Source: Isoetes taiwanensis (lineage: Eukaryota; Streptophyta; Lycopodiopsida; Isoetales; Isoetaceae). Taken from it: a stretch of 64,000 nt of DNA. The notes under the pieces are model-generated. The model ran no database searches. It had not been told where the DNA came from and saw nothing but the letters and a program-made list of their open reading frames with translations. The translations under genes and the position numbers were made by a program. Below are positions 1 to 64,000 of this stretch, one piece after another. Where the stretch lies: positions 18,894,089 through 18,958,088 of the forward strand of contig JAJEKV010000005.1 in the NCBI GenBank assembly GCA_021234155.1, written 5' to 3'. How positions within the stretch are numbered: position 1 is the first letter of the stretch; every line of letters begins with the position of its first letter.

Positions 1-55
1 ATGTGAGCTTTTTTATCTGCCTTTGGTAACAAAGCGGTTGATCATCTATCAAAGC

Positions 56-1663
56 CTAACAAATGGGGGCTGATGGGGAATACCTCCTCCCTTCTATCGA
101 TCCTTTCTCTAGTGTTCTCAAGCACTTGAAAATAGAGCTCACATGGAAGTTTGGATCATCCCTCCATAGATCAAGCACAAAATGACCATAGGTTCCAGTT
201 CCATGCCCATGTGTTAAGACACCCACCAGACTTTTTTGACAACGCTTGGGTAAAGGATCTAGCTTTGGCAAGAAAGTCTTTTGTTGGTCCATCTTATCAT
301 GAATTATACACAAAAATCTGTCAGGCTGCATCTGAGAAAATGTTCTCCACTGCCAATACAACTGTCTACATGATATTTGGTCCCTTTGGTGATCGGCAAA
401 TTGCTCCCTAATTGCCATTCTTTCTTTTTCTATTGAAGTTGATGCAAGTGTATCCTTGAGTTAAATGCAAGTGTTGCACTTTGAGAATGGCATGTGTTGC
501 AGGACACTCACGTCTGAGAAGTGAGTGCTCCATAACTTGCTGAAATGTGATTGAGAAAGAGGCCTACCTCCAGTAGTTTCTAGGATGGAGTTGACCTCTT
601 TAAGGCACTCTTTTTGGATATAATGTTGTGGCAACACCCTTTACACCACTCGCACACCGTGCTCGTTCACCTTCGACTTGTGGGGCATATATTGAGACAT
701 GTATCTCACAAAGCTCTCGAAGACTGCAATGGCCTTGAGAGTGTTTGCTCTAGGTTTCAAAGTGAGTGCATTGCCATGTTGGAACAACCTATGCCATTTT
801 CTAACCTGTTCCCAGTATCTGTAGAATGAAGACTTGCTCACGCCAAGAATCCATCTCAATGATCTCATACATACCTTCAGGCCCCTCAATTGATATAGTA
901 ACCTTCCTGTGTTTTCATCATAGCTGGAATTTCTACACAAGGAGTAGATGAAATTAATCCTATCTTTTTGAAGTTGTCCAATGTATTGAGACCTTATCTG
1001 CACTACGTCATCCACACTGTACTGGACTGTGCAATCTAGGTTGCAACACTCTTGTCCCCTAATTGCCCCCATGTTTTCTTTGGTTGGGGCCATACTTTCC
1101 ATCCTTTCTAAATATTTGTCACTTCTAGGCCTCTTGGGCACCCTTGGCTGCCTTTTATGAAAAACATAGCGCCTCTTCCTTGTGATCAAAGGATGCGCAT
1201 CCACCACCAAATCTTCCACATGGCCTGGGGTGGGCCTTGGGGTATCTAGTTCAGTAGGGACTTCCAAACTCTCACCATTCTTGTGTGTAATATATCTTAT
1301 TGGCCATCTTAACTGTGTTTGGGACTCCAACAAGCCATAGCACACAATGCAATCACTAGAGCTTCCCTGGGACATGATTGTATCAACTTGGATAAGAAGC
1401 TTCACAATACCAACTCCAAGATGATCATCTCCCAGCCTTTCATCATTCACACTATCAAAAGGATCAACTGCAGTTATGATGCCCTCTGCAAATACCGTCT
1501 CGTTGCAAGGGTGCAACAATAAGCAGGCCATCTTCCTCCATTGGAGCCTAGGGCAATGTCCTGTGCTGGGCTTCGTTGGCTCCATTTTGCTCATCTCACA
1601 TGCTCCCTGAATGAAAGAGCACACATTAAAACCATATACAACCATTAAAACCATTAAATCCAT
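56..1663 (-). pseudogene. DUF7869-like transposase-type gene, degraded
   Basis: A 340-codon frame runs from an ATG at 1663 to a stop at 641, and a second frame runs from 418 to 56. Between them (about 600-420) all frames carry readable scraps such as HFSKLWSTHFSD and KCNTC, separated by stops and frameshifts. The first part has a CC-x3-C motif near residue 207 (ECCNLDC) followed by RINFIYSLC and a helix-turn-helix-like LRWILGVSKSSFYRYW. The second part has IIHDKMDQQKT and VLTHGHGTGTYGHFVLD, which may hold acidic catalytic residues. From memory this order matches proteins with a DUF7869 domain, abundant in ferns, lycophytes, mosses and some animals and probably derived from DNA-transposon transposases. 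The 3' end may continue past the left window edge. The family call is from motif recognition only; the broken state is seen directly. Confidence 0.6.
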
Positions 1664-1835
1664 TTAAACCACTAAAACAATTTAAACCACACAGAACCAT
1701 TACAACCATATAACCATTAAAAACATTAAAACCATATAACCATTAAAAACATTATAACATTATAACCATTGGAACATTATAAAACATTGGAACATTATAA
1801 AACATTGTAACCATTGGAACATTATAAAACATTAA
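1625..1835. repeat. AT-rich degenerate tandem repeat (ACCATTAAAA type)
   Basis: About 20 imperfect copies of a 9-14 bp unit of the type aaccattaaaac / aacattataa lie directly upstream of the minus-strand ORF that starts at 1663. Microsatellite-like, with no coding signal. Confidence 0.8.
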
Positions 1836-2376
1836 AACATTTTAACGTCCACGTGGCGCTTCGTCAGCGACCGCTGACATGGCCACGTCAGCATTCCGGA
1901 CACCCAGGTCACAGATGGCATGGCCCACACGTGACAAGGTGTCATAACGGCAACTTTATCGAGGTTCGAGGGTGCAGCCAGAAATAACTGCACCCTCTTC
2001 CTCTTCCCCCGCGACCCATTCATCCTCTTTCTCTGTTCAGTTTTTCTATTCCATCTCCGGAGCTCCCCCTTGGCGATCGATCTATTCCACCAATTCCGAC
2101 TTCTTCTTATGACAGCAGACTGGTCGACGGATCGCGACGCTTCCAGCGCCGAGGTTTTCGCGCAGTTCGAGTGTTTGAGCGGGCGTTACTGTCTAAGAAG
2201 AAAGTGAGGTTCTTCTTTGTAAGTTTTTAGCTTCTTTTACTGCTTCTTTTTAGTTTTTTGTAAGTCCTTTACTGCACTCTTACTTATATTCTTTTATTTA
2301 GAGGCTCTTAATATCCCCTGATACAATTTCCAGCCCGACAAATCCTTATTCTCGCTTTGCAAACGCCTGTAGCCAC
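1836..2376. other. Unassigned intergenic DNA, GC-rich then T-rich
   Basis: The first 200 bases are GC-rich and contain G-box-like CACGTG cores (tccacgtggc near 1849, cacacgtgac near 1926). They could be a promoter for the minus gene ending at 641 or the terminal part of a DNA transposon. The rest is T-rich with short open frames. No gene is supported. Confidence 0.3.
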
Positions 2377-2640
2377 ATGGAATCGAACACGGGAGCTTCC
2401 TCCTCATCCAACAAATCTTCCAGGTATGTTTTTTTAATATCATACTGTTTTTTAATATCTCATTTATCTCCACTGTTTCACTCTGTTTCACATGTTGTCT
2501 CTGTTTTCTGTTTTCCTTTTGTTTTGTTTTTTGTTCTTGTTTTCTTTTTCTTAGTTTTTGTTGAATTGAATACCTTGTACAGGCATAAGTGAGACTAGTG
2601 GTAAGAGTAGTGGCAAGCAACCGAATTAGGAATCCTCAGA
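2377..2640 (+). other. Possible short exons of an unidentified plus-strand gene
   Basis: An ATG at 2377 opens a Ser/Asn-rich stretch (MESNTGASSSSNKSSR) that runs into a good plant donor (ccag/gtatgt at about 2423). After a T-rich intron-like stretch an acceptor (cttgtacag at about 2581) is followed by another Ser/Gly/Lys-rich stretch (SETSGKSSGKQPN), which soon meets a stop. The pattern suits the disordered N-terminus of a spliced gene, but the frame does not stay open and no domain is visible. Confidence 0.2.
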
Positions 2641-2863
2641 GACAGGTGATAGGAAGAAAAATATTGCAGAGCAGTAACAGAACATTACTATGAATGATTC
2701 ACAAAAGAAATTGCTAAACTGTCTATGAATGTTTCATAACAGAACTAACTATGAATGAATGTTTCTAACTATCAACTAAGAATAGGAATTGCTTTATAGA
2801 ATCTGCAATTCTAACTCACAACATATCCTCCCCTGCAGGAGAGGTGCAGAAGGGAACCCGGCT
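2641..2863. other. Unassigned AT-rich spacer
   Basis: Contains a short repeat of aactatgaatg and an acceptor-like cccctgcag near 2831-2839. No coding signal recognised. Confidence 0.3.
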
Positions 2864-3758
2864 TTCTCGACTGGCGAGTCGAGAATGCCTCGGCTTGCCA
2901 ACAATCCAGGAAGTACAGGCCTTCTTCTCGACTCGCGAGGCGAGAATAGGGAGTGTACACTCTGGACTATTGGCTGGTTGAGGAATTTTTGAATTGCGAG
3001 TCGAGAACGCACACAGCCAATGCGCCTGTGTCCGGTCGCAGGTGCCTCCACCCAGTCCGAGCCACTCTCCTTCGGACCATCTTCATCGAATATTGCGAAG
3101 AGGACTGGCTCCGACTGGGTGGGGCCTCAGCGACTAACCACAGACGTGCTGGCTGATTTCTCGACTCATGAGTCGAGAAAACTTGCTGGTCTCACACACA
3201 GCGATGCCGGCTCGAGTGCATTCTCACAGCAGCCTGCAGACAGTCTGAGCCACTCTCCTTCGAACTATCTTGCTCGACTATTGCGAAGGGAAGTGGCCCT
3301 GACTGTCTGCAGGCCTCTGGGTCTGGCTCGCTGTCTGCATTCTCGACTCGCGAGTCGAGAGTGCCTTAACCAGCCAGCACTCCAGGAGTACTACCTAGAG
3401 TTTTCACTGGCTAAGGCATCTTTGACTTGCGAGTCGAGAATGCAGACAGGAAGCCAACACTTGCATTCTCGACTCGCCAGTCGAGAATCCCTTAGCCAGC
3501 CCATTCTCCTGTGTCTGGTCGCAGGTACCTCTACCCAGTCAGATCCACTCTCCTTCGATCCATCTTCCTCGAATATTGCAAAGGGGAGGGGCTTGGACTG
3601 GGTGGAGGCCTCTGCAACTAACCACAGGGAAACCACAGAGCTTGCTGTCTACATTCTCGACTCGCGAGTCGAGAATGCCTTAAGCACAGAGAAATGCAAT
3701 CCTTAAGGCCAGCATCCTCAAGGCGCTCTGGCTGTTTTCTCGACTCGTGGGGCGAGAA
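2864..3758. repeat. Palindrome cluster A (core CTCGACTCGCGAGTCGAG)
   Basis: A 22-bp palindrome, tt-core-aa with the 20-bp centre tctcgactcgcgagtcgaga, occurs at 2864, 2925, 3158, 3340, 3466, 3654 and 3737, with half copies near 2994 and 3427. Some copies are perfect (3654-3675). Others differ at the central bases (tggcg, catg, gccag) or in one arm (gaggcgag). Spacing is irregular, 60-230 bp. Several lie in frame within short open frames, reading SRLASRE or DSRVEN. The same palindrome returns at 6251-7025. Function unknown; the dyad would let single strands form hairpins or a dimeric protein bind. Confidence 0.9.
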
Positions 3759-3925
3759 GACCCGCTAGTCTCACAAACAGCCCAAGGTTGAGTGCATTCT
3801 CCTGTTTTTAGTCCTAGGTGCCTCTAGCTTGTCTGAGCCACTCTCCTTTGAACCATCTTCCTCGAATATTGCGAAGGGGAGTGGCCCGGGCTGGGTGGAG
3901 ACCTCTGCAACTAACCACATGGGGG
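3055..3925. repeat. Dispersed repeat interleaved with palindromes
   Basis: Four copies of a 70-90 bp unit lie at about 3055-3140, 3237-3320, 3537-3625 and 3832-3920. Each reads approximately gagccactctccttcg, then a tcgaatattgcgaa core, then gactgggtgg and cctctgcaactaaccaca. The unit is itself a weak dyad (gccactctcc ... ggggagtggc). It alternates with the 22-bp palindrome, giving a higher-order repeat. Confidence 0.75.
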
Positions 3926-3999
3926 ATGCATTTGAACCGCATCTCTAAGGCCCTAGCCCTAGCATTCCAAGCAAAAATAGAACAGGCACTTGAAACTGT

Positions 4000-4267
4000 T
4001 CGCGAGTTGCTCCGATTTATAGTTCCCTTGCTGAGCATCTCTCAACCTAGAGAGTATCTCGACGCTGAAATATGCTCAACAAGGAAACCATAAATCGGGT
4101 GAGCTGTCGAACAGTTCAATGATCAAAAGAGGGAGCTGTTCGAGTGTTACTCCGATCCATTGTTTCCGTGTCGAGCATATCTCAACCCAGAGACTATATT
4201 TCATCTCTTGACGCTGAAATATGCTGGACAAGGAAACAATAAATCCGTCGAGCTTTCGAGCAGTTCC
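4000..4267. repeat. Tandem duplication of about 130 bp
   Basis: Two diverged copies (about 4000-4111 and 4136-4267) share the order cgagttgctccgat, tttccgtgtcgagcat-like, tctcaaccta-gaga, gacgctgaaatatgct, aacaaggaaac, gagctttcgagcagttc. Coding capacity is not evident. Confidence 0.7.
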
Positions 4268-4326
4268 ATGTTCTAAACACATCTGGCATGTTCTACACAC
4301 ATAATGAAACAGGCATCTCTGAAACT

Positions 4327-4633
4327 CACCTCTTCACGCAGGAATTCCTTGGGCCATTGTATCAGAGATCCCGCAGCCTCACCGAGAGTCTTCGCTTCTT
4401 CTGTTGGCCTCATCAACAATGCTTCCGCATCAAATACTTGTATCAAAGCGATTCTCGTGTATCCCTCTTCCATGGCACGGCAGTGAAGAGTTCCCGTGTG
4501 TTGCAGCTCCTCTCCGCTTGCTACCTTAGCCACGTGCTCATCGATCAAATCAACTATTTGCAAAAAGACACACAGTTAGAAATAGACAGAGAGTAAGGCG
4601 TTGTTTGGAGCTTACAGCATCGTGGCGCCATCC
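4327..4633 (-). CDS. Candidate first two exons of an unknown minus-strand gene
   Basis: An ATG at about 4633 starts a very short exon (MAPRC) ending at a GTAAGC donor. An acceptor (ttgcaaatag) near 4553 opens a second exon of about 75 codons (DLIDEHVAKVASGEELQHTG ... SLIQWPKEFLREE), which ends exactly at a consensus donor (gaag/gtgagt, about 4327). Joined, the two exons stay in frame. The product is charged and probably helical, with no recognised domain. Later exons would lie beyond the palindrome cluster at 2.9-3.8 kb, but I could not place them. The gene is divergent from the plus-strand candidate starting at 4930, about 300 bp away, so the two could share a promoter. Confidence 0.35.
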
Positions 4634-4929
4634 GTGAACTCGCGAGCAATCGATCTCCGCCTCCGGTCACTGTGCGCCCCGCTGCCGAACTAAGCGCCCG
4701 GAAATCTCCACTGCGCTCACTAAGTCCCTGGAAATGGATGAATTTAGAATTGGTGTTTGGGCAGGCTAAAGCTGGCCGTGCTGTACCCTTAGCCCGCTTT
4801 TTTTCCTTGAATGATTGTGTGTCCTTAATTTCAAATTTAAGAACACGCCCGACCTTTTTTACGTGCAGTCCTAAAACCTCCAAGGCGCGAAAGAGGCTCA
4901 ATTTACAAGGGAATTCGAGCAGCAAGAAG

Positions 4930-5335
4930 ATGCGGGGGCATACAAATATGGCGACTCCATCGAAGAAGCGAGGTGCCAGAGCAGAAGCTGGTTCAAGCGG
5001 CACCAAGAAAAGAAAGACATTGACTCCAGGTGAGCTCTCAGTTTTGTGTTCGGTCAGGATAGCTTTACTGATCCATCCTTCTGTCTTGCAGCATTCACTG
5101 GGAGATGCTAGTGATCACTGGTTGAACTCCGTTCTTCGTTATCGAGGGATTGGAGACAGGTACACCAGCAGATTCTTGGTGGTATGTCGAAGTATCAATA
5201 AGTGGAAAGGAGAAAGATTTGTTTCTGTGACAAAGGGATAAGAAGAGCTCCGGCGACAAGTACAAGAAGGTCGGTGTTGTGCTCTCCGTCTCTGCGCCAG
5301 ATTCGAAGCATCTTACATTGTATGTGGAAGACTGC
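4930..5335 (+). CDS. Candidate 5' exons of a spliced gene
   Basis: ATGs at 4930 and 4948 open a Lys/Arg-rich tail (MATPSKKRGARAEAGSSG) ending at a donor (ctccag/gtgagc, 5029/5030). An acceptor (gtcttgcag, 5091) is followed by an open stretch reading SLGDASDHWLNSVLRYRGIG, then a donor near 5177 (ttggtg/gtatgt). A third stretch (about 5245-5333, KKVGVVLSVSAPDSKHL) ends at gg/gtaagt. The first junction puts the second exon out of frame, so the splice model is wrong or the gene has decayed. A nuclear or DNA-binding role is only a guess from the basic start. Confidence 0.35.
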
Positions 5336-5604
5336 CTAAAGGGTAAGTTCTACCACACGAAGAAGTTATCAGTATCTAATTACTCTCACTCTTCAATGAG
5401 CAAGTCGAAGGGGACCGACAAAAGGCCGGCGCCTTTAAATTGTCAGAACCTTGGGTGGAAGGATCTGGAAGGGATGAAGGAGGCCGGAACCCTGACATCC
5501 AGGGAGCTTGGAATGGAGATTTTCAGGGTGAGGGAGAAGCTGTTCAACACCGGGAGCTTTACGTCCAGTGTGCTAAAGACTCTAAAGCTCGGCAGTTACC
5601 AAGG

Positions 5605-6226
5605 ATGTTGTAGTTCAGAAAGAAAAAACTCCAGACAGGACTGCAGATGAAGCAGATGAGAGTACACGGGAGGATTCAGATGCTGAAGATGAGGAAGATA
5701 TGGTCGACTCCCAATTCTTAGATTCAGATGAGCAGATTAGGAAATCACAGAGAGGGGCCCAGAAGATGGAGCGGCTGGCTCAGTATTATCCATTGGGGAT
5801 ATCACACAAGCTGCTGCTGGACATCAGACGCCTGAAGGTTTGCACAGGAGATGCCGTCTTGTTCAACCACAGGGAATTTAATCCAGCACACATGCTGGAG
5901 ATTCTGAACTTGATGGTGCGGCATCCTGTTGCAGATCCAATGCCTGCGGATGTCATACCATTCAGCAGATCGACCGCTGAGTTGTTCAGCTGGAAGTCTG
6001 AGGAAGACCTGAAGGGAAAAGACGTCAGGTTTTGGGTTGTGGACGGCCAGCATTCAGTGAGGGCAGCGCAAGTATTGCAGACGGAAAAGGAAGTGCCGCA
6101 AAGGATCAAGGACAGATATTCCAAACGAGAGTGCAGAGTTCTTTCAGCGGACATGCCACCAACGGAGCTCGCTAGCATTAGCCACTGCCAGAACACAATA
6201 GCAGCAAGTGCCAGCTACATAAGGTA
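5605..6226 (+). CDS. Exon with ParB/sulfiredoxin-like DGQHR motif, unknown gene
   Basis: About 205 codons are open. First comes an acidic linker (DESTREDSDAEDEEDM around 5665-5702), then a folded-looking region (YYPLGISHKLLLDI, LFNHREFNPAHMLEILNLM). The key motif is FWVVDGQHSVRAAQVLQ at about 6032-6082, which matches the D-G-Q-H-R loop of ParB/Srx-fold nucleases and DGQHR-domain proteins, with Ser in place of the usual Arg after His. Further on are VPQRIKDRYS and PPTELASISHCQNTIAA, the latter resembling ParB helices. The exon ends at a donor-like ag/gtaaac. The motif suggests nucleotide or DNA processing, but this is one motif in an otherwise unrecognised protein. It lies between the candidate exons at 4930-5335 and 7080-7441. 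Confidence 0.4.
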
Positions 6227-6250
6227 AACAACTGTCTCTGATTCGGGGGT

Positions 6251-7025
6251 TTCTCGACTCGCGAGTCGAGAAAGCCCCCGCAACCTCTGATTTCCCGTGT
6301 TTCGAAAAACCCCAGAGAAGTAAAGAAAAGTAAAGATTGAAGGGACTTTCTCGACTCGCGAGTCGAGAAAGCCAGAGAATAAACGGGAAGAACAGTATGA
6401 AGGGGCTTTCTCGACTCCCGGGTCGAGAAAGTCCCTTCATACTTCGACTTTCCTGCGCTCCTCTGACTTTCTCGACTCGCGAGTCGAGATACCCCAGGGC
6501 AATAGAGAGAACATTAGAGATTAATGGTTGACGAGTGAAAGCATCGAGCCTTCCCATCCTTTCTTCTCTCGCCTCTTCGGGCAATGTCGTTTAGTTTATA
6601 TCCTAAGTTGCATCGTTCGAAGAGGCGGGGCAAGCAAAGATTTGGGAATGAGCGGCGCTTTCACTCTGGCCTTCACTCTCCTATCTTCTCTCCTCTTCTG
6701 TGGTATTCTCGACTCACGAGTCGAGAAAGTCCCTTCGATCTTCTCTTCTCCTCTGCTCCTCTGACTTTCCCAACTCGCGAGTCGAGAAACTCCAGGGTAA
6801 TAGGGAGAACATTAGAGATTAATGGTTGAAGAGTGAAAGCATCGAGCCTTCCCAATCTTTCTTTCCCCGCCTCTTCGGGCAATGTCGCTTAGTTTATATC
6901 CTAAGTTGCATCGTTCGAAGAGGCGTGAAAGCAAAGATTTGGGAATGCGCGATGCTTTTGCTCTGGCCTTGACTCTCCTATGTTTTCTCCTCTCCTGTGG
7001 TTATTCTCGACTCGCGAGTCGAGAA
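6251..7025. repeat. Palindrome cluster B within the presumed last intron
   Basis: The 22-bp palindrome of cluster A recurs at 6251, 6348, 6408 (centre cccggg), 6469, 6706, 6768 (one arm changed) and 7004. It sits between the exon ending at 6226 and the next acceptor near 7071-7110, so if the gene model is right the cluster is intronic. Five of the seven copies are perfect or one base off. Flanking text is often ggggctttc / gaaagtcccttc, which lengthens the dyad at some sites (6402-6436). Confidence 0.9.
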
Positions 7026-7030
7026 ACCCC
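6461..7030. repeat. Tandem duplication, period about 299 bp
   Basis: Copy one (about 6461-6759) and copy two (about 6760-7030) share the palindrome, gagaacattagagattaatgg, gcatcgagccttccca, ctcttcgggcaatgtcg and cattgtaacatcgttcgaagag-like text in the same order. Cluster B therefore grew partly by segmental duplication. Confidence 0.85.
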
Positions 7031-7079
7031 CTGCATCCTTCTATTTATTTTTTCCTTCGGGTGTTAGGAGATACTTTCA

Positions 7080-7441
7080 TGCTCTGGCATTGTGACATTT
7101 ACTGAATGCAGCCCGTATCCTGACCAGATCATACACGCTCGGCAACAGTGGAAAGCATTGGGTTGTCCTTAGCGTCCTAAAGGAAACAGGGCCCCCTCCG
7201 ATAAGTGGAAGACCTTCGAGAAACTCTGCAGATATGTTCTTCTGGAAGGCCAGAAAGATGATGAGGGAGAGGATGAAGACGAGAAGAAGAAGAGAACACC
7301 AAGAAAGGGCAGGGAATCTCTATCAGGCCAATATGACCTCATTCTTAGCACTGAGGCAGTCTGGGAGAAATGGACTGAGATATGGGCTCAATGGACAAGA
7401 GGCAAGCTGAAGGACAGCAATGGAGAATTGCCAACCAGATA
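7080..7441 (+). CDS. Candidate 3' exon of the DGQH-motif gene
   Basis: After acceptor-like sites (gggtgttag, gaatgcag at about 7110) an open stretch reads KWKTFEKLCRYVLLEG, a very acidic/basic stretch (DDEGEDEDEKKKRTPRKG), then WEKWTEIWAQWTRGKLKD and a stop at 7439-7441. One in-frame TAG lies near 7171, so there is a small intron or damage. Copia integrase sequence begins within a few bases of the stop, so the natural 3' end may have been cut off by that fragment. Confidence 0.35.
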
Positions 7442-7442
7442 G

Positions 7443-9566
7443 AGAGGGAGAGTACTTATCAAATGAGTTTAAGTATTTTTGTGCCGAAAAAGGAATTAAA
7501 AGACAGCTGACGTGTAGCTGTTCTCCTCAATAGAATAATGTCTCCGAAAGGAAAAATCGAGTCGTAATAGAAGTAGCTCGAGCAATGTTAAGGCAAAGCA
7601 AAATCTCGAGCAAAACCTTAGAAGATAAAACTCCAGGAGAGCTTTGGACAGGTAAACATCAATCTGTAAAAGCATTTAAAGTTTTTGGATGTTTAGCTTA
7701 CATAAAAATAGTGGAAGATAATAGATTGAAGTTAGATGATAAAAGCAAAGAAACTTATTTTCTTGGCTATGATAGGATGTAGGCTTTATGATCCAAGTAA
7801 AAGAGCAGTAATTGTTAGTCGAGATGTCATTTTCTTTATAAATGTATTATATGAGGATCGGGTATTTATTAATAAGCAAGATCAAGATGAAGGTAAGGAT
7901 ATTAATTTGGAACCAATAGAATATTTTGATGATGGGGAAGAAGATACAAGAACTGTTGTTGATACTCATCAAGCAGAGGAGCAAGAAGAACACGCTAAAC
8001 ATATAGATGAGACTGAGCATGATAGAACTAGTTCCCGAAGTAACGCGACGTAGGAGAAGGAGTATCTTTTGAATACAGCACAACATGGAAGGGATGCGAC
8101 TGGAAGAAGTACAAGGAGAGATGTAGCTGAAACAAGCACAAGACATGAAGAAATCCAAGAAAGTGATCAGGTAATATCAGCTCTTATGACTGTGTTAGAA
8201 TCAGAAATACCAACTAACTATAATGAAGCTATATAAAGCCCAGAGTCAGACAAATGGAAGAATGCAATGGAGACGGAATTAAGTTCTTCTGAACGAACTA
8301 AGGACATAGAAACCAGTTGATTTATTGGAAACAATTGGATTTTCAGAATTAAACAGGGGCTAGATGGACGAACACGGGAATTCAAAGCTAGACTAGTGGC
8401 AAAAGGATTTACGCAAAAGGAAGGTATTGATTATGGTGAAACTTTCTCTCCTCTTGTTAAGTTAGCAAGTATTAGAGCGATTTTGGCTATTGCTAACATG
8501 CACAATTTAGACTTACATCATATGGATGTCAGCACTTTCTAAATGCGGACTTAAAAGAAGAAATTTATATGGAACAACCTCCTGAATATGAAGGCGATGG
8601 AGATAAAGTATGGAACTGCAGAAGATAGTATACGGTCTAAAGCAAGCACCACGACAATGGTATGTATGCCTTGATGATCATTTAAAAGCACATGGCTTTG
8701 AAAAATTAAACATAGATGGAAATGTATGTGTCAAAGTATATGCAGATGATTGTGTGATGACTGCAAATTATATTAATTGCTTAAAACTTTGCATAGATAT
8801 TTTGAAGAAAAGGTTTCAAATGATGGACTTGGGGGAACTTAAACAATTATTAGGTATGGAAGTTTATAGGCATAGGGATAGGTATTTATAGCTATTGCCT
8901 AGAAAAAGAATATTTTAGATATGCTTAAAAAGTCTAAAATGGAAGAATTAAACCTGCAAACACTCTAGTAGCATCGGGGCAAAGAATTAGCTCTGAAATG
9001 TGTCCGAAAATAGAAGAAGAAAAGAATATTATGATGAATAGACCTTATAGGAAACTTATTGGACGTCTTCCATATGTATCAAACTGTACACATCCCAAAA
9101 ATTCATATGGAGTAAATATATTGAGTCAATTTTTAAACAATTCTAATGAAGAACATTGAGAATGCGTAAAACGTATTCTAAGATTTTTGAAGGGCACACA
9201 AAATTATGGACTTATTTTTAGACATGAACATAGTGTAAAATTGGAAAGTCTATTTCTTGAAGGTTTTGCAGATGTAGATTGGGGGAGGTGACGTGGATAC
9301 ATGTAAGTCAAGATTTAGATATGCATGTTTACTAGACAAGACAGCTATTGCTTGGAAAAGTAAGAAACAACCCTCTATTGCTTTTTCTACTGCAGAAGCT
9401 GAATATACAGCAATATCTTTTGCTTCTAGAGAAATAATTTGGCTTAGACGATTACTAGCAGAATTAGGTATAATGCAGAAAAAACCAATAGCATAATATT
9501 GTGATAGTACAAGCTGTATTGCCATGACTAAAAATCTAGTTTTACATGAAAGGACTAAACATACCT
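7443..9566 (+). pseudogene. Ty1/copia pol fragment (integrase, RT, RNase H)
   Basis: Sequential copia signatures are readable across several frames: the integrase end (EYLSNEF, GIKRQLT, NVSERKNRVVIEVARAML, FGCLAYIKI; 7443-7790), an acidic linker (7860-8050), RT ([38 protein letters not shown]; 8330-8900) and RNase H (AWKSKKQPSIAFSTAEAEY, LHERTKHT; 9293-9566). Frameshifts near 7780, 8540 and 8615 and many stops make it inactive. Gag, protease and both LTRs are missing, so it is truncated at both ends. It starts almost exactly at the stop of the upstream candidate gene. Confidence 0.9.
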
Positions 9567-9588
9567 AAAGTATTCTCATAGTTTGGTA

Positions 9589-10391
9589 CTAAATCATCAA
9601 AGGAGGCAAATTTCTCCCTTTGAGGTATGTAGAGATCATATTCGCCTGTCTAATCTCATAAAGAGGGTTGCTAACATGATTGTCACTAGATTCAAGAGCA
9701 TGCAACATATTCCTAGAGTTCTCAAATGCCAAATTAACAATGTCTTCCACTTCTAATTCACACAACAATGGTGCATCATCATCCAAAATGTTCAATTCAG
9801 GGCTGCCCATATTGGCTGCTCAAACACAACAATATCATGCAAGAGAACATGCTCAAACTCCTCAAGATGTGATAAGATTTACGTCATTGGACTTCAAAGT
9901 TGCTGATAAATGTGTATTCTCCAAGGTTTCATGGTTGCCTCGTGTTCCATAGCCAAAACATTCAACTCTTGTACTGTCATAGCTGCCAACATGCTCTAAT
10001 TGCTCTAAATCAAATTTAGCAATTGTATCCATGCAAGAAGACACTTTCAAAACATCATGTGAGATCTTCTTATCCTTTTCAAACATGCTGGTTGACTTAC
10101 TATTATAGCTGATTTTGCTGCACCTCTCCATAGCTGCAACTTTGATAAGAAAAAGAAGGCACATACATATACATCCAAACATTCTTCTTCTTCTTCACCT
10201 AGACATTTTTTCTGATCAAAACTCGTGTTTCCCTCATGTTTTAGTGTGCAACATGATGAGATTCCTCAAGAGCAACATTCTTTGAAAGAAACATCAATAA
10301 TTCATGTATTTCAAGAGCTTTTGTAAAAGCGTGGTGCATAGAATGAAACATATCTCTATGAAAGTACTTGAGCATCTTTTTGTGAACTTTA
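9589..10391 (-). pseudogene. Old gag-like coding sequence, distal part
   Basis: Minus-strand frames (10182-9862 and 9810-9589) read as acidic, gag-like protein (FDLEQLEHVGSYDSTRVE, LEVEDIVNLAFENSRNMLHA). Directly upstream (10391-10200) a frame with HKKMLKYFHRDMFHSMHHAF and TKALEIHELLMFLS continues in frame into 26315-26222 (TQVPEWPTLHLLWYF, VRGLKSCYK) once the 15.8-kb nested insertion with its CTTTA duplication is removed. Together with 27913-28440 this looks like one decayed retroelement gag. The family is not firmly identified. Confidence 0.5.
10387..10391. repeat. Target-site duplication CTTTA, left copy
   Basis: CTTTA here equals 26217-26221, immediately outside the two 187-bp LTRs at 10392-10578 and 26030-26216. 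This shows the LTRs belong to one insertion. Confidence 0.85.
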
Positions 10392-10578
10392 TGTTGCAGA
10401 TATGATCTAATAGATCAAGAAGTGCGTGTGGTAGGCTGACTAGACTGCCAAGTTGGCGATCCAAGCCAAGAGGCACGACTCATCTGAAGAGCCACAACTG
10501 CACCTATTTGTAAGCCACGGTTGGGGCTGTTCCAACCAGTCCATTCAATCTATTTTGTTCTTCCTCCATATTTTATCA
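10392..10578 (+). repeat. 5' LTR of the split TRIM/copia element
   Basis: Starts TGTTGCAGATATGATC, ends CCATATTTTATCA, and is followed directly by a primer-binding site. Near-identical to 26030-26216. Confidence 0.9.
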
Positions 10579-10592
10579 TGGTATCAGAGCAG
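10579..10592 (+). promoter_or_regulatory. Primer-binding site, tRNA-iMet type
   Basis: TGGTATCAGAGCAG immediately follows the LTR. It matches the plant initiator-Met tRNA 3' end complement used to prime reverse transcription in copia elements. Confidence 0.9.
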
Positions 10593-10708
10593 GAGCCCTG
10601 ATCCAGGGACCTGCAAAGAGAAGAATTCGAATTTTTTATAAGCCTTATGCTGAGAAGATGAAGAAAAGGACGAAAGATACGGCTGATGGGGTCCAGATAG
10701 AAGACTCA
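10593..10708 (+). other. Left internal remnant of the split element
   Basis: About 116 bases including a short open stretch (MKKRTKDTADGVQIED) that could be a vestigial gag start. It is cut at 10708 by the gypsy LTR. Confidence 0.5.
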
Positions 10709-12243
10709 TGTGACGTCCCCTACTCGTATACGGTGCACTCACCATATACAAACAGGAGTTCATCCCCCATACCAGCTCCACACTGATACACGGCCCTCCA
10801 CATATCACTGTACCCGTAACGAGTCCCAGTGGGAAGAGTGGAAGGGTCATTTTACCCCGTCTCCCTCAGGGCCTACCTAGCTGCGGAAGCGTAAACGTAC
10901 ATGTCAGTAAACAATATCATCACATATCCACCTCGAAGGGTGGTACATTAACATCTGCATAGACAAAGATCAGCACAATACATAAGGGGAAATCTACCCA
11001 AGGCTCAGACTCAAGGGATGACTGACGGCTTGGGCCTCCAGAGTTCATTGCAGACAGAATTCATGGCAATGGATTTGGCTGGCATAAGAACATGGCATCG
11101 GGTTGTCCACTCCATCCGCCCCTCCTGTGCACACTTTGCAGAGTAGGCTGAAAAGTGTTGGGACCTGACTGTAGCCCGCCGAATGCATAGCCAAAAGGGC
11201 TATTTCTGAGTTGCATCTCCCCAGTTCCGATGGGGCAGGTAGGGATCACTCCCTCCAGATGTCTACATGCTGACTCAAGGTGACTAGAGGGCCACTGCCC
11301 TTATTCGACTGAACCCACTGGAAAGTGAACACCACTTCACGGGTGTCGAGCCCATGCCTTGCCCGCACTCAGTGGTAAGTCATTAGACCTAGTCACGATG
11401 ATCCCCGGTAGGCCTTACAGACCAGAGGGATCGTTCAAGAGTCAGAACACGAACCTCCTTCTTAGCCAGTCTGGCCCCTTCACCCACAACCAGGTGTGGT
11501 TCTTGTACACAGGCCGAATCTACAGTGTGCTAGAGAGGCTAATCTAGGAGCATCTACTACCAAGCTTGAGGTCTCTACCACCCTTTCCAAGACAAGGAGT
11601 TCACAGATATACATCATCCCCATACATCACAGAGAACTAAAGAACTAGATCTAAGCTATATCATAGAATTAGGTTCTTTAGTTAGAGTCTGGTAACTAGA
11701 GATCTAGATAGCTGCTAAGGGCGATTTAATAGACTAAACCTACTGATACAATGACTGGAAGACAGTTTAGACAATTAAATCGACTACCTACCTGATCCTT
11801 GAGTTGCTCCTCCTGACTTGAGTTCCACCATCCTGCTGAACTGCTCGAATCAAGGAGAACTAATGGTGCAATTCGCTTAGACAAAGTCTGGGAGGCAGTT
11901 TTGACCCTTTGAGTGAGCAAAACAGAGCTCTAAAACCCTATGGACGAAAATAGCAAGTTAGGGTTTCCCTAACCTAAATAGACAAGGGGTTACCCTTTAA
12001 GCATGTGGGATAATTGGGAATGGCTAGGTGGCATAAAGGTGTCCACATGGGAAAATGTGCACCTAGATTAATGTGCACATTGGTAAATGTGCACATTAAT
12101 AAATGCACATATCTTGCAAGTTGCCCCCTAGGGGCTACCCGCCTAGCTACACGTCGGCGTACACGTCAGTCGGGGTGGCGTGTACGCGTGACGAGGCAGT
12201 ACAGTATACGTCCTGGGACCGTATGCTGTGCTGGAACGTCACA
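10709..12243 (-). repeat. 3' LTR of gypsy element 1
   Basis: About 1535 bp, ending in perfect short inverted repeats (TGTGACGT at 10709, ACGTCACA at 12243). On the minus strand it follows the purine tract at 12244-12256. It is similar along its whole length to the solo LTR at 26316-27907 and shares blocks with the LTRs at 49719 and 61263 in the opposite orientation. Confidence 0.9.
12050..12113. repeat. ATGTGCAC micro-repeat inside the LTR
   Basis: Four or five copies of the self-complementary core tgtgcac(a) in about 64 bp, also present at 27716-27775 in the solo LTR. A possible protein-binding array in the LTR; function unknown. Confidence 0.6.
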
Positions 12244-12256
12244 TTCTCCCCACCTT
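12244..12256 (-). promoter_or_regulatory. Polypurine tract of gypsy element 1
   Basis: Reads AAGGTGGGGAGAA on the minus strand, directly before the 3' LTR start TGTGACG. This is the standard plus-strand primer position. A second copy lies at 25442-25454. Confidence 0.8.
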
Positions 12257-13082
12257 GGAATGATGCTGTCCGCAGCATCGTGGGTCTCCCCACCTTGGAA
12301 TCTTCCTAACCTGCAATCAACCTGATGCATACAGTATAGTACTATGGTACTTACACATTTATTATGATTACCCTAAAGCAATATTTTTATAACATTATTA
12401 CGCCCTTAACTTATGAAATAACTTATCAATTCGTGACATCATTAAAACAGTTACTCGATAATTTCACTTGTCACGACAATTTAGTTTATCAAAATTTTAA
12501 CATTTAATGTATATAATTATCGTTCGAGGTACTCTTCGTAGTTCGACCTCCCTGCCCTCCGGAGCGCTCTATTGGCCTGCAGGTTGACACTACCATTTTA
12601 ATTATTAATAAAAATTTTGGTTATATGGTGACCACCCCACCTATCTACATGGATGCATGGCTAATCTCCCGGCGTAGGAAGAGGGTGAATCTTCCATTAT
12701 GGCCGTGGAGACATCTCCCTATAATGCCTATATACCGCTCATGCCTACACCTTTAGTTGCCCAACGTGGAGGATAAGTCCTTCCCGTATATGGGGCGTGA
12801 AGGCCAGATTCCTCCTATCACGCATATATGGGGCTAGAGGTGCTTTTCCTATCAGTGCATTCCTCAATGACCTCCTTTCTCTCGAGGTCGTCTACTTCCG
12901 TGGGACAGAAGTAGACTTTCTAATCTACCTTCCACTCATCCAAGCGGAAATGCGGTCATGCCTACATTGACATTACACCACGCCCTAGAGATCACCGTAG
13001 TGGTCTCATCATCGGTAACAACGCATGCACCCCATACCTAGCATAGGTTGCATGCGTAGATTAATCTTAACTACACATAGAA
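12257..13082 (-). other. 3' untranslated region of gypsy element 1
   Basis: AT-rich sequence between the chromodomain stop and the purine tract. Its last 290 bases (12244-12533) are repeated almost unchanged at 25442-25727. No ORF or domain seen. Confidence 0.7.
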
Positions 13083-13889
13083 TTAATCTGCACAAATCGA
13101 CATGCCTGAGCCGATTTCTTCGGAGATGACCTTGCCGTCCCATTGCTCCATAAACTGTGGGTACTGCTTTACTAGATCTTTCTTAAGTACCCATGTCGCG
13201 TCTTCCACTGGTAAGTGCTTCCACTTGATCAAATATTGGAGGAACTCCGATCTTCTTGTTTTCTTGAAGGCTTTATCAAGAATCAACTCTGGAACTATTT
13301 CCAGCTGCTCCTCCATCATTTCCAACAGCGTTGGAGTGTCCAAAACTTCATCTGGATTTGGAGTATGCTTCTTCAACAAACTCACGTGGAAGACCTTATG
13401 AATCTTTAGGTGTGCTGGTAGATCCAATCTGTAGGATTGATTACCTATTCTCTTGACTATTCTGAAGGGTCTAGCCCACCTTGGAGCAAGCTTCTTACAA
13501 TTACCAATGCGGAGCTTCGCCTGCTTTACCTTGATCTTGAGCCATATATCATCTCCAACTTGGAACTCTCTGACTGTCCGATGCTTGTCGGCGATGCTCT
13601 TTTGTCGACTCCTTGCTGCTAGAAGATACCCTCGAACTTCTTCCATGAGCTGCTGCATGTCGGACAACATCTGCTGCGAAACCTCTACTTTTGACACGGG
13701 ATTGTGCCAAGTGTCTGGAGTTAGGCATTGATAGCCGTAATTGATCATAAACGACGACATTTGGGATGATTCTTGCTTGGTGCTATTGTAGGCAAACTCC
13801 ACCAAGTGAATAAATTCTTCCCACATACCTTGCTTGTTCCAGACATAGTTCCGTAGCATGTCCTCTGTTGGTCCGCTCCGTTTGGCCAT
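13083..13889 (-). pseudogene. Gypsy integrase C-terminus and chromodomain
   Basis: 268 codons in a frame different from the upstream integrase frame. It has the integrase tail (TEDMLRNYV, EFAYNSTKQESSQMSSFMI, GYQCLTPDTW), the GPY/F-like module (LAPRWARPFRIVKRIGNQSY, HKVFHVSLLKKH) and a C-terminal chromodomain (EFLQYLIKWKHLPVEDATW). In chromoviruses the chromodomain tethers integration complexes to modified histones. The aromatic cage looks incomplete from the visible residues. The element therefore encodes both a histone reader-like domain and, upstream, a histone fold. Confidence 0.92.
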
Positions 13890-14937
13890 CCGACTGGGGA
13901 TGATAAGCCGTGCTCATGGATAGCTTCGTTTGAATTGTCGCAAAGAGGTCTTGCCAAAAGGCGCTCATAAACTTTGGATCCCTGTCGGAGATAATCTCCC
14001 TTGGCATGCCATGAAGCCTGAAGATTTCTTTGGTGAAGAGCTTCGCTGTATCCATAGCGGTGTCTGTGGTCCTGCAAGGCACAAAATGTGCCATCTTTGA
14101 CAACTTGTCGACCACTACCATCAAGGCATCCTTCCCTCTTACTGTCCTTGGAAGCCCTGTTATGAAATCCATGCTGATCACCTCCCACTTAGCGTTTGAC
14201 ATCGCTAATGGCTCCAAAGCCCCTGGAATTCGAAGCTGCTCTGCCTTTGTCCGCTGACATAGCTGACATTCCTTGATGTAGCGAGGTACCTGCTTCTTCA
14301 TTCCTGGCCAATAGTAGCTGCTGCGCACTTTGAAATATGTTTTCATGAATCCCACATGGCCAGCTATAGGGCTGTTGTGCATGTCGTGGAGGATCAATTT
14401 CCTTACACCTGATGATTCGGGCACGCACAACTTGTCTTTATGGTATAACAGGTTGCCTTCCTTCTTATAATGTTTGAAGGCTTCCCGCTCTTTATCTGTT
14501 CTAGCCTCCCTAGAGAGGCTTGCCCATACTTCCTTGAAATCCACATCCGTTGGCAAGGACTCTTCAATCTTCCTACCAAAGTCGCTGGAGAGCGTCGAAA
14601 TTGCATTGCAATGCACCCTAGTTGTCAGGGGATGCCTTGAAAGTGCATCCGCTACCACATTGAGCTTCCCCGGCTTGTAGACTATATCAAAGTCATACTC
14701 TTCAAGGAACTCCATCCACCTTCTCTGCCTCAGATTAAGGTGTGGTTGCATGAATATATACTGAAGGCTCTGATGGTCTGTATCCAATTGGAACTTCCTT
14801 CCCAAGAGGTAGTGCCTCCAAATTCTTAATGCCCTGACAACCGCAAGCAATTCCTGATCATGGGCGGGGTAGCGCGTTTCGGCGTCGTTCATCTTCCTGG
14901 AATCATACGCTACCACACGCCTGCATGAGCACTGCAC
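13783..14937 (-). pseudogene. Gypsy RNase H and integrase core
   Basis: 384 codons. RNase H text: [61 protein letters not shown]. Then the HHCC zinc finger (HDMHNSPIAGH ... CQLC), integrase D-D-E core (WEVISMDFITGLP; IISDRDPKF; STAYHPQSDGQTERTN). The catalytic residues appear present. A frameshift just after GQTERTNR moves the reading to the 13889-13083 frame. Confidence 0.93.
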
Positions 14938-15843
14938 CTGTGGCTATCTTACTCGCATCTGTCGCCACAAGCTTATCTTTTTCTGGGTCTGGCAGGGTCA
15001 AGACAGGGGCGGTCGTCAGAGCTTCCTTCAACAATTCAAACCCCGCTTGGGCTTTCTTGTGCCAATGCTCTGCCCAATCTTTCACCTTCTCCGCCCTCGT
15101 CAAGTCTGTTAGCGGGGCCGCTATCTTAGCAAAGTTCCTCACGAACTTCCTGTAGTACCCTGCTAGGCCGAGGAAACTTCTGACCTCATGCACATTCTTC
15201 GGTGCCGGCCACTGAATCACTGCTTCAATCTTAGCGGGATCCGTCGAGATTCCTTCTGTTGAGCTCACATGACCCAGGTATTCCACCTTCTCCGTTGCGA
15301 AGTGGCACTTCGACAACTTGGCATACAACTGGTGCCTCTTCAACTTCTCCAGCACTCTCCTTAAGTGTTGCACGTGCTCTTCAAGGGATCTGCTATACAC
15401 CAAAATGTCGTCAAAGAATACAATCACAAAGGTGTCTAAGAATTCCCTGAAGATGTCGTTCATGAGCCTCATGAACGTTGCTGGGGCGTTTCGATAAGCC
15501 GAAAGGCATTACCGTGAACTCATAGTGTCCATATCGCGTTCTGAAAATGGATGTCTTCTTCCTTTATCCGGATCTAGTGATAGCCTGACCTTAAGTCAAT
15601 TTTGGAGAAGACCTTTGCCCCTTGCAGCTGATCCATCAAGTCATCTGATCTGGGGAGCGCGTACTTGTTCTTGATGGTGTGCTTGTTCAACTGCCTATAG
15701 TCTATGCACATCCTCAAACTGCCATACTTTTTCTTGACAAAAAGAATGGGCGCTCCAAATGGCGAGACGCTAGGTCTAATGAAGCCTAGGTCGAGCAACT
15801 CCTGCAATTGCTTCTTTAGCTCCGTCAACTCCTGCGTCGTCAT
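14903..15843 (-). pseudogene. Gypsy reverse transcriptase, frameshifted
   Basis: Two frames, 15843-15574 ([51 protein letters not shown]) and 15472-14903 ([67 protein letters not shown]). The RT active site is FFDD. Between them (15573-15473) a CAG-to-TAG stop follows SGYH, with small deletions in the [10 protein letters not shown] region. A further one-base shift near 14930 separates it from RNase H. Confidence 0.92.
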
Positions 15844-15844
15844 T

Positions 15845-17050
15845 CTATATGGGGCCTTGCTTCGTTCCTGGTTCGAGTGCTATCTCACACTCGACTCCCC
15901 TGTAAGGAGGAAGGTGCTCGATCTCGTCTGGAAAGAGATCGTGGAATTTCGTGATCAACTTAGCTATTTGCTTCGGCAACTTGCTGAGCACCTTGTCTTC
16001 TTTGCTTTCTTCTGACTCCGGCTCTTCAATCTCAAGCTTGAAGATGTATGCTACCTGCTCGCTCTTGATGCACTTGAACAGCCGTTTAGAAGACATACAC
16101 TGCATGATGGGAACAACTTCTTTACCTGTGATCTCAATGATCTTGTCGTCGGGTGTTGGGAAGGTCACTTTCCGCTTTCCACAATCAATGATGGCCCCTG
16201 CTGGTCCAAGATACTCCATTCCTATGATCAAGTCGTACTTGCCAATGCCCATTACTTCTGCCCCCATCTGGATATTAATCCCTGGCAAGTCGATGTCGAA
16301 GTTAATTCTCTTGCCTGCTGTCTGCCTTACTGCTCCACTTGCTAAGACAACGGGCCTCGGCTTCGACTTCAGTGGTTTCAACTTCAACATCTCAACCATT
16401 CTGGGGGATGCAAAGTTGTGGCTACTTCCTGAGTCTATTAGGACTATGAAGGACTTGGCCTTGGCCTTCCTTACTGTGGAAATTACCTTATACTGGTTCT
16501 CTGCTTGCTCTGTATCTATTGCGTCAAAGATATGACACTCACCCTCAATGTAGTCGCGGGCTGTCTCGCCGTCGTCGTCAGACAGAGTGTCCCAATCTCC
16601 CAACTCCGCTAGTGCTGCACTCATGACGTAGGGGCAGTTTGCTGTCCTATGGCCTGGCTGGAAACACCTGAAGCAAAGCTGCTTTTCTATGCACTCCTGC
16701 CTCTTTTTCTTGGGCATCGCCTGCAAAAAGGATCGCACTGCTTTGGAGTAGTTTGACCCTTCCTGCTTGTCCTTGAAGGACACCTGCTTCTTCTCCTGCT
16801 GCTTCCCCTGATTGCCACCATATGGGGCTCTAGCTGGACCTGGGCTGGTTGCCCTAGGGCTATAACTGCCTGTTGCCTTGCCTTTATCCTGGTAATACTG
16901 CTGCCTCTGCCCGCTATTCTGAGGTCCCGTCCCTTGCAAGCTTATTTCCTTGGACTCTGCTTCTGATACTGTCTTAGGGTTTATTGCCCTTACAAGCTTG
17001 CCCCTCAACGTAGCTCTACACTGCATGCTTCTCACCCAACTTTGGCACAT
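15845..17050 (-). pseudogene. Gypsy gag zinc knuckle, protease, RT start
   Basis: 401 codons. A basic linker precedes a CCHC knuckle (CFRCFQPGHRTANC). The aspartic protease follows (FIVLIDSGSSHNFASPRMVE; flap-like IIGMEYLGPAGAIIDC), then the linker to RT (FHDLFPDEIEHLPPYRGVEC). Overlaps the upstream gag frame by 35 bases and is joined to RT by one-base frame changes, so this copy could not make a single polyprotein. Confidence 0.92.
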
Positions 17051-17744
17051 AAAGCCTTAGCCTCATGAATTCCTCTGTATATTTCTGGACTGATTTGTTT
17101 CCCTGTTGCAACCTGTAAAATTGCTGCATCATGCTGGACTTGTGCTCTCTCGGGACATAATGGCGCTTGAAAGCTTTAGCGAACTTTCTGAACCTGCAAG
17201 CATCCCTGCTTAAGCCATGGGCCTTGGCATAACCTTTCCACCAAATGCGTGCTGCTCCCTTCAGGTTGGCTGTTGCCACCCTGCCTTTATCCTTGTCCTT
17301 CATACCATAAGCGTTGCCATATTCACTCATCTCATCGAGCCAAGCCTCTGCTTCCATTCCTGACCTGTTCTCGCCTGAGAATTGCTCGAGCATCCTGGCC
17401 TTCCAAACATTTCCCAATGCAGAGTCTACCTTGTTCTGGTAGTCAGAGGCTCTTGTGTCCCTTTGTCGTCCATCTGTGGTGTCCCTCTGCCTTCCATCTC
17501 TACGGTCCTGGGCCTGCTCTTCCTCTTCCTCGGAGTCGGAGTCCGAATCTGAGCTTGAGTCAGAGGATTCCGAGCTGGAGGACCTCCTTCTCTTGCTTCT
17601 CCTCTTGTCTCTTCCTGTTTTCCGAGCTGATGCCTGTGGCAACTGAGCATTGCCCTCCGAACCTACTCCTGCTTGTGCGGCCAGGAGAGCCTTTATCTGC
17701 TCAAGGTCCGTCCTCATCTGTGATATTTCCTCTTCTGGGGTCAT
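17016..17744 (-). pseudogene. Gypsy gag (capsid) N-terminal part
   Basis: 242 codons from ATG 17744 (MTPEEEISQMRTDLEQIKAL), with a Ser/Asp/Arg-rich linker (KRRRSSSSESSDSSSDSDSD) and the conserved capsid block (AEAWLDEMSEYGNAYGM, GAARIWWKGYAKAHG, FAKAFKRHYVPREHK, QQGNKSVQKYTEEFMRLRLY). Element 2's gag has the same blocks (AESWLDEMKELGE, IWWKGYAEL, FAKAFKSHYVP). The frame ends one or two codons into a shift near 17030. Confidence 0.92.
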
Positions 17745-18040
17745 GGGTCCAAATTCTTCATAAAGGCTCCTTGCCGAGGGTGGCCTGGGTTGCCGGGGGT
17801 GGCCTGGGCGGAGTCTGTTCTTCCATATGGTCTCGGCGTTGTCGTTCCCCTGAGCCTAGGCCTCTAGCTGCATACACAAGTAGGTCATGGCTATGAGGTT
17901 AGTTTTATTTATTCTCTTGCATTATATATGTTTGTTGGTATGGTTGTGGAACAAAATACATCAACAAAACATTTAAAGTGCAAAAGAAATTATATTTATA
18001 TTATATTATAATTACAACGCCCCCGGGATCAAGAGTCTAA
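17745..18040 (-). other. Spacer between ORF-B and gag, element 1
   Basis: Open text resembling a gag N-terminal extension (RSLYEEFGP before the ATG) and an AT-rich stretch (17895-18020) where a gag promoter or leader could lie. Nothing matching element 2's ORF-C is seen. Confidence 0.4.
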
Positions 18041-19041
18041 CTATTCTTGATATCGCCGGTAGGATGGGTTATCTTCGAGGAACTTCTTAACTTGGGCCGT
18101 TCCTACCGAGTGTCCCAAGTTCCTGAGGACGTTGGTTGATGACCCGCCCTGCAAAGCTCTCACTAATTCCTCTACCCTGCGGTCGGAGGTGTAAGCTGCG
18201 GTCACTGCCAGTCTTCCCTGCCGTCTGTAAGGTATGGCGAAGTAAAAAATGTCGAGGGCTATCGCTCTCTTGACCAGGACGGCATATTCGGTGTTGGGAG
18301 CTAGCCGAGCATGCCGGCCAAAGCCTCGATTAGCATCGATATTCCTTCCTCGCCCCTGGGGGTGAATTTGCGGTGGATTACCGCTATTCTTCCGTCCATC
18401 AGCAGGGGGAGGTAATACCGCAACGACCTGTCGTTGTGTGACGAATCTTCGCCTCCTCGGCCTCCAACTCTGTGTCTGCTCGCATAGTCATCGACCTCCA
18501 CCGTGGTGAGCTCCCTGTAATCTCTAACTGTTGCTGAAGCTCTCCTGAGGTCGAACTCGCCTCTTCTCTCCGGGGGAGGTGCTGTCGAAGAACATGCCGT
18601 TAAGATGTTCGAGGTCTTGTTGCGGATCCCCATCCGTTCTTGTAGAGCAAGGAACTCTTCCTCCGTCGGTAGTTGTCGCGCCTCCATAATCTGTCTGATA
18701 TTGCTGTAGGCTTGAATATCGGAGGTCGACTCTCCCGTGTAAGTGTCGGCTTCCCTTACTTGGAGTGGGAAGTCGGAAGTTCCTCGGACGATGAAGTCGT
18801 CCAGGTCTGTTTTCCGGAGCTGGTGCAGCAGCTCGTCAGGTCGATACTCTCTTTCCCTGCACTCCGGGAGGTTCTGGATGTCGCTTAAAAGCAGGTACTC
18901 TTCGCCCTCTACGATGATGGGGGCTAGGCTTGTGATGCCCAACCCAATGGGTGGCGCGATCCTGAGAGTTTGCCGGCTTCTTTCGAATTCCTGCAATTCC
19001 TGTTCTGCTAGCCGCTGCTCTTCTGCTGGGTCGAGCTCGAC
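18041..19041 (-). CDS. ORF-B, C-terminal two thirds (element 1), unknown protein
   Basis: Continues ORF-B from 23657 after removal of the nested element. The join (gtcga at the TSD) keeps the frame into ELDPAEEQRLAEQELQEF. Then comes IIVEGEEYLLLSDIQNLP, matching VIYHRGGEYLLLDDII in element 2, followed by an acidic/charged middle. The C-terminal block (RSLRYYLPLLMDGRIAVIHR ... SMLIEALAGMLG ... LAPNTEYAVLVKRAIALDIF) aligns with element 2's LTRFFLSAFKYGQVLFIARD ... LRALSTLAG ... YRTFTYVLVRRDLALTALG. One single-base frameshift lies near 18303 and the stop is at 18041. No known domain. Conservation between two diverged copies argues that it is a real protein of the element. Confidence 0.75.
19037..19041. 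repeat. Target-site duplication TCGAC, left copy
   Basis: Matches 23657-23661 outside the LTR pair 19042-19493 / 23210-23656. Confidence 0.9.
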
Positions 19042-19493
19042 TGTTGAGTTTGGGGTTCTTGGCAACACCTTGCAGCAGCAGTCCATGACTGCCGGATGCC
19101 ACAGGGCTGCCACAAATGCTCATGGATCAATAAAAGAAGATGGGAAGAAACTCCAAGAACAAGAACAAAGCAAAGAATGAACAAAACAGAATCATGTTGA
19201 TGCTCCAAAAGGAGGTGCTCCAAAACGTGAGCAAAAACCTAAACAATGAGAGGAAATGCTCTCTCTAAATAGTAGAGAAAAACCCTAACCCTAACTGACA
19301 TCTCACCTTTCACATATCTAGGCTAAATCTGGGCCATAGATTGTGGGGTCCAATATGACAAATACATGTGGCCTATGCCACCTACCACATATGTGGGCTA
19401 AATCTGGGCCGTAGATCAAGTGGTCCAATGTGATAAATACATGTGGCCTATGCCACTCATACTCATACATATGTTTAGCCCAAAGGGCTAACA
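19042..19493 (-). repeat. 3' LTR of the LARD-like element
   Basis: 452 bp, TGTTGA...TAACA. Contains two tandem half-units around ggctaaatctgggcc (19321 and 19387) and an extra 6 bp (actcat) relative to the other LTR. Confidence 0.93.
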
Positions 19494-19505
19494 CTCCCCC
19501 CCACC
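19494..19505 (-). promoter_or_regulatory. Polypurine tract of the LARD-like element
   Basis: GGTGGGGGGGAG on the minus strand, directly before LTR start TGTTAGCCC. Confidence 0.85.
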
Positions 19506-19821
19506 ACACCAAACTATGTAGAACCTTTATAACAGCAGGTTAAACATTTACAACAGTGTCCAAAGTGAGGGGAAATAATGATAATGTCGCCGAAGTCTTG
19601 ATCCAAAAATGCCAATATCGATGAAGTACAAAAATCGTAAGAGGTTGAGAAGGCTGTCACCACTTCTCTTGAGCTTGCCACAAGCTCCTTTAATTTCGTA
19701 GAAGTCAAATCTAATGTGGAGAAGGCTGTCACCACTTCTCATAGAGCTTGCCACTAGCTCCAAATACATGCGCCAATCAAAGTGTCTTGTTGAACAAAAA
19801 AATGTGGAAACAAAAGTTGTT

Positions 19822-20625
19822 GAAGGGGCGGAAGGTTTTAAGTCATCTTCATGCCATTTTTGAACTGGAAAAGTTGAAACAAGGAGTTGAACTTGAAAGA
19901 TTTGAAACATAAGTGATTGAAGGGGCGGAAGGCCCTAAGTTATCTTCACGCCATTTGTTGAACTTGAAAGAGTTTGAGCAGATAGTTGAACTTGAAGGAG
20001 TTGAAAATTGAAGGGGCGGAAGGCTGTAAGTCATCTTCACGCCATTTGTTGAACTTGAAAGAGGCTCAACCGCCATGTATTATGGACGGTCAAGATGGAT
20101 TAAAAAGGTTGTCTCTCAAACGCCCTGCATTTGGGTTGATGAGGTAAGCTTGAATGTTGAGGAAAGATTGCTGAAAAAAGGCCTACACATGCCATAGGGC
20201 TGTGTGAGGTTTGTTGGTACAAGGTACAAAGAAGATCTCCAAGAATGCGGCAAAAGATGAGGCGTCCCCCAAAATGTGCCAAAAATATGTTCCAAAGACT
20301 TCCTGCATGAAAAGAGGATTGAAAGTTGTGCTCGAAGTCACGCCGTGAGGGGCCATGACAATTTTGATGAACTCACGCCATTGGGCCGTGATTTTGTTGC
20401 CGAAAGAGAAGGATGCTGCTGGACTTATGGATTGATGAAAATTTGTGCCTCCAAAGGCATAATGCCTCAAAAATTTGACAAGAGGTCAAGAAGTCACCAT
20501 TAAACAAAGCACGCCAAGTGGCCGTGATCGAGTTTGCATCCAAGAATGGCCTTAACATGCCGTTGGGCCATGTAAGGCGAAGGTATGAAAGGGGCGGAAG
20601 GTTGAATCATCTTCGCGCCATTTGC
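19822..20625. repeat. GGGGCGGAAGG repeat family in the LARD interior
   Basis: Four units at about 19825, 19918, 20012 and 20585 share gaaggggcggaagg, then aagtcatcttcacgccatt, then tgttgaacttgaaag. The first three are near-tandem with a period of about 94 bp. Confidence 0.8.
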
Positions 20626-20878
20626 TTATAAGCATGCCATGTATAGAACGTGATAGATGGTATAAAAAACCCTCTTCAATAGTAGAAGAAGTGAAAAATA
20701 CCAAGAATGGTGCCCATCTTGAATGGCCTAAGTGCCAAAGGTTGCCATAAAAGAATCGAGTCATTGAAGATATGTGTGTTGAACGACAAGTGCCCGCCTT
20801 GAAGGTGCAGACAATTAAAAATTTCATGCTCACTTTTTTTTTTTTTAATGGTTGGGTGGGCCGCACGCCGGAATTGGT

Positions 20879-21172
20879 GCCACGCCCGTGAGGGGCCGTG
20901 GGCGCTGAAAGTGCCGTGGCCGTGGGGTTCTGAGGGCGGAAGGCCACGCCGTGACGTGCCGTGGGAGCGTCCACGCCGTGATGGGCCGTGGGGGCTCTGA
21001 TGCTGAGGCCACGCCGTGAGGGGCCGTGGGAGAGGCCACGCCGTGAAGGGCCGTGGGAGCTCTGATAACGAAACAGAGTGCCGTGAGGTGCTGAGAGCAG
21101 AGAGGCCACGCCGTGACAAGCCATGGCGCCTAGAAGGTCGTTTGTTGGTCCACGCCGTGAGGGGCCGTGGAG
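20879..21172. repeat. CCACGCCGTGAGGGGCCGTGG repeats in the LARD interior
   Basis: Seven copies of an approximately 21-bp unit, ccacgccgtg then a 3-4 base variable part then gccgtgg, lie at 20879, 20943, 20971, 21009, 21037, 21108 and 21150. Stray relatives lie near 20340 and 21777. The unit is rich in CCGTG/CACGG and partly self-complementary. It is the most GC-rich part of the element. Confidence 0.85.
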
Positions 21173-23190
21173 GTATGCATAGTCGGTACTCTTGATTTCA
21201 ACGGATCTCTGGAGCTGAGAGTAAGATTGTCAAGAAAAAAGGATAGGGCATTTCATGGCCACGGAAAATACTTTGCGAGAGTGAGGGTGCATCGCTGCTG
21301 CTGCTAGACCTATGCCGCTCAAAGATGGCTTCAATATTTTGCTTGGCGATGTACAAATCCGAGCCTGTCTGTCTGAGACAGTGCGAATGTTGCAACAGAT
21401 GCTTCTTAGCAGGTAAATTGCTTGACGAAAATATTGAGACAGAGCTTCAGGTTGGAATAAGCGACCAAATGCAGCTGCTGATTGTGGTGACTGAAGTTCG
21501 AGACTGGAGATGGTTTATCATGATTTACCTGAGAAGAATTCCTCAAGAAGCAGAGAAATATGGCAGCCACATATCAAATTTTACAGAGACCCCTTTGCGT
21601 GGGCGATGTCGTCTGGCCATTAAGGCTCTTGCATATAGAGAGATATATTTTGCTGTGATTGGAAGGAATCCTGCCTTATGCTGGACTATTCCGTCAGGAT
21701 TTGGCTCAGGGTTGGAGTCACGAGCCGTGGATAATGGAGCTTAACCAAAAGAATTTTCTTTTTTGTGCAAGGTTCCACGCCGTGGAGTTGTCATGCTGGA
21801 TTTGGGGCTGAGTCCGTGACCTGTAGGCACCCGAGTTTGCTTTGAAGTTGAATGAAGCCATGCCCTGATGGTGAGCGTCAAAAATTTGTTATGGCTGAGC
21901 CTTAGCCTAAGCCGCCCAGACCATGAAGATGAAGGTCAGAGAAGCCAGGCCTTGATGGGCCTTGGCCGTCTTTTGATCAGAATGAATCTGCCGAAAGTAA
22001 AGAAGAGGGCAGTGCATGAAAATCCCAACTGAGGTACTCTCTTGCCAAATAATTGATGCTCTGTCCAAAAGTAATTGAGAATCCCCTGTTTTTCAAATGA
22101 TATGGCCCCAGAAGATTGAGATCTAGATGCAGAAGATTGAGATCTGGAGACTAAGAAATTTGTTTTGGTGCCGTTTTGCCAAGGGAAAACCATGCCAACT
22201 GCTGCAATTTAGACGTCTGAAAAGATTTTGGTTCTTTGACTGTGCATGTTCAAAATAGGGGCGGATCTCTTCACGCTAAAACAGATCAAAAATTCCTAAA
22301 GAGCCCCTTGGTTGAATGGGGTTTTGTTTGCTCTTCGAATGGTGCTGCTGGTTTGGTTTGCTGAAAAATCTCGTTGCGGGCTTCCCTAAGATGCAGTGTT
22401 GGAAAAAATCGCTTATGGAAGAGCCGTGGAGCCATTTTCTTTGTGGGTTGCTTGCCAAAGCAAGGCCAACCGCAGATCAATGCAAGACCAAGCTCCCTGC
22501 TCGGTGGTCGATTTTCAAAAGAAGCTTGTCTATCCCCGGCATCCCGAATCCTCGTTCAGATCGAAAGGGCATCTGCAGCACCCAAAATAGAAGATGCCGG
22601 AAGAATGTGAGCAAATATGGCTGCTTACAGAACAGAGTATGGATATGTTGCTGATGTAGCACAGGAGGAAAAAATTGCTATGAAGAACCCAAGTGTTTGC
22701 TGAAAAGAACTGCGCCAAAATTTGCCCCTGTTTGAAGTATTGGGCAAATGTCACAGAGTATGGTCATGAAAAACAGGCTGAAGACCCGAAGAACATCTCC
22801 AACACTGCAAACGAGAAGAACTTTTAACATTTGTGGCAAAAATACTAGGAAGAGAACCACAGTTTTTTTTTTTTTTTACTGTGAACATGAAACGAACTAT
22901 GGATATGAACCAAATAAGAACTGTATCATGCAAGAACCAACGTTGCCCCTTTTCGAGATAGTGACAGATATGATAGATAATAAGCAAGAAGAATGTGTCG
23001 ATGAAGAACCAGTTATTTTTGACGAATAAGAACTTTATGCTGCCAAAAACCAAATTTGACCCTTTCTGAAACAATGGGCAAATATCAGATATGTGAATCC
23101 GAGAAAGTGTCAATGTAGAACCAAATAAGATTTTCTGAACTTTTGGAGAAACTTAAACAAAAACAAGAGGATGATCATGAGCCCAAGAGA

Positions 23191-23208
23191 CCCCGGCATG
23201 AGGCGCCA
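23191..23208 (-). promoter_or_regulatory. Primer-binding site of the LARD-like element
   Basis: Minus strand reads TGGCGCCTCATGCCGGGG one base after the 5' LTR. A TGGCGCC start is common for primer sites of plant gypsy-type elements; the tRNA was not identified. Confidence 0.65.
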
Positions 23209-23209
23209 G

Positions 23210-23656
23210 TGTTGATATTTGGGGTTCTTGACATCACCTTGCAGCAACAGTCCATGACTGCCGGATGCCACAGGGCTGCCACAAATGCTCATGGATCAAC
23301 AAAAGAAGATGGGAAGAAACTCCAAGAACAAGAACAAAGCAAAGAATGAACAAAACAGAATCATGTTGATGCTCCAAAAGAAGGCGCTCCAAAACGTGAG
23401 CAAAAACCTAAACAATGAGAGGAAATGCTCTCTCTAAATAGTAGAGCAAAACTCTAACCCTAACTGACATCTCACCTTTCACATATCTAGGCTAAATCTG
23501 GGCCATAGATTGTGGGGTCCAATATGACAAATACATGTGGCCTATGCCACCTACCACATATGTGGGCTAAATCTGGGCCGTAGATCAAGTGGTCCAATGT
23601 GATAAATACATGTGGCCTATGCCACTCATACATATGTTTAGCCCAAAGGGCTAACA
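23210..23656 (-). repeat. 5' LTR of the LARD-like element
   Basis: 447 bp, about 98% identical by eye to 19042-19493. Confidence 0.93.
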
Positions 23657-24165
23657 TCGACGTAGTCCTCATCTTCTTCCTCTGATTCTTCGTGTTGCTC
23701 CTTCTCGTACTGTGAAAGGAGCTGTTCTGCCGCTGCTGTGGCTAATGGGTCCACGTCCATGGGGGGGATGGAGGTTTCTCCCATGGGGTTCTCGGCACGG
23801 CGGGTAAGAAAAATGGCTAAGGCAGCGTTGAAAGAAAAGCACTTGGTCCTGTTGACAGTCAGGACCATTGGCTCGGGCATGCGCTGGGCCTTGTTTGTGA
23901 GGTACTTGGCAATGTTTGGAACATCGCCTAAGGCTGCTTGAAGGGATTGCCTAGGAACAAAGTAGCCTATGCAAGGTGGGAGCTGCACTAAGGATGGCCC
24001 TACCCTAGCTTGGAATTCAGACAGGACTCTGCTATATGCTGGGGTTGCCTGCAAGGTTGCATGGACATCTATCTCTTTCCGGAAGATTCGGAAAACCTCA
24101 TTGACGTCAGCTTCGGCAGCATGAGCGCTGGCGCTGTACCATCGCCTGAAATCAGAGGTTGCCAT
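23657..24165 (-). CDS. ORF-B, N-terminal third (element 1)
   Basis: I chose the ATG at 24165 (MATSDFRRWYSASAHAAEAD) because element 2's copy starts at the matching place (MAAAADLAAWYLDGEK). The frame is open to the left LTR junction. Features: a helix-rich start, QATPAYSRVLSEFQARVGPS (element 2: MQRHPDYAGFLDFYMEEMLP), LPPCIGYFVPRQSLQAALG (element 2: IPLGDPPHLYLEREIVRQML) and a strongly acidic tail (EEESEEEDEDYV type). Function unknown. Lies about 720 bp downstream of the H3-like ORF with its own TATA box. Confidence 0.75.
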
Positions 24166-24278
24166 GAATCTAGCGAGGAAGAGACTAGCAAACAGATGCA
24201 AGAGCGCCACAGGGAGCTGGGAAATCGGCTAAGGGGGCAGGAGCAAACTCGTAGGGTGCTACGTAAGAAATGAGGGAC

Positions 24279-24288
24279 CTATTTATAG
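24279..24288 (-). promoter_or_regulatory. TATA box for ORF-B (element 1)
   Basis: Minus strand reads CTATAAATAG, a textbook plant TATA box, about 115 bp before the ORF-B start codon. It implies that ORF-B is expressed from an internal promoter rather than only from the LTR. Confidence 0.6.
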
Positions 24289-24888
24289 AAAAGGGGGAAA
24301 CCCTAATTTTTGGGTGACTTGGAAAATTCTTGGGGTTGGGCAATTCTAGCCTATATCGAGGTCTAAATGGGAATTGGAAGACTAATTTAAGGGTTTGAGC
24401 ATGACTGGATTACCTAAAGATCCTAATACAACAAGTTGGAGATCATTTGGACAAGTTATGGAGAAGAAATGGTAGGAGGTCTCACACGTAGCGCCTCGTT
24501 CAAAAGCTGGACTTTAGTTTCTTGACCAGGCGCGACGTGTGAGACATCAGTCCCATTTTGATCAAAACATGTCCAATTTGGGTAAACTAAGGGTGTAAGG
24601 ATGACAGACTCGTCAAATTAAGAAGAATCGACCCCTTACTTGGTCAATTTGGAGCTGTTTTGGGAAATTTTGGGCAAGGTCTCACACGTAGCGCCTCGTG
24701 CAAAAACTGGACTTTGGTTTCTTGACCAGGCGCGATGTTTGAGACATCACACTTTTTGGTCTGGGAATGTGCTATTTTAGTAAAACAAAAGCTACTACTT
24801 GCTAACTTGTCCTAATTAAGCAAGATTGGACACATAAACTACTCAAAATTGTTTTATATTACAAAATTTTTGATTATTTACAAAATGT
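24289..24888 (-). other. Intergenic region between H3-like ORF-A and ORF-B
   Basis: Holds the duplicated hairpin described in the next entry, AT-rich stretches and the putative ORF-B promoter. No ORF seen. Confidence 0.6.
24478..24752. repeat. Duplicated hairpin (GTCTCACACGT ... ACGTGTGAGAC)
   Basis: Two copies, about 24480-24546 and 24681-24746, about 200 bp apart. Each has a stem formed by gtctcacacgtagcgcct and aggcgcgacgtgtgagac (one mismatch in the first copy, one or two more in the second) around a 30-base loop (ctggactttagtttcttgac). The perfectly placed complementary arms suggest a structured RNA or protein-binding dyad at the 3' side of the H3-like gene. Confidence 0.8.
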
Positions 24889-25384
24889 TTATTTGGGATC
24901 TCCCTTAATTAAACTAGCTAATTGCATGTCCTTCCTCATGAGGGTTACTCGCTTTGCATGAACAGTGCAAGCTGTCGAGTCCTCAAAATGTTGCACTATC
25001 CTCTGCTCAGCTGCTTCCTGCAGTGCCAGCAGCATCTCATCTGTGACCCTCATGCCAGTGTTGAAGTCCTGCATGACTTCTCTAACTAGACGAGCAAATG
25101 GGGCACGGGGAATTAGGAGGCCGTAACTGCGCTGGAAGTGCCTAATCTCTCTTAGTGCTCTTCTCTCGGTCTCCTTCCTGCTGGGCTTCTTCTTGGCTGG
25201 CTTCTTCGGGACCTTGGGCTTTGGTGGTGGCGGCCTTAGTGTCTGGCTCTTCGTTGGATGTCTGCCCTCGATAGTCCGTACCCTGTTCTCCTGATAGTAC
25301 TTGTTGTACTCCTCCCACTTCACCATGAAGGCGTTGTGTTCCCTCATCTTTCTCTCGTAGATCTTGACAGGGTCCGTGATATAG
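24889..25384 (-). CDS. ORF-A with histone H3 fold, CENH3-like (element 1)
   Basis: From the ATG at 25347 it is 152 codons; the frame is open upstream to the junction at 25384 (SYITDPVKIYERK), so the original N-terminus is lost. Residues 1-35 are charged, 36-62 form a Pro/Lys-rich tail (PKPKVPKKPAKKKPSRKE). Residues 64-152 form a complete H3 histone fold: ALREIRHFQRSYGLLIP (alpha-N), APFARLVREVMQDF (alpha-1), ALQEAAEQRIVQHFEDS (alpha-2), VHAKRVTLMRKDMQLASLI (loop 2 and alpha-3). REIRHFQ, LLIP and VTLMRKD resemble plant CENH3 more than canonical H3, and the loop-1 region is unusual (NTGMRVTDEM). The canonical ARTKQTARK tail is absent. It could join a nucleosome with H4 or target the element to chromatin; that is inference. 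Confidence 0.88.
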
Positions 25385-25727
25385 GACTGTACAGTATACG
25401 TCCTGGGACCGTATGCTGTGCTGGAACGTCACATTCTCCCCACCTTGGAATGATGCTGTCCGCAGCATCGTGGGTCTCCCCACCTTGGAATCTTCCTAAC
25501 CGGCAATCAACCTGATGCATACAGTATAGTACTATGGTACTTACACATTTATTATGATTACCCTAAAGCAATATTTTTATAACATTATTACGCCCTTAAC
25601 TTATGAAATAACTTATCAATTCGTGACATCATTAAAACAGTTACTCGATAATTTCACTTATCACGACAATTTAGTTTATCAAAATTTTAACATTTAATGT
25701 ATATAATTATCATTCGAGGTACTCCCT
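25385..25727 (-). repeat. Duplicate of the element's 3' end fused to ORF-A
   Basis: Nearly identical (about three substitutions) to 12191-12533: the last 286 bp of internal DNA, the purine tract, and the first about 57 bp of the LTR (TGTGACGTTCC on the minus strand), then an abrupt switch into the H3-like frame. A 5' LTR should stand here. The structure implies a tandem LTR-sharing pair with a deletion, or template switching during reverse transcription. Confidence 0.88.
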
Positions 25728-26020
25728 AGATGAAGTTAGAGGACTCCCTAGACCATCGAAAGGTGAGCAGTTTACATGGCCACTTAGATGAGCTCAGGTT
25801 GAGCAGTAATGGGGAGTAGATTGACTGCTAAGGGAAGTCTAAAAATAGTCTATAAGTTTAAATTCCTTATGTTAAGAAAAACAGCAGTTGCCTCTAGTTC
25901 ATCTAGTGATGAGCAGTTGAGCTCATTTGGATGGCTCCAGTTGAGAGCAGTTTAAGGAGGAATATGTTGTTAGGGGATAAAAAGGGAATTTAGACTCACA
26001 CTTCCATTGATCTATTGATC
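25728..26020 (+). other. Right internal remnant of the split TRIM/copia element
   Basis: Non-coding, with several gagcagtt/gatgagcag repeats. It resumes after the gypsy block and leads into the purine tract. Confidence 0.7.
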
Positions 26021-26029
26021 AAGGGGGAG
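26021..26029 (+). promoter_or_regulatory. Polypurine tract of the split element
   Basis: AAGGGGGAG directly before the 3' LTR, preceded by the copia-typical ttgatcaag context. Confidence 0.85.
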
Positions 26030-26216
26030 TGTTGCAGATATGATCTAATAGATCAAGAAGTGCGTGTGGCAGGCTGACTAGACTGCCAAGTTGGCGATCC
26101 AAGCCAAGAGGCACGACTCATCTGAAGAGCCACAACTGCACCTATTTGTAAGCCATGGTTGGGGCTGTTCCAACCAGTCCATTCAATCTATTTTGTTCTT
26201 CCTCCATATTTTATCA
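26030..26216 (+). repeat. 3' LTR of the split TRIM/copia element
   Basis: 187 bp, about two differences from 10392-10578, followed by CTTTA (26217-26221), the TSD. Confidence 0.9.
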
Positions 26217-26221
26217 CTTTA

Positions 26222-26315
26222 TAGCATGACTTGAGTCCTCTCACAAAGTACCAAAGCAAGTGAAGGGTAGGCCATTCTGGCACTTGAGTAACATGTATGC
26301 ATGGAGTCTTTCTAC
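26222..26315 (-). pseudogene. Old gag-like sequence, middle piece
   Basis: 94 bp trapped between two insertions. Its minus-strand frame (CIHVTQVPEWPTLHLLWYF) continues into 10391-10200 on one side. On the other side it should continue from 27913 after removal of the solo LTR. Confidence 0.5.
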
Positions 26316-27907
26316 TGTGACGTCCCCTACTCATATACGGTGCACTCACCGTATACAACCAGGAGTTCATCCCCCATACCAGCTCCATACTGATACAGGG
26401 CCCTCCACGTATCACTGCAACCTTGATGAGTTCCAGTGGGAAGAATGAAGGGGTCATTTTACCCTGTCTCCCTCAGGGTCTACCTAGCTGCGGAAGCGTA
26501 AACATACATGTCAGTATACATCATCACATCACATAACCATTTCGAAGGATGGCTCGTCACATATCTGCATAGACAAAGATCAACACATCACATATGGGGA
26601 TCCTACCCAAGGCTCAGACTCAAGGGGAATGACTGACGGCTTGGGTCTCCAGAGTTCATTGCAGATAGAATTCATGACATTGGATTTGGCTGGCATAAGA
26701 GCATGGCTTAGGGTAGTCCACTCCATCCGCCCCTCCTGTGCACACTTTGCAGAGTAGGTTGACAAGTGTTGGGACCTGACTGTAGCCCGCCGGATGCATA
26801 GCCAAAGGGGCTATTCCTGGGTTGCATCTCCCCAGTTCCGATGTGGCAGGTAGGGATCACTCCCTCTAGAGATCTACATGCTGACTCAGGGTGACTAGAG
26901 GGCCACTGCCCTTATTCGACTTGAACCCAATGGAGAGTGATGCATCACTCCACGGGTGTCGAGCCCATGCCTTGCCCGCACGCAGTGGCAAGCCATTAGA
27001 CCCAGTCCACAGGGATCCCCGGTAGACTTTACACACCAGAGGGATCGTTCTCCTGAGTCAGGACATGAACCTCCTTATGAGCCAGTCTGGTCCCTTCATC
27101 CACAACCGGGTGGGGTTCTTGTACACAGGCCGAATTTACAGTGTGCTAAAGAGGCTAGCTAGGAGCATCAACTACCAGGCTTTAAGGTCTCTACCCCCCT
27201 TCCCAATACAATGAATTCACAGAGATACATCATCATACATATCACAGAAGAACTAAAGAACAAGATCTAATCTAAATCACAGAGTTAGGTTCTTTAGTTA
27301 GGGCTCACTATCTAGGGATCTAGATGGCTGCTATGGGCAATTTAATAGGCTAAACCTACTTATTCAATGACTGGGAGGCGGTTTAGGCTATTAAATTGAC
27401 AAAATACCTGATCCTTGGCTCGCTCCTCCTGCCCTGAACTTGACCATCCTGCTGAACTGCTAGAAGATGAAGCTAGAAGGGGAAACTAATGAGATAGATC
27501 GCTCAGACAGAGTCTGGGAAGTGGGTTTGGCTTCTGGAGCAAGTAAAACAGAGCCCTAAAATGCTATGGACGAAAATAGCAAGTTAGGGTTTCCTTTACC
27601 TAAATAGACAAGGGGTTATGGCTAGGGTTTCCAATTATCCCTTTAAGCATGTGGGATAATTGGGTATGGCCCACTTGCCTTTATTAACTAGGTGGCATAA
27701 AATGTCCACATGGGAAAATGTGTACCTAGATAAATGTGCACATGGGTAAATGTGCACATAAATAAATGCACACACCTTACAAGTTGCCCCCTAGGGCGCT
27801 ACCTGCTTGGCTACACGTCGGCGTACACGTCAGTCGGGGTGGCGTGTACACGTGACGAGGCAGTACAGTATACGTCCTGGGACCGTATACTGTGCTGGAG
27901 CGTCACA
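26316..27907 (-). mobile_element. Solo LTR of the H3-carrying gypsy family
   Basis: 1592 bp with TGTGACGT...CGTCACA ends, flanked by perfect 5-bp duplications TCTAC (26311-26315 and 27908-27912). Similar throughout to 10709-12243. It formed by recombination between the two LTRs of a former complete element, and shows the family was active here more than once. Confidence 0.92.
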
Positions 27908-27912
27908 TCTAC

Positions 27913-28440
27913 AAATCATGAAACACTTTCACCATCCTTCAAGACCAAGGCTTGCAACTCTTGAGTAATATCTTGTTGTGTGATTGGCACTCCAAGTCTT
28001 TGGATGAAGCTCTCCGTTAAAACCATCCATTCATTAATACTATAACGTTTTTGAAGCAGAAAGCATCCTTCAGCTTCGCCTTCCATGCATCTTTCTTCCA
28101 AATACTACACATATCCCCTTTCTTGTGGTAGAGGTTCAAGAGATGGGATTAGACGGCGACCATTGTTGCAACAAAATGACATGTTTTCAGAGTCAAGTAA
28201 GTCAATGTGGCATATGCTGCATTTTTTTGTCCACTTCAATGGTTCATGTCCTTAGGGCTTCATGTCTTGTTGCATCATACCTATTTGGTTTTGCTAATGC
28301 CGAGCTGCAGTATTCCAATTTGATGTATCGACGGTAATCCTCATAGTATTCTTTAAATTGTCTCATGATATTCATTGGATATTTTGAGCCATCAAAGGTT
28401 GGTATCTTAGGATCAACCTCCAATAGTAGGGTCGCTAGGT
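27913..28440 (-). pseudogene. Old gag-like sequence, N-terminal part
   Basis: Minus-strand reading has gag-like text: KIPTFDGSKYPMNIMRQFKE near 28400 and a 61-codon frame at 28101-27916 (INEWMVLTESFIQRLGVPIT, LQALVLKDGESVS). Several stops and shifts. It is the upstream part of the sequence broken up by the insertions at 10392-26216 and 26316-27907. Confidence 0.5.
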
Positions 28441-28639
28441 GAATCTAGGAGAGGTTTATTACTATGCATTATAGGGAGTCGAGATCAAAGCGTGTGTGGG
28501 GGGTAGATGCATTGGACCTCATTTGGGTGTGATATTGTGCATGACACAATGAATGCTTGAAAGGTTTCAAGTAGCTCACAATTTAGTCGGGAATCAAGCA
28601 ATTTAGGATTGTGTATCACATCGTGCAGTTGACATATTT

Positions 28640-28830
28640 GTATGCGACAGGTCCCTCGGCACTATGTCTCCAGGTGAGGGGGCCATTGCACTTTGCATCT
28701 GAGTCTTTTTGTAAAATATGCACATGAGGGATTGATGGAGTGGTCAACCCTAACCATCAATCTATGCTAGCCAATATCGTTGCCATATTTGTCTGACTAT
28801 TTGGAGGCCTGTCAAATTCTTCTCAAATTC
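28640..28830 (+). repeat. Diverged LTR fragment of the gypsy family
   Basis: Text such as gattgatggagtggtcaacc, ctatgctagccaatatcgtt and tatttggaggcctg follows, in order, the LTR text of element 2 (ggatggagtggacaaccc, ctatgccagccaacgcc, ctcttgaggccc). Much older than the other copies. Confidence 0.55.
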
Positions 28831-29953
28831 AAAGTGATATGGTGGTGCTCGGGGAAGTGGCTATGAGAGCAAGAGAAAAAGAAAGAAAGACAAATTGCCT
28901 CGGTCGAGAAAGAAAGACAAATTGCCCGGCCTATCTATAGATTAATCTATCAAAGTGCTTATTACAAAACAAAAGACCTTTAAGAAAAGGACAATCACAA
29001 AAGATAAAGACTTTATATATACAACCAAAGGCAAAAAAGATTGGGCGACATGGTAAAAGCAGCCAAAAACATCAACGACATAGGCGCGACCAGGCTGTGT
29101 GACCCTTCTCAGATGTCCGCGATAGCAGATTTTGGCCAAGACATCCAATCGATAGCTTCCTGACCCTGTTCTCAACCAATCAGATATTTGATGATCTTTT
29201 GATTTGCAGGTTTCCAAGATTCTACTAAGCTTCTGAATATCTTTAATTCCTCTTTCTTAAGTCTTTCTCAAATTTTGTTCTTGCAAAAGTGGAGTCCCTG
29301 ACACTTCTTTTGAGTTACACTTTACCTTGGCTATCTTTCAAAATTCAGTTTTATCTCAGAGTCTCTCTTGCTCAGATCCCTGATTGGGTTATAGTCCATC
29401 GGACGTGGAAAAGGGCTTGAAGCTTAAAGCTTTGTACTTTGGCCGGCAACCATGTTCCCTTGGCCACGAACTATGATAAGAGTTGTAGCAGTAGACAGAG
29501 ATATAAATATGTATATCTTAGAGGATTCAGCATGTACTCCATGCTTGCAAATAAAAATATCGCTAGGGTTGAGTGGAGCAGACAAGGAAGCACTTTGCTT
29601 GTCCTCTCAATCGCTGCCACTTTCATAAATTTTTCTAGAGGCTACAAATGTACTTTTTAAGCTCATGCAATATATGAACAACATTTTTAATTGAATATGG
29701 ACATATTCTATTATAAAGCCCAAGTTACACAAGGGAAGTTGAGACTAAGAATTTATTTCAATGTGCCATTTAATCATAATGAATAATCCACCAAAATAAT
29801 GAAGAACATGAATGGTTCTAATTTATACACTAGCAGCATCTTGCATCAAAATCGGAATACGTGTCCCAAAATGTGATGAAGTAATCCATAATGTTCTTAA
29901 TCATCATCAGCCCAGATAGTAAAATGAGCAAAGAATTATGCATGACTCGTGTT
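28831..29953. other. Unassigned AT-rich DNA
   Basis: Contains a short duplication of agaaagaaagacaaattgcc (28882 and 28908) and short open frames of no recognisable kind. No gene supported. Confidence 0.3.
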
Positions 29954-30213
29954 ACATGCCTGCCTCTGCTAGACTCGTGTTACATGTCTTGTTGTTGCCC
30001 CATTTGGGCAACATGGAAGAATTACACTTGTAGAAAATTTGGCCATTTACATGTCTGCCTCCGCTAGACTCGTGTTACATGTGTTGTTGTTGCCCCATTT
30101 GGGCAACATGGAAGAATTACACTTGTAGAAAATTTGGCCATTTACATGCCTGCCTCCGCTAGACTCGTGTTACATGTCTTGTTGTTGCCCCATTTGGGCA
30201 ACATGGAAGAATT
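29954..30213. repeat. 95-bp tandem repeat, about 2.7 copies
   Basis: Units start at 29954, 30049 and 30144 with acatgcctgcctccgctagac, then gttgttgccccatttgggca, then acatggaagaattacacttg. The third unit is interrupted after gaagaatt by the insertion at 30214, and its remainder resumes at 31299. Confidence 0.9.
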
Positions 30214-31283
30214 TTTTTTTTTTTTTTGAGAGAACGGGGTGTTTTTTATATTTATCAGAATAAAAAGTACAATGTTTCAAACATATAAAGGATTACTACA
30301 GGAGAAGCCTCAACATCTTCATCCTTTACGCGCAGAAACTTATTCTCCGCTCTATAAGCTAATATACATGAGGCGCATGGTGATCTCCCATATGGTGACC
30401 AGAAAAGACAAGAAGATACTGGAAAAAATAGCTCCCGAAGCTTTCTTTTACACATTGAAGAACCAAAGCGGATACTCTAGAAACACTGAAGATAGAAGGA
30501 AGTACCATAATATGAGACCAAATTAGTTGCTGCATTGTTGAGATGCAAAACAGTCAGCCTAAGTAGGCTAGACACACTTGCCCAGCCGCCAAGACTCCTC
30601 CCAAAAGTCTGGTTCATGATATATAAGCTTCTTCCTGCTCACATGATATCCCTAGCTTGGCCCCTAAATTGATCTCATTTCTTGCACTTCGAATCCATTC
30701 AAATAATTCCCAAATTCCACCAAAACCTCATGATAAAAGACAGATTCTGATCAATTCTTGAAAATTCTGTACCTTTCTGCTAGGAAGAAAGAACGGGAGA
30801 AGGAAACTGCTGCCTGACAGAGTAAACCCAGGTGTAATGAAGGTCTGATGATCAAGTTAGAAGCTGCTTCTCTTACCAAGCCTGTACCTAATCTACTCCA
30901 CCTTATAGGCGCCATTTTGCCTTTTCGGTGTGTCTCTGCAAGAAAGATTGGAAATGATCCTTCTCTTAAAAGCAAAGAACATTATGCTTTCATAAAACAA
31001 GAATGCTTTCAGAAGCAAAGAGCAGAGTAAGCCATGTTAGTGGCATGAAGGCATGAAGGAGACATGGAAAGAACCACCATAAAGCTGCTTCCAAGGAGAA
31101 AATTTACAAGAAACCTGGAAAAATTCTTCAAGACTGCCGGATCCCATGCTAGCATCTGCAAACAGGAAAAGAAGCCCTCGATTTTGGAGCAGCAGTGCCG
31201 GAATCGATGAGAGAGGGGCGGTTTCTCTCTCTCCCGGCCCTAGCCCTAGTAGCTGCCAAGGGCCAAGGCTAAGAACCATTCTT
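30214..31283 (-). mobile_element. Retroposed insertion with poly-A tail (LINE or processed copy)
   Basis: About 1.07 kb flanked by perfect 15-bp direct repeats CAACATGGAAGAATT (30199-30213 and 31284-31298). It starts on the plus strand with a T run, i.e. a poly-A tail on the minus strand. This is the hallmark of target-primed insertion by LINE machinery. No RT domain is visible. The minus-strand 5' side (ctctctctcccgg-type text) looks like a plant mRNA 5' UTR, so a processed transcript is as likely as a truncated LINE. Inserted into the third 95-bp unit. Confidence 0.8.
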
Positions 31284-31298
31284 CAACATGGAAGAATT

Positions 31299-33285
31299 AC
31301 ACTTGTAGAGTTGCATTTTGTAGATGCCATTTGAAGGCCTCACCAAGGAGCATTGATGTGAAGGCCAAGTTACGAAGAATTGAAGATCTACACGCAAATC
31401 AGCCTACCAAAGTCAAAATGCAACAATGAAGATACATCTCACTATTTTATTTGCTCTTAGCATTTGAATTCCATTTTACAGCCATCTTGACTTCCTCCTG
31501 ACCTCATTTGACCGTGTTTGACCCCATATTCCTTTTTTTTGCTTCAACAAAAAAAGGGGGGCAAAAGATCACGTTTGAAAATTCTACCTAGCATTTCTAT
31601 CAAAATGTTGAGAATATATGCCAAATCACCATGTGATATGCCACCTCAGCACTCATTTTGCCATCTCACCATACATTTGCCATCTCATCTTGACCACTTT
31701 TTCCAAACCACCATTTATTTTCCAAGTTGCTTGCTTACCAATTCCTGTTACCACATCATCATTTCCTTGCCACATCATCACCTTCACATTGCCATGTTAT
31801 CCCATTTTTGCCAAATCATCACCTATTTTTGCCACATTACCCATCTTTGACCATTTTTGCCTCCAAAAATAAAGGTGTTCATTTTCCAAAGTTTATTTTT
31901 CCATCGGATACTCGAAAAAATAAGTGGATTGGGCTTTGAAACTTTCAAAATTGACCTTGTTTTGATCTCCAAATTTGATTTCTTGAAAATTGTGCCCAAA
32001 CAAAAAAAAAAAAATATACAAAAATTGGTCTATCTATCCCAACCCACCTAGTCATCACCTCACCCACCACGTATACATTTGAAATTTCAAATGCGGTGTC
32101 ATATTTATAACCTAATCGAATTTCTTAGATTGGGCACGTAGGATATTATGCAAGTTTCTTGAAGAACCCTAAAAATTTTGATCAGGCAAGATTTGACCTT
32201 TTTTGGTAGAAGGGGATTTTGTATCAAACGAGTTTTTGAAGGTTGTTGCATGAAGGATGATCTGAATACCAGTGGTACTGGCCAATTTGTCTTCTGGAGC
32301 TCTGATCTACCTTTCTTGCTCCAAATGCATTCTTGATGCAAAATTATCACACTATATCTAATTTATGATCTTTTACTCTGTGCCCGAGATCCCAGAGCTT
32401 GAGTTTACTTGGAAAATGTCCCATGTGATGTCAAGATCAATGAAAATCTTTTTTCTCGAAGTTCTATTGTGAATGATTTACAAATTTGTGCACCTTCAAG
32501 TTTAAATATCTCAGGACAATTTTGCCCCTACCTCAAATCCATTTCTTGAGCATATGCACATGATATTAGACCCTAATCAGATCTGTGCCAATTAAAATCA
32601 TGCAAAAAGGCTTTATAAAACTCAAGATACAAAATTTGTTTGTTGCTTTTTCTCAAGGACGCAGGCCATCGCTGTAAATTTTGATCCACTTTGAACTCAT
32701 GTTTCTCCATCATCCCAACTCCAAATCAGGCAAAAGTTCTCACATATTCCTACAACTTTTATCTGATGTTCACTTCAAACGACAGTAGAAAAAAATGTTC
32801 AGCCAAACTGGAGATATCATCATTTGAGTGTGCATACCTAGGAAGTGCACTGGCCAAATTTTCTACCCACTTTGAAACTGATTTTCTTAGTCATCCCAGA
32901 TCCAATTTGAGCCAAAAATTTTCCCACACATCTAATTACAACTACCTCATTTTGCTCTAGAGATCCTAAAGTAATTGATACTTTTTGAAAATTTTGCACA
33001 AAGATTGGTTGCCTTAAGCAGCATGGGGGTTCTAACCATGTAGAATCCACTGAGGTTGATCCAAAGTGCCAGGTTTCGGATCAACATTTTGGAGATTCTA
33101 CCGAGATCTCTCACCTGGTAGGGATTACTCAAATGGCTTCTTTCTTTCGAGATCCAGCAGGTTCAACTCTTCATATCAAAGTGTGTATATCTATGGATGA
33201 ATTTTCCATTCAAACCCAAAGCCTACTAGCGCCTATAGCCCAAGGAATGCTAAAGCCTCTTGACAACTTATGATCCCAACTATTG
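31299..33285. other. AT-rich spacer with degenerate CCACATCATC repeats
   Basis: From about 31615 to 31860 a degenerate repeat of the type ccaaatcatcacc / gccacatcatc recurs roughly every 15-25 bases. The rest is AT-rich without recognised genes. The small open frames on both strands show no domain. Confidence 0.4.
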
Positions 33286-34274
33286 GATTGTGCTTATGTT
33301 AATATCTAAACCAGAGGTATATGTCATATGGATGGGCTTTCCCCTTTTTTTGAAGGACTTGAGCCTTTATTATCCAGAGAAAGTTACAGAGTACAATGGG
33401 GACTAATAACTCAGTGGAGAGAATGTCCACCAGAGCACAAAACCCCACTCAAATACAACATCTAAACAATATGAAGAGTAAGCAAAAACTCATAAGTAGG
33501 TATGAATCTGAAGATAGTGCTCCCAAATACGGCTCTTCACCTCATTAGCAATTGATGAGCACCTGAATGCTTTGATAATTCGTTGTTGGGCATCAATGAT
33601 CCATGCAGAAGCTAAATGAAATGCCCTTTTTGCCAAATTATCCCAACTACTTGGATAGACTGCTAATAACACCTGCTGGCTATTCAAATCGCAACGAAAG
33701 AGGCCTTGAAGCCACAACCAAGCATGTCTGACATGTCTACATAGGAAGAAGCAATGCTCAATTGTCTCGTCCCTCTGTGCACATAAGGGACAAAGTGCAG
33801 ATACCTCTGGACGAAATCTATGCACCAGAATATTAACGCGCAGACAACGATGAATGACTTGCCACCATAAAACAGATACTTATGGGATGGAGTAGTTTAT
33901 CCCATACCCATTTCCATAATGTTTTCTGCCGATCCCTAGGAATGACCAAAGGCCACTTGGACGAAAGAGGCAAGACGTCCGCAGCAAGCAAGACCTTGTA
34001 CATGGAATTCACCAACTTATCAGCTTTGACACGCGCATGAACTACTCAAGGCTGGGGGTCATCCACTTGTGCTATTGGAGGAAGAATTGAAGACATCTTC
34101 TGCCAAATAGCTCGATCCCACCTTAAAAGGAGGATGGGCTTCAATCTTGAATGTTGTAACCCCTTGATTGCATGTTCTTGGATCCTAGATTGATCCATAT
34201 AGCCACCTCCCCATCCATATGACATATACCTCTGCTTTAGATACTAGCATTATCATAAGCATAAGCATGCAATC
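33286..34274. repeat. Inverted repeat arms around a LINE fragment
   Basis: Left arm 33286-33336 and right arm 34210-34274 are inverted copies; the core cagaggtatatgtcatatgg is perfect and the outer part (atctaaa, tgcttatg, gattg) imperfect. They enclose the LINE piece at 33340-34205. Inverted arms do not suit a simple LINE insertion, which gives direct repeats. Confidence 0.8.
33490..34205 (-). pseudogene. LINE ORF2 C-terminal fragment (zf-RVT)
   Basis: Minus-strand frames read ILLLRWDRAIWQKM, VNSMYKVLLAADVLPLSSKW, LWKWVWDKLLHPISICFM, then the RT zinc-binding motif CPLCAQRDETIEHCFFLC (C-x2-C...H-x4-C) with HVRHAWLWLQGLF. This is the region downstream of RT in plant LINEs. 5' truncated, with a weak poly-T tail side near 33345-33351. 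Confidence 0.85.
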
Positions 34275-34296
34275 TAGGGATTGTGAAAGAAAAATT

Positions 34297-34519
34297 ATTT
34301 AGTTGTTGTTAGTAGCACAGCAGCAGGTGTTGCAAGGAAGTGCATCTTGTTTCTAGTAGAGCTAGAGTGAAGTGATAATGCCACTAGAGTTAGGATCTAT
34401 ATAAGAGATTAAGGACTCTAGTTGCACTATCACTTCACTCTAGCTCTACTAGCAGTGAACTAAGTGCACTTCCTTGCAACACCCACTTAACTGGTTGTGC
34501 TACTAACACTTAACTAAAT
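34297..34519. mobile_element. Foldback MITE-like hairpin
   Basis: About 223 bp almost wholly self-complementary: tttagttgttgttagtagca, ggtgttgcaaggaagtgca, agtagagctagagtgaagtg on the left pair with cacttcactctagctctact, tgcacttccttgcaacacc, gtgctactaacacttaac on the right, around a loop of about 20 bases (34391-34411). No coding capacity. The flanking duplication was not resolved. Confidence 0.8.
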
Positions 34520-34983
34520 GTGCTTTCTCTTCACAACTTTCTTTAAACACTTGGCACTTCTTGTATGCATTGATGCCACGTGTCTCTAAATATAAGACAT
34601 AGGTTGAATAGTCCTATATGACCTATGGCCCAACATTTGTATGTAATAATCTCCTCCCCCTTTTACAACCTTGCCCTCAAGATCATACTCGGATCAATAT
34701 AGTTGTTTTACACTTTTTCCCTTTAGAACAGTAACCATCTATCGTCAGTTGCTTCCTAACTGAACATATTCTTATTCCCTTGCCGACTAAAAAATTGATG
34801 TCTACCTCCAACTTATTGTGGCCTTAATCCCGTAACATATCGTTTAAGATCTTTAATTCAAAGATCTTCTTTAAACTTGATTAATTCAAAGTCAGAGCAC
34901 CATCTGTGCATGACTTGGCATTATACATACTTGAGGTTCTAGATAAACGTCTGCAATTACTCAGCCCTCAGTAGTCATTATCT
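34520..34983. other. Unassigned AT-rich DNA
   Basis: No recognised gene or repeat. An 'ccccttttacaaccttgccc' stretch resembles text near plant LTR elements but is not conclusive. Confidence 0.25.
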
Positions 34984-35155
34984 CCGCTTGTCTAGTACCA
35001 TCATTACTGCAAAGGTTTTTCCCTTGAAAACCTTTCGAGGCAGGGGTTTTTTAATCCTAGTAGTAATGATTGTACTAGCCCATTGTATGGGTCCCATGAC
35101 CTATTGGTCTCCGTGGACGTTAAAAAAACTATTCTATTCTATTCTATTCTTCTCA
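34984..35155 (+). mobile_element. LINE 3' end with CTATT microsatellite tail
   Basis: Shares with 36030-36186 the order ggtttttccctygaaaacc, ggggttttttaatcc, gtagtaat, gggtcccat, gaccgattggtctccgtgga (approximately), then a tail of ctattctattctatt instead of poly-A. Severely 5' truncated. Confidence 0.75.
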
Positions 35156-35539
35156 GTTAGAAGACATTAGCTGGTCGTACTCCTTCAATCTACAGGTGGC
35201 ATCTAAGATCGGCTGGTTCCTTTTCCACTGAATCAGGTATTTCCACAATCCTCGACAATAGCTTCTGATAGTGAGTGTTACAATCACTTCGGGTGCTATA
35301 GGAGGCAAGGCGCTATAGGTATTGCAATGAGCCTAACCCTTGTTTAACTATTGCCCATACATATTTTGGCTTACACGGAATGCCTGTGCACTTTGTTCCT
35401 AGCTTATAAGCTATAGTGGTCCCTTAAGTACTCTTTAGGATATAGCATGGAGAATGTCAATTTCTTAACAAAAAAGGCTTCAAGATCCAACCTTGATCAC
35501 TGGACTAGATCATTGTATGCAATAATAATTCACCTTCCC
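35156..35539. other. Unassigned spacer
   Basis: No gene recognised between the two LINE ends. Confidence 0.25.
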
Positions 35540-36186
35540 CTAAGGTCAAAACGGCCCATTACAAGGAGCACATCAACCCCGTGTTAGCCCGGGGCCCACA
35601 GCTCTACCTGCATTCCCAGCTACCCCTGAAAAAGCGCAGACTCATTGCCTCCATTCGCACAGGTGCCCACCATCTTTGCATCGAGACGGGCAGGTGGATT
35701 GGGGAGCCCCGCCAGGACAGGCTCTGTCAGTGCTGTCAAACGGGTGCCATTGAGGATGAGTCTCACACTTTCCAGAGTTGCCCAGCGTTCAGTCAGATCC
35801 GGGCTAGATACGCTCCCTTAGTACGGCCGGACTTGCCCCTACATTTGCGGATGAACACACCGTCAGTACGTGCCCTGGGGTTGTACATTCAGGAGGTAAT
35901 GGACCTGCGAGCTCACCTTTGCCCCCGCCTGGTTGCCCGCTGATTAGGCACTACGGGTGCGGTGCATGAGTGTATATATTTATGTGTTTTTGCATTTTAT
36001 ATATTAGGACAGTTTGTCAGCAGGCTGATTGCTGCCACGGTTTTTCCCTCGAAAACCCTTCGGGGCGGGGGTTTTTTAATCCGGGTAGTAATCCGCTTGC
36101 TGTGTTTTTGTATTGGGTCCCATAGACCGATTGGTCTCCGTGGACGATAAAAATATCTTCCTTCCTTCCTTCCTTCCTTCCTTCCT
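35540..36186 (+). mobile_element. LINE 3' fragment with CTTC tail
   Basis: A frame to 35943 (HYKEHINPVLARGPQLYLHS, RRLIASIRTGAHHLCIETGR) has a zinc-binding motif of the LINE C-terminus (CQCCQTGAIEDESHTFQSC). A 3' UTR follows with ggttttttaatccgggtagt and ends in repeated cttcctt (36160-36186). The same 3' end is at 34984-35155. Not the family of the minus-strand LINE at 33490. 5' truncated. Confidence 0.85.
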
Positions 36187-37984
36187 AAGGCATTAACTAG
36201 TTAAGACTTTATCTTCGGCCGATCTTGGGTATTTTTTTTCCTTAATATATGTTACTCATATCTACAGTGTATATCATTGGTCCAATATCATTTAAGATCT
36301 AATTCAGGTCACTTGTCAGCTATCCTGACCTTCGTACCTCAAAGTGCCTCATAACCTCAATGTGACTCTGTAATAAGAATTAATTTAGACCTCTTGTTCC
36401 AATAAGTACCTTGAGAGTTTCTCACTTTCTTTAGTGAGAGATTGGAACTCTCATTCTCTATTATTTAATTTCTTCATACCATCAATAATTATGGATTAGT
36501 ATATGCAACCTCACCGGCACAAGTCTTTTGCAAACGTTTGTCTTGCGTAATAGATCCTCTATAGGCGTCCAATCAGGAGCCATATTTGCAACCCTTTACC
36601 CATCGAAATTAATATCATGAGGACGCCAATAATATATAGCCTAGTTGTATAGCACCAATTAATATGATGGTCATAGCATATAGTGCCTTTTTACCACAAG
36701 TTGCTAAATGTTTTCATAGCCCAACTTGCAATCATGCATGGGTGTCTTACTTGAAACTCTAACCTGCATAAAATCTGCACAAAATATCATTTAATTCAAG
36801 GTTAGTTACCTGCCTATCAAGAAAAATTCTTGATACAATTGACAACCTCACTTGATGCAATCGTCATTTATAAGTATTCGCCAATAACTTTCAAGTTTAA
36901 AAATATTTGTTACCCTTAGATCACTCATTTTATTCCATCATAGAATACCCTTATTCTACTCAAATTTGTACTTCCGATACCTCCACTAGATTGCAAGTAA
37001 CATCCTAAAATATTGAAAAATGTGATTATAAAAAACTCGTGCAAAAACCTCAATTCTCGGATCCTTCACATAGAACAATTCTGTTTTCCTTACCTTTCCT
37101 CCCCTTTTAAATGAACAAGCCCTCTTGTTAAGGAATATGGACTGAGGTCCTTTCAAAAGAAGGATTTTATTATGGCAATCTTAACATGTATATTTTGCAT
37201 GTGTTGAACCATCCTAGATTTATAAAAACCCTAGATATTTCAAAAGTAATCGAGAACTTCTTCTTGGCTTCGCTTGAGCACAAAATAGCCCTAACTAAAT
37301 CGAGTATAGCTCATGTTTTACAGTCATTTCTAAGAATTCCACAAAGACTAGTTTCACATTTACAGGACCTCAGGCAGTAAATAAGCAAGTTAGGAAATAA
37401 GCAAATACTCTTACTATTGTTATATGAACACCTTTGCAAGGTTGAAAAGCCTATATTTCAGCAAGAATATTAAATGGCGATACTCCTGTATTCCCCAGAG
37501 TCTCTATGCGAACTGTAACTCTTCGAGATGGAGCCAATCGATTGTAATTTCTGACATCCACCGAGAAGATGCCATTTGAACAATCTGGTTCTTGGATGCT
37601 CCTGGAGCTTAGATGACAGAGAGCATTCAAAAATGATCAACCCTCCTTATTCATGCTCAGTAGACAAAACTAGATTTAGTCAGGTTGATTCTTAAAATAG
37701 AAAACCACTGCTTTGCATATCATCCGCTTGATGCAACTCTCAGATTCAAGCCAGATCATTCTTAATCTGATGTATATTTGAGTTAACTAGGCATCCTAAA
37801 AATAACATTTGCAAAAACCTTCATTGTAACTGTTGTCCATGCCAGACCTTTTAGACTTGGCTATTTTATAAAACATGGCTACCTGTCACACATGATTCGG
37901 AACATGTTGTGTATGTTGATAATTTAATGGTCAAGGCAAAATAACCAAATCGTTTAAAGACGAACAGATGTTACCAAATACTCA
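36187..37984. other. Unassigned AT-rich DNA
   Basis: No recognised coding, repeat or RNA feature in about 1.8 kb. Confidence 0.3.
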
Positions 37985-38130
37985 TGTTAGGACCAGAATT
38001 AACAATTGCTAAAGACAGTAGCTCCTATATGCCAAGAACATCTATATTTGTTCTATTCCGTGATTGTTTCAAGAACATTTTCAACATGTTTTCCTTCATT
38101 TCGTAGTTGATTCTATGTTCTTTGAATTCA
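37985..38130 (+). repeat. Possible short copia LTR
   Basis: Begins TGTTAGGACC and ends GAATTCA, four bases before a tRNA-iMet primer site. 146 bp is short but within the copia range. No matching 3' LTR was found, so the start is uncertain. Confidence 0.4.
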
Positions 38131-38134
38131 AATA

Positions 38135-38147
38135 TGGTATCAGAGCA
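38135..38147 (+). promoter_or_regulatory. Primer-binding site, tRNA-iMet type
   Basis: TGGTATCAGAGCA, followed by a copia gag about 60 bases downstream. Confidence 0.8.
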
Positions 38148-38169
38148 GACTTGACTTTGAGGGCGTGCT

Positions 38170-38542
38170 AAAGGGAAATCAAGACAAAAATTGAAGATTT
38201 ATATCATGCCTATTACTGGATTATTAGAGTACATGCAAACTTATATGAGAAAGACCTGTGGGGAATTGTCAACGGTGATGAACCAAAGTCTGAGATGGAT
38301 GCGAGAGATTTGATAGTTTTTACAAAGGCTTAGGCAAAGAGTCCTAAGTTTGAGGAAATTAAGACCAATGAATTGAGAAAATAGGCCTTGGCTAAATGGA
38401 TACAGAGAGACTAGACAGCAAAGAGCAGGATCCTATGTCATGGTAAATTTTAAAGGCCCTAAATGTTCTTTTATTGAAATTAAGGTTGGCTAAACCTATG
38501 AAAAACAAAAGTTCATAGATGTTTATGTTGGCAAAATTTGAT
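38170..38542 (+). pseudogene. Copia gag, N-terminal part
   Basis: Readable gag text with stops: YWIIRVHANLYEKDLWGIV, EIKTNELRK, ALAKWIQRD, NVLLLKLRLAKPMKNK. Continues at 39597 after the inserted gypsy piece. Confidence 0.8.
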
Positions 38543-39596
38543 AAAAGAAAGTCCTGTAGTTATCTCCCCACTTGGCTAAAATATAAAATTTATATAATAT
38601 GAAATTCTTGGCCCTACCTATGGCTTATCACTAATAGAGTTGGAGGCTTTGCAGTCTTTACATCGAGGAGAATCTCGCAAATGGGTTTATCCACATTCTC
38701 AGTCACCTACAAGGGCTGCCATCTTCTTTGTCTCTAAGAAGGATGGTTCTTCGTGGTTGGTTGTCGATTACCATGGCCTCAACAAGATCATAGTGCATAA
38801 TCAATGTCTTCTTTCTTTGATTCCAGAGTTGCTTGAGCAGCTCCAAGGCGCAGGTACTTCACCAAGTTTGATCTCCATGGGGCCTACACTTTTATTCAGA
38901 TCAGAAGCTGATGAGTTGAAGACAACTTTTCGAACTTCATATGGTCATTTTGAGTATACTATCATGTCCTTTGGCCTTAACAATACTCCAAAGTCTTTCA
39001 ACACATTGCTAACAATGTTCTTTCTAAGTTTTTGGGCCTCTGTAATATCATTTATTTGGATGATATTGGATTTACTCAAGACTCTAGAGGAGCATGAGGA
39101 GCATGTAAGGTTCGCAAGGAGTTGCGTAGAACATGGATTTTATGCCAAGTCGAGAAGTGTCAATTCAACAAGGACAATGTTGAGTTCTTTGGCTATCATA
39201 TCACACCTCGTGGTGCCTCCATAGATCTAGAGAAGATCTCAGACAGCTTTTGATTGAAAACACCTTCCTTAGTTAACAATATACAATGCTTTTTGGGGTT
39301 TTGCTAATTTTTATAGCCACTTCATCAAGGATTATTTAGAGATTACCTTGCCTTTGACACGTCTTACCAGGAAGAGCATTTTGTTTGAGTGGTTAGTTGA
39401 AGCGGAATCATCATTCTCAATTTGAAGCATGCTCTCATAGCGACATTGTCCTTGCACATCCAAATCCTTTGCATCCTTGTGTTCTCAAACTTGACGCCTC
39501 AGATTTTGCTTTTGGTAGCATCTTGTCACATGAAGGGGATGGTTCTTATAAGAGGAAACACTTTCCACCCAAACAAACTTGTATGTAAACATTTAT
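38543..39596 (+). mobile_element. Gypsy RT fragment inserted in copia gag
   Basis: RT text of a Ty3/gypsy element: PTRAAIFFVSKKDGSSWLVV, DYHGLNKIIVHNQC, DELKTTFRTSYGHFEYTIMS, FGLNN, FFGYHITPRGASIDLEKIS and part of RNase H (DASDFAFGSILSHEGDGS), with several frameshifts. TTTGATA occurs at both edges (38537-38543 and 39598-39604), a possible target-site duplication. The family differs from gypsy elements 1 and 2 (no chromovirus wording). Confidence 0.7.
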
Positions 39597-40385
39597 TTTT
39601 GATACAAAATTGAGAGAAGAAATGAGTATGGAAGAGCACATTGGAACTATTAGGCAAGCAATAAAGCAAATCAGAGGGTATGAACAAAGGATTAGATGAT
39701 GATTTGGTTGTAGGAGCCTTTCTGTTAGACTGCCTAATTCGTACAATAATGTGAAGAACATTATTGGATTGGTTGAGAAGGTAGACCTGGAATGGGCATG
39801 TCAACAGCTACTTTTGGAAGAAAAGAATCAAAAGGGCAGAAAGAAAAGCCCTTCTAAAGATTTTCATGCTTTGGTGACTGGAAGAGAAGAAACTAGAAAA
39901 TGCTACAATTGTGGTCAAATTGGACATCCTAAAGATTGTGCAGAACTTGATAAGAGGACCTGATAAAACAAAAGATAATGGAAGAAAGGAGGAAGAAAAA
40001 GCATATAAAGCCGCCAAAGTGAAGTCCTACATTTCCTCATCTGACTCAGAACGGGATTTGCATAGTTGAAGAACCAATGTGATCAAACTAGCATGGTATG
40101 AGGTTTTTTTTCATTGTTACTCTATTTTCCAAACGTGGTATTTTTAGAATGATAACGGTACTTGTAGAATGCTTGCAATTTTGCTATGACAGATTATACA
40201 TATGAGTAGTTGAATATTTTATGGCACAGACTCATATGGAATTTGGTTAGATTATGGAGCCACGGATCATATGATACCTAACCGAGAACTTTTTGTGGAA
40301 TACCGAGGTGAAACAAGGGTAAAAATAGATAAGGGAAATCTTGATATTGCTGGAGTTGAAAGTATCAAGTTACAAATGCCTATTG
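39597..40385 (+). pseudogene. Copia gag zinc knuckle and protease
   Basis: Gag resumes with KLREEMSMEEHIGTIRQAIK, IIGLVEKVDLEWACQQLL and a CCHC knuckle (CYNCGQIGHPKDC at 39901-39939). The protease motif WLDYGATDHMI (usually DSGAT, so the active-site Ser is Tyr) follows at about 40245. The frame is cut at about 40385 by the DIRS-like element. Confidence 0.85.
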
Positions 40386-41060
40386 AACAAGCGCTGCAAG
40401 AGATGAACAGAGCAAAAAGCCGAATCAGTACCGGCAATTAAGACCTCCTGGTCGGCTGCAATCTGGTCACATTTAGACTTTCGGATTGCCACGCAGACAT
40501 GATCCTAGAAAAAGGTCAGATCCCGCCAACTCAAGTGGAGGGCCTCGAAAATATGGAGAAAGCCAGCAAAACATAAGGTGACTAATGAGGCTTTCATCAA
40601 ATCCCCGCCACCGCAAGGCTCGGAGCAAACGATAAGATAACTAGACGGACGTGAGCAGCAGTGAGGGGCAACTGCGACTGAGGTGTTGGCCGAAGCCGAG
40701 GGGCAGACTGACGGACCAATAGGGGCAAAAGACCCGAACAAGAAGAAGAGGCATTAATCAAACTGTGGAAAAATGAGATGGCAGCAGAAGCACCATTCAT
40801 CGAGGATAGGCGCTAGCAGGAAGACATGGAAGAGGCCAAGAAGGCCGCGACATGGATGGACGAAGCAAGAAGGAAAGGGACACCTTAGGACATGCACCAA
40901 GACCCAAACCACCGTCAGGCAGAGGCATACGCAAGTAGGGTAGAAGCAGCACGGGATTGAAGGATGGAGGTGAGGATAGGAGCCACAAAAACAGGGGAGA
41001 CTACAGAAAAATGCGGTAAAACATCTGAAACACACAACACGATAACATAATCAAAACCGA
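40386..41060 (-). pseudogene. DIRS-like tyrosine recombinase, truncated
   Basis: Minus-strand frames give SPVFVAPILTSILQSRAAST, LAYASA and PLTAAHVRLVILSF, then HIFEALHLSWRDLTF followed by IRKSKCDQ. This is the typical Arg-block and SKTDQ region of DIRS/Ngaro tyrosine recombinases. The downstream catalytic H-x-x-R and Tyr would lie left of 40386 and are missing, since copia sequence begins there. Several stops. Confidence 0.7.
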
Positions 41061-42110
41061 ATCACATCGCCAACCTTCATTCAAATACACAACATAGAGC
41101 AAATATAGCCACATTTCATTTTTCACCCGCAAGACGTGAGATCGACGGGAGCAAAGCCCGAGAAGCCTCATGAAAAAATAATGCATCTACAACAAATGGC
41201 TACCAGGAATTCGTGTCAGAAGCGACCAACAGCCACCAAGGGGCGAAAGACGATAAAAAGACAACCAATGTCACATGGTGCAAAATAGCAGAGACCAAGG
41301 AGGCAGGAGGAAAGCAAAAATTGCTGAACAAGCATTAATTGTAGGAAAAAGCATCAGGGGTAATCTGAAAAGAGTAAGCATCCTTGGTATTGAACACGGG
41401 AAGTAAAGCATTAGACGGGCTAACAAAGCGGCCGACATGGTGAGGGCCTTACTAAGACTCAATCAAGCTAAAAACCTCAGAGGAAAGGGAGAACTCGTCG
41501 AACTTACAAATCTTAGATAAATAGTTAGCCCACTCATTGTCCAAACGGGGAACCCACAATGGCTCGAGTCGAATCTTATGGTGATAACAAAAAATGAAGA
41601 GCTTGACTAAAAGCAAATGGAGAAATAGAGATGGGGAACCACCCTTTTGTAACAAGAATGCGACATTCTGATTATCGCCACGAGCAACCACAACTTAATT
41701 AAAGAGAAGGCTAGCAAAATGGTGCAACAATTGGAGCAGGGCAAACAACTCACCCATGTAGAGGATTGAAGATGCTCGGGTGTGGTAAAAAAGCCATGAA
41801 AGGAGAGAACAATGTACCAGGAATAGACAGCCAACCACCCCAACCCTTGTGAAATCGAGGGTGAGTTTTGTGAGGAGAAGCGGCCAAAGAGGACAACGGT
41901 CAAATCTGAACACAATAGTCTGCCAAAGATATAGCTCGTGACGTGAAAGGGAGGAAAGCTGAAAACGAGTATCCCAAAGCTCGGGGCAGTAGAGATCAGA
42001 GTGAAGACCTGAAGTCAAGACAACACAAAGGTGGCCAAAACTAGACGCAGAAACCAAGAAAGCGGGCAACCAAGCGGGCGGAGATTACAGGAGCAACAAG
42101 CAAGCCAGAA
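41061..42110 (-). pseudogene. DIRS-like RNase H region and spacer
   Basis: Frames 42069-41695 and 41915-41607 carry RNase H-like text following RT (RLVARFLGFCV, DLTVVLFGRFSSQNSP, GWGG-like GLGWLAVYSW). The call rests mainly on its place between RT and recombinase. Frameshifted. Confidence 0.5.
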
Positions 42111-42179
42111 CATAAAGATAAAGCGCGGAACTTTTTAGAGGCTGAGATGCAGGACAAACCATCATGGGAATCGACTATG

Positions 42180-42930
42180 AAAACTAAGAAGACAGTGCGA
42201 TGAGAAATGTGAAAACGATACTTTTTCTAAGCGAGAAGAAAATTGGCTTGCTGTAAGTAAAAAATAATCTGGACTTGAAGAGACTCGGGCGAGGAGTGAC
42301 ACAGAAACAGGATATCATCAATATATGGGGAGCAACGGATACCCTGAGCACGCCAACGCCAAACCAATTGTCGAATGAGTTTGGTGAACACAAATGGAGC
42401 AGAGTCGAGTCTAAAGGGAAGAACATTGAAGATAAAAAACTGGCCCTCTAGCAAAAAACCAAAAAAAGAATGGTGCGGAGGCTAGATGGAGACATGATGA
42501 TAACCAGATTTCAAGTCTATAGCGAAAAGGAAATCTGCGGGTTTGCAAAGATGAGAGAGCAGGTCCAATGATTCATAGCAAAAAGAAGGGACAAATAAAA
42601 AGGAGTTCAAGACACGCAAATCTAATATAAGACGCCACTTTCCTTGACCTTTAGGGACCACCCCCAACGGGAAACGGAAGAACGGGCAAGAAGGCACAAG
42701 GGAGGCGGCACCGGTATGAAGGAGTTTAAGATGGCAGAACGAGCAACATCAAGCTGAGTGAACAAGGACGAATGATTCTTTGCAAGAAAGGGATTGACAG
42801 GGGGATGAGTAAGCCAAGGCAAATAGTAAGCAAATTGGATCCAGCTGAGCACCTGCTGAGAGGAACAAAATGACCGCCAAAAAGACAAAGCAGACAAGAG
42901 GCGATTGAGGACACAGGTACATGACGCAAT
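42180..42930 (-). pseudogene. DIRS-like reverse transcriptase
   Basis: Readable RT: VLSWIQFAYYLPWL, PFLAKNHSSLFTQL, FPLGVVPKGQGKWRLILDLR, VLNSF, FAIDLKSGYHHVSI, FNVLPFRLDSAPFVFTKLIR, IRCSPYIDDILFL. The GKWRLILDLRVLN, APFVFTKL and YIDD wording is that of DIRS-group retroelements, not of copia or gypsy. A frameshift separates 42697-42482 from 42454-42227. Confidence 0.8.
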
Positions 42931-43309
42931 CGAGTCAGCTACGATGGGATCAATGCCCAGATGAGGAATGCAAGAGGAAAACAGAGTGCAATATGAAACA
43001 ACAACAAATCATTTAAGAAAATAAGATACGAACTAGACCCATAAAAGGAACAACTCTGAAAACAACCCTGGGATGCCCTTAGATACGTACTTAAAACGGG
43101 AAGAATGCTTTGCCTAAAAACAATGTCCAGTGTTTTGAACTACAAGGGGAGATGCACACAGGGGGAGTACGTAACGAGGAATGCACAACAAAACATGACA
43201 AATTCGACCGCGCCCAATAAATGCAAAGAATTGTGTCAGAAAGAGGAATGCAGGGGAATGCCTATGCATAATTAACTTATAATCAACACTTTTGCTAGCA
43301 TGCAAATAG

Positions 43310-44276
43310 TTACAACGAGAAACCAGAGCCTAGAGTTACAACAGTCTGGAAAGAAAGATATACAAGAGAGCTTTGTCTGGCAGAACTAGGGCAACGATCA
43401 AGGCGGCCATGGCGGGCCAATTTCAAGTGGCGGGAATCATCAGCGGATAAAGATAAGCCTGAATGATCAGCAAAGTCAGATGCAGTATTGTACCCTTCAC
43501 GATCTACAATCAAAAGAAATTTCATACGCTGCTGAGTTGCCATCTTACCCTCTTCAATGACTTTTAAGACCGAGTCGGGCACCGCAGGAGCGAGAGAAAA
43601 CAAAGAAGCATACAACTTAAGGGAATCGGTCCTCACTAGCGTATAAAAAATCGCATCGGTGCCTTGAGGAGTCCCGCTTTGAAAGTGGGTAAGGTCCTTG
43701 CCGCCCCCATCCCATACCTCCCCCCAGAGATTCGGCAACCTCGCGGAATGGAGGATCGGGCCGAAGACATGTCTCAGAATCATTAATTTGAGCCATCTAC
43801 AATTCTAAGGATTGAATGCAGTAAAAGATCATAATGAGAGGGAAGCGCCATCGATGGGGTAGGTGGTGGGATGGAAAACAATGGAGGAGGTGCCGCATTT
43901 GAAGTTGCAGGGGCGGGGGAAAAAACAACGGGTGGGGGAGGAGGAGCGGGAGTAGCAGTGGGCATAGCCGAAGAGGGAACCGAAGGCGGAATGGGAGGTG
44001 TGGGAGTACTCGAAAGGGGTGTGGAGAAAAACGCTGATGGCGTAGAGGAAACTCCAAAAGGATTCGAGGAGGAAGAGGGGCCAAATGTCCCAATGGAGAG
44101 GCTACATTTGGAAGAATAGATGAAGGAGCCGTGGGAGAAGAACGAGCATGCCCGATGCCAGCGGGTGCCTGAGTGGCAATACGTTTTCCCCGGCATGCTG
44201 CCGCAACCCCCATGGTCCAACCTATATTGATTGGCATCAGCCATCCTGAATGAAAGAATAAGCAGTATTGGAACAA
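43310..44276 (-). pseudogene. DIRS-like gag region
   Basis: A Pro/Ser-rich N-terminal frame (44244-43783; STPLSSTPTPPIPPSVPSSA) is followed by another frame (43783-43310) reading GTPQGTDAIFYTLVRTDSLK and VIEEGKMATQQRMKFLLIVD. Assigned to gag from its position upstream of RT and its composition; no conserved domain recognised. The terminal repeats of the element were not found. Confidence 0.5.
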
Positions 44277-45371
44277 GGAGAATTCAGCTCAGAGGAAACG
44301 CCGACGAGAATTGCTTGCAAGCTACAGGGATATATAGCAGATAGAGCTAAAGAAAACATGTGTCAAAGAAAGCTCAAGCTAAAGATTAATCCTATGTCCA
44401 AAATAGCGTGATGCCAAAACAGATGTCCCTTTTCCCAGAATGATAGTTCTCTTCTATACAAGAAGAGAACCATAGCAATTGTGGCAACATAGTGCAAGCT
44501 GGAAAAATCTTCAATTGTCTACAAGTTCAGATGTGGTATCCTGCAACATAAAATGCGTATGTTATATTCAGGATGGTGAAGGCCACCTTACCCCGAGTAT
44601 TTTAGTACCATGCTTAGAAGTCCAAACAAAATTACATTTTTAACTGTCCTAAAAGCTCGCAACAGTTTGGAAGATGTGTCCAAACAACAATTGGCCTAAA
44701 GAGCACGCTTATATATACGCATAAGCTGCAGCAATCCACAAGAGGCATAACAATTCTCTAACAGCTTTGTTGTCAATCTTTGTCCAAACATCCTTTGGTC
44801 CATGGAAGCACACTTATCTATATGTAAAACATATAAACATGTCATCTTGAAGAATATAGAAATAAGATTGTACGTGAATAGTTTGAGGCGGTGTATGAAC
44901 TAGTTAAAATGTGTTACATATCTATGCAGGTAAGGTACTCAATGTCTCCAGCTACAAAAGTACAAAAATCAAACTTCTATGCACATTGGAATTAAGCACA
45001 ACAATTTATCCTAAAAAGTACAAAAATCAAACTTCTATGCACATTGGAATTAAGCACAACAATTTATCCTAAACCACGCTAAAACATATCTTTCCTGGAT
45101 ACCTACAATTCATATTTGTTGTACAAACTCAACAATTCTTATTTGTTATATTTAATCATGCAACATAACCATGTAACACCTATTTCAATACAACAAGCAC
45201 CTTTAAACAAATTAATTTGAAGCAATAAGCAATCCTTCTAACACTCTATATCCTCTCAACATTTAAACAAACCCTCAATATTGGATATCTATAAAACCCT
45301 TAAAACATGAAACCCTAAACCGAATACACAATCCAACCCACCCCATCCCCAAACCTGCGTTACTGCTAATT
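44277..45371. other. Unassigned AT-rich DNA with a 58-bp tandem pair
   Basis: Two copies of a 58-bp unit at 44961 and 45019 (tacaaaaatcaaacttctat, gcacattggaattaagcaca, acaatttatcct). Nothing else recognised. Confidence 0.6.
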
Positions 45372-46885
45372 ATCTAAGTAAACTCCGATGGTTAAAATGT
45401 TATTATTTTTAAAATATTTTAAGAAGAAAATTTTAGACTGAAATTATTTAAATGATTACGTTTATGTTTTAATTAAAAAAAAAAGTTTATTGCTGATTAA
45501 TTACAATATATTTTATTGTGCTATTAATAAATTGTTCAAAAGCTATTATTAAAACATTAACTTTATCATTTATTAATTTCAATCTGAAACGTTCCTTAAG
45601 AAATTTTTTAAAAGCGTAAAATTTATAAATCGTGAAATTCTTATAATAGTTTCTAAGTCAATCGCTTATGAACCCATCAGATTTCATTTAGAAATTCTAC
45701 AGTGATCAAGTTCTGTAGTGATTTATAATTAAAGTCATGGGACTTAATAAGATCTGCAAACAACATATCATTTGGTTGGTTAGAACCATAAGACTAGAAC
45801 TCTTCAAAGTTAATTTTCTCCACCTATATTTCCTCTTTCTTGCAAAAAGTCAGATCACACCTACAATCACGCATACAAAAAAGTTGAAAGAACTTTAAAG
45901 AAATCAATGCTACTTATTAGCAATAAAAAGTAATAATAAAAGCTCACTTGTGAATGCCTATGCATATCCTCAATCGAGATACATCTAAGTCTTTTTGGAT
46001 CCAAGGCTCACCTTTGAATACCTATGCATATCCGCAATCGAGATCCATCTAAGTTTTTTTGGACCCAAGATTTGTAATAAGGAGATACAATTCTCTTTGA
46101 TACTTTTTATTTCCAACGACACTGAAGCCAAAACCTTTAAGTTTTTCATTGGTTAAGTACCAGCCACGAGTTTGCTATGAAGGTCAAAGTTTGATTTGCC
46201 GAATGCTTCCTCTGCAATGAGGAGCTGCATATGTGGATGTATCTTAAGCTTTGCAAAAATAGAGATGAACTTACAAAAGCTCTCGGTGAGCTTATCGCGA
46301 ATGATGCGAGAAAAACTGCACCGCATCTGCGATGCAACCTTCCAATGGAACGCTCCAAGCAATCTGATTACAAAAAAAACCACAAAAAAGGACTCAAAAG
46401 ACATAAACATAGATAAGTTAAGCAACTAAGGCACTTACTTAGTCGTACTAACTTGAACACACAATAATGAATTCGCAGATTTATCTTCTTCAAATAACTG
46501 GCAGCCAATCTAAAAATGGGTACGAATTAGTTCAAATATACTAAATTTTTATCTAAGTAAACTCCATATGATTTGATTAAAAAAATAATAATAAAAAAAT
46601 TTAAATATTTTAAGAAGAAAATTTTAGATTGAAATTAATTAAACGATTATGTTTATCTTTTAATAAAAGAAGGGTAGTTTATTGCTTAATTTTAATATAT
46701 TTTACTGTACTAATAATAAATTGTTTAATAGCTATTATTAAAACATTAACTTTATTATTTATTAATTTCAACCTAAAACTTTTCTCAAAATACTTGTAAA
46801 AGTGTAAAATTCATAAATTGTGAAATTCTCATAATAGTTTCTAAGTCAAAGCTTATCAACCCATCAGATTTCATTTAGAAATTAT
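45372..46885. repeat. Two direct copies of an AT-rich 335-bp repeat
   Basis: 45372-45703 and 46547-46885 share atctaagtaaactcc, attttaagaagaaaatttta, agctattattaaaacattaa and catcagatttcatttagaaa, about 80% identical by eye. They could be LTRs of an old AT-rich element or a segmental duplication; no TG...CA ends were found. Confidence 0.7.
45941..46068. repeat. 64-bp tandem pair
   Basis: Two copies of gctcacctttgaatgcctatg, catatcctcaatcgagat and catctaagtctttttggat-like text lie back to back between the two 335-bp repeats. Confidence 0.75.
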
Positions 46886-47089
46886 CATGATGGCCACGTT
46901 AAATCACTGAAAGTTGAAATTTTATATTATTGAAATATCTAATTGTAAATATATTCAAGTGAAAATTAGTTCGGAAAGCAATTTTATTTTTTGATAAACA
47001 TTACAGTTTAAATTTGAAGATAAACTTATATAATTAAAACTTATAAAAAATTTAACAATCGAGAAGAATTAAACAATACAATGTTTGTT

Positions 47090-47440
47090 TGAAAAAACAC
47101 TTCATGTTTCTGATTTGAAAGCAAATCTCTTGTCTATTTCTAAGCTTGATGATGGAAGTTTGTTGGTGCAATTTGGTTATGGCAAATGCCTCATCAAAGA
47201 TAAAAAGAGATATGTGTTAGCCATGGGCACTAGAGATGGAGACTTGTATCAGTTGAGTTGATGTCAAAGGACAACCTTCAATGCCTCTCTGGTGGACAGT
47301 ACCCAATTATGACAAGAGATTGGGGCATTCTAACTTTCCACTCTTTAAAGAAATGGCAAAAACATAAGTTAGTGGATGGACAACCACGAATTGGGAAACC
47401 AACAAAGTTGTGCGAAGGTTGTATGCCTACGTATCCTCGG
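47090..47440 (+). pseudogene. Copia gag-pre-integrase fragment
   Basis: Text in two frames: LHVSDLKANLLSISKLDDGS, VQFGYGKCLIKDKKRYVLAM, GTRDGDLYQL, then DWGILTFHSLKKWQ and GKPTKLCEGC. This is the GAG-pre-integrase domain of a Ty1/copia polyprotein, with one frameshift. Both sides are truncated. Confidence 0.85.
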
Positions 47441-48257
47441 CTGTACGTCCTCAGCTAGATATTTGGCATGTAAAACTTCGGCCCTAGCGGGCCTCGACCT
47501 TACGTGCCAATTATCTGACCTCGGATGTACAACCTCAATTATGCATTTTTGGTTATCGGCCTCGGCCAGACCGATAACCTTATCTTATCGAAGCACCCAT
47601 CCGAGTTTTATTTACTGCCTTCTAAGCAGGTTTCAACAATTTGTTTCCTTCATATTTGTACTGCCCGATTCCATCTGGTTAAGACAAATTTATTCTGCAC
47701 ATATAACAGGGCTCGATTTTTCCCTTTTAAAAAGGATATGCTTTCCTAGACCCAGAGACCGATTATTGGCCTATTTCAAGGATTTGTTTGGCCAAGAATT
47801 ATCATCATCATGCCACGATTATTTAATGTGGTTCTTCTTCTGCAACAACCCTTGTATGACCTACTTGATTTTGTCTGGTCCGGCCAAGTTTGCAAGAGAA
47901 AGTAGTCGACAAGTCGATCCATCCCAAATCGAGGTACAATAGACTAACTTTTTGCAAGCAATTTCTTTTTATTGGCCCACATAGACCCCCTTCCATTAAT
48001 AGTTTTAAACCATTATTTAGGCCTTATTCATTATGAAAGGAATTATCTTCAAGTCCTACATTTGCTGGCTTCTATGGTTGCCATCTGATTCATCTGTCAT
48101 ATAAGAGACACGCCCATTCAATTGTCACGAATGCCCAGCATTTACTAATGCCTAGCATTTGGTCATTCTCTTTTTATTCAGATGGGTCCATGTGAACACC
48201 TTCAAACCAAGTAATTTTTCAGTACTTCCTTGCTAAAGGACGGATTGCAAACATATT
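47441..48257. other. Unassigned DNA, possibly an LTR remnant
   Basis: Contains cctcggc/ggcctcggcc text reminiscent of plant gypsy LTRs and a 188-codon frame (47376-47942) with no recognised domain. No support for a gene. Confidence 0.25.
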
Positions 48258-49718
48258 CTAATGTTCCTAACCAACATGCCCTTAACCAACTGGGCAAAAT
48301 CGTCTAAACCAACTGGGCAAAATCGTCTAGACGTTTATAAGTAGTCGCTTCTACCCATTTATGCCGGTGTCTCGGGAACGTGACACCCAGATCTACTCGA
48401 GCAGTCTCCATGGGTCTGTTACAATCTTTCCCACTAGAACTATGCTTGTCCTTGAGCATCACAAACCATAGACCACTACCAAGTCATGACTTACCGTCCA
48501 ATGGTATTTCAGGTCATACTTGCCCCGATTGAGACTCGAACTCGAGCCCTGTTCTGATACCAAATGTAACATTCCTGACCGACATGCCTTTAACCAACTG
48601 AGCAAAATCTTCTAGACATTTATGAGTAGTCACTTCTACTCATTTATGCCGGTGACTCGGGAAAGGCCACATGCATATTCAAGGATCGAATACTCGAGCG
48701 GTCACACTAGAGCTATGCTCGTCTTCGAGGATCACAAGACTTAATCAGTATACCACTGACTGGGTGGTTACCAAGGCATTTATATCGGTGTCTCGGAAAT
48801 GCGACACCCAGACCTACTCGAGCGATCTCCCACTAGAACTATGCTCGTCCTTGAGCATCACAAACCATAGACCACACCATTACTCGAGCGGTCTCCCATG
48901 GGTTCGTTACAATCTCTCCCACTACAACTATGCTCGTCCTCGAGCATCACAGACCAAGTCATGACCTACCGTCCAACGGTATTCCGGGTCATACTTGCCC
49001 CATGGAGACTCGAACTCGAGCCCTGCTCTGATACCAAACATAACGTTCCTAACCGACATGTCCTCAACCAACTGGACAAAACCGTCTAAACGTTTATGAG
49101 TAGTTGCTTCTACTCATTTATGCTGGTGTCTCGGGAACGCCCCACAGGCACATTCAAAGGATCGAATACTTGAGCGTAGGATATGTCCTCAACCAACTGG
49201 GCAAAACCGTCTAGACGTTTATGAGTAGTTGCTTCTACTCATTTGTGCCAGTGTCTTGGGAATGCCCCACATGCACATTCAAGGATCGAATACTCAAGCG
49301 GTCTCTCCCACTAGAACCATGCCCATTCTCGAGACTCGAACTCGAGCCCTGCTCTGATATCAAATGTAACATTCCTGACCGACATGCCTTTAACCAACTG
49401 AGCAAAATCTTCTAGACATTTATGAGTAGTCACTTCTACTCATTTATGCCGGTGACTCGGGAAAGGCCCCACATGCACATTCAAGGATCGAATACTCGAG
49501 CGGTCACACTAGAGCTATGCTCGTCCTCGAGCATCACAAGACTTAATCAGTATACCACTGACTGGGTGGTTACCAAGGCATTTATGCCGGTGTCTCGGAA
49601 ACGCGACACCCAGATCTACTCGAGCGATCTCCCACTAGAACTATGCTCATCCTCGAGCATCACAAACCATAGACCACAGCATTACTCGAGCGGTCTCCCA
49701 TGGGTTCGTTATAATCTC
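48258..49718 (-). mobile_element. Tandem TRIM array, left part
   Basis: Alternating LTR-like units (plus-strand form TGTAACGTTCCTAACCGACA ... GGTTTGTTACA, about 141 bp) and internal units of about 140 bp. On the minus strand each LTR end GTTACA is followed by tt-TGGTATCAGAGC (tRNA-iMet primer site; plus-strand gctctgatacca at about 48552, 49024 and 49353), and a purine stretch (gggagagat) precedes TGTAAC. So this is an LTR-internal-LTR-internal chain, as TRIMs form. Units vary and some are truncated. Confidence 0.8.
49714..49718. repeat. Target-site duplication ATCTC, left copy
   Basis: Matches 62878-62882 outside element 2. The uninterrupted site would read tacaatctctcccac, as in other TRIM units. 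Confidence 0.9.
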
Positions 49719-51340
49719 TGTGACGTTCCACGTATTTATACGGTCTACTATACGGGACACGTACAAATACAAGCACGTCACTCCCTAAAGGTACGCTACC
49801 ATGGGGGTATGGGAACTTAATTGCAACCTAGGGGGTTACCTTACAAAGGATTAAATTAGCTATGCTAATTTAACACATTAATAATAATAACCTATAACCT
49901 AGGAAATTAGGATAATTACCAATTGGGAAGGCGCCACCTGCCCCAATCGATTGGGCAGCATGGGGGTTGCCAAGTTTGGATGCCAACTTGACCCCTATCC
50001 CTGGGATTGACTCCTGAAGATCGACCAAGGAAGGCCGAGTCTGGCGCCATCAACCACCGCAAAGAACCACCATACCAGTCGCCCCTCGCGGAAGCCACAA
50101 CTGAATCTTCAACCGCCAGGAGATGGAGGCGCCCCATGGGAATGAGTCCAGCCAGAACTCAGGTAGGTGGCTATGTGAATTCTAGATAACGCGTGATTAT
50201 GTCCGTTTCTCTGTTCTCTTTGTAATTCAATCATAGAAACTAACCCTTGTTTGTACAAGCAAGTACTCTTTATATTCAATTATGGTTTCTACTCTGAAAG
50301 GATGGATTGTTAGCTCTTTGTTTAGTCTGACTCAAACGGGGGATTAAGGGGGTAGAGACCCTGAACCGTGTATTGTAGTATGCTCCTAGATAGCCTGCAC
50401 CAGAGTCCCATTATTGCGGCAAGGCCGGCACAAGAACCCACCGGGTCCTAGATGCTATGGTCCGGCTTAGCACCGCATAAGGAACACAAGTGGTGACATG
50501 AGGGGTGGGGTCTTGCATGAGCATACAAGGCCCCCGAGACTCCTACAAATGGGCTAGGCCCGATAGCCGGTCACGTAGAGGGCCGGGTATGGGTCTGACA
50601 CTCCCTGGGTGGGAAGGTGTGATCCGTATGGAGCACCTTGCACTTTGAGTAGATTTAGGGTGAGTAAGTTGGGTACGGATGCGGGGGTCGCTGATGCGCA
50701 CGTATTCTCTAGCTCACCCATGGAACCACCGCGGTTTCGGAAGGGGACGCTTCCCCGACCTGCCTCATCGGACCAGGCGCCATGAACCCGGAGTAGGCTC
50801 GTGAGGGTGATGCCCCGAGTTTGCGCTCTGGAAGGGAAGGCTATAGCAAAGCCATAGCATGAATTGACCCATCCGCAAAGTGTGCATGTGGGAGGGGCGG
50901 ATGGAGTGGACAACCCTAGCCAATGTTCTATGCCAGCCAACGCCATGCCAAGACTCGGTCTCGCCGATCTCTTGAGGCCCAAATCCCACCGATCCCCACC
51001 GAGAGTCCGGAGAGCGGGGTAGAACCCGGGTTTGGGTGTTTTCTTAGGATTAGATGCATATTCTATGCCGTTGGTATTTTGGATGGATGTGCCACCCTTC
51101 GTGGTGGTTATTTATGTATATTCGTGCTGTGTGCTAACCCTTGTATTCATGCTTCCGCGACGTAGGAGTCCCATTGAAGGCGTGGGCGAATGACCCCTTT
51201 CAGGTCCTTCTTAGGGCCTCATTTCATAGATGGCCCGAAATAGACGGAGGGCCCCCGCTCATGGTGAGATGATCGCCATGGAGGGGAAAGTCCTCGATGT
51301 ATACGCCCGGAGGGTCGATATATATTCGGGAGCTGCCACA
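49719..51340 (+). repeat. 5' LTR of gypsy element 2
   Basis: About 1622 bp, TGTGACGTTCC...GCTGCCACA. The last bases differ from the 3' LTR end (GGCGTCACA). Long stretches are identical to the 3' LTR, interrupted by clustered small indels. Confidence 0.93.
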
Positions 51341-51343
51341 AAG

Positions 51344-51355
51344 TGGTATCAGAGC
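51344..51355 (+). promoter_or_regulatory. Primer-binding site of gypsy element 2
   Basis: TGGTATCAGAGC three bases after the 5' LTR. Initiator-Met tRNA type. Confidence 0.92.
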
Positions 51356-52079
51356 CGTGATTTGGTTGTTCAAATCATAGCACTCGCCAAACACTAACTC
51401 GTAGCACGGTAGTTAGGAGGAGGCTAAGTCAATGCGTCGTTAGTTCTCTTTGTTGTTTGGCTTGGTGTTAGGTTAAGTTAAGAAATTGTAGCCTTGAAGT
51501 GGAGGGGCCAAGATTGGAGGCCTAGCAGGTGCGGTGGGTAGCTCAAATGACAAAGATGATGGCTCCATTGGATTGCGCTTTCGAATTACCCTAAAACAGT
51601 CAACTCTAGGCGAAAAATGGTCAAGGGCAGGCCCAAAATGAACTTCGAGCCGCTTTGCTTTTTGTCACTTTGTCAATCAAGATCGGCGCCGAAATGTCGC
51701 CGCTACCGAACGACCGTCGGACTTCGAAGTCAACGCTGACCCTTGGTCAACTTCGCGCCGCTTGCATTTCGGCGACACCGGTCGGCAGAAACCCGTATAA
51801 TGCCATCGGCGCCGAGCCAGATGTGGCGCGTATTTCCGCCGTGATATAATTTTTTAATAATAAAATTTTGAAGTTAATAAGAAATTTTTGAAATTTTAAA
51901 GTTAATTGGTAGTTTAGCAAACCATTTCTGTCATTTGCTTTTGCTTAGCGCCTCCAACCGCTGAGCCGCCCCTCGCCATCGCGGCCGGACCGGACCTTGC
52001 TCCTGGCGCCTTGTGTGCCTTGTGCATCTTAAGCCCCCCTTTGCCATCCTCTTATTTGCCGGTAGCCTCACTATTCCCT
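51356..52079 (+). other. Untranslated leader of gypsy element 2
   Basis: About 720 bases without a supported ORF, with an AT-rich patch (51845-51905) that could serve as a promoter region for ORF-A. Confidence 0.5.
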
Positions 52080-52592
52080 ATGGCCATCACCAAGAGCGCT
52101 CCAGATCCAACCACCATGAGCATCGTGGAGATCTACGCCATGATTGCTAAGCACATGGCTACTGACCCAGCCCTCATCGACATCTTGTTGGATGAGCTGG
52201 TCAATAGGTTTGAGAACAACAATAGGATTCCATATCCTGTCTATCACTTCTCAGAGCCATTCCTCATCCGGCTGAACCTACGCCAGCTCCCATATACCCT
52301 TGTTGAGCAACCTGATATGGTAATGATGCTCATCAAATTTTATCCTCCCGAACAGGAAGGCCATACGGAGGAGGAAGATGTCAGGACGGAGGCCGACCGT
52401 ATTAGGGGTTTTGCCAGGGAGGACGACCACCGGGAGATTGAGCGGGCTGACACCGCAGCCCGGGGTAGGGAGTACCGGTACCTCGGGGACGGCTTTGCCG
52501 TCATCGATGGCAGAGCCATTGAGGTTCCCCCATACCACTGGCATGAGGGTTCCAACAGCTTTGTATGGGGAGAAATCCCGACATCGGCATAG
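52080..52592 (+). CDS. ORF-A, N-terminal domain (element 2)
   Basis: From ATG 52080 ([20 protein letters not shown]) about 170 codons to a stop at 52590-52592. It is helix-rich ([40 protein letters not shown]), then acidic ([30 protein letters not shown]), then [18 protein letters not shown]. No known domain. The next frame, which ends in the H3 fold, overlaps its end by 28 bases, so ORF-A was probably one protein of about 400 residues now split by frameshifts. Confidence 0.65.
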
Positions 52593-53305
52593 ACTATCGA
52601 CAACTATTCCGGATAGATATGGGTCTTCGGCCACAAAGGTACCCGCCTGAACTTAATCGCCGTGCGCAGCCCAACTTTTGCTCAGATCCAAGAAGACCTA
52701 AGGAGAGCTCCGGAAGAGCGCGAAGTTGGAGCAAGAGGAGCGGGACCGACAAGATCAGCGGGACCAATGTGGGAGGAGGTGCATCTGGGAGTGGCTCGAA
52801 CCCAAAACCGACGCATCCGACCGTTAAGCTCCGGAGGAAGGGAGTTGCCCATAAGGCCGGCAGTCAATACAAGGATAAGTTAAAGACTGTCGGGGCTTTT
52901 GGGAAGAAGACCAGCTCCGACCGGAGGCAGCAGAGAGTGGATAACTCCCGGCCGGTTGCTGGGGCCAAGACGGTGCCAACATCGTCGGGGCCTGGGCCAC
53001 AGCGGAAGCCTCATCGGTTCCGACCTGGTACCGTGGCATTGCGGGAGATCCGCAAATTTCAGAAGTCCACGGACCTTCTGATCAGGAAGCTACCTTTTCA
53101 GAGGCTGGTACGGGAGATCGCACAGCAATTTAAGACCGATCTCCGTTTCCAGACCTTTGCAATTTTGGCGCTCCAAGAGGCTGCTGAAGCCTACTTGGTA
53201 GCACTTTTTGGTGATGCCAACCTTTGCGCTATCCACGCAAAGAGGGTCACCATAATGCCTAAGGATTTAGCCCTCGCCCGTAGGATACGGGGGGAGCAAC
53301 CTTAG
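52565..53305 (+). CDS. ORF-A, histone H3 fold domain (element 2)
   Basis: 246 codons. Residues 40-150 are a basic, low-complexity tail ([39 protein letters not shown]). Residues 151-246 are a complete H3 core: [96 protein letters not shown], and then a stop. It matches canonical H3 through alpha-N, alpha-1, loop 1, alpha-2 (with a Cys as in many H3s), loop 2 and alpha-3. The usual N-terminal tail with K4/K9/K27 is replaced by a different basic tail. It stands between the LTRs of one insertion, so it is carried by the element. Confidence 0.95.
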
Positions 53306-53506
53306 CCTAATTGCGGGGATCCGCATTTGTACATATCTTTTTGTGATAATTAATAAAGAGGTTTTTATTTTGAATTAAAAGTTTAATGTTTTTTTTATGT
53401 TAAATTTAAAATAAAATGCTGACGTCAGCTTTAATAAAAGGGTTTAAAAGGGGACTGTAAGGTTATTTTAAAACGCTTCTTTTCCTCTCTCCTTCCTTCT
53501 AGCGCC
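53306..53506 (+). promoter_or_regulatory. ORF-A 3' end and ORF-B promoter region (element 2)
   Basis: Contains aataaa-type polyadenylation text (53350-53357), the perfect 12-bp palindrome GCTGACGTCAGC (53418-53429; the CRE/bZIP TGACGTCA site), a TATA-like gtttaaaagg (53442-53451), then a pyrimidine-rich leader to the ATG at 53507. Position and order fit a polymerase II promoter for ORF-B. Confidence 0.5.
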
Positions 53507-54912
53507 ATGGCTGCCGCCGCCGACCTTGCTGCCTGGTACCTTGATGGAGAGAAATGGGATCCACAGGTTCCCTTCGACCTGCTGCAGCCTTTGCTATGCC
53601 AACGCGTAGATCTCCTTGCCAATATGCAGCGGCATCCGGACTACGCCGGATTCCTTGACTTTTACATGGAGGAAATGCTTCCTCTGTGTATTCCTCTGGG
53701 GGATCCTCCCCACTTGTATTTGGAGCGGGAGATAGTTCGGCAGATGCTAGGCGGGGACACACATGCTTATGACGTCTTGAAGGGGAAACTCCGATGGGGT
53801 AAACACCTACCAGTGGTCCAAAGATCGGGGCAGAGATGTCGGAAGCTACTTTCGCTCTAGCCATCCTCATGGACCAATACGTTGAGGATGAAACCTTGCC
53901 GGCAGAGAAGGGCAAGCTGTCAGAATCCTCCGAGGAGGGGGGTGACGAGCATATAGGGATGGGCGACTTTGCCCGTTAGAAAGAGCTAGCAGAGGAGCTA
54001 CCACCGCGCCGTGACCAATCGATAGGCTTGTCAGGGTTAGACGGCCTTCCAGTTATTTATCACCGGGGCGGGGAATACCTTCTCTTGGATGATATTATCC
54101 GGGCGTATCACGTGGTGGCGGATTTAGGCGCCAAGCGCAAAGACCATGTACTTTTACGAGCTTGCGGAGTATTGTATGGATGATTTCATCGACTTCACTT
54201 CTACCGAAGCTTCCGAGGAGGTGCCCAGCTCCTTCGGTTCCGTCGAGGAGACTCTAGAGCCGGCGGAGACTCTATTACGTCTTAGTGACCGTGATGCGAG
54301 GGGAACCAGCCGCGAACCGCACCAGATGCCTTCCGCGGCTATGGGACCTCACGCCCCAAACATTAATATGGTGGAAGTTCCCTCAGGACTCGGATGATGA
54401 GGGTGAAGATTTATACCATAACCCCTGCGCACAAGAAGGAGGAGCAAGGGGAGCTCAAGGAGGAAGAAGTCCCCATGGACTGGATAAAGAAGTGGCAAAG
54501 ATTCGAGACTTCGCAAGGGAAAGTGCTGGGTAACCATCTTACCCGTTTCTTTTTGTCGGCCTTCAAATACGGGCAAGTCCTCTTCATAGCCCGGGATTTA
54601 GGGCCAGAGGCTGAAGCTTCATGGTGGGCCCTCCGTGCACTTTCTACACTGGCCGGCCACAAGAAGCTTCCCTATCGTACGTTTACGTATGTACTCGTAC
54701 GACGGGATCTTGCCCTTACGGCCTTGGGCCAGGATATTGCGCCTTGGATGGGCATGAAGCTCCTCACGGCAGCCCCATTGGCCGTTGCCTATCCACCGGA
54801 GGTTGCATCTGTTGCGGCGGCCACAGTGGACCCTGGGGTAGCTCTGCTGCGACACCGACCGCCTCCACCACCTCCTAGGGCTAAGGATAAAGAGGCAGGG
54901 CCTAGTTCCTGA
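53507..54912 (+). pseudogene. ORF-B (element 2), unknown protein, frameshifted
   Basis: Starts MAAAADLAAWYLDGEKWDPQ. The first frame runs to 53860. The reading then continues in other frames through an acidic stretch (SESSEEGGDEHIGMGDF), VIYHRGGEYLLLDDII, and a C-terminal frame 54394-54912 with WIKKWQRFETSQGKVLGNHL, TRFFLSAFKYGQVLFIARDL, LPYRTFTYVLVRRDLALTAL and a Pro-rich tail (RPPPPPPRAKDKEAGPSS). It aligns block by block with the element 1 protein. There are at least two frameshifts and one stop (near 53978). About 470 residues if intact. Confidence 0.8.
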
Positions 54913-55110
54913 ACTAAGGGTGCTATATAAATTTTGTTATATATATATATATATATACACATGTATTTATGAGATTTTGGATTGGCAATTGTTTAAACCA
55001 TATTGAAAAATGGTGTACCTTATCTACTTATTAAATACAAAGTTTTCTTGATGAGTATAACTAAATTGTTCTTTTTATGACATCCTCTTCAAAAGTATTA
55101 AAACTTTAGA
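54913..55110. other. AT-rich spacer with AT microsatellite
   Basis: An (AT)n run at about 54938-54957. It may hold the ORF-B terminator. Confidence 0.5.
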
Positions 55111-55117
55111 ATATAAT

Positions 55118-55580
55118 GGAATTACAAAATGTTCCAACTATGTTGCAGAGGAAAACATTTGGGAGTATGAGGAAAGAATCACCGATATGGTTAGGAGGGA
55201 CGATCCCGGACCACCGGATCAAGACTATGGCCAGAGATATGGTGAATATCCAGAGTGGGAGGAAGGCGTTGACATCGAACCACCGCCACCAGGAGAACCC
55301 TACGACCCCGATAAAGGGCTGGAGATAGTTAACATCCTCGGGGATCGAGCTTTTGAGGATCGAAGATGACCGTGGTCGTACACGGGACCTTGGAATATGA
55401 CCCGCCCGCGAAGCCTTCGAGGGGCCAACGACCATCTTTGGCAACTCTTTTATGCGATGCGAAGGCTCTTTAACCTTCTGATTATCAGCCCAACATGGGA
55501 GTACCAAGCAATCATTGTCCAAGCCTGGGCACGCTATAAACTTCGTCCGAAGCCATGCGCGGAGAGTACCTTACTGTGAT
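55118..55580 (+). pseudogene. ORF-C (element 2), unknown acidic/proline-rich protein
   Basis: Frames read EERITDMVRRDDPGPPDQDY, GQRYGEYPEWEEGVDIEPPP, GEPYDPDKGLEIVNILGD, then in another frame LRGANDHLWQLFYAMRRLFN and LLIISPTWEYQAIIVQAWAR. Composition suggests coding, but no domain or counterpart in element 1 was found. It may be an exon-like extension of gag or a third accessory gene. Confidence 0.4.
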
Positions 55581-55837
55581 CCTGTACTTCTCGCCAACCC
55601 CTAGGCTTGGTCTCTTACGTTATGTTTTCTTTTTGTTGTTAATTCTTGTGCGGATAGAATTTTAAGAGTTTCCATCATGTATCATACCTACTTTCGTCTT
55701 AACCCATGTACCAATATACTTGTTTTGTACTCGACTTCAATGAAATAAAAACATTGTTTTCTGTTTGTATATTCTTTTGATCTCAATTATTTTAAAAGGG
55801 ATTATACATTAGTATAAATCTGCTTATATATTCATGA
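55581..55837. other. Spacer before gag
   Basis: AT-rich, with aataaa at 55744-55749, a possible poly-A site for ORF-C. Otherwise featureless. Confidence 0.4.
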
Positions 55838-56970
55838 ATGCTCCCTATAGACGGTGTACGTAACGCCGCTTGGCAAACACCCTCCAACGCCAGTAGGCTC
55901 ACCCCTGAACAGGAATTGATGTTAATGAAAAGGCAACTCGGTGAGTTACAGGCTTATGTGTTGCATACCAATCCATCGCCACATACTCGGGAGGGACGGA
56001 CCCGGAATTACCTCCCGACCATTGAGTCCACCGCACAACAGACCATCTCCTCCCGAGCTAGCCACGCACTGCACAAAGGAGGACTCATGCTAAGCGTCAT
56101 CGAAGTTCCTCTAAGGATAGCGCCGCTTCCTCACATTCAACCACTTCGGCTTCTTCCGGATCCTCGCTATCAGACAATGACCATTCAAGGCGTAAGGATA
56201 AGGAGTACCGGAAAACCGTTGATACAGCCATCACTAGTATATGGAAAAACCGGAAGTTGGCTCAGTTTGATGGGAAATCCAGAGGAGGCTTGAATGCGGA
56301 ATCTTGGTTGGACGAAATGAAGGAATTGGGGGAAGTCCTATGGAATGACAGAGAAAGATACAGGGAAGGTCGCCACCACGAACCTTACCGGAGTCGCCGT
56401 ATTTGGTGGAAGGGTTACGCTGAGCTAAGCACACGGACGGGGAGCGGATGCAAGTTCAAGAAGTTCGCTAAGGCTTTTAAATCGCATTACGTGCCTCAAT
56501 GCGCACAAATGCCAACAGATTCAGACCTTCTAGGTTGGAGTTGAAGGGCATGTCGGTGCAGGCCTACACCGGCGAATTCATGCGTTTGAGGTTGTATGTA
56601 CCAGGAATGAATGAGAAAAAGGCGTAGAGGGCTACATTGAAGGGTTGGCCCCATCCATTAAACGTATGGTCAAGGCCATAGACCCAAAATCGATGCTTGG
56701 CGGAAGCTAAGGCATTAAGCCTTGAGGAAGACACGCCAAAGAACCAAGATCTGCGACCTGCTCCTTACTTTCAGACCACGGGCCGCCCACACCTTACAAA
56801 CCCCCGATTTCGCCAAGTCGGGGCCCTCTCAAAGACAATTCTTATGGCCGCCCGAGGGGAGAAGAAAGTAAGCCTTTAGCACGCCCGGATAAGCGAGAAC
56901 AATGCGGGTAAGGAAGTTCGGGGCCTCTTACGGTCCATTCCTAAAGAGGCGGAGAACAGCTCCGGCCGGG
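55838..56970 (+). pseudogene. Gypsy element 2 gag
   Basis: LTPEQELMLMKRQLGELQAY, then LAQFDGKSRGGLNAESWLDE, MKELGE, IWWKGYAELS, FKKFAKAFKSHYVPQ, and LKGMSVQAYTGEFMRLRLYV, in several frames. Same blocks as element 1 gag. At least three frameshifts. Confidence 0.88.
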
Positions 56971-57800
56971 ATAAGGCATGCTACGGTGCATGAGGGCTGG
57001 ACACTTCATGCGTAATTGTCCGTGCGTCCACGCTAGACGCTTCGGTGGCCATGGCCGACGCTGGATTGGGAAGATTTGGAGTCCAATCTTCTTTGCGGAG
57101 GACGAGGCTCCGAAAGTACATTCATGGTGCGTCTCATATTCTTGCCGCTATAGAAACGAGCTTGCGCTGAAAGTCACCTTCGTTATATCTACAATAGGCC
57201 AAGTAGGCGGTAAGCCCTTCATAATTTTGATGGACCACGGGTAGTACGCATAATTTTGCTTCTCCTAGAATGGCCAGTCTGCTGCGGTGGAAGCGTTGAG
57301 ATCGACCTAAGCCCGGTCACATTAGCTAGCGGTAAGATCGGACACACTAATGGCGCCGTATTAACCTTAAGATGCGGTTGCGGGTGCACCGGTTGCCTTG
57401 GGTGCCGAGTTAATGGACATTGGCAAATATGATCTTATTGTGGGAATGGAGTTTTTAAGCGTCTGCGCGGGGGCCCACATAGGCTGCGAAAAGAGGAGGT
57501 CACCTTCAACGCCGCTAATGGAGCACGTGTGGCGATAAAAGGTGATTCATTACACTCCGCCATGCAATCAATGTCGATAAAGCAGCTAGGAAAAGCTATG
57601 CGAGGAATGAACTCCTTTGCCTCATTAAACTTGCTTCCATTGAGTCGGACTCCAAGCGGCGACAAGTAATCGGCTTTACCATCGGACATTGCTACCCTTC
57701 TTGAGAATTTAGCGATCTCTTTCCGGATGAGATCCACAAGCTTCCTCCTTTCGAGGAGGGGTGGAATGTGAGATAACTCTTGAACCGGTACTAAGCCTAC
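56971..57800 (+). pseudogene. Element 2 zinc knuckle and protease region
   Basis: Knuckle remnant CMRAGHFMRNCPC near 56985 (the first Cys pair is damaged). Protease PFIILMD followed, after a shift, by GSTHNFASPRMAS-type text (57215-57280), then YDLIVGMEFLS near 57430. Heavily frameshifted. Confidence 0.8.
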
Positions 57801-58400
57801 CGGCAAAGCCCCGTCATAGAATGAGTCCTCCGGAGTTAGCGAGCTTAAAAAGCGACTACAAGAGTTCTTGAATTTGGGGTTTATTAGGCCCGGTGTTTCA
57901 CCATTTGGCTCCTATTCTTTTTGTCAAGAAGAAAGATGGCTCCTTAAGGATGTGTATTGGTTATAGGCAACTCAATAAGCATACCATCAAGAATCGCTAT
58001 GCTTTGCCTAGGGCGGATGATCTTATGGACCCGGTTGCAAGGAGCAAAATATTTCTCAAAGATTGATTTGCTCCGGGTACCATCGAGATAAGGATTAAGG
58101 AAGAGGACATCCATAAGTCGCTTTTCGTACCAGATATGGGCATTATGAATTCTTGTCATGCCTTTTGGATTGACCAATGCCCTACCAGCGTTTATGCGGT
58201 TGATGAATGACATCTTCCGCCAATACTTGGATGACTTTGTTGTCATTTTCTTTGATGACATTCTCATCTATAGTAAAACCTTGCAGACAACATGAACAAC
58301 ATCTTGATTAGCTTTGCAAAAGCTAAGGCGCCATCGACTTTTGCCAAGTTCTCTAAATGCAAGTTCGCCACTCCAAGGGTAGACTATTTGGGGCATATTA
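57801..58400 (+). pseudogene. Element 2 reverse transcriptase
   Basis: RT motifs in shifting frames: [93 protein letters not shown]. Frequent 1-2 base indels (57895, 58035, 58070, 58160, 58285), many next to CG. Confidence 0.88.
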
Positions 58401-59760
58401 TTTCACTTGAAGGAATTGCTACTGAGACCAGCTAAGATAGAAGCAGTAAAGGATTGGCCCATTCCAGCTAATGTTTCAGAGGTCCGGAGTTTCTTGGGAC
58501 TCGCAGGATATTATCGGAAATTTGTTAAGGATTTTGCAACAATTGCCGCACCTCTTACTAATCTCACAAGGCATGAGAAAGTAAAGGATTGGATGGAACA
58601 TTGGAAAACAAAAGTCCAAGTCGGCTTCCAGAAGCTCAAGGATGCCTTAACATCTGCACCAGTCCTTACCTTGCCTGATCACGAAAAGGATAAAAGTAGC
58701 CACCCCAAGCGCTAGTAAAATAGCTACTGGTGGAGTTCTAATGCAGGAGGGGAGAGTTGTTGCTTACGATTCAAAGAAGATGAATGATGCAGAGCAGCGA
58801 TATCCTACCCATGATCAGGAGTTACTGGCAGTTGTACGTGCTCTCCGTATTTGGAGACACTACCTTCTTGGTAGAAGATTTCAGCTGGATACGGATCATC
58901 AAAGTCTTCGCTACCTATCCACCCAGCCAAATCTGAATCTCCGTCAGCGAAGATGGATGGAATTCCTCGAGGAATATGACTTCGAGATTGTATATAAACC
59001 AGGGAAGCACAATGTGGTTGCGGATGCTTTGTCACGTCATCCCTTCATAACCCGGACCCATTGTAATGCCATTTCCACACTCACCAGCGAGTTTGGGAAG
59101 CAAATAGAACAAACCTTGGCCACAGATCCCGAATTCTGTAATATTTGGGAAAGTTTGGGTAAGGAAGCCCGTACCGATAGAGAACGTGAAGCATTCCGTT
59201 CATATAAGAAGGAGGGCAATTTATTATATTACAAAGATAAGTTGTGTGTTCCAGCGACTTCAGGGGTGCGAAAGCTGATTCTCCATGATACACACAACAG
59301 CCCTATAGCAGGACATGCGGGTTTTATGAAAACTTATTTTAAGATCCGCTCCAGCTATTTTTGGCCTTCCATGAAGAAGGATATTGCTAGGTACATCAAA
59401 CAGTGTCAGGTTTGTCAACAAACCAAGGCTGAGCAATTAAGAGTTCCCGGGGAGTTGCAACCTTTGGATGTGCCCAACGCCAAGTGGGAAGTCATAACCA
59501 TGGATTTCATTGTGGGGCTTCCACGTACTCTCCGTGGGTATGATGCCTTAATGGTCGTGGTCGACAAACTATCAAAGATGGCTCACTTCCTGCCATGTCG
59601 CACCACGGACACCGCCTTCGACACCGCCTTGCTCTTTGCAAAGGAAATTTTCAGGTTGCACGGGATGCCGAGAGTAATTGTATCGGATAGGGATCCTAAG
59701 TTTGTCGGTGCGCATTGCGGAAGGATTTCTTCGCCACCATCCGGACCAAGCTTGCCATGA
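58401..59760 (+). pseudogene. Element 2 RT tail, RNase H and integrase core
   Basis: 58407-58715: [30 protein letters not shown]; 58741-59760 (339 codons): VVAYDSKKMNDAEQRYPTHD, FQLDTDHQSLRYL, VVADALSRHP, HHCC (HDTHNSPIAGH ... CQVCQQTK), WEVITMDFIVGLP, VIVSDRDPKF. The integrase Glu region (STTYHPRPDGQS) is shifted at 59710-59800. One shift between the two frames destroys the RNase H TDAS motif (58690-58740). Confidence 0.92.
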
Positions 59761-60737
59761 GTACGACCTACCATCCTCGACCGGATGGTCAAAGCGTAGG
59801 CGTGTCAATCGTATTATCGAAGATATGCTAAGAAGCTATGTATGGAGTAAAAGTCACAATGGGCGGATTATATTTACTTGGTGGAATTAGCCTACAGCGA
59901 TTACAAAGCGAGGAGTCTTCTAGAATGTCTCCTTTCATGATAAATTATGGCTATCAATGTCTTACTCCGGACACATGGCATAATCCTGTTTCTAAAGTGG
60001 AGTCTCTCAACAACTCCTTTTAGAAATGCGAGGCCTTGGTGGAAGAAGTTGGGGGTTACTTATTGGGCGCACCCGGTCGTCGGAAAAGAGTCTAGCGGAT
60101 AAGCACCGAACCCCACAGAATCTTCAGTGGGTGAGTCGGTTTGGCTTAAGATCAAAGTAAAACAAGCCAAGCTTAAAATTGGTAAGCTGTAAGAAGTTGG
60201 CACCCGGATGGGCTGGGCCGTTCATGATTCTTGAGCGCGTGGGAGAACGGGGCATATCGCTTGAACTTGCCACCCCGCTTGAAGATCCACAAGGTCTTTC
60301 ACGTGAGTCTTCTGAAGCAACACACCCCTGATCCAGAGGAGGTTTTGGATACCCCTACCCTCCTAGAAATGAGTGAAGAGCAGCTGGAAATAGTGCCCGA
60401 AGCTCTTCTTGATCGAGCTTACAAACAGACCAGAAGGACTCAAATGTTGCAATACTTGGTCAAGTGGAAGCACTTACCAGTTGAAGATGCTACCTGGGTG
60501 ATGAAGATAGACCTTGAGAAGCACTATCCGGACTTCATGCGGGAATCTCAAGGCCGCACCATCAACGATGCTATCAACCCCGCTCCCGGCGGTAAGCTTG
60601 AAGGCTTGATTGACCGAGAATCATGTTTTAGAGGGGTAGACGCATCGTATATGATAGTAATAACCGATGATGAGATCACCTTCGTGTTCTCTAGGACGTG
60701 GTGTATTGTTGATGTTGACATGACCGCGAATTGCTAG
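59761..60737 (+). pseudogene. Element 2 integrase end and chromodomain
   Basis: SRMSPFMINYGYQCLTPDTW, HNPVSKVE, then GPY/F-like text, HKVFHVSLLKQHTPDPEEVL (60231 on) and the chromodomain (MLQYLVKWKHLPVEDATWVM, DLEKHYPDFM). About 60 residues beyond the chromodomain extend to 60737 (ITDDEITFVFSRTWC). Frameshifts near 59990, 60090 and 60200. Confidence 0.9.
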
Positions 60738-61262
60738 GAAGGCATCTAGTAAATAGACTGCGTTCATTCCGGCTATACGAGGAACTGAACCATTCCTCAT
60801 GCCACAATGAATTGCAAGCCGTACACATGATAGATTCCCTTCTAGATACTTTTTCTTTTATTTGTAGGGGGTGGTCCCTTCAACCACAACTTAATCATAT
60901 TATTAACCTACGGGTATATGGTTGTGTGCAGGCCAATGAACAAGTCGTCACCTGCCTTGTATAGAGGGTTGCTGATGACCCAACTTGTCCCGTATTGGTT
61001 TTGTCTACATGTATGAATTTTGTTGTCAGAATGTTTTAAATCGGACTCCGGTCCTAAACTCCTTTGATCATAAGTTTGTATCGAGCACCCTGGTGCTTGT
61101 ACTTTGATATTTTAACTTCAATGTATTACTGTCCAAATTACTATAATCTCAACGTATTAATGTTATATTCTTAACTTCATTCTCTAATTCAGTGCTTTAC
61201 GTATATGTATTCAATTAGCTAACCCTAATCTTTGAGGACGGCATTATTTTTAGGAGGGAGAA
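60738..61262 (+). other. 3' UTR and purine tract of gypsy element 2
   Basis: AT-rich, no ORF. Ends with the purine tract AGGAGGGAGAA (61252-61262) abutting the 3' LTR. Confidence 0.8.
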
Positions 61263-62877
61263 TGTGACGTTCCACGTATTTATACGGTCTACTATACGGG
61301 ACACGTACAAATACAAGCACGTCACTCCCTAAAGGTACGCTACCATGGGGGTATGGGAACTTAATTGCAACCTAGGGGGTTACCTTACAAAGGATTAAAT
61401 TAGCTATGCTAATTTAACACATTAATAATAATAACCTATAACCTAGGAAATTAGGATAATTACCAATTGGGAAGGCGCCACCTGCCCCAATCGATTGGGC
61501 AGCATGGGGGTTGCCAAGTTTGGATGCCAACTTGACCCCTATCCCTGGGATTGACTCCTGAAGATCGACCAAGGAAGGCCAGGAGCTGAGTGCCATCAAC
61601 CGCCTGCAGAGAACCACCATACCCGGTCGCCCTGTGGAAGCCACATTTGAATCTTCAACCGCCGAGGAGATGGAGGCGCCCATGGGAATGAGTCCAGCCG
61701 AACTCGGGTAGGTGGCTATGTGAATTCTAGATAACGCGTGATTATGTCCGTTTTCTGTTGTTCTCTTTGTAATTCAATCATAGAAACTAACCCTTGTTTG
61801 TACAAGCAAGTACTCTTTATATTCAATTATGGTTTCTACTACGAAAGGATGGATTGTTAGCTCTTTGTTTAGTCGACTCTGCGAAGCGGGGGATTAAGGG
61901 GGTAGAGACCTCTCTGAAGGTGTATTGTAGTATGCTCCTAGATAGCGCCCTGTAGAGTCCCATTAATTGCGGCCTGTGCACAAGAACCCACCGGGTCCTA
62001 GATGCTATGGTCTGGCTTAGCACCAGACAAGGAACACAGTGGTGACATGAGGGGTGGGGTCTTGCATGAGCATACAAGGCTCCTGAGACTCCTACAGTGG
62101 GCTAGGCGATGGATAGGTCACGAGGGCGGGTATGGGTCTGACACTCCCTGGGTGGGAAGGTGTGATCCGTATGGAGCACCTTGCACTTTGAGTAGATTTA
62201 GGGTGAGTAAGTTGGGTACGGATGCGGGGGTCGCTGATGCGGCACGTATTCTCTAGCTCACCCATGGAACCACTGTGATTACGGAAGGGACGGCTTCCAG
62301 GCACGCCTCCTCATCGGACCGAAGCGCCATGAAACACGGGGTAGGCTGGAGGGTGATGCCCTGAGTTTGCGTCTCCGGAAGGCTATAGCAAAGCCATAGC
62401 ATGAATTGACCCATCTGCAAAGTGTGCACAGGAGGGGCGGATGGAGTGGACAACCCTAGCCAATGTTCTATGCCAGCCAACGCCATGCCAAGACTCGGTC
62501 TGCTGATCTCTTGAGGCCCAGCCGTCAGTCGATCCCCACGGGAGTCTGAGCCGGGGTAGAACCTGGGGTTTGGGTGTTTTCTTAGGATTAGATGCATATT
62601 CTATGCCGTTGGTATTTTGGATGGATGCGCCACCCTTCGTGGTGGTTATTTATGTATATTCGTGCAGTGTGCTAACCCTTGTATTCATGCTTCCGCGACG
62701 TAGGAGTCCCATTGAAGGCGTGGGCCGAATGACCCCTTCGTGTCCTTCTTCGGGCCTCATTTCATAGATGGCCCGAAATAGACGGAGGGCCCTGCTCATG
62801 GTGAGATGATCGCCATGGGAGGGGAAAGTCCCCGTATGTATACGTCCGAGGGTCATTATATATTACGGGGCGTCACA
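61263..62877 (+). repeat. 3' LTR of gypsy element 2
   Basis: About 1615 bp, TGTGACGTTCC...GGGGCGTCACA, followed by TSD ATCTC. Confidence 0.95.
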
Positions 62878-64000
62878 ATCTCTCCCACTACAACTATGCT
62901 CATCCTCGAGCATCACAGACCAAGTCATGACCTACCGTCCAACGGTATTCCGGGTCATACTTGCCCCATGGAGACTCGAACTCGAGCCCTGCTCTGATAC
63001 CAAACATAACGTTCCTAACCGACATGTCCTCAACCAACTGGACAAAACCGTCTAAACGTTTATGAGTAGTTGCTTCTACTCATTTATGCTGGTGTCTCGG
63101 GAACGCCCCACAGGCACATTCAAGGATCGAATACTTGAGCGTAGGATATGTCCTCAACCAACTGGGCAAAACCATCTAGACGTTTATGAGTAGTTGCTTC
63201 TACTCATTTGTGCCAGTGTCTCGGACTCGAGCCCTGCTCTGATACCAAACATAACGTTCCTAACCGACATGTCCTCAACCAACTGGACAAAACCGTCTAA
63301 ACGTTTATGAGTAGTTGCTTCTACTCATTTATGCTGGTGTCTCGGGAACGCCCCACAGGCACATTCAAGGATCGAATACTTTGAGCGTAGGATATGTCCT
63401 CAAGCAACTGGGCAAAACCGTCTAGATGTTTATGAGTAGTTGCTTCTACTCATTTGTGCCAGTGTCTCGGGAACGCCCCACAGGCACATTCAAGGATCGA
63501 ATACTCGAGCGGTCTCTCCCACTAGAACTATGCCCGCCCTCGAAAGCACCACAAGGCTTAACGGTATACCATCGGACCGGTAGTTACCAAGGTTACCAAG
63601 GCACCAATGGAGACTCGAACTTCGAGACACCGCTTTGATACCAAATGTAACGTTCCTAACCGACATGCCTTAACCAACTGGGCAAAACCGTCTAGACGTA
63701 TGAGTATTCGCTTCTACCCATTTATGCCAGTGTCTCAGGAACGCGACACCTAGATCTACTCGAGCGGTCTCCATGGGTTTGTTACAATCTCTCCCATTAG
63801 AACTATGCTTGTCCTCAAGCATCACAAACCATAGACCACGACCAAGTCATGACCTACCGTCTAACGGTATTCTAGGTCATACTTGCCCCATGGAGACTCA
63901 AACTCGAGCCTTACTCTGATACCAAATGTAACGTTCCTAACCGACATGCCCTTAACCAATTGGACAAAATCGTCTAGACGTTTATGAGTATCGGGAATGC
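62878..64000 (-). mobile_element. Tandem TRIM array, right part
   Basis: Continuation of the array at 48258-49718 beyond element 2. Primer-site signatures (plus-strand gctctgatacca or one-base variants) at about 62990, 63237, 63633 and 63914. One clear LTR unit is 63646-63786 (141 bp, TGTAACGTTCC...TTTGTTACA), followed by about 140 bp of internal DNA. Several units are internally duplicated (gtcctcaaccaactgg blocks). Runs past the window edge. Confidence 0.8.

Follow-up and report, generated by a model that had tools for sequence, protein, structure and literature searches.

The closest described counterparts of the elements reported here are hAT DNA transposons of fungi. According to two reports (PMC3538342, PMC6710886), these carry a histone H3-like gene in Pyrenophora tritici-repentis (H3L) and in Pseudocercospora fijiensis and its kin, and ESTs of H3L exist in the former species (PMC3538342). 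There, as here, a mobile element bears an H3-derived open reading frame and amplifies it. However, the fungal elements are described as DNA transposons with terminal inverted repeats, represented by about ten long and nearly identical copies in the reference of P. tritici-repentis and by RIP-inactivated copies in P. fijiensis, whereas those of Isoetes taiwanensis are LTR retrotransposons whose H3 core is joined to a domain of the element, is under purifying selection, is borne by two lineages and is represented by about a thousand sequence matches in the genome. Direct LTRs and retroelement domains, in place of a hAT transposase and terminal inverted repeats, rule out a hAT identity for the Isoetes elements.

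Selfish genomes that encode their own histones are also described among giant viruses (Marseillevirus/Melbournevirus and Medusavirus). These are described as DNA viruses, Medusavirus having all four core histones, whereas the Isoetes elements show H3 alone, so that host H4, H2A and H2B would be needed. In the remainder of their structure, the Isoetes elements resemble plant chromoviruses of the CHD_II type (Tekay/Galadriel/Reina), with gag, protease, RT, RNase H and an integrase with a C-terminal chromodomain apparently devoid of Y24 and Y48, together with LTRs and a 5-bp target site duplication (TSD; ATCTC for element A of the window, CAATC for its relative L019). They differ by an H3 gene upstream of gag, an arrangement reported for no chromovirus among the papers listed in the literature searches. 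In agreement with the earlier note on this DNA, whose author knew of no H3 gene in any Ty3/gypsy family, none of the papers listed by full-text searches (judged by titles and abstract starts, with preprints and most subscription papers outside their reach) reports an LTR retrotransposon with a histone gene.

Core histones count among the most constrained eukaryotic proteins, and it is mainly on them that transposon silencing acts. A retrotransposon with a preserved H3 of its own raises the directly testable question of whether selfish DNA can alter the nucleosomes that package it. It also means that the number of histones counted in such a genome should not be taken for the number of histones of the host.

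The H3-bearing element of the window and its relatives

The window, i.e. the whole stretch of 64,000 nucleotides that was analysed, contains on its plus strand a Ty3/gypsy chromovirus of 13.2 kb (element A). Repeat comparison places its 5' LTR at 49719..51340 and its 3' LTR at 61263..62877; both start with TGTGACG, end with GTCACA or similar, and are about 91.5% identical. ATCTC flanks them on either side (49714-49718 for the 5' copy and 62878-62882 for the 3' copy), and the matching LTRs and target duplication announced by the earlier note are thus both located. Just 3' of the 5' LTR lies the primer-binding site TGGTATCAGAGCC (51344..51356, plus strand), which we take to be of the initiator-Met tRNA type. 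The differences between the two LTRs are clustered, 4 of 17 blocks of 100 columns being identical (the first three included) and the others ranging from 82 to 98%, and they comprise 60 gap events for 55 mismatches. Since such clustered, gap-rich differences make a local assembly error possible, the broken frames of element A and any dating from its LTRs need care. The assembly (1658.30 Mb) was made with Nanopore reads, as stated in its description (PMC8566536), and errors of this technology may be behind some of the broken frames.

The H3-bearing frame of element A (52565..53305, plus strand, 246 aa) matches the Pfam Histone profile PF00125 over residues 126-242 with E=4.3e-42 (143.7 bits for a cut-off of 26.4), and its closest PDB chains are H3.3/H3.1 (E ~1e-52). 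The core itself (ALREIR...RRIRGE, 53036..53296, plus strand) covers 87 residues and is 87% identical to host H3, which confirms the presence of a full H3 core inside a Ty3/gypsy element, as previously proposed. The frame delimited at that time is indeed open and ends in the core, but parts of its first ~70 residues are out of frame when compared with five relatives, chosen blind to H3, that are open at that stretch. It is with this core that a longer frame ends, of which the N-terminal half forms in the window copy a separate ORF (52011-52592) containing an N-terminal domain (N-domain, 52080..52592, plus strand); intact relatives have this domain and the H3 core in one continuous frame. Three of these (L011, L015 and L019) display single frames of 434, 459 and 453 aa, respectively, in the order N-domain, Q-rich or charged linker, basic stretch and H3 core. 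The replacement of the canonical tail by another basic tail, also put forward by the earlier note, has therefore to be amended: the canonical tail is absent and a basic stretch precedes the core, but in relatives the region consists of the fused domain and a charged linker followed by the basic stretch. In line with this, no ARTKQTARKS-like match within three substitutions is present in the window or in 20 related loci (type A, see below).

The N-domain appears as an orphan in the searches performed. The best 120 of 8,000 proteins scored against the window ORF do not extend over more than 52% of the query, which corresponds to the H3 part, and for residues 1-260 of L015 none of 780 candidates reached E 0.001. 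In viral contigs, 11 stretches matched the search pattern and none was confirmed. A structure prediction for the N-domain alone (pLDDT 47) was set aside. Downstream of the H3 core and before gag, element A contains a further conserved protein (ORF2, 53507..54912, plus strand) that is broken in the window copy; its first piece matches 18 of the 20 type-A loci, its longest frames in relatives reach ~460-480 aa, and it yields no significant Pfam match. It is followed on the same strand by a frame-broken gag-pol region (55838..60737), in which profile matches identify RNase H/integrase (58741-59760) and a chromodomain (within 60231-60737), the gag-protease part being frame-broken.

The presence of H3 in other copies was examined in the assembly of I. 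taiwanensis (1,658,258,908 bases), i.e. in one genome with copies sampled by similarity. The earlier note had envisaged a one-off capture or a misassembly if other copies of the family were devoid of the H3 frame. In a sample chosen blind to H3 through a search with the window N-domain (3,371 first-look candidates, 150 scored, downstream stretch fetched for rows 2-13), an H3 core match is found downstream in all 12 copies, six whole and in frame and six broken, and the six whole cores share all 87 residues with that of the window copy. N-domain frames of exactly 463 aa occur in 7 of the first 21 rows. For ten further N-domain hits (contigs C1-C902) compared by eye, an exact match to an 11-residue motif is present 0.65-0.69 kb downstream in seven and absent downstream of those on C72, C101 and C789. 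A one-off capture or a misassembly is ruled out, because other insertions with their own LTRs, including one with its own TSD (L019, CAATC), bear the H3 gene.

The assembly was also searched with the Pfam Histone profile (8,705 first-look candidates, best 150 scored). Fifteen scored matches reach at least 164 bits, and the eight of them that were fetched are all canonical H3 genes with MARTKQTARK tails. The remaining 135 matches range from 144.5 to 154.7 bits, many of them in frames of 400-490 aa, and the 20 that were read (ranks 16-35 of the score list) constitute the type-A loci, in which the presence of the core follows from the way they were chosen. A near full-length homologue of the element A LTR is found upstream of H3 in 18 of these 20 loci, gag or protease matches downstream in 18 and TGGTATCAGAGC in 13, while L013 and L024 display no LTR, no gag or protease and no TGGTATCAGAGC within the 9.9 kb fetched. 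The relative L019 has profile matches for gag, protease, RT, RNase H, integrase and chromodomain; L019 and L020 retain H3 with no match to ORF2. For L015 and L009, a clean 3' LTR with a duplication was not found in the stretch fetched.

In the copies compared, the type-A H3 core is under strong purifying selection. Over the 21 pairs formed by the six whole H3-blind copies and the window copy, no core codon is changed and 0-14 codons differ silently, and dN in the linker and tail ranges from 0.008 to 0.121 among the five copies with an open frame there. Compared with three host H3 genes, the window core shows 47-52 silent and 11 changed codons out of 87. For L011, L015 and L019, the core has dN/dS values of 0.10-0.12, against 0.13-0.25 for the N-domain and 0.12-0.46 for the linker and tail. 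The median dN/dS among type-A pairs is 0.04 (189 pairs, dS undefined in 36), a value biased low since the set was chosen by H3 score. The retention of the core suggests that the element uses the histone for its own ends; selection could also serve another use of the histone fold.

A second H3 type and the question of origin

The earlier note correctly recognized the H3 gene of element A but overlooked that the window contains another H3-like ORF (24889..25347, minus strand, 152 aa; Pfam E=4.7e-29, 101.6 bits for a cut-off of 26.4). It belongs to a second chromovirus on the minus strand (element B, 10392..27908, boundaries approximate), which is delimited by LTR-like repeats that are 84% identical (26030-27908 and 10392-12244) and for which no TSD or primer-binding site was seen. 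Its H3-like core is 55% identical to that of element A over 87 residues. A piece of the ORF2 counterpart (23638..24210, minus strand) matches 11 of the 20 type-A loci, and profile matches for gag (17016-17744), protease, RNase H, integrase and chromodomain (13083-13889) extend over 13083..17744 on the minus strand, RT being outside the scan. Over 4.6 kb of gag-pol, elements A and B share 64% DNA identity.

The H3 gene recurs across both element families, that of element B being a large one too. For type B, 21 of the best 150 gag hits are preceded on the same strand by one of the best 150 H3 hits, and 16 of the 23 gag/H3 pairs are spaced by 2.98-3.32 kb, against one pair of wrong order or orientation; as both lists consist of the best 150 hits, these numbers show linkage but do not measure what proportion of elements have H3. 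The median dN/dS of type B is 0.07 (28 pairs), again biased low by the choice of the set on H3 score. The front of the H3 gene was not seen in the window copy of element B. Among ten type-B loci, an exact ARTKQTARK follows the ATG in five, a match within three substitutions is found in seven and no match in three; the tip is followed by A or P and then by a long linker. In L031, one single frame encodes MARTKQTARK, ~350 mostly charged residues and the H3 core, and L055, one further MARTKQTARK site drawn from the genome-wide pattern matches, corresponds by eye to a broken type-B gene. The predicted structure of the B-type ORF (pLDDT 69) hits H3 chains with a TM-score by query length of 0.34-0.37 and an rmsd of 6.6-19 Å among the best 50 rows, and seems to contribute little beyond the sequence.

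Genome-wide, exact DNA-pattern matches amount to 1,034 for the 11-residue motif mentioned above and 1,051 for MARTKQTARK, host H3 genes being included in both counts, and to 127 for the type-B core motif HAKRVTLMRKD; the reversed control gave 0 in each case, and most of the matched places were not read individually. MARTKQTARK is thus far more frequent than HAKRVTLMRKD: either this core motif has been conserved less well than the tail tip or other families carry the start of the H3 tail.

Regarding origin, a tree of 49 cores over 92 columns, built with host CENH3 not included and with a bootstrap that had not settled, groups the A-type cores in one clade (100/98) beside host H3. The B-type cores also form one clade (100/100); it sits on a long branch, in the part of the tree (96/90) where plant CENH3 and two fungal CENP-A-like proteins are found, CENH3 itself not being one clade in this tree. 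The AU test rejects a single clade of A and B (p=0.017, to be taken with caution owing to long branches) and does not reject the grouping of B with fern CENH3 alone (p=0.101). A single ancestral capture is disfavoured by this test, a verdict tempered by the long B branch and the common layout of the elements, and we consider two captures likely, though unproven. Type-B cores have RHFQ, LLIP and VTLMRKD-like motifs in common with CENH3/CENP-A but have neither the loop 1 longer by one residue nor the C-terminal PW/LW of the six plant CENH3 read; by eye, loop 1 has the canonical length in both types. Type A differs from CENH3 in being canonical-H3-like, and the tree together with the loop 1 length rules out a CENH3 identity for the element A gene.

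Possible roles of an element-encoded histone

Two related chromovirus lineages have, ahead of gag, a gene for a long protein ending in an H3 core. In type A, an orphan N-domain of ~190 aa and a charged linker occupy the place of the H3 tail, while in type B the ARTKQTARK tip is kept at the N-terminus with ~350 charged residues ahead of the core. We infer that this protein associates with host H4 and is incorporated into nucleosomes, in element chromatin, host chromatin or both, where it brings its N-terminal cargo. An element-encoded, selected H3 that enters chromatin is probably the correct reading, a level of confidence that does not extend to the exact benefit. Signs of decay weigh against it, namely the six broken cores among the 12 H3-blind copies and the three of ten further N-domain hits devoid of the exact motif, as do L013 and L024 with neither LTR nor gag. 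The element-specific nucleosomes, cDNA protection and steering of integration put forward by the earlier note likewise stand as hypotheses. Using sets of nucleosome contact positions, the H3 residue is the commonest one in type A (n=20) at 10 of 10 H3-H3', 14 of 15 H3-H4 and 16 of 18 DNA-facing positions, and in type B (n=8) at 8 of 10, 9 of 15 and 11 of 18 positions, respectively. Contact residues being kept in A and less so in B, nucleosome entry appears plausible for type A and weaker for type B.

Besides chromatin entry, the product could act as a decoy that competes for H3 chaperones, importins or methyltransferases, the ARTKQTARK tip of type B being a substrate mimic. Such a role would fit the exact tip of five of the ten type-B loci, the 1,051 exact MARTKQTARK matches (host genes included) and the retained H3-H4 and H3-H3' surfaces of type A, which overlap chaperone sites. 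Nevertheless, the DNA-facing residues that type A also retains (16 of 18) would be needless for a pure decoy, and we regard this role as unlikely. Alternatively, the histone might, together with host H4, condense the RNA or cDNA of the element in the particle or pre-integration complex instead of working in chromatin, in keeping with the position of H3 upstream of gag and with the basic stretch that precedes its core. This packaging role is quite improbable, given that gag has its own zinc-knuckle-like match (though below Pfam's cut-off) and that type A retains H3-H3' and DNA-facing nucleosome residues. Finally, a captured host H3 gene that hitch-hikes with no use to the element, as might be evoked from the six broken cores among the 12 H3-blind copies and from the fungal hAT copies of P. 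fijiensis, all reported to be RIP-inactivated except the original (PMC6710886), is very improbable, being largely refuted by the codon counts (within type A and against host H3) and also opposed by the low, if biased, type-A median dN/dS and by the retention of H3 in L019 and L020 with no ORF2 match.

If the element-encoded H3 does enter chromatin, its likeliest benefit, which we propose tentatively, would be to place new element copies in a chromatin that is not normally markable, since an ARTKQTARK-like tail is absent in A and displaced in B, thereby blunting silencing and anchoring element proteins. It is more speculative, and rather doubtful at this stage, that chromoviruses took up the H3 family twice (canonical H3 and CENH3-like H3) and put a self-made histone system with host H4 on their new copies, the modifiable tail being replaced or displaced, in order to write their own chromatin state and escape marking. 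If so, histone content itself would be a front in the conflict between host and transposon.

The chromodomain of the elements looks like those of group II (CHD_II), which are devoid of Y24 and usually of Y48 according to their description (PMC3350952). Compared by eye with an HP1 sequence, it appears to be without two of the aromatic residues required for H3K9me reading. A loop in which the integrase reads its own histone is consequently unsupported, and H3K9me reading should not be assumed.

Rearranged and tandem copies

The window copy of element B is rearranged, its segment 25389-25724 repeating 12199-12534 at 99%. Near the 5' end, the element thus contains a copy of its own 3' internal end and LTR start, and L035, located 46 kb away, appears by eye to share this junction. 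Direct repeats of ~455 bp (96% identical, 19035-19493 and 23203-23656) flank a segment that splits the ORF2 region of element B and is likely a nested insertion. At L027 and L041, a copy with H3 is accompanied ~12 kb further on by an LTR that is 97.6% alike and shares its flank and its GACCG duplication; the latter may be a solo-LTR form of this site in tandem arrangement. Finally, three type-B H3 matches are arranged in tandem, ~1.68 kb apart, upstream of one gag at G000:C1032:11104019-11107834 (minus strand).
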